This document shows, piece after piece, positions 1 to 64,000 of a stretch of DNA of 64,000 bases. Source of the stretch: Xestospongia bergquistia (Eukaryota; Porifera; Demospongiae; Haplosclerida; Petrosiidae); the NCBI GenBank assembly GCA_963965975.1, contig OZ014416.1, positions 8,474,432-8,538,431 on the forward strand, read 5' to 3'. Made by a program: the position numbers and the translations under genes. Position 1 is the stretch's first letter, and each line of letters opens with the position of its first letter. The notes under the pieces are model-generated. The model was given only the letters and a program-made list of their open reading frames with translations, was not told the DNA's origin and did not search any database.

Positions 1-401
1 ATCCCTTCTAGAAATGTACAGGTTATTTATAGTATATAACAATATAGAGAGTACAGTAGTCTAATGGTAGAAAATTATCCATTACATATTATTAGTAGAA
101 TAAAGCAGAGCTAGCAAAACAAAGTAAGAGAATGTGGAAAATTTTCTAATAAAATTAAGTTATTATTATTTATACATTATTGGATCTGTATTATTAGAGA
201 CACATTAACTTTATTGTAAGTTATCAATGTATTATTAACATGAATGAAGTTGAAGAAGTCAATTAATAAACTGATAATTAATATTAATTAAAATTAGGTT
301 ATTGCTATTCATACCTCATTGGCTCTTTGGTTTAACCCTTGAAGAGACACCCTCCATTGAAAGTCATGTATATATTATAATATGTGTATTACTATTTTCA
401 G

Positions 402-2147
402 AACTATGATTTACCTCTTCTCAATGCTGCTAAAGATGGAGACCTAGAGGGAGTGATGTTAGCTCTTAAGAATGAAGCAGATGTCAATTATAGAGAGAAT
501 GTTAGTTTTAAATAATAATATTGTATCAGGTATAAATGTTTTTCAATAAAATTAGTAAAATGTACTTAATACATCTAATTGATATTAAAAACAGGTTAAT
601 AATTAATGACATCTCAAACTAGCAATGTTTTGTTATATTAATAATTGGTGAACATAATTCGACTGTTTAGTGAAATGAAAAATTTTATTTACTATAAAAT
701 GATGATTCATAATAAAAGAAGTAATTAAATGTTATATGTGACATACCTCTATATCAGAATAAATATTAGAATATCTTTTAATGAGTACTGATATTAATAT
801 TGTACTAGTCAGTTTTACCTATAATAATTAATTTCTGTAGGATCACTGGACACCCCTACATTGGGCCTCATATAAAGGTCATACTGAGATAGTACAGTTA
901 CTCTTAAAATATAATGCTGATCCCAATATTTGTGACAAGGTTGGTGTGTATTGTGTATAGAATAGATATTATATGTACTACATAGTATTAAGTCTATATC
1001 ATACTAGTACAGGATATATAGTGTATAGTGTGAGTTTGTGATACAGTTTGTTAGTTTTGTATTATTCAATGTGTAGGATCAGTGGACAGCTCTACATTGG
1101 GTCTCATATAAAGGTCATACTGAGATAATCCAGTTACTCTTACAACATCACGCAGATCCCAATATTTGTAACAAGGTCAGTGTGTATTGTGTATAGATAT
1201 TGTTGTATGTACTACATAGTATTAAGTCTATATCATACTAGTACAGGATATATAGTGTATAGACTGAGTTAGTGATATAATTGATGTTAATATTGTACTA
1301 GTCAATGTAACTTATTATAATTAATTTCTATAGGATCAGCAGACACCTCTATATGTGGCCTCAAGTAATGATCATGGTGAGATAGTCCAGTTACTCTTAA
1401 AATATAATGCTGATCCCAATATTTGTGACAAGGTTGGTGTGTATTGTGTATAGAATAGATGTTGTATGTACTGCATAGTATTATGTTTATATCATACTAG
1501 TACAGGATATATAGTGTATAGTGTGAGTTAGTGATACAGTTTGTTAGTTTTGTATTATTCAATGTGTAGGATCAGTGGACAGCTCTACATTGGGTCTCAT
1601 ATAAAGGTCTTACTGAGATAGTCCAGTTACTCTTACAACATCACGCAGATCCCAATATTTGTAACAAGGTCAGTGTGTATTGTGTATAGATATTGTTGTA
1701 TGTACTACATAGTATTAAGTCTATATCATACTAGTACAGGATATACAGTGTATAGACTGAGTTAGTGATATAATTGATGTTAATGTTGTACTAGTCAATG
1801 TAACTTGTAACAATTTCTACAGGGTCAGGAGACTGCTCTACATTGGGCCTCATATAAAGGTCATACTGAAATTGTGCAGTTACTCTTACAACAACAAGCT
1901 GGTCCTAACATTTGTGATATGGTTAGTATTAGACTCATTTTGTTGATAATTTACTTTTGTTAGTATGGTGAAACTGCATTACATATTGCCTGCCGTGAGG
2001 GTCATCTTAATGTTATTAGATGTTTGCTATCTGAAGGAGCAGATGTAACTGTTAAGAATAATAATGGTAAGACTGCATTGAAAGAATGTCACTATACAAT
2101 CAGGAATGAAATTGTTAGTCTCTTTACCAAGTATAATCCAAAACGAG
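402..2147 (+). CDS. Gene A ankyrin-repeat exons (7)
   Basis: The first exon encodes a capping repeat ([18 protein letters not shown]...). Five 99-nt exons follow, each one 33-residue repeat of the form D-Q-x-T-x-L-x-x-A-S-x-x-x-H-x-E-I-V-Q-LLL, and then a longer 184-nt capping exon ([18 protein letters not shown]...). The 99-nt exons are phase 0 on both sides. The introns between repeats are near copies of one another and share motifs such as GTATGTACTACATAGTATTA. This is the shortest array of the five paralogues. Confidence 0.9.
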
Positions 2148-5100
2148 GTGAGAGTAATAATTAACAACACTACACACTTACACAATATCTTATTATTATA
2201 TAGTTTTGGAAGATGTGTCTAAGTGGAATATTGAAAATGTTGAAGAAGACCAGGTCTTTGAGAAAAAAGAGCATGGAGTCATGTTAGTCATTCCACCATC
2301 AGCTGTAGAGAAGAAAAAAGAAGTTAAAACTGAAGTTAAGGTTGTTGCACCTGAGGAAACAGATATCATTCTCCCTCCTGATGTTGAGCTTGTGAGCTGT
2401 TTCTATAAAATTGGAACAACTGGAAAATTTTCAAAACCTATTGAACTTTATCTTCAACATAATGTTGAACTGACATCACAAGAAGAATGTAAAGAGTTAG
2501 CCTTTATAAAAGCTAAAGGTCCACCACCTTATAAATTTGAGTTGTTGCCCACTGATGTACAAGAGTTTAGACCTTATGACAACTCTGGAGTTGTTAGACT
2601 CTGTGATTTCTGTCGATTTGCGGTAGTTAAGAGAAAGTTTCAAAAACTAAAGAGTGCTCTAGTCCGACAACTATCTTGCAGTTATATAGTGACAGTTTTT
2701 GTCAAGCAGATGATGAAATCTTGTTGGGAAATACATGCAGTAGTCACAAAGAATCTTGGACCTTTCTTAAAGGTATATTTGACAAATAATGAAAAGATTT
2801 ATGCTTTTATCATTGGAAGTTTTAAAAGATTTTTATATTATTCATAATATATTCTTGTATTTGTTAGAGAGTAAAGACTGAGGCTTGTTTTGAAAGTTGG
2901 AAGAGAATAGAACCAGTCTCTTTTTTCTTTGACCCTGCCATTAATGAAGTGACAATTACTAATGAGTACTATGAGATTAAGCCAATGATCAAACCATTTA
3001 AAGTAAATGATTTAGTTGATATTGTGACTTTGTTATATTTATTGTATTAAAGGTCTCTAAGGAAGTAGTTGATAAATGTCAACCTGATACTGCCCTGCCT
3101 TATTTAAAATTTAAAGCCTTTCTTAAAGATGATAAAGAGGTTACTGACCTTGAGCTCAGTTTTAAAGGAATGAGAGAAGAGACAAGTTTAGTGATTCCTA
3201 GTTATGATTTGCAACAAATAAAAGGTATGGAAATTAGACAATTAAAACCTCTTTAATTAATATATGCATAATTTAATATATAATAATATATAATAGATAA
3301 TAAATGACTTTCCAAGAATAATTTATTTTTATGTAGAACTACCTGCTTCTCCATCACCTACTACTACTAGTCTTTCTACTAGTCAACCTAGTACTACCAG
3401 TAATCCTTCTCATTCCAGTATGAAATCTTCATGTCAAGCGAAAATTTCAAATGACTTATTAGGTGAGCCATTGAAGTGGAAATAAAATGAAAAGATTATT
3501 CTTTCACATTATATAAATATATTGTTATTATATAAAGCCATTTTCTTCATTAGGTAAGGAACCAAAGAAGCATCACCTGATGACATTACTTCATCCAATT
3601 AAGTATGAGTGGGATATTATTGGTGGACAACTTGGTGTACCAGATGTTTATATAAAATGCACTTTTGAGGAACGTCAACATACCAGAAAACTCTCTGAAG
3701 TCCTTCAGGTCTGGATAGATAATAGAACTCGTCTGGTTTGTTGGCAAACAATTATTACTGTTGTAGAAGAGCCACCTGTAGAAAACAAGGTAGTAGCTGA
3801 TGATATATATCAATTCTTAATAAGACCAGGTATTCAGAATGAATATCTATCTTCTCATCATCATACTGGTAAAATAAAATTTTATTATGTAAATAAATGT
3901 TGTTATTAATATTGTTATAACTCTAGATCAGCTGATCACTACATTTAATTCTCCACCTCCAATTACACCAAAATCTGCTAAGAAGAAAGGTACTAGAATA
4001 ATCTATTTCTGTATGCTCCTGGAGAGTGAATGATCAATGTTTTTTTTTCTAGTGGAAATAGATGAAATGGAACAAGAAGCTCCATTACAATCATCTAATC
4101 CTATTGGAGTAAGAACTATTTTAAAAACTATCAAAATGTCTTTATCTTTCTTAGTTTGCTGCTCATTGTCTTCATAAACAAGCTAAACAATGGGAGGAGA
4201 AAGATAATGATATGATAGTAGCTACTAAACGAATGGCCAGACTGATGATGAAAATGTCAAAATTTGCCAAGTAAGTGTCATAAAATGAAATGTGTACTTT
4301 AGTTAACTTATATGTATGTTTTACTTATAAACTGATTTTTTATTGGATTTATATGTACAACATACAAGTATATCTGTAGTTATAGAATTATGCTCTAACT
4401 AATGGTCTATTTTATATTTTGATTATCTTTCTTTTATAGAGATGAAGAAGGCGATGTCACTTCTAAAGAAGATTTTATACAAACAGCTAAACTTATTGTC
4501 AAAGAGAGTAAAGAGGTTGTTGATATAGCAACAAAAGTTGTTGAAGTTTGTACAGACACACAACTGAAAAATGTGAGTTAATTGATAGATTGTACATACA
4601 TAAAGTAATTTTAATTATTAATAATATATGCAGTGATTGATTGATTATAAAATTTATAATTTGTGAGCATTTCTGATTAAATTGATTAGTCATGATAATA
4701 GGGAAAGCAGTGTTATTTACACTTGATATATAACTGTTTATAAACTTCTTTTTCAACTAGTTTTGTATTTTCTATACAGACTCTATCACAAGTTATTGAT
4801 GGTATTCCAACCTATGCTACTCAACTCAAAATTAATGTTGATGTACATGGAAGAAGAGGAGGAGATAGTATGTTATAAATTGTGAAGTATTAACATTCAA
4901 TGATTGATATAATCCACTAAACAAAGAATTTATTTTTGATATGATCAATCTTAGCTACAATAAAATACCTTAAAATAAAGCTAATAATTTTAAAAGCTTA
5001 TAATTGGTTAAAGACTCCAAAGAAATAACTTGATTATTTACATATTATCATCACTGTTATGAACTCAGTCTGCAAATGTCAAAGTACAGTTCATTTATAT

Positions 5101-5445
5101 TAAGTTATTATGTACATATCCTGTATAAACTTGAGAGAATACCTATATTGTAAATTGTTATAGTTAGTATATAGTTATTATATAATTACTAGTTTATTAT
5201 TATATTATAATAGTACATGTGTCTTTATTATAATGTATTTTACATGTAATATTTATTATATGTACTTAATTTATTTTACAGATCCAGAGGGAGATAAGGA
5301 AGCTACTAAATTGTTGACAGTTAATGCTGAGAATCTTATGACTGCTGTGAGTGTAGTACTTAATACTACAGAGAGTGCTTTAATAAAAGTACCTCCAGAA
5401 GCTTGTGCACATTTGACTGGTCTAAGCTGGATCAAAAAATCATAA
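402..5445 (+). CDS. Gene A: ANK-ZU5-UPA-Death-vinculin-tail protein (5' exon outside window)
   Basis: Multi-exon gene. The window opens in its first intron, because bases 1-401 match intron 1 of B, D and F. Exons seen: 402-500, 841-939, 1077-1175, 1334-1432, 1570-1668, 1823-1921, 1964-2147, 2204-2772, 2868-3002, 3053-3224, 3337-3462, 3554-3868, 3927-3989, 4053-4108, 4155-4270, 4440-4572, 4780-4867, 5282-5445. All junctions are GT-AG and phases match; the sum is 2715 nt, giving 904 codons plus stop TAA. Domains in order: seven ANK exons, ZU5, UPA-like, Ser/Thr/Pro linker (3337-3462), Death domain, one Pro-rich exon, acidic hinge, vinculin-like tail. By family knowledge ANK binds ligands, ZU5-UPA-DD is the supramodule of ankyrins, UNC5 and PIDD, and vinculin tail binds F-actin. 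A cytoplasmic adaptor linking Death-fold signalling to actin is inference. No signal peptide or membrane segment is visible in the part present. Confidence 0.85.
2204..3224 (+). CDS. Gene A ZU5 domain and UPA-like segment
   Basis: Three exons: 2204-2772, 2868-3002, 3053-3224. The first carries the ZU5 hallmarks: [11 protein letters not shown], then E-V-K-V-V-A-P-E-E, the [12 protein letters not shown] strand, and the final strand [13 protein letters not shown]. Where self-cleaving ZU5/FIIND proteins have H-F-S this copy reads D-F-C, so neither the His nor the Ser is present and autoproteolysis is not expected. The following segment ([10 protein letters not shown] ... [11 protein letters not shown]) sits where UPA lies in UNC5 and ankyrin. 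The UPA call rests on position and weak resemblance of its last strands. Subtype I, as in gene D (ends [15 protein letters not shown]). Confidence 0.75.
3554..3868 (+). CDS. Gene A Death domain exon
   Basis: One exon encodes the whole domain: [17 protein letters not shown], then [31 protein letters not shown], and a last helix ending in YQFL. The spacing of Trp, Leu and Ile and the W-I-D and C-W-x-T-I pattern are those of invertebrate Death domains found next to ankyrin repeats. It probably makes homotypic contacts with other Death domains. Subtype I, shared with B and D. It is preceded by a Ser/Thr/Pro-rich exon (3337-3462) that is shorter than in the paralogues. Confidence 0.8.
3927..5445 (+). 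CDS. Gene A proline-rich hinge and vinculin-like tail
   Basis: Exons: Pro-rich 3927-3989 ([13 protein letters not shown]), acidic hinge 4053-4108 ([11 protein letters not shown]), tail 4155-4270, 4440-4572, 4780-4867, 5282-5445. The tail of about 166 residues matches vinculin tail in order: [33 protein letters not shown], a charged helix with [47 protein letters not shown], and a C-terminal SWIKKS where vinculin has its Trp near the end. Vinculin's further C-terminal arm is missing. Subtype I. Only one Pro-rich exon is left here, fused directly to the intron that follows the third Pro-rich exon in D and F. Confidence 0.85.
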
Positions 5446-6119
5446 TGAACTAACAAACATGATTAATTGCTATTCTATTTGTGTTTATATTTTATATTAC
5501 CTTTAAGTTGTGTCTGTAGTTTGTTATATATATAATATTTTTTATTTATTGTGTAGTTTTATTAACCATTGTAGTTATGACATATGCTATGAATTCTTGT
5601 CTATTTTTGGGAAAATTCAAACAGAAGTTTAGTTCTAAATATTATACATGAACTATAAAGGACCTTACTAAAGTGTATGAATATATTCTGTAGTATATAC
5701 TAGTTTGGGTAAGAATCAAAAGAGTCAATGTCTCAAATATATAGTACTTCATATATTAAGTATACACTGTAACTACAAGACATTATGTGAGTGGGTGGTT
5801 TGATTATCAATGATATGTGGGTGTGGTTCAAACTGTAACCTTGTATTATGCATCTACCAGCAGATTACAACTAGGGTTCACTCAATCTCAGAAGGAATCC
5901 ACAGAATTAATGGATAATACAAGTATTTGTTGTATTATTATTGAAGGCACTTGCCCAATGGCTAACTTAGTTTGAAGTTATCATTGTAAACTCAAGTTAG
6001 TGTGGCTCACAGAAAAACTGTGAATTACTTTTTTCATTTGCAGTGAATCTACTCTTCCTTCTAAAGTTACTCAAGTTTTACTTCTCCTGTTTCTGCGTCT
6101 CTCTCTTTAGCCACAGCAC
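5446..6119 (+). other. Gene A 3' flank with dispersed module
   Basis: No coding exon is seen. From about 5790 to 6000 lies a module (GTGAGTGGGTGG ... GGATAATACAAGTATTTG ... GCTAACTTAGTTTGAAG) found a few hundred bases after the stop of most genes here (A, second tail, B, E, F; partly D; also near 26925). It is either a conserved 3' flank copied with the genes or an old dispersed repeat. Confidence 0.6.
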
Positions 6120-6527
6120 CTGATATCACAATAATCACATTGGAAAAGGTATATATGCATTCATCTATATCTCTATTTGTCCATTTGATTATCTACATGT
6201 CCATTAATTCTCTATGTATCCATTTTAGGGTATGAGTGGTTTTTTTTAATAAAGAAAAAGGAACAGTTCAATATATTGGTCATACTGACTTTGCTCCAGG
6301 GGTGTGGCTTGGAGTGGAATTTCGAAAACCAAGTCAGTTTCCTTTACTTTTATATATCTCTCTCTCTCTCACTCTCTCTCTCTCTTTCTCTAGGTGGTAA
6401 AAATGATGGCAGTGTTAATAGTAAATGTTACTTTTCCTGTAAACCAAATTATGGTATTTTTGTTGAACCTGAAAAGGCAACACATCGTGGTATTAACTGT
6501 GCCAAGTTACTAAAAATAGACAAATAG
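6120..6527 (+). pseudogene. CAP-Gly domain exons, copy 1 (frameshifted)
   Basis: Pieces of a CAP-Gly domain, the microtubule/EB-protein binding module of CLIP and dynactin. The exon ending at 6148 gives ATAPDITIITLEK. Exon 6229-6332 gives GMS... then GTVQYIGHTDFAPGVWLGVE. Exon 6394-6527 gives GKNDGSV, YFSCKPNYGIFVEPEKA and HRGINCAKLLKIDK before a stop. A run of eight T near 6241 adds one base compared with the copy at 27284, shifting the frame. No upstream start or further exons were found, so I call it a decayed gene fragment. A (CT)n tract fills its last intron. Confidence 0.65.
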
Positions 6528-7097
6528 TTACTATTAATAGTTACAGGTCATATGTTATGATGACATCATACAGTCTCATGTCTTGTCAGTTCAGTTGTAT
6601 TTTATTTTATTCCTTCTTTAACTGTTTGTATTTAACATGTCATGTCAATGTATTTAATTGATGTATTTTATTATTAGCAATCAATATGAACTATAGCTCA
6701 TAACTTATAGTACTTATTTCCTCACACTTAAATACAGTATATTAATGTATATATTAAATGTGTGGAGGTAAGTATGTTCACTGTGTTTGTGAAGCGCTTT
6801 GAGTGGCCAATTTTATGAAATTCAGAACAACACATGAGAATCAACCTCTATTATAAACTGTGTCCCACCCCAGGTGTCTTTGAATATTATTAATGTTGTC
6901 TATCACTAGTGATTGTTTTCCTATGAATATGATATGACAGTTTCTGTCCAAGTTGAGAAGAGCCACCCAGACATGTGAATAACTTTGCCATTTTATGTGC
7001 AACAACCTCCTTTGTACTGATCTTAGTCTCTTTCTCTTAGGCATCTTCACGAACACGAGAAAACGTGGTGTGTTCACATGATATGCATGTGAAGAAA

Positions 7098-7296
7098 TGT
7101 GACCTGATTTGCAAAAAGGGACCACTTCTGTCAAAACATTTGTGACCTTATTTGTGAATAAACTACTGTTAAAAACATCTCAAACATCTCAGTTTTGTAT
7201 ACATACAGTTGCTATATATCCATAACTATTCTACATGTATGCAAAACTGTTTTTTGATATGTAATAACAGTGGCTTTTTTTGCAAATCAGGTCACA
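7098..7296. repeat. ~200-bp inverted-repeat element, copy 1
   Basis: Begins TGTGACCTGATTTGCAAAAAG and ends with the near reverse complement (CTTTTTTTGCAAATCAGGTCACA form). A second nested inverted pair (CAGTTTTGTATACAT / ATGTATGCAAAACTG) lies inside. This could be a small non-autonomous DNA transposon or a hairpin-forming repeat. I could not define target-site duplications. Confidence 0.6.
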
Positions 7297-7379
7297 AATA
7301 ATGAGTAAACTTAAAATGTACTTCAGTGCATTTAATAGGAGAGGAAATGCCTCACCTGACATTCCATGGACAAACACTT

Positions 7380-7474
7380 TTTTTTAACGAAGAGCAGAGT
7401 ATAGTCACTTCCGTAGCATTTATTACATTTTACAGCTTCTCTGGAATAGTTTGCCCATAGATATTGGACCTGAC
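7380..7474 (+). promoter_or_regulatory. Promoter-like fragment upstream of free vinculin-tail cassette
   Basis: Matches the stretch just upstream of the 5' leaders of B (about 11080-11176) and D (about 29450-29545), including CACTTCCGTAGC at 7406, and stops abruptly at a junction at 7474/7475. Right of the junction the sequence becomes the intron before a Pro-rich exon. It may still drive the cassette below. The ACTTCC core resembles an ETS-family site. Promoter activity is inference from position alone. Confidence 0.35.
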
Positions 7475-7525
7475 GGATACTGGGATACATACATTTTTCA
7501 TTTGTTTGTCATTATAGGTCGCTCT

Positions 7526-9135
7526 ATGTCTACTGCTATTCATCCTCCAATTGCACCAAAACCCTCTACAAAGAAAGGTACACAATAGACTTATAAATAC
7601 TTATTCATAATTTATTACTGTAGGCCGTCCTTTATCTTATCCTCCTCCTCCTATTGCACCAAAACCTACTAAAAAGAAAGGTACTAGAATAATTTATTTC
7701 TGTATGCTCCTGGAGAGTGAATGATCAATGTTTTTTTTCTAGTGGAGATAGATGAAATGGAACAAGAAGCTCCATTACAATCATCTAATCCTATTGGAGT
7801 AAGAACTATTTTAAAAACTATCAAAATGTCTTTATCTTTCTTAGTTTGCTGCTCATTGTCTTCATAAACAAGCTAAACAATGGGAGGAGAAAGATAATGA
7901 TATGATAGTAGCTACTAAACGAATGGCCAGACTGATGATGAAAATGTCAAAATTTGCCAAGTAAGTGTCATAAAATGGAATGTGTACTTTAGTTAACTTA
8001 TATGTATGTTTTACTTATAAACTGATTTTTTATTGGATTTATATGTACAACATACAAGTATATCTGTAGTTATAGAATTATGCTCTAACTAATGGTCTAT
8101 TTTATATTTTGATTATCTTTCTTTTATAGAGATGAAGAAGGCGATGTCACTTCTAAAGAAGATTTTATACAAACAGCTAAACTTATTGTCAAAGAGAGTA
8201 AAGAGGTTGTTGATATAGCAACAAAAGTTGTTGAAGTTTGTACAGACACACAACTGAAAAATGTGAGTTAATTGATAGATTGTACATACATAAAGTAATT
8301 TTAATTATTAATAATATATGCAGTGATTGATTGATTATAAAATTTATAATTTGTGAGCATTTCTGATTAAATTGATTAGTCATGATAATAGGGAAAGCAG
8401 TGTTATTTACACTTGATATATAACTGTTTATAAACTTCTTTTTCAACTAGTTTTGTATTTTCTATACAGACTCTATCACAAGTTATTGATGGTATTCCAA
8501 CCTATGCTACTCAACTCAAAATTAATGTTGATGTACATGGAAGAAGAGGAGGAGATAGTATGTTATAAATTGTGAAGTATTAACATTCAATGATTGATAT
8601 AATCCACTAAACAAAGAATTTATTTTTGATATGATCAATCTTAGCTACAATAAAATACCTTAAAATAAAGCTAATAATTTTAAAAGCTTATAATTGGTTA
8701 AAGACTCCAAAGAAATAACTTGATTATTTACATATTATCATCACTGTTATGAACTCAGTCTGCAAATGTCAAAGTACAGTTCATTTATATTAAGTTATTA
8801 TGTACATATCCTGTATAAACTTGAGAGAATACCTATATTGTAAATTGTTATAGTTAGTATATAGTTATTATATAATTACTAGTTTATTATTATATTATAA
8901 TAGTACATGTGTCTTTATTATAATGTATTTTACATGTAATATTTATTATATGTACTTAATTTATTTTACAGATCCAGAGGGAGATAAGGAAGCTACTAAA
9001 TTGTTGACAGTTAATGCTGAGAATCTTATGACTGCTGTGAGTGTAGTACTTAATACTACAGAGAGTGCTTTAATAAAAGTACCTCCAGAAGCTCGTGCAC
9101 ATTTGACTGGTCTAAGCTGGATCAAAAAATCATAA
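7526..9135 (+). CDS. Duplicated proline-rich plus vinculin-tail cassette (possible mini-gene or alternative 3' end of A)
   Basis: Exons: 7518-7577 (in-frame ATG at 7526; [18 protein letters not shown]), 7624-7680 ([18 protein letters not shown]), hinge 7743-7798, tail 7845-7960, 8130-8262, 8470-8557, 8972-9135. It is almost identical to the tail of gene A, differing for example by Arg instead of Cys in the last exon. All frames are open. From the ATG it would give 221 aa, a free vinculin tail. Its first exon is in the same phase as gene A's Pro-rich exon, so A could also splice from 3989 to 7518 and skip its first tail. No ANK, ZU5 or Death exon precedes it in this copy. Which use is real needs transcript data. 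Confidence 0.65.
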
Positions 9136-9809
9136 TGAACTAACAAACATGATTAATTGCTATTCTATTTGTGTTTATATTTTATATTACCTTTAAGTTG
9201 TGTCTGTAGTTTGTTATATATATAATATTTTTTATTTATTGTGTAGTTTTATTAACCATTGTAGTTATGACATATGCTATGAATTCTTGTCTATTTTTGG
9301 GAAAATTCAAACAGAAGTTTAGTTCTAAATATTATACATGAACTATAAAGGACCTTACTAAAGTGTATGAATATATTCTGTAGTATATACTAGTTTGGGT
9401 AAGAATCAAAAGAGTCAATGTCTCAAATATATAGTACTTCATATATTAAGTATACACTGTAACTACAAGACATTATGTGAGTGGGTGGTTTGATTATCAA
9501 TGATATGTGGGTGTGGTTCAAACTGTAACCTTGTATTATGCATCTACCAGCAGATTACAACTAGGGTTCACTCAATCTCAGAAGGAATCCACAGAATTAA
9601 TGGATAATACAAGTATTTGTTGTATTATTATTGAAGGCACTTGCCCAATGGCTAACTTAGTTTGAAGTTATCATTGTAAACTCAAGTTAGTGTGGCTCAC
9701 AGAAAAACTGTGAATTACTTTTTTCATTTGCAGTGAATCTACTCTTCCTTCTAAAGTTACTCAAGTTTTACTTCTCCTGTTTCTGCGTCTCTCTCTTTAG
9801 CCACAGCAC

Positions 9810-10217
9810 CTGATATCACAATAATCACATTGGAAAAGGTATATATGCATTCATCTATATCTCTATTTGTCCATTTGATTATCTACATGTCCATTAATTC
9901 TCTATGTATCCATTTTAGGGTATGAGTGGTTTTTTTTAATAAAGAAAAAGGAACAGTTCAATATATTGGTCATACTGACTTTGCTCCAGGGGTGTGGCTT
10001 GGAGTGGAATTTCGAAAACCAAGTCAGTTTCCTTTACTTTTATATCTCTCTCTCTCTCTCACTCTCTCTCTCTCTTTCTCTAGGTGGTAAAAATGATGGC
10101 AGTGTTAATAGTAAATGTTACTTTTCCTGTAAACCAAATTATGGTATTTTTGTTGAACCTGAAAAGGCAACACATCGTGGTATTAACTGTGCCAAGTTAC
10201 TAAAAATAGACAAATAG
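9810..10217 (+). pseudogene. CAP-Gly domain exons, copy 2 (frameshifted)
   Basis: Same as the copy at 6120-6527, 3690 bp downstream: exons 9919-10022 and 10084-10217, with the same eight-T frameshift and a slightly different (CT)n tract. The shared lesion shows that the fragment was already broken before the 3.69-kb duplication. Confidence 0.65.
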
Positions 10218-11095
10218 TTACTATTAATAGTTACAGGTCATATGTTATGATGACATCATACAGTCTCATGTCTTGTCAGTTCAGTTGTATTTTATTTTAT
10301 TCCTTCTTTAACTGTTTGTATTTAACATGTCATGTCAATGTATTTAATTGATGTATTTTATTATTAGCAATCAATATGAACTATAGCTCATAACTTATAG
10401 TACTTATTTCCTCATATTTAAATACAGTATATTAATGTATATATTAAATGTGTGGAGGTAAGTATGTTCACTGTGTTTGTGAATCACTTTGAGTGGCCAA
10501 TTTTATTAAATTCAGAACAACACATGAGAATCATTTTTCATTAACCTCTATTATAAACTGTGTCCCACCCACAGGTGTCTTTGAATATTATTAATATTGT
10601 CTGTCACTAGTGATTGTTTTCCTATGAATATGATATGACAGTTTCTGTCCAAGTTGAGAAGAGCCACCCAGACATGTGAATAACTTTGCCATTTTATGTG
10701 CAACAACCTCCTTTATATGTGATCTTAGTCTCTTTCTCTTAGGCATCTTCACGAACATGAGAAAACGTGGTGTGTTCACATGATATGCATGTGAAGAAAT
10801 GTGACCTGATTTGCAAAAAGGGACCACTTCTGTCAAAATATTAGTGACCTTATTTGTGAATAAACTACTGTTAAAAACATCTCAAACATCTCAGTTTTGT
10901 ATACATACAGTTGCTATATATCCATAACTATTGTACATGTATGCAAAACTGTTTTTTGATATGTAATAACAGTGGCTTTTTTTGCAAATCAGGTCACAAA
11001 TAATGAGTAAACTTAAAATGTACTTCAGTGGATTTAATAGGAGAGGAAATGCCTCACCTGACATTCCATGGACAAACACCTTTTTTTAACGAAGG
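10218..11095. repeat. Gene-free flank with inverted-repeat element, copy 2 (10800-10998)
   Basis: Copy of 6528-7390. It contains the ~200-bp palindromic element at 10800-10998. No coding exon is seen. Confidence 0.6.
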
Positions 11096-11280
11096 GCAGA
11101 GTATAGTCACTTCCGTAGCATTTATTACATTTTACAGCTTCTCTGGAATAGTTTGCCCATAGATATTGGACCTGACAGCACTCTGAATATACTAGTTATT
11201 TAAAGAAGACTGAACAATGTGCTCTATTTCAAAAATTTGGAATAAAGAGATTGAACAAGAAATTTGACTATTTTGCAAGT
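11096..11280 (+). promoter_or_regulatory. Promoter-like region and leader of gene B
   Basis: Contains ACTTCCG at 11109 and then a block conserved with D and F (GAAGACTGAAC ... GAACAAGAAATTTGAC) that looks like a non-coding first exon. In B the downstream part of that exon (TGTGGCCTTGACAACTCTG in D and F) is deleted. The exon could instead use GCAA|GTAATG near 11278 as donor. Start site not determined. Confidence 0.35.
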
Positions 11281-11539
11281 AATGATATATAGGTTTGTTA
11301 GTAATGATATATAGGTATGATCATAGTAGTACAATACTGTGCCACTGATCATAATTCACTAATCACATTGTAGCCCTTCAATATAGAATATGAGCAGAAA
11401 CTTGTTAGCTATTTTTTCTGCTATTAGTAGCTATAATATGGTAATTGTTAATTTAATATTCATATACTGTCCACTTCTATAAAATGAATGGAGTATTTTT
11501 TAGGAACACATGTCAGAACTTTGTACCATATCTTAAAGT

Positions 11540-14500
11540 ATGGATATTATAAGAACCGTTTTTAATAGAAGGAATCAAGTAAGTTTATATAATATATATA
11601 CTATATAGTGTAGTACAAACATTTCATATTATTGTTGTCAATGAACACCAATGTTATCTCTCCTAGAAGTATACATTAGTAAGGTTACTTATAGTATATA
11701 ACAATGTATAGGGAGGGTCCAGTAGCGTAATGGTAGACAACTGTCCACTGCATATTATTAGTAGAATAAACCAGAACAGAACTGTCAGGACAAAGTAAGA
11801 GAATGTGAAATAATTTCTAATAAAATTAACTTCTTCATTATTGGATCTTTGTTTAACATTTGAAGACACACCTTCCATTGAAAGTTATATGTATATTATA
11901 ATCTATATCTTACTATTTTCAGAACTATGATTTACCTCTTCTCAATGCTGCTAAAGATGGAGACCTAGAGGGAGTGATGTTAGCTCTTAAGAATGGAGCA
12001 GATGTAAATTATAGAGATGAGGTTAATATTAAATGATAATTCTGTTTTTGTTATTAATGTCTTTCAATAAAATTAGTAAGAATATTTAATACATTTACTT
12101 GATACTGAAAACAGTTTAATAATTAATGACATCTCAAACTAGCAATGTTTGTTATATTATTAATTGTGAACTATTCTATTCAATGCAACTTATAATAAAT
12201 AATTTCTATAGCATAATCAGACAGCTCTATATCATGCCTCAAAAAATGGTCACACTGAGATAGTCCAGTTACTCTTACAACATCAAGCTGATCCCAATAT
12301 TTATGACAAGGTGAGTGTGTATTATGTATAGATATTGTTGTATGTACTACATAGTATTAAGTGTATATCATACTAGTACAGGATATATAGTGTATAGTGT
12401 GAGTTAGTGATATAATTGATGTTAATATTGTACTAGTCAATGTAACTTATAATATTTTTTTGTAGGATCAGCAGACAGCTCTACATTGGGCCTCAAGAAG
12501 AAATCACACTAAGATAGTTCAGTTACTCTTAAAATATAATGCTGATCCCAATATTTGTGACGAGGTTAGCGTTTATTGTGTATAGATATTGTTGTATGTA
12601 CTACATAGTATTAAGTCTATATCATACTAGTACAGGATATATAGTGTATAGTGTGAGTTAGTGATATAATTGATGTTAATATTGTACTAGCCAATGTAAC
12701 TTATAATATTTTCTTTGTAGGATCAGTGGACAGCTCTACATTGGGCCTCAAAAAGGAATTGTAGTGAGATAGTCCAGTTACTCTTAAAATATAATGCTGA
12801 TCCCAATATTTGTGACAAGGTCAGTGTGTATATTGTGTATAGATATTGTTGTATGTACTACATAGTATTAAGTCTATATCATACTAGTACAGGATATATA
12901 GTGTATAGTGTGAGTTAATGATATAATTGTTGTTAATATTGTACTAGTCAATGTAACTTATAATAATTAATTTCTATAGGATCAGTGGATAGCTCTACAT
13001 TGGGCCTCATATAATGGTCATACTAAGATAGTCCAGTTACTCTTAAAATATAATGCTGATCCCAATATTTGTGACAAGGTGAGTGTGTATTATGTATAGA
13101 TATTGTTGTATGTACTACATAGTATTAAGTCTATATCATACTAGTACAGGATATATAGTGTATAGTGTGAGTTAGTGATATAATTGATGTTAATATTGTA
13201 CTAGTCAATGTAACTTATAATAAATAATTTCTATAGGATCAGTGGATAGCTCTACATTGGGCATCGTATAAAGGTCATACTGAGATAGTCCAGTTACTCT
13301 TAAAATATAATGCTGATCCCAATATTTGTGACGAGGTTAGTGTGTATTGTGTATAGATATTGTTGTATGTACTACAAAGTATTAAGTCTATATCATACTA
13401 GTACAGGATATATAGTGTATAGTGTGAGTTAGTGATATAATTGATGTTAATATTGTACTAGTCAATGTAACTTATAATAATTAATTTCTGTAGTATCAGA
13501 AGACAGCTCTACATTGGGCCTCAAGTAATGGTTATACTGAGATAGTCCAGTTACTCTTACAACATCAAGCTGATCCCAATATTTGTGACAACGTCAGTGT
13601 GTATTGTGTAAACATATTATTGTATGTACTACATAGTATTAAGTCTATATCATACTAGTACAGAATATAGAGTGTATAGTCTGAGTTAGTGATATAATTG
13701 ATGTTAATATTGTACTAGTCAATGTAACTTATAATAATTAATTTCTATAGGATCAGTGGACAGCTTTACATTGGGCCTCATATAATGGTCATACTGAGAT
13801 AGTCCAGTTACTCTTAGAACATCAAGCTGATCCAAATATTTGTGATATGGTTAGTATTAGACTCATTTTATTGATAATTTACTTTTTGTTAGTATGGTGA
13901 TACTGCTTTGCATATTGCCTGCAGTGAGGGTAATTTTAATATTATTAGCTGCTTGCTATCTGAAGGAGCAGATTTAACTTTTAAGAATAACAACGGTAAC
14001 ACTCCATTAGAAAAATGCCCAGATGCAAGCAGGAATGATATTGTTATTCTCTTTAACAAGCATAATCCAAAGCAAGGTGAGGTGTTATTAAAGATGAACA
14101 ACACTACACACTCACACATACCTTATTTGTTATTATCTAGTTTTGGAAGATGTGTCTAAGTGGAATATTGAAAATGTTGAAGAAGACCAGGTCTTTGAGA
14201 AAAGAGACTATGGAGTCATGTTAGTCATTCCACCATCAGCAGTAGAGACGAAAGAAGAAGTTAAAACTGAAGTTAAGGTTGTTGCACCTGAGGAAACAGA
14301 TATCATTCTCCCTCCTGATGTTGAGCTTGTGAGCTGTTTCTATAAAATTGAAACAACTGGAAAATTTTTAAAACCTATTGAACTTTATCTTCAACATAAT
14401 GTTGAACTGACATCACAAGAAGAATGTGAACAACTAGCCTTTATAAAAGCTAAAGGTCCACCACCTTATAAATTTGAGTTAGTGCCAATTGAAATTGATC

Positions 14501-17396
14501 AAAAGTTCAAGCCTAATGACAACTCAGGTGTTGTAAGAGTCTCTGATTTCTCTATATTCAGCATTGTCAAGATCAAGCAAAAGTTAAAAAGTCTTTTCTC
14601 TCAATCACCATCTTCTAGCTATGTGATGACAGTATTTTTCAAGCATTTGTTAAGTTCTAGTTGGGCAATCCAAGTAGTGATCACAAAGAATCTTGGACCT
14701 TTTCTTACGGTAATCAGTTACAAGTAAAGTAATATCATACTAACTTAACACAATCCTATATATATTATATCTACTATTTTGTCTGTATTAGAGAGTTAGC
14801 ACTGAGAGGTCTTATGAAAGTTGGAATAAGATAGAATCAGTCTCTTTTCACTTTGATCCAGAAGTCAACGAAGTGACATCTTTACTTGACAATGACTACT
14901 ATGACATCAAGCCATTAAAAAAGCCATGTCAAGTAAGATATTAAACCTTTTTAATGTAAAGGATCATAATATTATTTTGATAAGGTCACTAAGGAAGCTG
15001 TTGATAAAAGTCAACCTGACACTGCCCTACATTACTTAAAATTAAAAGCTTCACTCAAAGCAAACCAAGAGCTTACAGATTTAGAGCTCACATTTAAGGG
15101 AACGAGAGATGGAGAGAGTTTAGTTATTGCAAGAGAAGAATTACAACAAATACAAAGTAGGACAGGTATGAGATATTAAAGATACTGTTGTAATTATAAT
15201 TGTTCTGAATTATAATTAATTTATGCTATTCTTTAGAGGATGTCCCCACTGCTCAATCTGTTTCCAAACATTCAGAGCTCTTGTCTCAAAAAGAAATTTA
15301 TAATGACTTGTTATGTGAGCATGAATTACAAAAATGTTTTACAATTTGTTACTACGACATATATCATTTTATTATTAGGTGAAGGACCAAAGCCACCTGC
15401 TACTCTTTCTACTAGTCAACCTAGTTCTACCAGTACCCTACCTCATACTACTTTTACAACTTTTCCTATTTCTCCTACTTCAACTGCTAGTACTCCTAGT
15501 TCTGTTGATAACCAATCTTCTAATAATACTCTTCCCATTACCAGTAATACTTCTCATTCCAGTATGAAATCTTCATGTCAACCAAAAATTTCAAATGACT
15601 TATTAGGTAAGCCATTGAAGTGGAAATGAAATGAAAAGATTATTCTTTCACATCATATAAATGTATTGTTATTATATAAAGCCATTTTATTCATTAGATA
15701 AAGAACCAAAGAAGCATCACCTGATGACATTACTTCATCCAATTATGTATAAGTGGGATATTATTGGTGTACAACTTGGTGTACCAGATGTTTATATAAA
15801 ATGCACTTTTGAGGAACATCAACATACCAGAAAACTCTCTGAAGTCCTTCAGGTCTGGATAGATAAGAAAACTCGTCTGGTTTGTTGGTAAACAATTATT
15901 ACTGTTGTAGAAGAGCCACCTGTAGAAAATAAAGTAGTAGCTGATGATATATATCAGTTCTTAACAAGACCAGATATTCAGAATGAATATCTACCTTTTC
16001 ATCATCATACTGGTAATTTAAAATTTTATTATGTAAATAAATGTTGTTAATAATATTGTTATAACTCTAGGTCAGCTGATCACTACATTTAATTCTCCAC
16101 CTCCAATTGCACCAAAACCTACTAAGAAGAAAGGTACTAGAATAATTTATTTCTATATGCTCCTGGAGAATGAATGATCATTTTCCTTTTCTAGTAGAGA
16201 TAGATGAAATGGAACAAGAAGCTCCATTACAATCATCTAATCCTATTGGAGTAAGAACTATTTTAAAAACTATCAAAATGTCTTTATCTTTCTTAGTTTG
16301 CTGCTCATTGTCTTCATAAACAAGCTAAACAACGGGAGGAGAAAGATAATGATATGATAGTAGCTACTAAACATATGGCCAGACTGATGATGAAAATGTC
16401 AAAGTTTGCCAAGTAAGTGCATGTCAGAGAATGAAATGTGTGTATTTTGTGTAATGTAATAATTGTTATCACTTAATATTCTATAAAAGGATGAAATTAG
16501 ATACTTTATAGTTACATATAATTCTTTGCCATTCATTATAATATCTTTCATTACAACATGTTACTAGATTGAGTTTATATTTAATTCACTGCTGTATTGT
16601 GGTATTATTAATTTACATAGTGATGAAGTTGGTGAGGTGACATCCAAAGAGGATTTTATGGAAACAGCTACGCTTATAACAAAGGAGAGTAAAAAAGTCA
16701 TCAAAATGGCTAAGAAAATTGCTACTTTTTGCAGAGATGAGAAAATTAACAAGGTGAGCAAAATTAATATATTATAGTGACTAGAGAAAGTGATATGTTC
16801 TTCTTTAAAAGTGATGATATTACTATATTAAATTTGTATTGAATGTAATATATTTTGCACAACATTTTATACAAATATACAAAGATGCCATACTGAGTAA
16901 CTTTTGTTATATAATTCAGAGTTGTATATATACAGTCTTAATATATGTATGGACAAGTTATATTATTATATGTAGAGAGAACTTTTACTTTGGAATGTTG
17001 CTTGCTTACAGTTCTTGTTTGTTGTATAATATATTTGTTTAACTTTTATTTCAATTGTTATAGAGTTTGGTACAAAGTTATGAAAAAATTGAAATGATTG
17101 CTCATCAACTTCAAGCAAATGTTTCTGTAGAGAATACCAGACAAAAAGGAAGAGGTAATGATGAATATAATTGATAATAATAATTATTGTTAAGTGATAA
17201 GTAGTAATTTAAAGTTGTTCATTTTTGCATAGATCCCAAAGAAGACAAGGAAGCCACTCAACTGTTGACCGTTAATGCTGAGAACCTAATGTCTGCAGTG
17301 TCTGATATACTCAGTATTACTGAGAGTGCTATAATAACAGTACCTCCTGAAGATCATGCTCAACTGACTGGCCTAATAAGTTGGGTTAAAAGTTGA
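11540..17396 (+). CDS. Gene B: ANK-ZU5-UPA-Death-vinculin-tail protein with in-frame stop in Death domain
   Basis: Exons: 11504-11578 (ATG at 11540, [13 protein letters not shown]), 11923-12021, 12212-12310, 12466-12564, 12721-12819, 12980-13078, 13237-13335, 13494-13592, 13751-13849, 13893-14076, 14141-14709, 14792-14932, 14985-15165, 15237-15314, 15379-15606, 15698-16012, 16071-16133, 16195-16250, 16297-16412, 16621-16753, 17064-17154, 17233-17396. The coding sum is 3150 nt. Codon 802, at 15889-15891, is TAA where all paralogues have CAA, so translation would stop at 801 aa inside the Death domain. Everything downstream is still open to a normal terminal TGA. This suggests a recent nonsense allele, a truncated isoform, or a sequence error. 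A nine-codon upstream ORF (11510-11536) precedes the start. Confidence 0.8.
11923..14076 (+). CDS. Gene B ankyrin-repeat exons (9)
   Basis: N-terminal cap exon ([17 protein letters not shown]), seven 99-nt repeat exons and a 184-nt C-terminal cap exon ([18 protein letters not shown]). Repeat spacing is 254-259 bp. Repeat 1 begins [16 protein letters not shown], others [10 protein letters not shown] or [10 protein letters not shown]. The residues after the repeat start, and those flanking the Gly-His, differ between units, while the helix core EIVQLLL is constant. Confidence 0.9.
14141..15165 (+). CDS. Gene B ZU5 domain and UPA-like segment
   Basis: Exons 14141-14709, 14792-14932, 14985-15165. 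ZU5 landmarks: [41 protein letters not shown]. Subtype II, shared with E and F: after KFEL comes [16 protein letters not shown], and the last strand reads [11 protein letters not shown], with D-F-S in place of the self-cleaving H-F-S. The UPA-like part ends [19 protein letters not shown]. Confidence 0.75.
15698..16012 (+). CDS. Gene B Death domain exon with nonsense codon
   Basis: [17 protein letters not shown] ... [20 protein letters not shown], then TAA at 15889-15891, then the normal [11 protein letters not shown] continuation in the same frame. Subtype I Death domain, unlike its subtype II ZU5 and tail. The C-to-T change also creates TTG|GTAAAC, a possible 5' splice site just before the stop. 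Confidence 0.75.
16071..17396 (+). CDS. Gene B Pro-rich hinge and vinculin-like tail (downstream of the stop)
   Basis: One Pro-rich exon ([13 protein letters not shown]), acidic hinge ([11 protein letters not shown]), then four tail exons. Subtype II, shared only with [54 protein letters not shown], ending ISWVKS. It is intact, but would not be translated from the full-length message unless the upstream stop is bypassed or spliced out. Confidence 0.75.
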
Positions 17397-20300
17397 GCTG
17401 AAGCTACATCACCTTGAATTGATTTTATATAATTTGTTATGTTTTTATAATTACAATATTTTATATATTGACAAGTATATTAGAAACTGCAACAGTTTTT
17501 AAGCTGAAGTTTTTATATTACCATATAATAATTTTCCCTTTTGACATAGTTATTTTCCTTATGTTATATAATTTTTGGATATAGTTTAAAGGGGTTTTTT
17601 GTGTGTAAGAAATTTTGAGTTAGTTCACATCAATTAAAAACTTTTCTGCTTCAATATATCATACATAAGTTATAAAAGAATTATTGTATTGTATTATATG
17701 AATACATTTATATAATAATGGATACTACCAACTTTAGTAATGATCAAGAGAACAAATACTTCAAATTTGATACTTTATATATTAAGTTGCACTCTCAAGG
17801 CATTGGTTTAGGGGGTAGTTTGATGATCAATAATGTGGGTGTGGTTCAAATTATTAACTATGTGCTTATTGTATCATGCAGCTGCAAACCAGATTACAAC
17901 TAGGGCTCATTCAGTCTCTGAGGGAGTGCACAGAATTAATGGATAATACAAGTATTTGCTGTATTATTATTGAAAAATTTACTCAATAGCTAACTTAGTT
18001 TGAAGTTATCACTGTAAACTACACTAGGGTCAGTTAGCATGGGTCATTCATTACATTGTGTAGATAATCAACTCACAGACATCAAAAGGTCATCCATTAA
18101 TTTCAGTGGCAGTTCAGGAGTTTAGTGAGTTCAATACTATTATAATTATAATAATGAAATAGTTAATTAAGGAATAATTATATGTATATCTATAAACAAC
18201 TTTAAAATTTCATTAGATATTATGATGCTATGGGTGTCATTGTTAGTATATATCTCAATACTTCTTGTTGAAGATTGTTAGTTAGTCAGTTAGTTAGGAT
18301 AACTTAGTTTGAAATTACCAATGTAAATTAAAGTTAGTGCAGGTCATCATCACATTATGTGAATGATTGATACACAGCTATCATACTTCAACATTGGTAA
18401 GTCAAATATTTAGTACCAGTTCAGGAACTTAGTAAGTTCAATAATATTAGACAATGATGAATTAGTTAAGGAAAAATTTACAAGTAGTTTAATATAGCCA
18501 CAAATGAAATTTAATATAGCAACAAATGAAAGATTAGCTACTATATATATGATAACAGTTACACAACCATCAGTTTTAGCATAATATCTCAGTACTTCTT
18601 GTTGAAGTTTGTCAGTTGCCAGTATTAATTAATTGAATTTCACTCTCATGGGTCAGTTAACAACAGAGTGGTGATATAGTCCATTACAAATACATTAATA
18701 GAGACAAAGAGCCATTGGCTAACATTTGGATGAATCTTCCATAATAGTTAATCAGTCCAAGAAAGACCTACTATTAAGAACATTACATCATTTGCTAATT
18801 GTAAAGGAGACTTTATACCATATGATACTATGGAGATTTACTGAAGTATTATGTCCTTAAAAACATCTGAGGCATCTTCACACAATTCAAAGAGAATGTA
18901 CAGTGTCATTCATATAACAGTCCTCCTCTAGTTGATATCACTGAAGTATTATCAACTAGAGAGGACTACTGAAGTGATGATGTCATATCAACTAGAGTGG
19001 AATACAATGATTATATACTACAAAGTGTAGCAGAATCATATGATTATCTACCACATACAAATTGTATCCACCTACTCTACATAATGATGCAAGGAAGATA
19101 TTGGTACACACATTATAATAAGGAAGCTCTATTGTAATAAACAAGGTATGCATAGATATATATATTCTTTGGGATAAATGTATTTGAATGTTTCCTTACT
19201 GTAGATTGGGAAAGTTCATTGTGAAAAAACTAAATGATATATGAAAAACACATTGAAATATTTATGGTAGAATATTTACAATATGTAATACACATGTTCC
19301 ATTGTGGTGTTGAAAATGTAGATAGTATAGATATAACTGAAATGGCTCTTTTGAGATATCTGAAATCTACAGATGGATTTCATTATAATAATAATTAATA
19401 GTAATTAGCTGTAATTGACAAGTTAAAATTCATTGATGCAGCAATAGATAGATATAAATTGTGTAAAAAATGAAATTAAAAAATGAAATTAAATGTATTG
19501 ATGCAATGGCCAAAAGCAAGTAACAGTGATAATATAACATGACATTCTGAGAGTCCTTACTAAGTAGCTATTATTAGGAAATGCATGAGAGAGAGTCTGA
19601 GGTTATGTTATAAGTTTTTGTGAGTCATGACACTTTATAGCAGTCTCTCACTTTGTTTAGGAACAAATGGATTTATAATTGTACATTAAGCTCAACAATC
19701 TTACTCAGTGTGGGGATCAATTAAATTGGGTGTCAGTCCTCATACATCACACACAACCCCAAGGGGCCAAGAATATGACCAACAAACTTTTCATTACATT
19801 GACTGCTCTAGTTGGGGCTCTGCTAAGGCTTGTTCCACCTAGCTAATATGTAGATTTTGTATTATTATTATATGTATTATATATTACACTAATACTTCAT
19901 TGTTCTTTACTCATAAATGTTAGCTACTTATGTAAGGGATTCTCAGAATGTTACACTGTCATCTCTACCTTTATATGTTTTCATTTTCAGAGTCCTTTAC
20001 TATTTAAATACTCTGATTTCTATGACAATATTGTTGTATTTTTGGTCAATATTCCTTGTTTCAATTAACTTCATTTTAAATAATTATCTCACTCTATCAT
20101 AATTACATTATTGTATATAATAGTAATAGTATGTATAATATTATAACAAGTCATACAAAACTGATAACACAACACCACCACACCTACATAGTGAGTGTTT
20201 ATATATATTAATACATCACTTTGGTATGACCTTGATGTACTATGGAATTTATTTTTTGTTACTTACCTGTTGTGTTTATAGTAAATTCCATGTGTAATTG

Positions 20301-20798
20301 TAAACTGTTTGTAAGAAAAGCCAATTTAACACTTCCATAGCTATTCTGTAAATTCATTTGTTGAATTCATACACAAGGTTATCTACAGAGCAGCTTATTT
20401 AAAAGTGAAACAATTATAATGAAAGTAGCCATGGAATTGTTACATTAGCTCTTTTGACACTCAGTGTACAATCTGACATGATTATACCATAAACACCACA
20501 AGTATCCATAGTAACAGAGAGTGAGGTATAGTAGCCACACAATAATGATTTTTAATGCCTTGATACTTATTTCATTCTTATTACAACTCTCTTGTAAGCT
20601 AAACTTACAAATAATATATCATTTGTATTTGTGTATTATGCTCCCATACTGACATTGGATTGTCAGGTATTCTAATAAGTAATATTCTTATAAACATATA
20701 TTCATATGTATATTGATATATGAATTCATGTCATCATGATACCATGTTATGTTAGAACAATGTTGGTAATTATAGTTTAAGTCTTTCCCTATCAATTA
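17397..20798. repeat. Gene B 3' flank, paralogous to 47713-51225
   Basis: No gene seen. It aligns along its length with the flank after gene E up to a common breakpoint (CTATCAATTA), so B and E descend from duplication of gene plus flank. Inside, about 17990-18640 holds two related ~330-bp units (each with GTAAGTTCAATA- or GTGAGTTCAATA-like and CTTCTTGTTGAAG motifs), and 18926-18962 a short hairpin (CCTCTAGTTGATA / TATCAACTAGAGAGG). Confidence 0.65.
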
Positions 20799-21640
20799 TT
20801 AATTATTAATTATTAATTGTTCATGTCATTAGTCTAGACAAATAATGAAGCTAAAATGAGGAAACACCATTCCTTTTATCATGTTTCCTTATATTAATTA
20901 ATTTGATTAACAGACTAATGATGTTAAACTATTCAAGGAAGTGTTTACATGTTCTACTAAAGCCAATTTATCAATTCCATATATGCATGGTTACTTTTTA
21001 AATTATCTATTTGTATATATGCTGTATAGAAAGAAGTATATAATAGATACTATATGATGTTTATGTATATATAATTATATTGATATTCTGAACATATTCA
21101 TACAATTCACTGATAAAATTGATTAACCAAGTTATGGTCATTTAGGCTGCATATAAGACACTGACTATAACATTACATTATTTCATAAGTAATATATTGA
21201 TTGACACTTGACAGTCATGTAGTTAATTATAAGATTCTGTTTAATGTCTCATTAGTTAGAAACTGGACCCATGTATAAGGGTTGTCATTATGGAATTTAT
21301 AACAGAACTGTCCTACATATTACATGTTTGTCCTATCTAGATCTGAGAAGTCGTTTGTTGAACATCATTTGTTAAAAAATCAACTCATAACTGAGTAATA
21401 ATTGTTTATGATTGCTGTGTCAACTGTTAATACAAAGTATATAACTGTATTTGTGAAGCATTTGAAACACTTTAGTTGTTGTGTTTGTCCACAGGAAACT
21501 GAACACAATTGTTGTATTAATTTATATAATATTATGTTGAACACTATGTGTACTATATCTATCAAAGTTGATGTCATGTATAATATTGTTCAATCCACCT
21601 GATTGGCATAACTCACTTGGCTGTTACATCATGACATTTT
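20799..21640. other. Gene-free AT-rich stretch
   Basis: No exon, RNA gene or repeat family recognised beyond simple ATTA-type repeats near 20800. Open frames here are short and of low complexity. Confidence 0.5.
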
Positions 21641-21808
21641 CCCTAACATCTATTTTCCTCATTCCATTCATGTGATTGTATGGCATCTTCACCTGTAACA
21701 CCTGGCTGTTTGTCACATCTTATATAAGTTAAAGTCCTTTTGTTTTTTGACAAAAGGATCTTGCAAAAAGAAATATTGGCTGCTTCAAGTTCAAGAGAGG
21801 TTGTTAAA

Positions 21809-23555
21809 ATGTGTGATGTAAGTGCATGATATTTAATAAAGTATAACCTTAGATCTCTCATGATTAGAAAAGTATTAGAATATGCAAAAATATTATTGTT
21901 TTACACAATGCACATATATATGTATATATATATATATAATCTACTAAGAAAAGTGATGCACAAGTTTGTAATTTTTATCTATTTCTCTATATTTTTCAAG
22001 GACTTACTCTCTGCTTCTAAACGTAGAGATGAAGATGGAGTCAAATCAGCTCTTGAAAAAAAACCTGATGTAAATTGTAAAGATGAGGTTAGTTATAATG
22101 TATTACTATCACAATCAATGCTAGAAGTAAATAGTAATCCTTAATGTTTTTTTTTAAATTAAGAACTGAAACAATTCCATGTAATAATTTTCTCAGACAT
22201 TAATAAATTATACTATATTTTCTTATTTAAATCTCAAATTAATTACCACTATACTTATTCTAGATATAACAAAGTAGACTTCTTCCTTTTGAGAATTATT
22301 CTCTTGCTAATTTTAAGTGATTTGTTCAAATTTGTTACTAACATCTTTATTATAAGAACATTACATTTGTACATTATCTGACACATCAGTGATACCTCTC
22401 TCTGTGTGAGGTGCTGTCCAAACAATTCATTAAGTGCATGTAGGTCACTGACACAACTATGGATGGCAACTATACATAATAAAACAGGCAGAACAATAAC
22501 GTTATAGCAAGTAATAACTCTCTTGAAATATTATTAGTAGTGTTTATTTTGGGGGCTTTAGAATGTGAGATTCCCCTAAATCATGGTTGACCTCCTCCTA
22601 AATTTCTCTATCTGTGTTAAGAGACTATAATCAACATTAATTTCATAGTATTGATAATCAATATTGTACAAATGATCCTCAATGACATTATTTTCTCTTT
22701 TTAAACACTACTTTTAACCAGCCTTTATTGTCACAAGAAAACTTCAAATACTTAGATGTTATTTGCAATTGTAATCTTGTGATTATTGAATTTTTTAAAA
22801 TAATATTGTTGCTTTTATTTTTTCTTTGCAGAATGGAGATACTCCATTACACATAGCTTGTAGACATGGACACATACCTATCATATGCTGCTTATTGTCT
22901 TATGATCCAGATACCACTCTCAAGAATAAAGACAATCGTACTCCATATGATGAATATGTCGCTGCAAATTGGGATGACATTCCCAATCAGCTTTCCAAGA
23001 AGATACCAGATGGTGAGAGATTGTTGTTGCCATGAATAAGCTTACATATAATGGCTTTAGCATTTATTCATGTTACATACTAGTACTGTATATAGTTTAT
23101 ATAGATTAATGTGCATATTAATTGGTATCACTTTCAGAGCTTGCAGGTACTATGTTATATCATGTCCAATGCCAAATTAATGATAATTGGTGTTTAGTAT
23201 TTGTATTTTTTCAACCAAAATTGCTATAATAACAGACAATATGTCTTTTATAAATTATTTTGGCCAATTTAGCAAGTTATAGCATCGTGATAATCTTTGT
23301 TGTTTGCCTTCTAATGAATTACTGTACTGAAAGTGATGCTGTGTTTTGATGAATATATAATAACAACTTGTACATTTTATGACAGCTTGAATAATTTATT
23401 GCCTTTTATGTTTTTATATAGATCAACCAACTTTTGGAATAGGGAGGTCTTCACCTAATCTTCCTGAAAATTTGTTATGTAAATTTACTATTGCAAGATA
23501 ATGCATACCAAAATCACTCTATTTAATGAATATAGTTGTGTTTATTATTATATTG

Positions 23556-23618
<63 letters not shown>

Positions 23619-23624
23619 GTGTGT

Positions 23625-23709
<85 letters not shown>

Positions 23710-26306
23710 CAGATATAAATGCACACACACAAATATATTATATTCATAGCCATACATGAAGTATGAAGCATGCAATGTTCAGTTTATATAACAGGTTTAT
23801 ATTTTGAAATAATCCTGAGAGCCTCTTGGATAGTTGTTCCATTGTAGCTGGTTAGTATGACAAACTACTAATTAAGCCTATCAGAGATTTTCAGAGACTA
23901 TAGCTTGAAGGCCATATCATGGAAAAAGGCAATTATAGCATGTTTAATTTGTAAAAATCTCATGATTGATAAGATATATCATATATAACATTGTTCATTC
24001 AGTGGTCTATACACATAGCATCTCAAGACTTTGTAAAACATATATTATATTACTCATGTATTATTTGGGACATTTTTACATTAGGTAAAGAGCCAAAGAA
24101 GAGACATCTAATGATGTTACTTGATCCACTTAGATATCAGTGGGAAATTATTGCAAAAGAACTTAAAGTACAACCTGATGAAATAAATTCTGAACATTTC
24201 AACAAGGCACATTATGAGACCAGAAGACTCTCTGAAATCCTCCAAGACTGGATTGACCAGACAGAAAACCGTAAAGAGGTGTGCTGGAAGACAATTCTCT
24301 CTGTTGTGGAGTCACGTATAAAAAATAAACATGTTGCTGATAACATACGTGGCTTTTTATCAATAAAGTATATCCAGGATGAGTATCAATCCAGTAAGTT
24401 ACTTATAATTCTTACTTATTGAATCCAGGATATTGAGTGACCCTCATAATCTCTGAATTAATGACATATTCAATACTCAAGATATGTATGTCCTTACAAA
24501 ATTTATAGAAAAGACCAATATATGATACTCCACAGTGTTTGTTTTATCTGTAGTCAGTAATTGTTGTCCAAACTATAATTTATGAATATATGTTTTGGAA
24601 ATGTTAACCTTTACAAATTATGAATCATATAGATGAGTCTGATAATGTTTGTGAAGAGCTGAAAATTTTGCCTTCACCTCCAATTCCAGATAAAGAATTG
24701 AGTGAGTCATTACATTTAAACCTGAATGAAATCTACATTTTTTTGTGCATGCCTCCAAATCTTATGTCAAATTTCAATTTCATCCATAGAAAAACAGCTA
24801 ACAACAAAAGATTTAATTGATCTTTTGCACCTACTTTCCCCAATAAAGTATGAATGGCCTCTTATCGGTGAACAACTTGAAGTGGACTATGATGAAATCA
24901 GGTCTGAAGAACACAATGTGGCACATGATGACCTTGCAAGACTACATGATGTCCTAACATATTGGATTAACACAACAAAATTTGACAAATCCTGGCGAAC
25001 AGTTATTACTGTCATAGAAGAGCCACCAATACAGGAGAAGGATATAGTCAAAAAAATATATGAGTTCTTAAAAGGAAAAACGGTTTCTTCTGATCAGGAA
25101 GGTAAAAATAATTGTTGTGTTTCATAGTGTAAGACTCACTTATATTTGTAGGTAGTACTTCTGATGCTAAGCCTTTACTTGATGTGAAAGGTTTTCCTCA
25201 AATAAAAGAATTATTACGTGAGTCACTAAGGACATGTAAAATACATTTATCAAAACAGTACATTCAGGTGTTATCATATTACATGAATATAAAATATGTT
25301 TCTTGTTGTTATATGTGAGGTCAGATTTTCTAATTTAGAGCTCAAGCCAAAGCTGTATCATCTCCGTGAGCAACTTCATCCAATTAGATATAGATGGGAA
25401 GTTATTGGTCAAGAACTAAATGTAGAGAATGGTGACATACAGTCTGAAAAGTTCCATGTGTCAAATGATGACAGCATCAATTTATCAAAGATTCTGGTAC
25501 TCTGGATGAATCAGAGACCAAAAGAGGTATGCTGGGGAAAAATTTTGGCAGTCATAAAGACCTGGCCTATTGAAGATGAAAAATTGTTCAAAGATATATG
25601 TCATTTTTTATCAAAAGCTGACATCAAGAATGAGTATCTCTCCAATGGTAAAATGCAAAATGTCAAGTATATATATTTAAATTGTGATACACATTCATTT
25701 TAATGAAATCACTCTAGTTACATTTCCCAAAGAAGAGGTAGAAATTTGATTGTCTTTTATGTGGGGATGTCCCTATTCTTTGAGATACTCAGACAGCATT
25801 GACCTATATTACAGAATAATGCATAAGCATTACTAGCATCAATATAGGATCTATGTAATGTGTATCTCATATTTGTATACATTCTGACATTATTATACCA
25901 TATATAATGTCACATACAATATTTCACTACTTCTACTCTATATTGCCTGTTTCTTTTTTATGTTACAGGTAAAAAAGATATTTCTGAAGACTTGAAGTCT
26001 AAACAGCCCAAGTTTGGACATCTAATGTCTTTGTTAGAGCCTCTTGAAGATCGTTGGAAGGATATAGGGGATGCATTAAGGATACCAACAGATCTAATAC
26101 AAAAAAACAACGACTCTTTGGGCAATAATTACAAACTCCATGAGGTCTTAGATTGGTGGAGATATTATGATCGTCATACTCAGCTTAAATTCACTTGGAA
26201 AACAGTCATTGATGTCATCAAGGATCCTATTAACGATCAAGTAGTATCTGAAGCCATACATAACTTTTTAACCAGTGATGATGTGTATTCACAGTACTGT
26301 CCATGA
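21809..26306 (+). CDS. Gene C: ankyrin repeats followed by four Death domains
   Basis: Exons: 21809-21817 (MCD), 22001-22087, 22832-23012, 23138-23146 (9-nt microexon), 23422-23478, 24085-24393, 24633-24701, 24790-25101, 25152-25217, 25339-25647, 25969-26306. The sum is 1746 nt, 581 aa plus stop, with all phases consistent. N-terminal ANK repeats (DLLSASKRRDEDGVKSALEK; NGDTPLHIACRHGHIPIICC), then four Death domains at about residues 115-217, 241-344, 367-469 and 470-581, separated by short linkers. There is no ZU5, UPA or vinculin tail. It is related to the neighbouring family through ANK and Death domains only. Likely an oligomerising Death-fold adaptor (inference). The 9-nt exon could be skipped without changing frame. 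Start chosen because the 3-codon exon joins in phase to a canonical first ANK helix. Confidence 0.85.
22001..23012 (+). CDS. Gene C ankyrin exons
   Basis: Two exons, 22001-22087 and 22832-23012. The junction falls at KDE|NGDTPLHIACRHGH, the usual repeat boundary, as in the other genes. The second exon spans more than one repeat (SYDPDTTLKNKDNRTPYDEY). The intron between them (744 bp) is gene-free. Confidence 0.8.
23564..23704. repeat. (TG)n microsatellite in gene C intron
   Basis: About 140 bp of TG dinucleotide with a few interruptions (GCGTG, GTATG). It lies between the exon ending at 23478 and the first Death exon at 24085. All long open frames here (Cys-Val or Thr-His runs) are artefacts of the repeat. 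Confidence 0.95.
24085..26306 (+). CDS. Gene C four Death-domain exons
   Basis: DD1 24085-24393 (RHLMMLLDPLRYQWEIIA; RRLSEILQDWID; VCWKTILSVVE). DD2 24790-25101 (DLLHLLSPIKYEWPLIGEQL; LHDVLTYWI; SWRTVITVIEEPPI). DD3 25339-25647 (HLREQLHPIRYRWEVIGQEL; LSKILVLWM; VCWGKILAVI). DD4 25969-26306 (HLMSLLEPLEDRWKDIGDAL; LHEVLDWW; FTWKTVIDVI), ending CP-stop. Each is a single exon, and all four are clearly different from each other, so the multiplication is older than that of the ANK repeats in the neighbouring genes. Confidence 0.85.
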
Positions 26307-26461
26307 ATTTTATTTTTGTGATACAATTTATATTATAACTAGTTATTAGTTGACCTAATTTATCAGTATAATAGAAAACAAAGTAAACATGTTGCTGTAT
26401 CTATAGACACTAGTACCAGCTGTAATATAGATATGGTTGCTTATTGAATTATAGTCCACTC

Positions 26462-26467
26462 AATAAA
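26462..26467 (+). terminator. Candidate polyadenylation signal of gene C
   Basis: AATAAA about 155 bases after the stop codon. In such AT-rich DNA the hexamer is frequent by chance, so this is tentative. Confidence 0.35.
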
Positions 26468-26504
26468 TAGTCATAATGAAGAACTTCAGCATCATGTAGG
26501 GATG

Positions 26505-26918
26505 TTATGAATAGTATATTATGTTCATTGACACCTGCTTAATATAAATTGATTGACAATGACGATATGTCTTGTGTAGTTGCCTAGCAACCTTAAGAAT
26601 GTGAGGAAGAGTCACCGATCCTAACTGAGTATTGAGGAGAACAGATATTCTAACAAAATCTGTTTGCTCCTCCATAATTGCTTCTCTATTAGCTATTAAA
26701 ATGGCTAGACAAACAAAAAGAGAGAAAGCATCTGCCATGTGTATCTGTAAACTGCTTTCTTGATTAACATTGGGTCTAGCTTGTTCTGTAGATGCTAACT
26801 GGGACATTATGTGAGATACTTCTATGCTAGCCTCAAGAGATTAAGGGTCATTAGCAATACGATCCATTGTTTCAAAGAAAGATGGTAAGGGAGAGAGATG
26901 AGGATTAGAAGAAGTGCC
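26505..26918 (-). pseudogene. RabGAP/TBC-domain C-terminal fragment with a stop
   Basis: On the minus strand one frame reads like real protein for about 137 codons: LPSFFETMDRIANDP, a stop (TAA), SLEASIEVSHIMSQLASTEQ ... DAFSLFVCLAILIANREAIM ... LPHILKVARQLHKTYR, then a stop. The F-x-L-F-V-C-L-A-I-L helix and the later I-L-K-V-A-R-x-L helix resemble the end of TBC (Rab GTPase-activating) domains. It is cut off at the dispersed module near 26925. The TBC assignment is by eye and tentative. An open frame starts at the ATG at 26807 and would give 100 aa. Confidence 0.45.
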
Positions 26919-26924
26919 AGCAGA

Positions 26925-27179
26925 TTACAACTAGGTCTCACTCAATCTCTGAAGGAATGCACAGAATTAATGGATAATACATTAAGTATTTGTTGTATTA
27001 TTATTGAAGGCATTTGCCCAATGGCTAACTTAGTTTGAAGTTATCATTGTAAACTCAAATTAGTATGGATTACAGAAAAACTGTGAATTACTTTTTTCAT
27101 TTGTAGTAAATCTACTCTTTCTTCCAAAAGTTACTCAAGTTTTACTTCTCCTGTTCCCACGTCTCTCTCTTTAGCTACA
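26925..27179. repeat. Dispersed 3'-flank module
   Basis: CAGATTACAACTAGG ... GGATAATACA ... GCTAACTTAGTTTGAAG, the same module that follows genes A, B, E and F. Here it precedes a CAP-Gly relic, as it does after A, although gene C's own 3' end is unrelated. It probably arrived together with the CAP-Gly fragment. Confidence 0.55.
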
Positions 27180-27529
27180 GCACCTGATATCACATTAGAA
27201 AAGGTATATATGCATTCATCTATATCTCTATTTGTCCAGTTGATTATCTATATGTCCATTAATTCTCTATGTATCCATTTTAGGGTATGAGTGTTTTTGT
27301 TAATAAAGAAAAAACAATAGTTCAATATATTGGTTTGCTCCAGGGGTGTGGCTTGGAGTGGAATTTCAAAAACCAAGTCAGTTACCTTTACTGTTATATC
27401 TGTTCTAATTCTCTCTTTCTCTTTCTCTCTCTCTCTCTCTCTGGCAGTGTTAATGGTAAACGTTACTTTTCCTGTAAACCAAATTATGGTGGTATTAACT
27501 GTGCCAAGTTACTAAAAATAGACAAATAG
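27180..27529 (+). pseudogene. CAP-Gly domain exons, copy 3 (deleted)
   Basis: TAPDITLEK, then exon 27284-27376 beginning GMSVFVNKEK, in the frame that copies 1 and 2 have lost. A 10-bp deletion has removed the HTD part before FAPGVWLGVE and shifts the frame. In the last exon the GKNDG motif and the FVEPEKATHRG stretch are gone. Clearly non-functional. Confidence 0.7.
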
Positions 27530-28288
27530 TTACTATTAATAGTTACAGGTCATATGTTATGATGACATCATACAGTCTCACGTCTTGTCAGTTCAGTTGT
27601 ATTTTATTTTATTCCTTCTTTAACTGTTTGTATTTAACATGTCATGTCAATGTATTTAATTGATGTATTTTATTATTAGCAATCAATATGAACTATAGCT
27701 CATAACTTATAGTACTTATTTCCTCATATTTAAATACAGTATATTAATGTATATATTAAATGTGTGGAGATAAGTATGTTCACTATGTTTGTGAAGCACT
27801 TCGATTGGCCAATTTATGAAATTCAGAACACATGAGAATCATTAACCTCTATTATAAACTGTGTCCCACCCACAGGTGTCTTTGAATATTATTAATGTTG
27901 TCTGTCACTAGTGATTGTTTTCCTATGAATATGATATGACAGTTTCTGTCCAAGTTGAGAAGAGCCACCCAGACATGTGAATAACTTTGCCATTTTATGT
28001 GCAACAACCTCCTTTGTATGTTATCTTAGTCTCTTTCTCTTAGGCATCTTCACGAACACGAGAAAACATAGTGTGTTCACATGATATGCATGTGAACAAA
28101 TGTGACCTGATTTGCAAAAAGGGACCACTTCTGTCAAAACATTTGTGACCTTATTTGTGAACAAACTACTGTTAAAAACATCTCAAACATCTCAGTTTTG
28201 TATACATACAGTTGCTATATATCCATAACTATTCTACATGTATGCAAAACTGTTTTTTGATATGTAATAACAGTGGCTTTTTTTTTTT
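27308..28288 (+). repeat. ~1-kb tandem duplication, unit 1
   Basis: Nearly identical to 28376-29356 (offset 1068 bp). Contains the rest of CAP-Gly copy 3 and most of a ~200-bp inverted-repeat element (from 28101), whose right arm is cut at the junction. Confidence 0.85.
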
Positions 28289-28360
28289 TCTTGAAGATCG
28301 TTGGAAGGATATAGGGGATGCATTAAGGATACCAACAGATCTAATACAAAAAAACAACGA
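28289..28360 (+). repeat. 72-bp copy of gene C DD4 exon at the duplication junction
   Basis: Identical to 26042-26113 of gene C's last exon (encoding LEDRWKDIGDALRIPTDLIQ in part). It sits exactly between the two ~1-kb units, followed by about 15 bp (ACATCTCAAACAATA) before unit 2 begins. It is read as a templated insertion made when the tandem duplication formed. Confidence 0.9.
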
Positions 28361-28375
28361 ACATCTCAAACAATA

Positions 28376-28597
28376 GAAAAAACAATAGTTCAATATATTG
28401 GTTTGCTCCAGGGGTGTGGCTTGGAGTGGAATTTCAAAAACCAAGTCAGTTACCTTTACTGTTATATCTGTTCTAATTCTCTCTTTCTCTTTCTCTCTCT
28501 CTCTCTCTCTGGCAGTGTTAATGGTAAACGTTACTTTTCCTGTAAACCAAATTATGGTGGTATTAACTGTGCCAAGTTACTAAAAATAGACAAATAG
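28376..28597 (+). pseudogene. CAP-Gly domain exons, copy 4 (5'-truncated)
   Basis: Begins in the middle of the CAP-Gly exon (GAAAAAACAATAGTTC) and carries the same deletions as copy 3. An open frame running in from the DD4 fragment (98 codons from 28301) is a chance chimera. Confidence 0.7.
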
Positions 28598-29356
28598 TTA
28601 CTATTAATAGTTACAGGTCATATGTTATGATGACATCATACAGTCTCACGTCTTGTCAGTTCAGTTGTATTTTATTTTATTCCTTCTTTAACTGTTTATA
28701 TTTAACATGTCATGTCAATGTATTTAATTGATGTATTTTATTATTAGCAATCAATATGAACTATAGCTCATAACTTATAGTACTTATTTCCTCATATTTA
28801 AATACAGTATATTAATGTATATATTAAATGTGTGGAGATAAGTATGTTCACTATGTTTGTGAAGCACTTCGATTGGCCAATTTATGAAATTCAGAACACA
28901 TGAGAATCATTAACCTCTATTATAAACTGTGTCCCACCCACAGGTGTCTTTGAATATTATTAATGTTGTCTGTCACTAGTGATTGTTTTCCTATGAATAT
29001 GATATGACAGTTTCTGTCCAAGTTGAGAAGAGCCACCCAGACATGTGAATAACTTTGCCATTTTATGTGCAACAACCTCCTTTGTACGTGATCTTAGTCT
29101 CTTTCTCTTAGGCATCTTCACGAACACGAGAAAACGTGGTGTGTTCACATGATATGCATGTGAACAAATGTGACCTGATTTGCAAAAAGGGACCACTTCT
29201 GTCAAAACATTTGTGACCTTATTTGTGAACAAACTACTGTTAAAAACATCTCAAACATCTCAGTTTTGTATACATACAGTTGCTATATATCCATAACTAT
29301 TCTACATGTATGCAAAACTGTTTTTTGATATGTAATAACAGTGGCTTTTTTTGCAA
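28376..29356 (+). repeat. ~1-kb tandem duplication, unit 2, with inverted-repeat element 29169-29367
   Basis: Second copy of 27308-28288. Its palindromic element is complete (29169-29367) and continues into the promoter-like sequence of gene D. Confidence 0.8.
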
Positions 29357-29459
29357 ATCAGGTCACAAATAATGAGTAAACTTAAAATGTACTTCAGTGC
29401 ATTTAATAGGAGAGGAAATGCCTCACCTGACATTCCATGGACAAACACTTTTTTTTAAC

Positions 29460-29670
29460 GAAGGGCAGAGTATAGTCACTTCCGTAGCATTTATTACATT
29501 TTACAGCTTCTCTGGAATAGTTTGTCCATAGATATTGGACCTGACAGCACTCTGAATATACTAGTTATTGAAAGAAGACTGAACAGTGTGCTCTATTTCA
29601 AAAATTTGGAATAAAGAGATTGAACAAGAAATTTGACTATTTTGCAAGTGTGGCCTTGACAACTCTGCTA
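29460..29670 (+). promoter_or_regulatory. Promoter-like region and non-coding leader exon of gene D
   Basis: ACTTCCG at 29478, then a block conserved with B and F that ends in a clear donor CTGCTA|GTAAGT (exon end 29670). The next exon starts at 30476 and holds the start codon. The leader contains no long frame. The transcription start was not determined. Confidence 0.45.
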
Positions 29671-30515
29671 GTAAGTAGCTCTTACATTTAGGAAGCTACC
29701 ATCTTGAATTTTCTCATGAGTCAAAATTGAAATTAAAATGATTATTATTATGTTTGTAATACTGTTTACAGTGAGATTCATCAGTTTGTATGTCTGCTAG
29801 TGGAAGTTTCATTTTGTATTTTTTAATTGAAATGATTTGATTGTTATGTACTTGTCACTATAGATAAAAGAGGTGCACAGACTATATTGAATAAGTTTAT
29901 AGTAGTAAGCTATATTCTAGTCACCACTAGTGCTCAGTTATTCCTCAGAATTGTAAGACTGAACTTCACCTCATAGTTAGCAAACAACCTCAGACTATAG
30001 AGTAATATATACTAGTTATAGATAGATATCATTTTCTCTAAAAGCATTCTAATCTGATTTGTAATGTATCATTATTTCATTCTGTTGTTTATTGTTACTA
30101 TTAATCAGTAATTTGAAGTTGTATCAAGGAGTTTTATATGTCATTATATAAAGGCTTAATTCAGTGTCCAAGATAATCCAGAAAAGAGTAGAATTAACAG
30201 CTAGATATATAATTGTATTGAATAATGGTTCACAAATACTGTAAATGTAGATGACTGAGTTAGTAATGATATATAAGTGTAATAATAGGTTACTGCCATA
30301 TGCCTTAGTTCAATACTGTGTCACTGATTATAATTCACTAGTCACATCTTCAATATAGAATATGAGCAGAATCTTGTTAGCTATTTTTTCTTCTATTAGT
30401 AGCTATAATATGGTAATTGTTAATTTAATATTGATATACTGTCCACTTCTATAAAATGAATGGAGTATTTTTTAGGAACACATGTCAGAACTTTGTACCA
30501 TAACTTGAAGTATAT

Positions 30516-33500
30516 ATGGCAGCTATAAGACGCTTTTTTAATAGAAGGAATCAAGTGAGTTTGTATAACATATGTACTATATAATGTAGTACAAATATTT
30601 TATATCATTCTTATCAATGGACACAAATGTTATCTCTTCTAGAAAATGTACATTAGTAAGGTTACTTATAGTATATAACATGTATAGGGTCCAGTGTCTA
30701 ATAGTAGACAATTGTTCATTACATATTATTAGTAGAATAAAGCAAAGTAAAAGTAAAAGCTGTCAAAAAAGTAGGAGAATGTAGAATAATTTCTAAGAAA
30801 ATTAATTTATACCTTATTGGATCTTTGTTGTGACTCTTGAAGACACATCCTTCATTGAAAGTTATCTATGTGTTATAACCTGAATATTACTATTTTCAGA
30901 GATATGATTTACCTCTTATCAATGCTGCTAAAGATGGAGACCTAGAGGGAGTGATGTCAGCTCTTAAGAATGGAGCAGATGTAAATTATAGAGACAAGGT
31001 AAGTTTTAAATAATAATTCTGTTTTTGGTATAAATGTCTTTCAATAAAATTAGTAAAAAATACTTAATACATCTAATTAATACTGAAAACAGTTTAATAA
31101 TTAATGACATCTCAAACTAGTAATGTTTTGTTGTATTAATAATAATTAGAGAACTTAAAAATGAAATGAAATGCTTTCACTTACAATAAAATAATGACTG
31201 ATCAGTAAAACAAGTGATTAAATGTTATATATGACACACCTCTCTATCAGAATAAATATTAGAACATGTTACATTGAGTGCTGATGTAGTCAAAGTAACT
31301 TACAATAATTAATTTCTCAAGTAACGGTCATACTGAGATAGTGTGAGTTTGTGATATAATTGATGTTAATGTTGTACTAGACAATATAACTTATAATAAT
31401 TAATTTCTATAGGATCAGTGGACAGCTTTACATTGGGCCTCATATAATAGTCATACTGAGATAGTCCAGTTGCTCTTAAAATATAATGCTGATCCCAATA
31501 TTTGTAACAAGGTCAGTGTGTATTATGTATAGATATTGTTGTATGTACTACATAGTATTAAGTCTATATCATACTAGTACAGGATATATAGTATATAGTG
31601 TGAGTTAGTGATATAATTGATGTTAATATTGTACTAGTCAATGTGACTTACAATAATTAATTTCTATAGGATCAGCAGACACCTCTATATGTGGCCTCAA
31701 GTAATGATCATACTGAGATAGTCCAGTTACTCTTAAAATATAATGCTGATCCCAATATTTGTGACAAGGTCAGTGCGTATTATGCATAGATATTGTTGTA
31801 TGTACTACATAGTATTAAGTCTATATCATACTAGTACAGGATATATAGTGTATAGTGTGAGTTAGTGATATAATTGATGTTAATATTGTACTAGTCAATG
31901 TAAGTTATAATAATTAATTTCTCTAGAATCAAGAGACGGCTATATATCATGCCTTAAGAAATGGTCATATTGAGATAGTCCACTTACTCTTACAACATCA
32001 AGCTGATCCCAATATTTGTGACATGGTCAGTGTGTATTGTATATAGATATTGTTGTATGTACTACATAGTATTAAGTCTATATCATACTAGTACAGGATA
32101 TATAGTGTATAGTGTAAGTTAGTGATATAATTGATGTTAATATTGTACTATTCAATGTAAGTTATAATAATTAATTTCTCTAGAATCAAGAGACAGCTCT
32201 ATATCATGCCTCAAAAAATGGTCATACTGAGATAGTCCAGTTACTCTTAAAGTATAATGCTGATCCTAATATTTCTAACAATGTCAGTGTATATCGTGTA
32301 TATATATTGTTGTATGTACTACATAGTATTAAGTCTATATCATACTAGTTCAGGATATATAATGTATAGTGTGAGTTAGTGATATAATTGATGTTAATGT
32401 TGTACTAGTCAATGTAACTTATAATAATTACTTTCTATAGTATCAGGAGACGGCTCTATATCATGCTTCATATAATGGTCATACTGAGATAGTCCAGTTA
32501 CTCTTACAACATCAAGCTGACCCCAATATTTATAACAAGGTCAGTGTGTATTGTGTATAGATATTGTTGTATGTACTACATAGTATTAAGTCTATATCAT
32601 ACTAGTTCAGGATATATAGTGTATAGTGTAAGTTAGTGATATAATTGATGTTAATATTGTACTAGTCAATGTAAGTTATAATAATTAATTTCTCTAGAAT
32701 CAAGAGACGGCTATATATCATGCCTTAAGAAATGGTCATATTGAGATAGTCCACTTACTCTTACAACATCAAGCTGATCCCAATATTTGTGACAAGGTCA
32801 GTGTGTATTGTATATAGATATTGTTGTATGTACTACATAGTATTAAGTCTATATCATACTAGTACAGGATATATAGTGTATAGTGTAAGTTAGTGATATA
32901 ATTGATGTTAATATTGTACTATACAATGTACGTTATAATAATTAATTTCTCTAGAATCAAGAGACAGCTCTATATCATGCCTCAAAAAATGGTCATACTG
33001 AGATAGTCCAGTTACTCTTAAAGTATAATGCTGATCCTAATATTTCTAACAATGTCAGTGTATATCGTGTATATATATTGTTGTATGTACTACATAGTAT
33101 TAAGTCTATATCATACTAGTTCAGGATATATAATGTATAGTGTGAGTTAGTGATATAATTGATGTTAATGTTGTACTAGTCAATGTAACTTATAATAATT
33201 ACTTTCTATAGTATCAGGAGACGGCTCTATATCATGCCTCATATAATGGTCATACTGAGATAGTCCAGTTACTCTTACAACATCAAGCTGACCCCAATAT
33301 TTATAACAAGGTCAGTGTGTATTGTGTATAGATATTGTTGTATGTACTACATAGTATTAAGTCTATATCATACTAGTTCAGGATATATAGTGTATAGTGT
33401 AAGTTAGTGATATAATTGATGTTAATATTGTACTAGTCAATGTAAGTTATAATAATTAATTTCTCTAGAATCAAGAGACGGCTATATATCATGCCTTAAG

Positions 33501-36500
33501 AAATGGTCATATTGAGATAGTCCACTTACTCTTACAACATCAAGCTGATCCCAATATTTGTGACATGGTCAGTGTGTATTGTATATAGATATTGTTGTAT
33601 GTACTACATAGTATTAAGTCTATATCATACTAGTACAGGATATATAGTGTATAGTGTAAGTTAGTGATATAATTGATGTTAATATTGTACTATTCAATGT
33701 AAGTTATAATAATTAATTTCTCTAGAATCAAGAGACAGCTCTATATCATGCCTCAAAAAATGGTCATACTGAGATAGTCCAGTTACTCTTAAAGTATAAT
33801 GCTGATCCTAATATTTCTAACAATGTCAGTGTATATCGTGTATATATATTGTTGTATGTACTACATAGTATTAAGTCTATATCATACTAGTTCAGGATAT
33901 ATAATGTATAGTGTGAGTTAGTGATATAATTGATGTTAATGTTGTACTAGTCAATGTAACTTATAATAATTACTTTCTATAGTATCAGGAGACGGCTCTA
34001 TATCATGCCTCATATAATGGTCATACTGAGATAGTCCAGTTACTCTTACAACATCAAGCTGACCCCAATATTTGTGCTAAAGTCAGTGTGTATTGTGTAT
34101 ATATATTGTTGTATGTACTACATAGTATTAAGTCTATATCATACTAGTTCAGGATATATAGTGTATAGTGTGAGTTAGTGATATAATTGATGTTAATGTT
34201 GTACTAGTCAATGTAACTTATAATAAATAATTTCTATAGGATCAGTGGACAGCTTTGCATTGGGCCTCAAGAAATAGTCATACTGAGATAGTCCAGTTAC
34301 TCTTAAAATATAATGCTGATCCCAATATTTGTAACAAGGTCAGTGTGTATTGTGTATATATATTGTTGTATGTACTACATAGTATTAAGTCTATATCATA
34401 CTAGTACGGGACATATAGTGTATAGTGTGAGTTAGTGATATAATTGATGTTAATATTGTACTAGTCAATGTAATTTATAATAATTAATTTCTATAGGATC
34501 AGTGGACAGCTCTACATTGGGCCTCATATAATGGTCATACTGAGATAGTCCAGTTACTCTTACAACATCAAGCTGATCCCAATATTTATAACAAGGTCAG
34601 TGTGTATTGTATATAGATATTGTTGTATGTACTACATAGTATTAAGTCTATATCATACTAGTACATGATATATAGTGTATAGTGTGAGTTAGTAATATAA
34701 TTGATGTACTAGTCAATGTAACTTATAATAAATAATTTATATAGGATCAGTGGACAGCTTTACATTGGGCCTCAAGAAATAGTCATACTGAGATAGTCCA
34801 GTTACTCTTAAAACATAAAGCTGATCCCAATATTTGTGACAAGGTCAGTGTGTATTGTGTATAGATATTGTTGTATGTACTACATAGTATTAAGTCTATA
34901 TCATACTAGTACAGGATATGTAATGTATAGTTTGAATTAGTGATATAATTGATGTTAATATTGTACTAGTCAATGTAACTTATAGTAATTAATTTCTGAA
35001 GTATCAGTGGACAGCTCTACAAGAGGCTTCAAGAAATGGTCATACTGAGATAGCCCAGTTACTCTTACAACATCAAGCTGATCCCAATATTTATAACAAG
35101 GTCAGTGTGTATTGTGTATAGATATTGTTGTATGTACTACGTAGTATCAAGTCTATATAATACTAGTACAGGATATATAGTGTATAGTGTGAGTTAGTAA
35201 TATAATTGATGTTAATATTGTACTAGTCAATGTAACTTATAATAATTAATTTCTATAGGATCAGTGGACAGCTTTACATTGGGCCTCATATAATGGTCAT
35301 ACTGAGATAGTCCAGTTACTCTTACAACATCAAGCTAATCCCAATATTTATAACAAGGTCAGTGTGTATTGTTTATAGATATTGTTGTATGTACTACATA
35401 GTATTAAGTCTATATCATACTAGTTCAGGATATATAGTGTATAGTGTGAGTTAGTGATATAATTGATGTTAATATTGTACTAGTCAATGTAACATATAAT
35501 AATTAATTTCTATAGTATCAGTGGACAGCTCTACATTGGGCCTCTCATAATGGTCATACTGAGATAGTCCAGATACTCTTACAACATCAAGCTAATCCCA
35601 ATATTTATAACAAGGTCAGTGTGTATTGTTTATAGATATTGTTGTATGTACTACATAGTATTAAGTCTATATCATACTAGTTCAGGATATATAGTGTATA
35701 GTGTGAGTTAGTGATATAATTGATGTTAATATTGTACTGGTCAATGTAACTTATAATAATTAATTTCTATAGGATCAGTGGACAGGTTTACAATGGGCCT
35801 CAAGAAATAGTCATACTGAGATAGTCCAGTTACTCTTAAAACATAAAGCTGATCCCAATATTTATAACAAGGTCAGTGTGTATTGTGTATATATATTGTT
35901 GTATGTACTACATAGTATTAAATCTATATCATACTAGTACAGGATACATAGTGTATTGTGTGAGTTAGTGATATAATTGATGTGAATATTGTACTAGTCA
36001 ATGTTACTTGTAATAATTATTTTTTTTAGGATCAGGAAGCATCTCTACATTGGGCCTCATATAATGGTCACACTGAGATAGTCCAGTTACTCTTAAAATA
36101 TAAAGCTGATCCCAATATTTGTAACAAGGTCAATGTGTATTGTGTATAGAAATTGTTGTATGTACTACATAGTATTAAATCTATATCATACTAGTGCAGG
36201 ATACATAGTGTATTGTGTGAGGTAGTGATATAATTGATGTTAATATTGTACTAGTCAATGAAACTTAAAGTAATTAATTTCTTTAGGATCATTGGACAGC
36301 TCTACATTGGGCCTCATATAATGGTCATACTGAGATAGTCCAGTTACTCTTAAAATATAAAGCTGATCCCAATATTTGTAACAAGGTCAATGTGTATTGT
36401 GTATAGAAATTGTTGTATGTACTGCATAGTATTAAATCTATATCATACTAGTACAGGATACATAGTGTATTGTGTGAGTTAGTGATATAATTGATGTGAA

Positions 36501-39500
36501 TATTGTACTAGTCAATGAAACTTAAAGTAATTAATTTCTTTAGGATCATTGGACAGCTCTACATTGGGCCTCATATAATGGTCATACTGAGATAGTCCAG
36601 TTAATCTTAAAATATAAAGCTGATCCCAATATTTGTAACAAGGTCAATGTGTATTGTGTATAGAAATTGTTGTATGTAGTACATAGTATTAAATCTATAT
36701 CATACTAGTACAGGATACATAGTGTATTGTGTGAGTTAGTGATATAATTGATGTTAATATTGTACTAGTCAATGTAACATATATTAATTAATTTCTATAG
36801 GATCAGTGGACAGCTCTACATTGGGCCTCACATAATGGTCATACTGAAATAGTCCAGTTACTCTTACAACATCAAGCTGATCCCAATATTTGTGATATAG
36901 TTAGCATAAGACTGATTTTGTTGCTAATTTATTTTTTGTTAGTATGGTGATACTGCATTACATATTGCCTACAGTGGAGGTCATCTTAATGTTATTAGAT
37001 GTTTACGATCTGAAGGAGCAGATGTAACTATTAAGAACAAAGAGGGTAATACTCCACTAGAAAAATGTCAAAATGCAATCAGGAAGGAAATTGGTAGTCT
37101 CTTTAACAAGTATAATCCAAAGCGAAGTGAGATAATAATAAACAACACTACACACTCACACATTCCTTATTTGTTATTATCTAGTTTTGGAAGATGTGTC
37201 TAAGTGGAATATTGAATATGTTGAAGAAGAGCAGGTCTTTGAGAAAGAAGAGTATGGAGTCATGTTAGTCATTCCACCATCAGCAGTAGAGAAGAAAAAA
37301 GAAGTTAAAACTGAAGTTAAGGTTGTTGCACCTGAGGAAACAAATATCATTCTCCCTCCTGATGTTGAGCTTGTGAGCTGTTTCTATAAAATTGAAACAA
37401 CTGGAAAATTTTTAAAACCTATTAAACTTTATCTTCAACATAATGTTGAACTTACATCACAAGAAGAATGTGAACAGCTAGCCTTTATAAAAGTTAAAGG
37501 TCCACCACCTTATAAATTTGAATTATTGCCCACTGATGTACAAGAGTTTAGACCTTATGACAACTCTGGAGTTGTTAGACTCTGTGATTTCTCTCGATTT
37601 GCGGTAGTTAAGAAAAAGTTTCAAAAACTAATCCGACAACTATCTTGCAGTTATATAGTGACAGTTTTTTTTAAGCAAATAATGAAATCTTGTTGGGAAA
37701 TACAAGCAGTAGTCACAAAGAATCTTGGACCTTTCTTAAAGGTATATTTGTCAAATAATAAAAAGAATAATAGTTTTTATCATTAGAATTTTTTAAAGAT
37801 ATTAATATTATTCATAATATACTCTTGTATTTGTTAGAGGGTAAAGACTGAGGCTTGTTTTGAAAGTTGGAAGAGAATAGAACCAGTCTCTTTTTTCTTT
37901 GATCCTGTCATTAATGAAGTGACAATTACTAATGAGTACTATGAGATCAAACCAATGAACAATCCATTTCAAGTAAAGTATTTAGTTAATGTTGTGACTT
38001 TGTTATATTTATTGTATTAAAGGTCTCTAAGGAAGCTGTTGATATGTGTAAACCTGATACTGCCCTACCTTATTTAAAATTTCAAGCCTTTCTTAAAGAC
38101 GATAAAGAGGTTACTGACCTTAAGCTTAGTTTTAAAGGAATGAGAGAAGAGGCGAGTTTAATGATTGCTAGTTATGATTTGCAACAAATGAAAGGTATGG
38201 AATTTAGACAATTAAATTATTATTTCATTAATGCATAGAAAATTTAATAATAATAAAATAACTTTCCACAGCTAAATTACTTTTATAATTTTATGTAGAT
38301 ATTTCTGCTCCTTCATTTCCTGCTACTCTTTCTACTAGTCAACCTAGTTCTACCATCAGTACCCTACCTCGTCCTACTTCTATAACTTTTCCTATTTCTC
38401 CTACTTCAATTGCTAGTACTCCTAGTTCTGTTGATAGCCAATCTTCTATTAGTACTCCTCCTATTGTCAGTGATCCTTCTTCTTATAGTACAAAATCTTC
38501 ATGTCAATCAAACATTCCAAGTAACTTGTTATGTGAGTGATTTAAGTATAAAATGAAAGTTGTTATTAGAGATTGTACTTTAACATTATGTAATAGTATG
38601 GATAAGCATTTTTTCATTAGATAAGGAGCATCATTTGACAATGTTACTTCATCCAATTAAGTACAAGTGGGATACTATTGATGAACAACTTAAAGTGCAT
38701 TTTAGTGATGTAAAGCCTGCTGAGTACAATGTGCCATATGAAAAGATTATGCTTTCACATTATATAAATATATTGTTATTATATAAAGGCATTTTATTAA
38801 TTAGGTAAGGAACCAAAGAAGCATCACCTGATGACATTACTTCACCCAATTAAGTATGAGTGGGATATTATTGGTACACAACTTGGTGTACCAGATGTTT
38901 ATATAAAATGCACTTTTGAGGAACGTCAACATACCAGAAAACTCTCTGAAGTCCTTCAGGTCTGGATAGATAACAGAACTCGTCTGGTTTGTTGGCAAAC
39001 AATTATTACTGTTGTAGAAGAGCCACCTGTAGAAAACAAAGTAGTAGCTGATGATATATATCAGTTCTTAACAAGTCCAGATATTCAGAATGAATATCTA
39101 TCTTCTCATCATCAGACTGGTAAATAAAATTTTATTATGTATATGAATATTGTTATAAGTCTAGATCACGTGATCACTACATTTAATTCTCCTCCTCAAA
39201 TTGCACCAAAACCTACTCCACAAAAAGGTATTAGTCCTAACAATTATTGTATATTAATAACATTTTTCATTTGTTTGTCAGTAGACATAGGTCGCTGTAT
39301 GTCTACTGTTATTCGTGCACCAAAACCCTCTACAAGGAAAGGTACACAATAGACTCATAAATACTTATTCATAATTTATTTCTGTAGGTCGTCCTTTATC
39401 TTATCCTCCACCTCCTATTGCACCAAAACCTACTAAAAAGAAAGGTACTAGAATAATTTATTTCTGTATGCTCCTGGAAAGTGAATGATCAATGTTTTTT

Positions 39501-40900
39501 TTTCTAGTGGAGATAGATGAAATGGAACAAGAAGCTCCATTGCAATCATCTAATCGTATTGGAGTAAGAACTATTTTAAAACTATCAAAATGTCTTTATC
39601 TTTCTTAGTTTGCTGCACATTGTCTTCATAAACAAGCTAAACAATGGGAGGAGAAAGATAATGATATGATAGTAGCTACTAAACGAATGGCCAGACTGAT
39701 GATGAAAATGTCAAAGTTTGCCAAGTAAGTGCCATAGAATGAAATGTATACTTTAGTTAACTTATATATATATGTTTTACTTATAAACTGATTTTTTATT
39801 GGATTTATATGTACAACATACAAGTATATCTGTAGTTATAGAATTATGCTCTGATTAATGGTCTACTTTATATTTTGATTATCTTTCTTTTATAGAGATG
39901 AAGAAGGTGATGTCACTTCTAAAGAAGATTTTATACAAACAGTTAAACTTATTGTCAAAGACAGTAAAGAGGTTGTTGATATAGCAACAAAAGTTGTTGA
40001 AGTTTGTACAGACACACAACTGAAAAATGTGAGTTAATTGATAGATTGTACATACATAAAGTAATTTTAATTATTAATAATATATGCAGTGATTGATTGA
40101 TTATAAAATTTATAATTTGTGAGCATTTCTGATTAAATTGATTAGTCATGATTATAGGGAAGTCATTTTAACACCTGATATATAACTGTTTATAAACTTC
40201 TTTTTCAACTAGTTTTGTATTTTCTATACAGACTCTATCACAAGTTATTGATGGTATTCCAAACTATGCTACTCAACTCAAAATTAATGTTGATGTACAT
40301 GGAAGAAGAGGAGGAGATAGTATGTTATAAATTGTGAATTATTAACATTCAATGATTGATATAATCCACGAAACAAAGAATATATTTTTGACTATGATCA
40401 ATCTTAGCTACAACAAAATACTTTAAAATAAAGCTAATGATTTTAAAAGCTTACAATTGGTTAAAGACTCCAAAGAAATAACTTGATTATTTACATATTA
40501 TCATCACTGTTATGAACTCAGTCCACAAATGTCAAAGTACAGTTCATTTATATATTAAGCTATTATGTACATATCCTGTATAAACTAGAGAGAATACCTA
40601 TATTGTAAATTGTTATAGTTAGTATATTGTTACTATATAATTACTAGTTTATTATTATATTATAATAGTACATGTGTCTTTATTATAATGTATTTTAAAT
40701 GTAATATTTATTATATGTACTTAATTTATTTTACAGATCCAGAGGGAGATAAGGAAGCTACTAGATTGTTGACAGTTAATGCTGAGAATCTTATGACTGC
40801 TGTGAGTGTAGTACTTAATACTACAGAGAGTGCTTTAATAAAAGTACCTCTAGAAACTCGTGCACATTTGACTGGTCTAAGCTGGATCAAAAAATCATAA
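30516..40900 (+). CDS. Gene D: ANK(24)-ZU5-UPA-Death-vinculin-tail protein
   Basis: Largest family member. Exons: 30476-30554 (ATG 30516, [13 protein letters not shown]), 30900-30998, 22 repeat exons from 31413 to 36899, 36943-37126, 37185-37741, 37838-37972, 38023-38194, 38299-38532, 38805-39119, 39165-39227, 39291-39341, 39388-39444, 39508-39563, 39609-39724, 39896-40028, 40232-40319, 40737-40900. Coding sum 4641 nt, giving 1546 aa; every junction is in phase. Approximate residues: ANK 14-833, ZU5-UPA 834-1121, Ser/Thr/Pro linker 1122-1199, DD 1200-1304, Pro-rich 1305-1361, acidic hinge 1362-1380, vinculin tail 1381-1546. A nine-codon upstream ORF (30482-30508) precedes the start. No lesion was found in the chosen exons, so D is the best candidate for an active full-length gene. 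Confidence 0.88.
30900..37126 (+). CDS. Gene D ankyrin-repeat exons (24)
   Basis: N-cap 30900-30998, then 99-nt exons starting at 31413, 31670, 31927, 32184, 32441, 32698, 32955, 33212, 33469, 33726, 33983, 34240, 34497, 34745, 35002, 35259, 35516, 35773, 36030, 36287, 36544 and 36801, and C-cap 36943-37126. Spacing is 257 bp in 20 of 21 steps (248 once). Each exon is one 33-residue repeat, phase 0/0, with no stop in any. Variants include [48 protein letters not shown] and [16 protein letters not shown]. The C-cap donor reads CGA A|GTGAGA, one base different from the other genes but phase-compatible. Confidence 0.92.
31313..31345 (+). pseudogene. Truncated ankyrin exon relic in gene D
   Basis: CAAGTAACGGTCATACTGAG, the middle of a repeat exon, is fused on both sides to intron-type sequence. 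A deletion removed the rest of one repeat unit. It is presumably spliced out with the intron. Confidence 0.6.
31927..34239 (+). repeat. 771-bp higher-order repeat, three units, each three ANK exons
   Basis: Units start at 31927, 32698 and 33469. Within each the exon types run [48 protein letters not shown], and even private variants (for example ATATATATTG after the second exon) recur at exactly 771 bp. This is a recent triplication, younger than the 257-bp array. Confidence 0.9.
37185..38194 (+). CDS. Gene D ZU5 domain and UPA-like segment
   Basis: Exons 37185-37741, 37838-37972, 38023-38194. Subtype I like A ([15 protein letters not shown]; last ZU5 strand [11 protein letters not shown]). 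It has Ser where A has Cys, but again Asp rather than His before Phe-Ser. It is four residues shorter than A after KKKFQKL. The UPA-like part contains [10 protein letters not shown] and [17 protein letters not shown]. Confidence 0.75.
38621..38740 (+). pseudogene. Truncated Death-domain exon relic in gene D
   Basis: [16 protein letters not shown] ... AEYNVPY, then the sequence breaks at 38740 into intron sequence (AAAAGATTATGCTTTCAC, as before the Death exon of A). It lacks the second half of the fold and a donor site. The linker exon ending at 38532 joins in phase to the intact Death exon at 38805, skipping the relic. The relic resembles subtype II, so D once held two Death exons or received part of one by recombination. 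Confidence 0.75.
38805..39119 (+). CDS. Gene D Death domain exon
   Basis: [20 protein letters not shown] ... [12 protein letters not shown] ... [15 protein letters not shown] ... YQFL. Subtype I, nearly identical to gene A. Intact, with CAA at the codon that is TAA in gene B. Confidence 0.82.
39165..40900 (+). CDS. Gene D Pro-rich hinge (3 exons) and vinculin-like tail
   Basis: Pro-rich exons 39165-39227 ([14 protein letters not shown]), 39291-39341 (APKPSTRKG) and 39388-39444 ([16 protein letters not shown]); acidic hinge 39508-39563; tail 39609-39724, 39896-40028, 40232-40319, 40737-40900. The repeated P-x-I-A-P-K-P-T core could bind SH3 or profilin-type partners (inference). The tail is subtype I with the vinculin landmarks [19 protein letters not shown] and [13 protein letters not shown] and ends SWIKKS. 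Confidence 0.85.
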
Positions 40901-41402
40901 TGAACTAACAAACATGATTAATTGCTATTCTGTGTTTATATTTTATATTACCTTTAAGTTGTCTCTGTAGTTTGTTAGATATAAACAACTTTATTTTTTT
41001 TACTATATAGGTTTATTAATCACTGTAATTGTGACATATGCTATGAATTATTGTCAATTTTTGGAGAAATTCAAACAAACGTTTACTTCTAAATATTATC
41101 CATGAACTATAAAGGACCTTACTATATGTATGAATACATTCTGTGGTATATACTACTCTGATAAAATAAATACTTCCAACATATATACGGTTATTTATAC
41201 ATTAATTATGGCTTCTTTAACTACGAGATATTAAGTGAGTGGGTGGTTTGAGATCAATAATGTGGGTGTGGTTCAAACTATGCTCATTGTATCATGCAGC
41301 TGCAAAGCAGATTACAACTAGGGCTCACTTATTTTCTGAAGGAAATCATCATACTGGTAAAATAAAATATTATTATGTATATAAATGTTGTTATCACTCT
41401 AG
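40901..41402. other. Region between D and E with a Death-exon tail fragment
   Basis: The D 3' flank (similar to that of A to about 41160) and part of the dispersed module (41235-41335) are joined at about 41340 to the last few codons of a Death exon (HHTG) with its donor, followed by that exon's usual intron. No complete exon is present. Confidence 0.6.
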
Positions 41403-41465
41403 ATCAGCTGATCACTACATTTAATTCTCCTCCTCAAATTGCACCAAAACCTACTCCAAAAAAAG
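41403..41465 (+). pseudogene. Displaced Pro-rich exon upstream of gene E
   Basis: Encodes [20 protein letters not shown] with intact splice sites, but no upstream coding exon feeds it. Joining it to the next exon (41602) would run into TGA at once. It is probably leader sequence or debris. Confidence 0.6.
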
Positions 41466-41619
41466 GTATAAGTACATGTGTAGAATGTGTAGATGATACA
41501 ACAGCCATCCTTATCTTGTTTACAATCTATGTGAATGACTGACATTTAATTTAATATTTGGAATTTTTTTATTTACTTGTGTTCTTACAATTTCAATTTA
41601 GGAACAAGAACTTGATGAA

Positions 41620-44600
41620 ATGGAACAAGAAACTCCTTCCCAATCATCCAATCCTATTGTAGTAAGAAATAAATCTTAAATACTATTACTTCTAAGTAAT
41701 AAAATATGTTGAATTTCTTTTACTATTTTTAGGTATATGATTTATACAATGCTGCTAAAGATGGAGACCTAGAGAGAGTGAAGTTATCTCTTAAGAATGG
41801 AGCAGATGTGAATTTTAGAGACAAGGTTAGTTTTAAATAATAATTCTAGAAATGTCTTTCAATAAATTTAGTAATAAGAGTTATCACTCATTAGTAAAAC
41901 AAATACTTTAGTTGATGGTGTATGATGACACACCATTCTATCTGTAGAACATTAAAACATCATATATTGAGAATTGATGTTAATATTGTACTAGTCAATG
42001 TAACTTATGATAATTAATTTCTATAGAATCAATGGACAGCTTTACATTGGGCATCAAGAAATAGTCAGACTGAGATAGTCCAGTTACTCTTAAAATATAA
42101 TGCTGATCCCAATATTTGTGACAACGTCAGTGTGTATTATGTATAGATATTGTTGTATGTACTACATAGTATTAAGTCTATATCATAGTATAATCATACT
42201 AGTACAGGATATATAGTGTATAGTGTGAGTTATTGATATAATTGATGTTAATATTTTACTAGTCAATGTAACTTATAATAATGAATTTTTGTAGCATCAG
42301 CGAACAGCTCTATATCTTGTGTCAAGAAAGGGTTACACTGAGATAATCCAGTTACTCTTACAATATAATGCTAATCCAAATATTTGTAACAAGGTCAGTG
42401 TATATTATGTATATATATTGTTATATGTACTACATAGTATTAAGTCTATATCATACTAGTACAGGATATAGTGTGAGTTAGTGATATACACTGCAAAAAT
42501 TGATTGGTTGATTTAACCATTATTCGGTTTTACAGGTTGCAATTACAAACTTATTTTTGTTGGAAAAGTAAGCATAATACTGTTTTCATTACTAATGTAC
42601 TACTGCTTATGTAATGCTAATGTAGCTACATAGCCATTAATTTCATAACACATTAGTAATGAAAATAGTATTAAGTTTACTTTTTGCATATGCAACCATA
42701 TAATCATGTATTGGTTAAACCAACTATTTAATTTTTATAGTGTAATTGATGTTAATATTGTACTAGACAATGTAACTTATAATAATTAATTTCTATAGTA
42801 TCAGCAGACTCCTCTATATTGGGCCTCAATAAAAGATCATACTGAGATAGTCCAGTTACTCTTGCAGTATAAAGCTGATCCCAATATTTGTGACAAGGTC
42901 AGTGTGTATCATGTATAGATATTTTTGTATGTACTACATAGTATTAAGTCTATATCATACTAGTACAGGATATATAGTGTATAGTGTGAGTTAGTGATAT
43001 AATTGATGTTAATATTGGACTAGTCAATGTAACTTATAATAATTAATTTTTCTAGGATCAGGAGACAGCTCTACATTGGTCCTCAAGATATGGTCATACT
43101 GAGATAATCCAGTTGCTCTTACAACACCAAGCTAATCCCAATATTTGCAGCAAGGTCAGTGTGTATTATGTATAGATATTGCTGTATGTACTACATAGTA
43201 TTAAGTCTACATCATACTAGTACAGAATATATAGTGAATAGTGTGAGTTAGTGATATAATTGATGTTAATATTGTACTAGTCAATGTAACTTATAATAAT
43301 TAATTTCTTTAGGATCAGGAGACAGCTCTACATTGGGCCTCAAGAAATGGTCATGCTGAGATAGTCCATTTACTCTTACAACATCAAGCTAATCCCAATA
43401 TTTGTAACAAGGTGAGTGTGTATTGTGTACAGATATTGTTGTATGTACTACATAGTATTAAGTCTATACTAGTACAGGATATATAGTGTATAGTGTGAGT
43501 TAGTGATATAATTGATGTTAATATTGTACTAGTCAATGTAACTTATAATAACTAATTTCTATAGGATCAGAGGACAGCTCTATATTGGGCCTCAAGAAAT
43601 GGTCATACTGAGATAGTCCAGTTACTTTTACAACATCAAGCTAATCCCAATATTTGTAACAAGGTGAGTGTGTATTGTGTACAGATATTGTTGTATGTAC
43701 TACATAGTATTAAGTCTATACTAGTACAGGATATATAGTGTATAGTGAGAGTTATTGATATAATTGATGTTAATATTGTAGTAGTCAATGTAACTTATAA
43801 TAATTAATTTCTATAGGATCAGGAAACAGCTCTACATTGGGCCTCAATAAAAGGTCATACTGAGATAGTTCAGTTACTCTTAAAACATCAAGCTGATTCT
43901 AATATTTGTAACAAGGTCAGTGTCTATTGTGTACAGATTTTGTTGTATGTACTACACAGTATTAAGTCTATATCATACTAGTACAGGATATATAGTGTAT
44001 AGTGTGCGTTAGTGATATAATTGTACTAGTCAATATAATCTATGGTAAATAATTTCTGTAAGGTCAATGGACAGCTCTATATTGGGCCTTTATGTAATGG
44101 TCATATTTAGATAGTCTAGTTACTCTTAAAATATAGCGCTGATCCTAATATTTGTGATATGGTTAGTATTAGACTCATTTTGTTGATAATTTACTTTTTG
44201 TTAGTATGGTGAAACTGCATTGCATATTGCCTGCCGTGATGGTCATCTTAATGTTATTAGTTGCTTGCTATCTGAAGGAGCAGATGTAACTGTTAAAAAT
44301 AAAAGTGGTCACACTTCACTGGAAAAATGTCAAGATACAATCAGGAATGAAATTGTTAGTCTCTTTAACAAGTATAATCCAAAACGAGGTGAGGTGTTAT
44401 TAAAGATGAACAACATTACACACTCACACATTCCTTATTTGTTATTATCTAGTTTTGGAAGATGTATCTAAGTGGAATATTGAAAATGTTGAAGAAGAGC
44501 AGGTCTTTGAGAAAAGAGACTATGGAGTCATGTTAGTCATTCCACCATCAGCAGTTGAGAAGAAAGAAGAAGTTAAAACTGAAGTTAAGGTTATTGCACC

Positions 44601-47600
44601 TGAGGAAACAGATATCATTCTCCCTCCTGATGTTGAGCTTGTGAGCTGTTTCTATAAAATTGAAACAACTGGAAAATTTTCAAAACCTATTGAACTTTAT
44701 CTTCAACATAATGTTCAACTCACATCACAAGAAGAATGTAAACAGTTAGCCTTTATAAAAGCTAAAAGTCCGCCACCTTATAAATTTGAGTTAGTGCCAA
44801 TTGAAATTGATCAAAAGTTCAAGCCTAATGACAACTCAGGTGTTGTAAGAGTCTCTGATTTCTCTGTATTCAGCATTGTCAAGATCAAGCAAAAGTTAAA
44901 AAGTATTTTCTTTCGATCACCATCTTCCAGCTATGTGATGACAGTATTTTTCAAGCATTTGTTAAGGTCCAGTTGGGCAATCCAAGCAGTGGTCACAAAG
45001 AATCTTGGACCTTTTCTTAAGGTAATCAATTTCAAGTAAAGTAATTTTGTACTAAGTTAACACAATCCTCAATATATATATTATATTTACTATTTTGTCT
45101 GTATTAGAGAGTTAGCACTGACAAATGTTTTGAAGGTTGGAATAAGATAGAAACATTCTCTTTTCACTTTGGTCCAGAAGTCAATGAAGTGACATCTTTA
45201 CTTGTCAATGACTACTATGACATCAAGCCATTGAAAAAGCCATGTCAAGTAAGATCTTAAACCTTTTTAATGTAAAGGATCATAATATTATTTCGATAAG
45301 GTCACTAAGGAAGCTGTTGATAAAAGTCAACCTGACACTGCCCTACATTACTTAAAATTAAAAGCTTCACTCAAAGCCGACCAAGAGCTTACAGATTTAG
45401 AGCTCACATTTAAGGGAATGAAAGCTGGAGAGAGTTTAGTTATTGCAAGAGAAGAATTACAACAAATACAAAGTAAGACAGGTATGAGATATTAAAGATA
45501 CTGTTGTAATCATAATTGTTCTGATTTATAATTAATTTACGCTATTCTTTAGAGGATGTCACCACTGCTCAATCTGTTTCCAAACATTCAGAGCCCTTGT
45601 CTCAAAAAGAAATTTATAATGACTTGTTATGTGAGCATAAATTACAAAAATGTTTTTCAATTTGTTACTATGACATATATCATTTTACTATTAGGTGAAG
45701 GACCAAAGCCACTTGCTACTCTTTCTACTAGTCAACCTAGTTCTACCAGTACCCTTCCTCATACTACTTCTACAACTTTTCCTATTTCTCCTACTTCAAT
45801 TGCTAGTACTCCTAGTTCTGTTGATAAACAATCTTCTATTGGTACTCCTCCTATTGTCAGTGATCCTTCTTCTTACAGTACAAAATCTTCATGTCAATCA
45901 AACATTCCAAATGACTTGTTATGTGAGTGATTTAAGTGTAAAATGAAAGTTGTTATTGGAGATTGTACATTAACATTATGTAATAGTATGGATAAGCATT
46001 TTTCTTCATTAGGTAAGGTACCAAAGAAGCGTCACCTGATGACATTACTTCATCCAATTAAGTACATGTGGAATACATTTGGTGAACAACTTGAAGTACC
46101 TTATGGTGATATAAAGTCTGCAGAGTACAATGAGGCCTATGGAGATACTACAAAACTCTCTGAAGTCCTTCAGGTCTGGATGAATAAGAAAACTCGTCTG
46201 GTTTGTTGGCAAACAATTATTAGTGTTGTAGAAGAACCACCTGTAGAAAACAAAATAGTAGCTGATAATATATATCAGTTCTTAACAAGACCAGACATTC
46301 AGAATGAATATATGTCTTTTCTTCATCATACTGGTAAAATAAGATTTATTATTTATAAGATGTTCTTTGTCATCACTCAAGGTCAAATGATCAGTACTTT
46401 TAATTCTCCTCCTCCAATTGCACCAAAACCTACTGAAAAGAAAGGTATAAGTTCTAACTAAGTTTTAGATTAATCATCAATTTTTCCTTTTCAAGTAGAG
46501 ATAGATGAAATGGAACAAGAAGCTCCATTACAATCATCTAATCCTATTGGAGTAAGAACTATTTTTAAAACTATCAAAATGTTTTTTTCTTTCTTAGTTT
46601 GCTGCTCATTGTCTTAATAAACAAGCTAAACAATGGGAGGAGAAAGATAATGATATGATAGTAGCTACTAAACGAATGGCCAGACTGATGATGAAAATGT
46701 CAAAGTTTTCCAGGTATATGTATCATAGAGAATAAGCTTTATTATTAATATTATTATTATTAATTTTCATATAATATATTAATTATTGTTACTTAATATT
46801 GTATAAAGGGATAAACTTATAATGATATCAACTATAAATTACAATACTTTATTGTTACATATAATTTTTTGCCATTCATTAGAATATAAACATTCTCTTT
46901 CATTACAACATGTTACTTTATTGAATTTATACTTAAATCACTGTTGTGTTGTGGTATTATTAATTTACATAGTGATGAAGTTGGTGAGGTGACATCCAAA
47001 AAGGATTTTATGGAAACAGCTATCCTTATAACAAAGGAGAGCGAAGATGTTATCAAAATGGCTAAGAAAGTTGCTACCTTTTGCAGAGATGAACAAATTA
47101 ACAAAGTTAGTAAAACATTAATTTTATCTAGTAACTAAAGATTATGATAGTTTGTTAGGTAGTGATAGGATATTAAATTTGCATTGAACATAATATATAT
47201 TTTGTGTGACATTCTATCATGATATCCAAAGACACTATAATGAGTAACTTTTCTTATCAAGTATATTTTGTTTATAACCTATAGTCACAAAGAAAGAAAC
47301 TTATATTCTGTCATATTATGTTCATCTTATTTTTTGTTGTATGATACATTATTTAAAATTTTTAATTTAAATTTTATAGAGTTTGGTACAAAGTCATACA
47401 GCAATTGAAAGTATTGCTCATCAACTTAAAATAAATGTCTCTGTAGAGAATACCAGAAAAAAAGGAAAAGGTAATCATGAATATAATTGATTATAATAGT
47501 TATTATTAAATGATAAGTAATAATCTAAAGTCATTCATTTTTACATAGACCCAAAAGAAGATAAGGAAGCCACTCAACTGTTGACAGTTAATGCTGAGAA

Positions 47601-47712
47601 CCTAATGTCTGCAGTGTCTGATATACTCAGTATTACTGAGAGTGCTATAATAGCAATACCTCATGAAGACCATGCTCAACTGACTGGCCTAATAAGTTGG
47701 GTTAAAAGTTGA
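41620..47712 (+). CDS. Gene E: ANK-ZU5-UPA-Death-vinculin-tail protein with rebuilt 5' end
   Basis: Exons: 41602-41661 (ATG 41620, [14 protein letters not shown]), 41733-41825, 42027-42125, 42295-42393, 42799-42897, 43056-43154, 43313-43411, 43565-43663, 43817-43915, 44205-44388, 44453-45021, 45108-45248, 45301-45481, 45553-45630, 45695-45922, 46013-46333, 46382-46444, 46496-46551, 46598-46713, 46973-47105, 47380-47470, 47549-47712. Sum 3153 nt, giving 1050 aa, in phase throughout. The usual MAAIRR-type first exon is absent; the start codon lies instead in a diverged copy of the acidic hinge exon (paralogues: [16 protein letters not shown]). One dead ANK exon (about 44061-44159) must be skipped, which keeps frame. 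Domains as in B and F, about residues 15-337 ANK, 338-634 ZU5-UPA, 737-843 DD, 884-1050 tail. Confidence 0.8.
41733..44388 (+). CDS. Gene E ankyrin-repeat exons (9 intact)
   Basis: N-cap 41733-41825 ([19 protein letters not shown], two codons shorter than in paralogues), seven 99-nt repeats, and C-cap 44205-44388 ([18 protein letters not shown]). Repeats vary at the usual positions ([64 protein letters not shown]). Confidence 0.88.
42489..42742. mobile_element. MITE in a gene E intron (TA target site)
   Basis: 254 bp with long imperfect terminal inverted repeats: starts CACTGCAAAAATTGATTGG, and the end reads, in reverse complement, CACTATAAAAATTAAATAG. Complementarity extends towards the middle (for example ACTGTTTTCATTACTAATGT against ACATTAGTAATGAAAATAGT). 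Flanked by TA on both sides, where the intact family intron has a single GATATAATTGATG. No coding capacity. TA duplication and CACTG ends suggest a Tc1/mariner-type non-autonomous element (inference). Confidence 0.8.
44061..44159 (+). pseudogene. Dead ankyrin exon in gene E
   Basis: Recognisable repeat exon (TGGACAGCTCTATATTGGGCC) with a damaged acceptor (GTAAG|GTCAATGG in place of TAG|GATCAATGG), an insertion after GGCC that shifts frame, and stops (ATG TAA; TTT AG). Skipping it joins 43915 to 44205 in phase. Confidence 0.75.
44453..45481 (+). CDS. Gene E ZU5 domain and UPA-like segment
   Basis: Exons 44453-45021, 45108-45248, 45301-45481. Subtype II ([27 protein letters not shown]). [12 protein letters not shown] and KPIELYLQH are present. 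UPA-like part: [44 protein letters not shown]. Asp-Phe-Ser again replaces the self-cleaving motif. Confidence 0.75.
46013..46333 (+). CDS. Gene E Death domain exon
   Basis: [20 protein letters not shown] ... [40 protein letters not shown]. Subtype II, shared with F; two residues longer than subtype I. Preceded by two Ser/Thr/Pro-rich linker exons (45553-45630, 45695-45922). Confidence 0.82.
46382..47712 (+). CDS. Gene E Pro-rich hinge and vinculin-like tail
   Basis: One Pro-rich exon ([14 protein letters not shown]), acidic hinge 46496-46551, tail 46598-46713, 46973-47105, 47380-47470, 47549-47712. Subtype II as in B ([63 protein letters not shown]). Frame open to TGA, so here the complete tail can be made, unlike in B. 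Confidence 0.83.
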
Positions 47713-50700
47713 GCTGAAGCTACATCACTTTGAATTGATTTTATATAATTTGTTATGTTTTTATAATTACAATATTTTATATATTGATAAGTGTATTAGA
47801 GACTACAACAATTTTAAGATGAAGTTTTTATATTACCATATAATAATTTTCCCTTTTGACTTAGTTATTTTACTTGCGTTATATAATTTTTGGATATAGT
47901 TTAAAGTTTTTTTTTCTATATGAAATATTGAGTGACTTTCACATCAATTAAAAACTTTTTTATTTCAATATATCATACATGAGTTATACAAAAATGATCT
48001 TACTGCATTATATAATACATTTATACAATAATGGATACTATCAACTTTAGTAATGATCAAGAGAACTATTACTTCAAATTTGGTACTTTATATATTAAGT
48101 ATGCTCTCTAAAAGCATTAGGTGAGTGATTATCAATAATGTGGGTGTGGTTCAAATTTTTAACCACGTGCTCATTGTATCATGCAGCTGCAAAGCAGATT
48201 ACAACTAGGGCTCACTTATTCTCTGAAGCAATGTACAGAATTAATGGATAATACAAGTATTTGTTGTATTATTGTTGAAAATACTTACTCAATAGCTAAC
48301 TTAGTTTGAAGTAATTATTGTAAACTGCAGGCTCAGTTAGTGTGGGTCATTACATTGTGTAGACAATCAACTCACAGACATCAAAAGTTCATCCATTGAT
48401 TTCAGTGGCAGTTCAGGAGTTTATAGTGAGTTCAATACTATTATATAATAATGAATTAGTTAATTAAGGAATAATTTACATGTATATTTATAAACATCTT
48501 TAAAATTTTATTAGCTATTATGATGCTATGGCTGTCATTGTTACTATATATCTCAATACTTCTTGTTGAAGATTGTTAGTTAGTTAGTTAGTTAGTTAGG
48601 ATAACTTAGTTTGAAATTACCAATGTAAATTAAAGTTAGTACAGGTCATCATCACATTGTGTGAATGATTGATACACAGCTATCATAACTTCAACATTGG
48701 TAAGTCAAATATTTAGTACCAGTTCAGGAACGTAGTAAGTTCAATAATATTAGACAATGATGAATTAGTTAAGGAAAAATTTACAAGTAGTTTAATGTAG
48801 CGACAAACGACTTTAAGGTTAGCTGCTATATATGATAATGCGATCATCAGTTTTAACATAACATCTCAGTACTTTGTTGAAGTTTGTCAGTTGCCAGTAT
48901 TAATCAATTGAATTTCACTCTCATGGGTCAGTTAACAACAGAGTGGTGATATAGTCCATTACAAATACATTAAAAGAGAGAGAGAGAGCCGTTGGCTAAC
49001 ATTTGGATGAATCTTCCATAATAGTTAATCAGTCAAAGAAAGACCTACTATTAAGAACATTACATCATTTGCTTATAGTAAAGCAGACTTTATACCATAT
49101 GTTACTATGGAGATTTACTGAAGTATTATGTCCTTAAAAAAGAGTGCTGCACCTTCATGCAATGCAAAGAGAATGTACAGTGTCATTCATACATTTCTCT
49201 AGTTGATATCACTGAAGTATTATGAACTAGAGAAGACTGTATGAAACAAATATTGATTTTACAAGAATATAGTGGACATATGAAGTAACTCGCACAACTA
49301 CTCACTGTTACTGAGGTCCTACTTTCAACTGAAAAGAGGTAATGCCTGCCTATATTTCAAGTTTACTACTCTATAACATTGAAGTTTAGAGTGTATATTC
49401 TAACATGGATGTTGATTGTTCATGGATGTCTGTTGTTAATTGCATAACATTGTAAAAAGAGGGTTCTACTCCAAAATTAACGATGGTACTTAAGCACTAT
49501 ATGTTACTGTGGAGAGATACTAAGTATACAGTCCTTAAAAGAGCTACTAAGATATCTTCACACAATTCAAAGAGAATGTACAGTGTCATTCATATGACAG
49601 TCCATTAAATGATATATGAAAAATAAACATGCTAAGATTACTGCGCATTGAAATATTTATGGTAGAAATATTTACAGTATGTAATGCACATGTTATACTA
49701 TGGTGTTGAAAATGTAGATAGCGTAGATACGACTGAAATGGCTCTTTTGAGATATCTAAAATCTATAGGTGGAATTTCATTATAATAATAATTAATAGTA
49801 ATTAACTGTAATTGACAAGTTAAAATTCATTGATGCAGCGATAGATAGATATAAATTGTGTAAAAAATGAAATTAAATGTATTGATGGCAATGGCAAAAA
49901 GGAAGGAATAGTGATGATATAACATGACATTCTAAGAATCCTTACCAAGTAACTATTATTAGGAAATGCTATGTATTTGAGGGAGAGTCTGAGGTTATGT
50001 TATAATGTTGTGTGAGTCATGACACTTTATATCCGTCTCTGACTTTGTTGAGGAACAAGTGGATTTGTAATTGTACATTAGGTCAAACAACTTCACTCAG
50101 TGTGGGGATCAATTAAAATGGGTGTCAGTCCTCATAGTTAAGACACCACCTATAACCCCAAGGGGCCAAGAATATGACCAACAAACTTTTATTACATTGT
50201 TGCTCTAGTTGGGGCTCTACTAAGGCACCTAGCTAATATGTAGATTTTGTAATATTATTATATGTATTATATATTACACTAATACTTCATTGTTCTTTAT
50301 TCATAAATGCTAGCTACTTATATAGGGATTATCAGAATGTTACACTGTCATCTCTACCTTCATTTTCATAGTCCTTTACTATTTAAATACTCTGATTTCT
50401 ATGACAATATTGTTGTATTTTTGGTCAATATTCCTTGTTACAACTGACTTCATTTTTTAAATAACTATCTCACTCTATCATAATGACATTATTGTAATAA
50501 TAATGGTATATATAATATTATAACAAGTCATGCAAAACTGATAATACAACACCACCATACCTACATAGTGAACAATGTGAGTGTTTTTATAGATTAATGC
50601 ATCACTTTTGTATGAACTTGATTGATTTTTTAACTAATGTACTATGGAATTTATTTTTATTAATTACCTGTTGTGTTTATAGTGATTTCCATGTATAATT

Positions 50701-51225
50701 GTGAACTGTTTGTAGGAAAAGCCAATTTAACAATTCCATAACTATATATTTGTAGCTATCACACTTAGTTTTAAATATAGTTCTTCTGATAAAATCCATT
50801 TGTTGGATTCATACACAAGGTTATCTACAGAACAGCTTATTTAAAAGTGCAAAGGTTATAATGAGAGTAGCCACGGAATTGTTATATTAGCTCTTTTGAC
50901 ACTCAGTGTACAATCTGACATGATTATACCATAAACTCCACAGTATCTCCACAGTAGCAGCAAGTGGGTTATATTAACCACACAATAATGATTTCAATGC
51001 TTATTTCATTCTCATTATAGGTGTCTTGTAAGCTAAGCTTACAAGTAATATGTCATTTGTACTTGTGTATTATGCTCTCATACTAAATGACATCGAACTG
51101 TCAGATATTTTAATAAGTAATATTCTTATACATATTGATATATGAATTTCATATCATCATGATACCGTATAATGTCCTGTTAGAACAATATCGTAAATGC
51201 AGTTTAAGTCTTTCCCTATCAATTA
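47713..51225. repeat. Gene E 3' flank, paralogous to 17397-20798
   Basis: Gene-free. Carries the dispersed 3' module (48118-48330), the ~330-bp repeat pair (48290-48900), a GTTA tetranucleotide run (about 48577-48599) and the CTCTAGTTGATATCACTG hairpin region (about 49197). Similarity to the B flank ends at CTATCAATTA (51225). Confidence 0.65.
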
Positions 51226-51830
51226 GTAGCATTGTTAGTGTGTGTAATTGTCCTGTTATTAAGAGCTATAGTTGTGTGTATTAGCTAGAGTGTGGTCAGT
51301 TGTCAGAAATGACCAAACTACACTTCTATAATATGTGCAGCCCTTAACAGAACATCTGCTCAGTTATGTGTATCAAAAGTTATTTACACAAGGATTATTA
51401 ATTGTTTAAGGTACGTGACCTGCATTGAACTGTGTAGAAACATGCAGCTAGTAATTAGTTAAATACACAACATGCCTATAGGAAAACCCACCAATTAATG
51501 AGTTCCAAATTATAGCTTTACACTAACTTATAAACTATCATGTATAGGATTTTAGTTGTTAAATATTACAATGAAGGATAGAAAGTAGAATTGAAATTAG
51601 AATTTTGGGGGAAAACTGCAAAGTAGAATATGAAATTACAAAGTAGAAATATGGATGGCTGCCCTTGGCTTCCGTATGTAACATTTAAAATTGTCAAAAG
51701 TACTATAAATGACATCATTAAAATGTAAGAGAAATAAATCAGTAAAAGATCAACTACGACCTTCAAATTGTCTTTAACAAAGGAAGATATGCAGTAATCT
51801 ACTATCTATGGTTAATTAACTTAAATAGTG
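51226..51830. other. Unique gene-free stretch upstream of gene F
   Basis: No exon or repeat recognised; not obviously related to the upstream regions of B or D. Confidence 0.5.
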
Positions 51831-51832
51831 CA

Positions 51833-52066
51833 ACTTCCGCGTGAGTGCCGAAGTCACTACGATATGTGTATATATGCATAATAAAGTGAGATTTTAGTGC
51901 ATCGTTCAGATTATAGCTGTCTTGCGCTAAGGCGCTCGGCAACTAGCTGTCACTCTCAAAAGAAGAAGATTGAAAAGTGTGCCCTGTTTCAAAGAAGAGC
52001 GAAGGAAACTTTGGATCAAACGGATGAACAAAGAATTTGACCAGTGTGGCCTTGACAACTCTGCTA
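51833..52066 (+). promoter_or_regulatory. Promoter-like region and non-coding leader exon of gene F
   Basis: ACTTCCG at 51833, a TATA-like TATATATGCATAATAAAG at about 51868, then the leader block shared with D (GTGTGGCCTTGACAACTCTG) ending in the donor CTGCTA|GTAAGT at 52066. The next exon starts at 52876. Compared with D the leader is more diverged and slightly richer in G and C. Start site inferred only. Confidence 0.45.
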
Positions 52067-52910
52067 GTAAGTAACTTTTACAATTAGGAAGTTATCATCT
52101 TGAATTTTCTCTTGAGTCATAAAATTGAGATTATATACCTGTTAGTGCACATTTCATTCTATAATTTCAATAGAAGTGATTTGATTTTCATGTACACTTG
52201 TGACCATAGAGAGAAAAGGTACACTGACTTTAGACCTTGTTAAATACCTAAGCTCAAGTTAGATTCTAGTCACTACTAGTGCTCAGTCATTGCTCAATAT
52301 TGTAAGACTGGACTCCACCTCTTATTTAGCAAACAAGCTCTGACTAGAGTATCTATGACAAGAGTTATTGAGGTAGAAACTTTGGAATTTTAGTCTTAAG
52401 ATTAAACCATTGCCTTTGTATTGAATACTGATATATGCTAGTTGTAAACAGATATCATTTTCTCTAAAAGCATTCTAATCCGATCTGTAATGTAACATTA
52501 TTTCATTCTATTGTTTATTGTTGATATTAAACAGTAATTTGAAGTTGTATCAAGGATTTTTATCTGTCATTATATAAAGGCTTAATTTAGTGTCTAAGAT
52601 AATCCAGAAAAGAGTAGAGTTAACAGCTAGATATATAATTGTATAGTACACAAATACTGTAAATATAGGTGTAATCATAGGTTGCTATATGCCTTGGTCG
52701 GTCCAATACTGTGCCACTTTACATTATTCATTAATCACATTGTACCCTTCAATATAGAACATGAGTAGAAACTTGTCATCCATAACTTCCTGTCTATTAG
52801 TAGCTATAATATGGTAATTGTTAATTCAATATTCATATACTGTACACTTCTATAAAATGAATGGAGTATTTTTAGGAACACATGCTGATCTTCATATCAT
52901 ATCTTGAAGT

Positions 52911-55900
52911 ATGGCAGCTATAAAACGCATTCTTAATAAAAGGAATCAAGTGAGTTTATATAATATATGTACTATATAGTGTAGTCCACACATATTATAT
53001 TATACTTATCAATGGACACAAATGTTATCCCTTCTAGAAAATGTACATTAGTAAGGTTATCAATGTATAGGGTCCAATAGTCTAATGGTAGACAATTGTC
53101 CATTGCATATTATTAGTATATTAAAATACATCTAGCAAAACTAAGTAGGAGAAGTGGAATAATTCCTATAAAATTGAGTTATTACTATTTATACTTTATT
53201 GGTCTTTGTTTTAAAACTTAAAGACACACCCTCTTTTAAAAGTTATCTTTTATTATAATCTATATCTTACTATTTTCAGAGCTATAATTTATCTTTTGTC
53301 AATGCTGCCAAAAATGGAGACTTAAAGGGAGTCGTGTCAGCTCTTGAAAATGGAGCAGATGTGAATTTTCAAGGCAAGGTTAGTTTAAATAATAGTACTG
53401 TTTTTGGTATAAATGTCTTCCAATAAATTTAGTAAAAATACTTAATGCATTGACTTGTTACTGAAAACAGTTTAATAATTAATGACATCTCAAATTAGCA
53501 ATGTTTTGTTTTATTATTAATTGGCGACATAATCTGACTGTACCATAGTCAGTGTGTATTATAAATAGATATTTTTGTATGTAGTACCTAGTATTAAGTC
53601 TATATCATATTAGTACAGGATATATAGTGTGTACTGTGAGTTAGTGATATAATTGATGTTAATATTGTACTAGTTAATGTTACTTATAATAATTAATTTC
53701 TGTAGGATCAGCAGACAGCTCTACATCAAGCATCGAATAAAGGTCACACTGACATTGTCAAGTTACTGTTAAAATATCAACCTGATCCCAATATTTGTGA
53801 CGAGGTCATTGTATATTTAGTATAGATATTGTTGTATGTACTGTACAGTATTAAGTCTATATCATACTAGTACAGGATACATATTGTATAGTATTAGTTA
53901 GTGATATAATTGATGTTAATATTATCCTAGTCAATGTAACTTATAATAAATAATTTCTGTAGGATCAGCAGACACCTCTACATCAGGCATCGAGTAAAGG
54001 TCACACTTACATTGTCCAGTTACTCTTAGAATATAATGCTGATCCCAATATTTGTGACGAGGTCAGTGTATATTGTATATAATATTGTTGTATGTACTGT
54101 ACAGTATTAAGTCTATATCATACTAGTACAGGATACGTAGTGTATAGTGTGAGTTAGTGATATAATTGATGTTAACATTGTACTAGCTAATGTAACTTAT
54201 AATAATTAATTTCTGTAGTATCAGTGGACACCTTTACATTGCGCCTCAAATAATGGTCATACAGAGATAGTCCAGTTACTCTTACAACATCAAGCTGATC
54301 CTAATATTTGTAACAAGGTCAGTGTGTATCATGTATAGATATTGTTGTATGTACTACATAGTATTAAGTCTATATCATACTAGTACAGGATATATAGTGT
54401 ATAGTGTGAGTTAGTGATATAATTGATGTTAATATTTTACTAGTCAATGTAACATATAATAATTAATTTCTATAGGATCAGTGGACAGCTTTACATTGCG
54501 CCTCAAATAATGGTCATACTGAGATAGTCCAGTTACTCTTACAACATCAAGCTGATCCTAATATTTGTAACAAGGTCAGTGTGTATCATGTATAGATATT
54601 GTTGTATGTACTACATAGTATTATGTCTATATCATACTAGTACAGGATATATAGTGTATAGTGTGAGTTAGTGATATAATTGATGTTAATATTGTACTAG
54701 TCAATGTACCTTACAATAATTAATTTCTACAGTATCAGTGGACAGTTCTATTTTGGGCCTCAAGAAATGGTCATACTGAGATAGTCCAGTTGCTCTTAAA
54801 ATATAATGCTGATCCCAATATTTGTGACATGGTCAGTGCGTATTATGTATAGATAATGTTGTATGTACTACATAGTATTAAGTCTATATCATACTAGTTC
54901 AGGATATATAGTGTATAGTGTGAGTTAGTGATATAATTGATATTAATATTGTACTAGTCAATGTAACTCATAATAGTTAATTTCTGTAGAATCAGAGGAC
55001 TGCTCTACATTGGGCCTCAGAAAATGGTTATACTGAGATAGTCCAGTTACTCTTACAGTATAAAGCTGATCTCAATATTTGTAACAAGGTCAGTGTGTAT
55101 TGTGTATAGATATTGTTGTATGTACTACATAGTATTAAGTCTATATCATACTAGTTCAGGATATATAGTGTGTAGTGTGAGTTAATGATATAATTGATAT
55201 TAATGAAGTACTAGCCAGTGTTAGTTATGATAATGAATTTGTATAGGATCAGGAGACAGCTTTACATTGGGCCTCAAGTAGTGGTCATACTGAGATAGTC
55301 CAGTTATTCTTGCAGTATAAAGCTGATCCCAATATTTGTGACAAGGTCAGTGTGTATCATGTATAGATATTTTTGTATGTACTACATAGTATTAAGTCTA
55401 TATCATACTAGTACAGGATATATAGTTTATAACATGAGTTAGTGATATAATTGATGTTAATATTTTTCTAGTCAATGTAACTTATAAAAATTAATTTCTA
55501 TAGTATAAGAGGACAGCTCTATATTGGGCCTCATATAATGGTCATGCTGAGGTAGTCCAGTTACTCTTAGAACATCAAGCTAATCCCAATATTTATAACA
55601 AGGTCACTGTATATTGTGTATAGATATTGTTGTATGTACTACATAGTATTAAGTCTATATCATACTAGTACAGGATATACAATGTATAGTGTGAGTTAGT
55701 GATATAATTGAGGTTAATATTGTACTAGTCAATGTAATATATAATAATTAATTTCTATAGGATCAGTGGACAGCTTTACATTGGGCTTCATATAATGGTC
55801 ATACTGAGATAGTCCAGTTACTCTTACAACATCAAGCTAATCCCAATATTTATAACAAGGTCAGTGTGTATTGTGTATAGATATTGTTGTATGTACTACA

Positions 55901-58900
55901 TAGTATTAAGTCTATATCATACTAGTACAGGATATATAGTGTATAGTGTGAGTTAGTGATATAATTGATGTTAATATTGTACTAGTCAATTTAACATATA
56001 ATAATTAACTTCTATAGGATCAGTGGACAGCTTTACATTGGGCCTCAAGAAATAGTCATACTGAGATAGTCCAGTTACTCTTAAAATATAATGCTGATCT
56101 CAATATTTGTGACAAGGTCAGTGTGTATTATGTATAGATATTTGTTGTATGTACTACATAATATTAAGTCTAAATCATACTAGTTCAGGATATATAGTGT
56201 ATAGTGTGAGTTAGTGATGTTAATATTGTACTAGTCAATGTAGCTCATAATAGTTAATTTCTGTAGAATCAGAGGACTGCTCTACATTGGGCCTCAGAGA
56301 ATGGTTATACTGAGATAGTCCAGTTACTCTTAGAACATCAAGCTGTCCCCAATATTTGTGATAAGGTCAATGTGTATTATGTATAGATATTGTTGTATGT
56401 ACTACATAGTATTAAGTCTATATCATACTAGTACAGGATATATAATGTATAGTGTGTGTTAGTGATATCATTGATGTTAACATTGTACTAGTCAATGTAA
56501 CTTATAATAATTAATTTCTTTAGGATCAACAGACACCTCTATATTGGGCCTCAAGAAAAGGTTATATTGAGATAGTTCAGTTACTCTTACAACATCAAGC
56601 TGATCCTAATATATGTGATATGGTTAGTATTAGACTCATTTTATTGATAATTTACTTTTCGTTAGTATGGTAATACTGCATTACATATTGCCTGCAGTGA
56701 GGGTAATGTTAATGTTATTAGCAGCTTGCTATCTGAAGGAGCAGATGTAACTGTTAAGAATAATAATGGTAACACTCCACTGGAAAAATGTCAAGATACA
56801 ATCAGGAATGAAATTGTTAGTCTCTTTAACAAGTATAATCCAAAGCAAGGTGAGGTGTTATTAAAGATCAACAACACTACACACTCACATATTCCTTATT
56901 TGTTAATATCTAGTTTTGGAAGATGTGTCTAAGTGGAATATTGAAAATGTTGAAGAAGACCAGGTCTTTGAGAAAAAAAATTATGGAGTCATGTTAGTCA
57001 TTCCACCATCAGCAGTAGAGAAGAAAAAAGAAGTCAAAACTGAAGTTAAGGTTGTTGCACCTGAGGAAACAAATATCATTCTCCCTCCTGATGTTGAGCT
57101 TGTGAGCTGTTTCTATAAAATTGAAACAACTGGAAAATTTTCAAAACCTATTGAACTTTATCTTCAACATAATGTTGAACTGACATCACAAGAAGAATGT
57201 GAACAGTTAGCCTTTATAAAAGCTAAAGGTCCACCACCTTATAAATTTGAGTTAGTGCCAATTGAAATTGATCAAAAGTTCAAGCCTAATGACAACTCAG
57301 GTGTTATAAGAGTCTCTGATTTCTCTGTATTCAGCATTGTCAAGATCAAGCAAAAGTTAAAAAGTCTTTTTTTTCGATCACCATCTTCCAGCTATGTGAT
57401 GACATTATTTTTCAAGCATTTGTCAAGGTCCAGTTGGGCAATCCAAGCAGTGGTCACAAAGAATCTTGGACCTTTTCTTAAGGTAATCAATTTCAAGTAA
57501 AGTAATTTTGTACTAAGTTAACACAATCCTCAATATATATATTATATCTAGTATTTTGTCTGTATTAGAGAGTTAACACTGACAAATGTTTTGAAAGTTG
57601 GAATAAGATAGAAACATTCTCTTTTCACTTTGGTCCAGAAGTCAATGAAGTGACATCTTTACTTGTCAATGACTACTATGACATCAAACCATTAAAAATT
57701 CCATGTCAAGTAAGATGTTAAACATTTTTAATGTAAAGGATCATAATATTATTTCGATAAGGTCACTAAGGAAGCTGTTGATAAAAGTCAACCTGACACT
57801 GCCCTACCTTACTTAAAATTTAAAGCTTCACTCAAAGCCAACCAAGAGCTTACAGATTTAGAGCTCACATTTAAGGGAATGAAAGATGGAGAGAGTTTAG
57901 TTATTGCAAGAGAAGAATTACAACAAATACAAAGTAAGACAGGTATGAGATATTAAAGATACTGTTGTAATCATAATTGTTCTGAATTATAATTAATTTA
58001 CACTATTCTTTAGAGGATGTCCCCACTGCTCAATCTGTTTCCAAACATTCAGAGCCCTTGTCTCAACAAGAAATTTATAATGACTTGTTATGTGAGCATA
58101 AATTACAAAAATGTTTTACAATTTGTTGCTATGTCATATATCATTTTACTATTAGGTGAAGGACCAAAGCCACCTGCTACTCTTTCTACTAGTCAATGTA
58201 GTACTACCAGTACCCTCCCTCATCCTACTTCTACAACATTTCCTATTTCTCCTACTTCTACTGCTAGTACTCCTAGTTCTATTGATAACCAATCTTCTAT
58301 TAGAACTCCTCCTATTGTCAGTGATCCTTCTTCTTACAGTACAAAATCTTCATGTCAATCAAACATTCCAAATGACTTGTTATGTGAGTCATTTAAGTGT
58401 AAAATGAAAGTTGTTGTTAGATAGTGTATATTAACATTATGTAATAGTATGGATAAGCATTCTTCTTCATTAGGTAAGGTACCAAAGAAGCATCACCTGA
58501 TGATGTTACTTCATCCAATTAAGTATATGTGGAATACATTTGGTGAACAACTTGAAGTACCTTATGATGATATAAAGTCTGCAGAGTACAATGAGGCCTA
58601 TGGAGATACTACAAAATTCTCTGAAGTCCTTCAGGTCTGGATGAATAAGAAAACTTGTGTAGTTTGTTGGCAAACAATTATTAGTGTTGTAGAAGAGCCA
58701 CCTGTAGAAAACAAAGTAGTAGCTGATTATATATATCAGTTCTTAACAAGACCAGATATTCAGAATGAATATCTATCTTCTCATCATCATACTGGTAAAG
58801 TAAAATATTATTATGTATAAAAATGTTGTTATAACTCTAGATCAGCTGATCCCTACATTTAATTCTCCTCCTCAAATTGGTATAAATGCTAAAAATTATT

Positions 58901-60429
58901 GTATATTAAAAAACACATACATTTTTCATTTGTTTGTCATTATAGGTCGCTCTATGTCTACTGCTATTCATCCTCCAATTGCACCAAAACCCACTACAAG
59001 GAAAGGTACACAATAGATTCATAAATACTTATTCATAATTTATTACTGTAGGTCGTCCTTTATCTTATCCTCCACCACCAATTGCACCAAAACCTACTAA
59101 GAAGAAAGGTATTAGAATAATTTATTTCTGTATGCTCCCGGAAAGTGAATGATCAATGTTTTTTTTTCTAGTGGAGATAGATGAAATGGAACAAGAAGCT
59201 CCATTACAATCATCTAATCCTATTGGAGTAAGAACTATTTTAAAAACTATCAAAATGTCTTTATCTTTCTTAGTTTGCTGCTCATTGTCTTCATAAACAA
59301 GCTAAACAATGGGAGGAGAAAGATAATGATATGATAGTAGCTACTAAACGAATGGCCAGACTGATGATGAAAATGTCAAACTTTGCCAAGTAAGTGTCAT
59401 AAAATGAAATGTATACTTTAGTTAACTTATATATATATGTGTTTTTCTTATAAACTGATTTTTTAGTGTATATATATATACACCATACAAGTATATCTGT
59501 AGTTATAGAATTATGCTCTGACTAATGGTTTACTTTATATTTTGATAATCTTTCTTTTATAGAGATGAAAAAGGTGATGTCACTTCTAAAGAAGATTTTA
59601 TACAAACAACTAAACTTATTGTCAAAGACAGTAAAGAGGTTGTTGATATAGCAACAAAAGTTGTTGAAGTTTGTACAGACACACAACTGAAAAATGTGAG
59701 TTAATTGATAGATTGTACATACATAAAGTAATTTTAATTATTAATAATATATGCAGTGATTGATTGATTATAAAATTTATAATTTGTGAGCATTTCTGAT
59801 TAAATTGATTAGTCATGATTATATGGAAAGTCAGTTTTATTTACACCTGATATATAACTGTTTATAAACTTCTTTTTCAACTAGTTTTGTATTTTCTATA
59901 CAGACTCTATCACAAGTTATTGATGGTATTCCAACCTATGCTACTCAACTCAAAATTAATGTTGATGTACATGGAAAAAGAGGAGGAGATAGTATGTTAT
60001 AAATTGTGAAGTATTAACATCCAATAATTGATATAATCCACGAAACAAAGAATTTATTTTGGACTATAATCAATCTTAGCTATAACAAAATACCTTAAAA
60101 TATCCTGTATAAACTAGAGAGAATACCTATATTGTAAATTGTTATAGTTAGTATATAGTTATTATGTATTTATTAGTTTATTATTATATTATAATAGTAC
60201 ATGTGTCTTTATTATAATGTATTTTACATGTAATATTTATTATATGTACTTAATTTATTTTACAGATCCAGAGGGAGATAGGGAAGCTACTAGATTGTTG
60301 ACAGTTAATGCTGAGAATCTTATGACTGCTGTGAGTGTAGTACTTAATACTACAGAGAGTGCTTTAATAAAAGTACCTCCAGAAACTCGTGCACATTTGA
60401 CTGGTCTAAGCTGGATTAAAAAATCATAA
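52911..60429 (+). CDS. Gene F: ANK(14)-ZU5-UPA-Death-vinculin-tail protein
   Basis: Exons: 52876-52949 (ATG 52911, [13 protein letters not shown]), 53280-53378, 12 repeat exons from 53706 to 56622, 56666-56849, 56914-57482, 57569-57709, 57762-57942, 58014-58091, 58156-58383, 58474-58794, 58841-58879, 58946-59005, 59052-59108, 59172-59227, 59274-59389, 59563-59695, 59904-59991, 60266-60429. Sum 3741 nt, 1246 aa, all in phase. Approximate residues: ANK 14-503, ZU5-UPA 504-800, linker 801-902, DD 903-1009, Pro-rich 1010-1061, hinge to 1080, tail 1081-1246. It is a mosaic: ZU5 and DD of the E type, tail of the A/D type. A 13-codon upstream ORF (52882-52923) overlaps the start out of frame. No lesions found. 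Confidence 0.87.
53280..56849 (+). CDS. Gene F ankyrin-repeat exons (14)
   Basis: N-cap 53280-53378 ([18 protein letters not shown]). 99-nt exons start at 53706, 53963, 54219, 54476, 54733, 54990, 55247, 55504, 55761, 56018, 56267 and 56524. C-cap 56666-56849. The first two repeats are the most divergent ([20 protein letters not shown]), the later ones closer to the D type. Half an intron unit (about 53545-53640) survives without its exon in the second intron, a relic of a lost repeat. Confidence 0.9.
56914..57942 (+). CDS. Gene F ZU5 domain and UPA-like segment
   Basis: Exons 56914-57482, 57569-57709, 57762-57942. Subtype II ([27 protein letters not shown]). Very close to E across all three exons and their introns. 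Confidence 0.75.
58474..58794 (+). CDS. Gene F Death domain exon
   Basis: [20 protein letters not shown] ... [20 protein letters not shown] ... [15 protein letters not shown] ... YQFL. Subtype II like E. Preceded by linker exons 58014-58091 and 58156-58383, rich in Ser, Thr and Pro. Confidence 0.82.
58841..60429 (+). CDS. Gene F Pro-rich hinge (3 exons) and vinculin-like tail
   Basis: The first Pro-rich exon is shortened to 39 nt (SPPQI) by a deletion that makes a new donor ATTG|GTATAA. Then 58946-59005 ([18 protein letters not shown]), 59052-59108 ([16 protein letters not shown]), hinge 59172-59227 and tail exons 59274-59389, 59563-59695, 59904-59991, 60266-60429. Tail subtype I, nearly identical to A and D, ending SWIKKS. 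Confidence 0.85.
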
Positions 60430-62370
60430 TGAACTAACAAACATGATTAATTGCTATTCTGTGTGTTTATATTTTATATTATCTTTAAGTTGTCTCTGTA
60501 ATTTGTTAGATATAACAATTTTATTTTTTTACTGTGTAGTTTTATTAACCATTGTAGTTATGACATATGTTATGAATTATTGTCTATTTTTGGGAAAATT
60601 CAAACAAAAGTTTAGTTCTAAATATTATACATGAACTATAAAGGACCTTACTAAAGTGTATGAATACATTTTGTGGTATATACTAGTTTGGGTAAGAATC
60701 AAAAGAGTCAATGTCTCAAATATATAGTACTTGATATATTAAGTATACACTGTTTGTAACTACAAGACATTATGTGAGTGGGTGGTTTAATTATCAATGA
60801 TGTGTGGGTGTGGTTCAAACTGTAACTGATTGTATCATACAGCTGCCAGCAGATTACAAGTAGGGCTCACTCAAGGAATGCACAGAATTAATAGATAATA
60901 CAAGTATTTGTTGTATTATTATTGAAGGCACTTGTCCAATGGCTAACTTAGTTTGAAGTTATCACTGTAAACTGAAGTTCGTGTGGATCATCATCACATT
61001 GTGTGAATGATTGATCCACAGCACTACTGACTAGCTTTCATAAGTTCAGCATTGGTAACTTGGGGGTTGTAATGCCAGCTCAAGAGCTTAGTGAGTTCAA
61101 TACTATAACATAATAATTAGTTAAGAAAATCTTTACATATATTTTAGTATAGTTGTACATTATTTGTAAACAACTTTAATTGGCTACTATGATATAATTT
61201 TGATTGGCTACTATGATATCATCACTATTATTGTTGTTATATTTATTGAGGACTATCAGTTGCCTAGCATAATTCAATTGAGTTGCAGAAGGATGATAAG
61301 TCCATTACAAACGCAGCAGTGGAGAGAACCTTTGACTAAGATTGGGATGAATCTTCAGTAATAGTTAGTCAGTTCCAGGAGGACCTATTATCCAGAAAAT
61401 TACATCATTTGCTGACAATAGTTTAGTCTTTACACTATATGGTCCTATAGAGAGATACTTGAGTATATATAGCCCTTAAAATAGCTAGTCAGGCATCTTC
61501 ATACAATGGAAGAGAAAATGCAGTGTCATCCTTACAACAGTCCTCATCTAGTTGATATCACTGAAGTATATGAACTAGAGAGGACTGTATGAAACAAATG
61601 TTGATTTTACAAGAATAAAGTGAAGTAACACAACTACTCACTGTCACTGAAGTCCTAAACAGAGGTAGTGTCTGGCTATACTCAAATTCAAGTTTACTGC
61701 TTCTATAACATAAAGTTTAGAGTGTATATTTCAACATAGACTTCCATTGTTCATGAATGTCTATTGTTAATTGCATAACATTCTAAACAGAACATTTTAC
61801 TCCAGAATCAACAATGGTCCTTAAGCTCATGAAAAAAGGTTCACTTAGTATTAGACTCTCTTAAAGGAAAATTTCTACCTAGTCTTACAAGACCAGCCCC
61901 TTTGCTTATCTTGTGAGACTATCACTGAAATTTAAATTTCAGTATTTGCTTGTTTCATACTTTTAGGAGCATTGTCTTTTCCATACAAATTGTCTTGAGG
62001 TGCATAAATTTTGATATTGTTGACCTACTAATTACTAAACTAATTTTCATAATGTTTGTTATAACCAATTTACTCTTATTTATAGAAAATAGAAACATAA
62101 TGGAGTAATTTCAGTCAAAATTAATTACTATAATAAAAATTATAGCCTAAAAAAGAGTTTAAAAGAACTTTTAAGGAGTTGTATAAGTTATTTATTGACC
62201 TAAAAATAGAGCACTCTGATTGGTCAATTAAGACATAACATAGTACAGCTTTAAACATTTTCTGTCTCTATCAAATACATTGACCACATCATGAATATTG
62301 TTGATACTTTAATTGATTTTTGAACATCTGGATTATATGTACTCTCTTGTTTTCTATAAACAATTGTAGT
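60430..62370. repeat. Gene F 3' flank with dispersed modules
   Basis: Similar to the A flank at first (to about 60990, including the dispersed 3' module), then to the B and E flanks (one ~330-bp unit at about 60940-61270; CTAGTTGATATCACTG hairpin region near 61550). It is therefore itself a mosaic. No coding exon seen. Confidence 0.55.
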
Positions 62371-62490
62371 GTTAATATTTGTGGGAAGCATTGTTTTCTT
62401 GTAAATTTAAGTGTGATACTTTTGTTAAACCTGAAACAGCAGTACACCATTATATTAACTGTACCAAGTTACTAAAAATAGACGAGTAGT
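62371..62490 (+). pseudogene. CAP-Gly relic, copy 5
   Basis: Nucleotide similarity to the last CAP-Gly exon (AGTGTTAATA ... CCAAGTTACTAAAAATAGAC) with many changes and no open frame. It marks the same position downstream of F that copies 1 and 2 occupy downstream of A. Confidence 0.6.
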
Positions 62491-64000
62491 TACTAAAAAT
62501 AGTTACAGTTGTTATGACATAATGACATCATGCAGTCTTAAAAACTAGCTGTGTCTTGTCAGTTCAGTTATATATTATTTTGTTCCTTCTCTATTGAATA
62601 TCTGTTATTAATAATCATTTGTAATGTAATTAATGTAATTAATTGTCTATTTATTTCATGTACAGGTGTTACTTTCAGTTATATTATTATATATTGTTGT
62701 CATTAGAGATCTGATAAGAAGTCCATACATTTTGATTATGATACTATCCCTCTAATATATGGCCATTAACTATTTTGTTGCAATTTCCTTAAAGCAAATC
62801 AGTTGAACTACTATAACTTTTCAATGTATGACTTACACTCACTAACATGTGGTATAAAAATTATGTGTAGCTAGTTTAATTACTCTTAAATTATAGGAGC
62901 ATACTCAATAGAGATTCTGTCAGGTGATCACTTTCAAGCATCTGGTTGGCTGTAAGTGACACCACCCCCATATCTATAATTATATATACTGTAATTTTTA
63001 GTGCCACTTCAAACTTTATATAAGAAATGCTGATTGATCTTTGTGCAGACTTTGGATCTTGTTGAATTTGTTGTACATTTGTAATCAAAAGAAATTGGTA
63101 AGTAATATACTTGTAGAATTAGTTACTGAACTGCCATTATGTGATATTATACAACATGTATGAAGTGATAGCCTGTAGTCTTCCACAGTCAGACTTTAGA
63201 AAGCCTGTTGATAGCTTTCAGTTATAAGGGCTGATACCCACTGGTGAAAAGCAAGACATATTTAAAACAATTAAGAGATGTGTATAAGATCTCTAGAGCA
63301 ATGTGAAGGTGAATAAGATTAATGACTAAGTTAGAAGCTACATATACTGAAATTATGTTATAAATACTAAAGTTTACAATTATTCTGGACAGACCAGAGA
63401 TCAAAACCACATTAGTCATTAAATTTAACCTAACATTGTATGAAGCAAACCCTGTGTATATATGTATTCTTAGTATAATTGGAAATGCACAAAACAGAAT
63501 ATATAATTATGAGGACATATCCAAAGGAATTATTGATATTACTAAGTATATTTTCAATACATTCAACTTAGTGATGTTATAAATGACATAAGATGAACAC
63601 ATTACATAGTTACCAAATATATCAGACCCAAATACCCACAATGTACTAATTAGACAGTATATTAATAAATGTTATTACACTTGTAATGATGGGCAAGCAT
63701 TAATAGAAATAGATGAGAAAAAGAACATTCATACATACCAGCTAAGAAGTACTAGAAATATTATATTAAATGTGTACTGACCATTCACAGATGGCTACTA
63801 TAATTATCACAGCTGAAATAAGTAAAATTATGATACCAACACTTTGAGCAGTGTGCTTGGTGTGCATTCCCTCCTACGACAAGAGTGTGTGATGTTTATA
63901 TCTAATAAGCAGTGTGTTTTTTATATATTCTATATTAGACTTAATACATCATTTGTTTTTATAATGCATTTGAGGGAAAGCACACTTGTCACAACTTTGC
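62491..64000. other. Gene-free right end of window
   Basis: Nothing recognised on either strand. Open frames (for example minus strand 62891-63088 and 63222-63419) are short, AT-rich and lack splice context or family resemblance. Confidence 0.5.

Follow-up and report, generated by a model that had tools for sequence, protein, structure and literature searches.

Gene D of the window (the whole stretch of 64,000 nucleotides that was analysed) reads, in a single frame, as 24 ankyrin repeats followed by ZU5, a UPA-position region, a Ser/Pro linker, a Death-like domain, a Pro-rich hinge and a vinculin tail, the part with which vinculin binds the actin skeleton. The same domain order recurs in four further genes of the window, A, B, E and F. 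Sequence comparisons support the view that this family has taken up the terminal portion of a vinculin gene, consisting of the final hinge exon and the four exons of the tail, and that its nearest relatives are the vinculin genes on C1 of this genome.

Structure of gene D

Gene D (30516-40900, + strand) was modelled with 38 exons, all introns being GT-AG, and has a length of 1,548 aa. The original prediction gave 1546 aa; its exon positions hold in the model and its length was slightly off. The junctions it named, 39119/39165 and 39563/39609, are those used here. The parts of gene D are as follows.

30516..30554, +, first exon with ATG and donor GTGAGT; similar first exons in gene B (11540) and gene F (52911)
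30900..37126, +, ankyrin block: 23 phase-0 exons, each of 99 bp, plus a last exon at 36943-37126
37185..37741, +, ZU5 exon: Pfam ZU5 9.8e-5; DFS motif near the exon end
37838..38194, +, UPA-position exons (37838-37972 and 38023-38194), no UPA match
38299..38532, +, Ser/Pro/Thr-rich linker exon, from the gene model
38805..39119, +, Death-like exon, from the family profile; no Pfam match for gene D alone
39165..39444, +, Pro-rich hinge exons H1-H3 (39165-39227, 39285-39341, 39388-39444), from the gene model
39508..39563, +, hinge end exon H4; the own vinculin genes have an exon resembling it
39609..40900, +, vinculin tail: V1 39609-39724, V2 39896-40028, V3 40232-40319, V4 40737-40900 including the stop; from Pfam, PDB and tree

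The ankyrin exons form a tandem array with a period of approximately 257 bp. The Pfam ZU5 match is weak (23 bits against a cut-off of 21), and the second UPA-position exon has 71 matching places genome-wide. Pseudo-exons were seen at 38620-38748 and 44063-44161.

Related genes in the window

The other genes of this type, together with a tail-only copy, are listed below.

402..5445, +, gene A: same layout; 5' exon absent from the model and probably outside the window
7518..9135, +, tail-only copy A2: hinge and V1-V4, within a 3.5-kb tandem duplication
11540..17396, +, gene B: same layout; Death exon interrupted by a single in-frame stop
41733..47712, +, gene E: same layout with a tail of class II; no first exon found
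52911..60429, +, gene F: same layout; 28 exons, 1,217 aa

In the gene models, which use GT-AG introns in all five genes, the exons from ankyrin to tail join in one frame as predicted in D, E, F, A and, past its stop, B, apart from the UPA label. Among the five copies all 33 pairwise exon length differences were multiples of 3, whereas only 19 of 79 intron differences were; the choice of phase in modelling fixed 11 of the exon differences (PS and H1 exons), and the other 22 represent about four indel events. The number of ankyrin repeats in these five neighbouring genes ranges from 7 to 24.

Gene F has a front of the B/E type and a tail of the A/D type, and the comparisons support an exchange of tails between neighbouring genes within the window, near the hinge. 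Between class I and class II tails the V2 and V4 exons share 64-76 percent DNA identity and the tail introns 49-65 percent, close to the background of 52 percent, which speaks for the account favoured below; the V3 exons share 53-55 percent, no more than background, which counts against it.

Another, neighbouring gene in the window has four consecutive Death-like exons, three with a Pfam Death match, of which one is above the cut-off. No match was found in Rfam at the gathering threshold, and a tRNA scan of the window gave none.

Identity of the domains

The profile search proposed for gene D matched its tail to Pfam Vinculin at 2.3e-35, which rules out a chance helical match. In PDB the tail matched VIN1 (6e-31, residues 9-184 of 185), which we take to be the vinculin of the sponge Oscarella, and chicken vinculin (7e-27, residues 7-184), in both cases over its whole length. 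The best alpha-catenin match in PDB was 5.8e-10, against 6e-31 for vinculin, so in this search the tail is nearer to vinculin and alpha-catenin could be discarded; the tail tree contains no alpha-catenin. Full-length gene F gave Pfam matches to ankyrin (1e-134), ZU5 (8e-5) and Vinculin (2.4e-38, including the hinge). The Vinculin match starts within the hinge and is a single stretch (profile 639-847 of 852), with no match to the head domains D1-D4 in full-length F.

For ZU5, all 25 copies had a Pfam match at E up to 0.1 (best 7.5e-7); the structure model was poor (pLDDT 33). Towards its end the exon has F-S in 17 of the 25 copies, Y-S in 1, F-C in 5 and other residues in 2, the position being judged by order only and in one copy (L019) by eye. 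No UPA match was obtained in Pfam (gene D, full-length F and family copies) or by profile search, so that the UPA-like label of the original prediction finds no backing in any search. A PDB profile search returned no UNC5, ankyrin or PIDD chain, a search that was insensitive since it missed their ZU5 as well.

The Death label is supported at the level of the family, gene D by itself having no Pfam Death match. Among 32 family members 26 matched Pfam Death at E up to 0.1 (best 2.5e-7), and the family profile matched FADD (1.9e-5). The predicted Death structure was of low confidence (pLDDT 65.9), and a Foldseek search of this model against PDB matched no Death fold.

Origin of the tail

The genome's own vinculin genes on C1 are vinculin by sequence. 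Their last hinge exon is closely similar to H4 of the fused genes, and own vinculin and fused tails have four intron positions and phases in common (read from the sequence contexts). In the tree, 26 fused tails form one group beside the own vinculin genes (100/99), and VIN1 falls outside this group. The Death, ZU5 and vinculin genes mark the genome as that of an animal; a sponge may be guessed from VIN1 as the best PDB match of the tail, though the tree does not place VIN1 with these tails. The earlier proposal that the 3' end of vinculin was captured as a block, hinge and tail together, is borne out by these data for the last hinge exon and the tail. The shared introns and the single tail group fit one capture at the DNA level followed by expansion, and a single capture with later duplication would be the simplest history. 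Alternatively, several captures may have taken place and later been homogenised by gene conversion.

Prevalence of the fusion in the genome

The V1 exon has 38 matching places in the genome, 29 of which lie downstream of ZU5 and Death exons on the same strand (on C1, C4 and C6), at 0.5-1.7 kb from the Death exon. Among these, C6:8613772 shows visible damage. A thirtieth fused locus, on C3, was found by inspection, and numerous related ZU5-Death genes lack a tail in their vicinity. Twenty loci were fetched, the choice falling on places where V1 is preceded by ZU5 and Death; in each of the 20 the exons for ankyrin, ZU5, the two UPA positions, a Death-like domain and V1 follow one another in this order. 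Of 21 tail copies at these loci, 20 had all four tail exons (V2-V4 at E below 0.5).

Median omega over 25 copies was 0.24 for ZU5, 0.24 for Death, 0.36 for V1, 0.36 for V2 and 0.40 for V4 (calculated for pairs whose dS exceeded 0.15 and from hits spanning 85 percent or more of an exon, V3 excluded), and stop codons were present in 2 of 124 exons. These values indicate purifying selection on the fused reading frame.

In a collection of 5.8 billion proteins no relative was found at E 0.001, either with hinge plus tail as query (224 candidates; a length rule barred full-length relatives) or with the ZU5-to-tail part of gene F (5,332 candidates); the collection seems poor in animals, which gives these results little weight.

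Actin-contact and head-lock residues

Ten vinculin residues are listed in PMC10721916 as hydrogen-bonding F-actin, and the same source describes a strongly lowered actin binding of vertebrate vinculin when I997 is changed to Ala. Gene D retains three of the ten (Q983, N1026 and E1042). In the 26 fused tails I997 is kept in 24, N1026 in 26 and E1042 in 25; R976 and R1039 are kept in none and E1021 in 1, and no tail that aligns at N980 or R987 keeps either residue, the alignment of the loop around 1008-1021 differing between two comparisons. The genome's own vinculin already differs at several contacts (N980T, R987A and R1039Y).

At the head-lock sites, 22 of the 26 fused tails have a change at K975 and all 26 at R976, with D974 kept in 25 and position 978 being K or R in 21. 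Because one of the two own vinculin copies also has no R976, the head-lock change is not entirely confined to the fused genes. Of the 26 tails, 25 have W912 and 24 have W1058. The fused tail may bind actin; several of the contact residues are changed.

Proposed function and alternative explanations

The account that we favour, by a little over even chances and jointly with the capture and expansion described above, is that of a cytosolic Death-fold signalling adaptor which carries a variable ankyrin array as sensor and is held in place by its tail. The ankyrin array, variable in repeat number and at binding-type positions, would recognise a ligand; ZU5 and the following region would restrain the Death domain, which would recruit Death-fold partners, and the vinculin tail would position the whole protein at F-actin or at acidic membrane. 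The tail is expected to be open and not autoinhibited, because the protein lacks a vinculin head and mostly differs at two of the four residues of the head lock. The ankyrin repeats varied most at binding positions (one-sided Mann-Whitney P 0.001, for one list of such positions). Such positions are variable in most ankyrin proteins, which makes this weak evidence for a sensor. A more elaborate version seems distinctly unlikely: lineage-specific cytosolic recognition receptors of an early-branching animal, with the variable ankyrin arrays as sensor, in which ZU5 would cleave itself at the Phe-Ser/Cys of most copies, leaving a releasable Death piece tied to actin by the captured tail, so that cytoskeletal damage or force would be coupled to Death-fold signalling, with neighbours exchanging tails at the hinge.

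It is possible, though we tend to doubt it, that the fused protein is real and its tail no longer binds actin, being retained as a stable bundle of helices that serves lipid binding, dimerisation or another partner. The contacts missing from the tails (R976, R1039, N980, R987 and nearly always E1021) would fit this, as would the higher omega of the tail exons (0.36-0.40) than of the ZU5 and Death exons (0.24), but I997, N1026 and E1042 are nearly always kept and the own vinculin is also without several of the same contacts. Rather unlikely is an ankyrin-like cytoskeletal scaffold linking membrane proteins to actin, with a Death domain that has no signalling role. Its order of ankyrin, ZU5, UPA position and Death is that of ankyrins, and a substitute is thinkable, if this animal is a sponge, since canonical ankyrin is reported absent in nine sponge species (PMC5135030). 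Against it speak the spread of repeat numbers among five neighbours, the window gene with four Death-like exons in a row, and the approximately thirty copies with their tail-less relatives, which resemble a recognition family and not one conserved scaffold.

That the tail exons are separate downstream vinculin-tail genes, and the joined frame is never made, is very improbable. A tail-only copy, A2, does exist, but the Death, hinge and tail exons match in phase in all five window genes, and the close spacing on the same strand recurs at 29 of 38 places. The least probable reading takes the copies for decaying debris of an over-expanded family. Stops occur in gene B (Death exon), L012 (V2) and C6:8613772 (V1), gene E has no first exon, L018 is a partial copy, two places on C1 near 21.3 Mb are broken and the two pseudo-exons of the window could be counted here; the rarity of stops over 25 copies and the low median omega (0.24-0.40) argue against it.

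If the adaptor account is true, a vinculin tail and Death-fold machinery would be present in one polypeptide in approximately thirty genes, a direct physical link between actin and the Death fold. The origin of the new domain combination could be traced intron by intron, because a single genome still contains close vinculin relatives, the fused form and relatives without a tail.

Comparison with known systems

In the literature searched, most of it open-access, no description of the ankyrin-ZU5-Death-vinculin tail layout was found; automated protein databases may already list it. With vinculin (6bfi VIN1, 1st6, 3jbi) the family shares a homologous block of five exons, the hinge end and tail, with Trp912, Trp1058 and I997 mostly kept. 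It differs in having no head match, in the mostly changed K975/R976 and in being joined to ankyrin-ZU5-Death.

The ZU5-UPA-Death supramodule is known from PIDD and UNC5, and the FIIND from NLRP1 and CARD8. In these proteins, as here, ZU5 is followed by a Death-fold domain, and the F-S near the ZU5 exon end in most copies recalls the autoproteolytic ZU5/FIIND cleavage sites HF/S and SF/S given in PMC3210808, cleavage here being putative. As a difference, gene F in full length has no Pfam match to leucine-rich, NACHT or CARD domains, and Pfam FIIND matched only 2 of 25 members (best E 0.03).

Ankyrins are described as 24 ANK, ZU5-ZU5-UPA and Death (PMC5135030). The order of ankyrin repeats, ZU5 and Death is the same here, gene D coincidentally having 24 repeats as well, whereas the present genes have one ZU5 stretch (in full-length F), no UPA match, 7-24 repeats and a vinculin tail at the end. 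An ankyrin-like domain order is thus present in an animal which, if it is a sponge, belongs to a group from which canonical ankyrins are reported missing in the same source.

In Amphimedon, lineage-specific Death/TRADD-N expansions include a large set with ankyrin repeats and varied attached domains (PMC8195603). Although gene F has no Pfam TRADD-N match (the model may miss a diverged type) and a vinculin tail is not mentioned in the accessible parts of that paper, both are large lineage-specific Death families with ankyrin repeats and varied attached domains.

Gene D and its siblings in the window

At the level of the genome sequence, the ankyrin-ZU5-Death-vinculin tail layout is real, occurs widely in the genome and can be traced to a closely related vinculin. 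Gene models were rebuilt starting from exon anchors, which gave the following model for gene D:

30516-40900, gene D: 38 exons, all introns GT-AG, one frame, 1,548 aa

A first exon of 13 residues is followed by 24 ankyrin repeats, each encoded by a 99-bp exon except the final one, which lies in a longer exon; the period of the array is approximately 257 bp. Next come, in this order, ZU5, two UPA-position exons, a Ser/Pro linker and a Death-like exon. The C-terminal part starts with three exons of Pro-rich hinge, continues with the hinge end [19 protein letters not shown] and closes with four tail exons, the last residues of which are SWIKKS. The same exon order is found in genes A, B, E and F, with 7, 9, 9 and 14 ankyrin repeats, respectively. 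The single open frame of the original prediction was recovered, with its length corrected from 1546 aa. The Death exon of gene B carries a single in-frame stop, and the first exon of gene E was not recognisable.

Several further features were observed in these genes:

31338-36893: 257-bp tandem array of 22 ankyrin exons and their introns
~31927-34081: nearly identical higher-order repeat of three units (771 bp)
38620-38748: extra, partial Death-like exon directly before the Death exon used in gene D; no fitting donor by eye; resembles a remnant
44063-44161: ankyrin-like pseudo-exon of gene E containing stops

Because the ankyrin exons are 99 bp long and in phase 0, the pseudo-exon can be skipped.

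Domain identification

The tail of gene D matched Pfam Vinculin (2.3e-35), confirming the predicted vinculin-family tail. In full-length F the match (2.4e-38) was a single stretch starting in the hinge (profile 639-847), and no Pfam Vinculin match to the vinculin head was found. Against PDB, the tail matched the vinculin chain VIN1 (6bfi, 6e-31), chicken vinculin (7e-27) and, at best 5.8e-10, alpha-catenin. Pfam also identified the ankyrin repeats (1e-134 in gene F) and ZU5 (5/5 window copies, 25/25 family copies). The Death assignment stood for the family but not for gene D by itself, which gave no match: 26 of 32 family members matched Pfam Death at E ≤0.1 (best 2.5e-7), and the family profile matched FADD at 0.005 with 8 sequences and at 1.9e-5 with 32. 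A fold search with the predicted Death structure, which was of low confidence, gave no Death fold. The proposed UPA-like domain found no match in Pfam or PDB, the PDB profile search being insensitive, since it also missed known ZU5 chains; the label "UPA position" is therefore used.

Distribution in the genome

The assembly searched comprises 146 Mb in 21 contigs, with the window at C6:8474432-8538431. It contains 38 matches to the first tail exon (V1), at least 151 to ZU5, at least 150 to the Death exon and 71 to the second UPA-position exon. Linkage was scored with 72 of the ZU5 and 66 of the Death matches: a V1 place counted as linked when, upstream on the same strand, a Death exon lay no more than 4 kb and a ZU5 exon no more than 8 kb away. 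Among the matches listed, 29 of the 38 V1 places were linked in this way, including C6:8613772, which has stops in tail and Death exons and a ZU5 match 4 kb off. The other nine include three vinculin tails on contig C1 and the tail-only copy in the window. Two C1 places near 21.3 Mb have a ZU5 match with stops and no Death exon among the matches listed, C1:10793194 is a partial copy, and one place on C3 has neither exon among the matches listed. At another C3 locus (L020) the Death exon lies 4.2 kb upstream, slightly past the cut, and by inspection it counts as the thirtieth.

Twenty fused loci were fetched (19 of the 29, plus L020), and all had ankyrin, ZU5, both UPA-position exons, the Death-like exon and V1 in that order. 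Exon-by-exon inspection covered 24 of the 29 linked loci, the window's five genes included. Tail-less relatives also occur: among the matches listed, 27 of the 72 places with ZU5 are accompanied by a Death exon but have no tail exon within 8 kb. Two observations concern such relatives:

L027 1211-1387 (C1): open stretch past the Death exon of a tail-less ZU5-Death relative, with a candidate membrane-spanning helix at its end (by eye)
L026 2296-2874 (C6): ZU5 exon of a different type beside a tail-less relative (Pfam ZU5 1.4e-4)

Origin and exchange of the tail

C1:25597-25625 kb, minus strand: two vinculin genes, each matching in head and tail, plus a third, damaged tail

The C1 vinculin tail is vinculin by sequence (2.8e-45 to VIN1). 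The hinge ends of these genes read [18 protein letters not shown] or [18 protein letters not shown]. Gene D has the same intron positions and phases as these genes (H4/V1 0, V1/V2 2, V2/V3 0, V3/V4 1, H4 being the hinge end exon and V1-V4 the tail exons). An unrooted tree was built from 26 fused and five vinculin tails, 31 in total, the incomplete L018 tail being left out. All fused tails fell into a single group (support 100/99), which connected to the two vinculin tails of C1 (100/99) and stood apart from VCL, VIN1 and a vinculin-like gene on C13. The latter (L005, C13:633000-642000) is a second such gene, with a long branch and the head-lock DKR retained.

The similar hinge end, the intron positions and phases and the tree argue that, as predicted, the vinculin 3' end was taken up as a block, at the DNA level and introns included, from the vinculin of this same lineage, most simply in a single capture. 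Alternatively, there may have been several captures, later evened out by conversion. Median dS was lower in the tail (0.26 to 0.50) than in ZU5 (0.79) or Death (0.88), so the tails are younger or more homogenised. Between the two tail classes of the window, (A, A2, D, F) and (B, E), A2 being the tail-only copy, identity was 49-65% in tail introns (background 52%), 64-76% in the V2 and V4 exons and 53-55%, not above background, in V3. H4, V1 and the intervening intron were 93-100% identical across all five genes. Gene F combines a B/E-type front with an A/D-type tail and changes from one to the other close to its first hinge exon. Most of A2 lies in a tandem duplication:

3948-7474 / 7639-11176: 3.5 kb, 98.8% identity

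Selection was estimated from 25 copies, using pairs with dS >0.15 and, for ZU5, Death, V1, V2 and V4, matches covering at least 85% of the exon. Median omega was 0.24 for ZU5 and Death, 0.36 for V1 and V2 and 0.40 for V4; stops occurred in 2 of 124 exons of the same set.

Other features of the window

24084-26306: separate gene between B and D, four consecutive Death-like exons (Pfam Death in three, one above cut-off, 3.8e-5); ankyrin-type exons at 21974 and 22835; similar exon sets recur at other C6 places
27307-28284 / 28375-29352: 978-bp duplication, 99.5%, with a CAP-Gly fragment (9.5e-7); diverged copies at ~5857-7281 and ~9547-10983

Functional leads and known systems

The function of the fused protein is one that we infer. 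In the ankyrin repeats (50 distinct units), mean entropy was 1.48 at the positions that we take to be of the binding type versus 0.62 (one-sided P 0.001), and repeat number differs between neighbouring genes. This fits a recognition surface, but is also usual for ankyrin repeats.

Head-lock and actin-contact residues were taken from PMC6927945 and PMC10721916. In 26 fused tails, the head-lock residues D974, K975, R976 and R978 (as K/R) were present in 25, 4, 0 and 21, respectively; of the genome's own vinculins, both retain K975 and one retains R976. This pattern fits a tail released from the head. Actin-contact residues were kept at I997 (24/26), N1026 (26/26), E1042 (25/26) and Q983 (19/26), while N980, R987 and R1039 were changed, as they are, to the same or other residues, in the genome's own vinculin. 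Actin binding is a candidate function that these residues do not settle.

For the sponge Amphimedon, 357 TRADD-N proteins are reported, and many of them carry Death domains and ankyrin repeats in unique arrangements (PMC8195603). Each species studied in PMC5968619 is reported to have one or more vinculins and one or more alpha-catenins. In nine sponge species, an ankyrin that combines ankyrin repeats with ZU5-ZU5-UPA is reported to be missing (PMC5135030). The passages available from these papers do not describe any Death protein that ends in a vinculin tail. PIDD and CARD8 undergo self-cleavage in a ZU5-type region, according to PMC3210808, and most copies of the family have F-S at a roughly equivalent place. 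Near the end of the ZU5 exon, 17 of 25 copies read F-S, five F-C, one Y-S and two another dipeptide, which makes F-S a candidate self-cleavage site, as a lead only, comparable to that of PIDD and CARD8.
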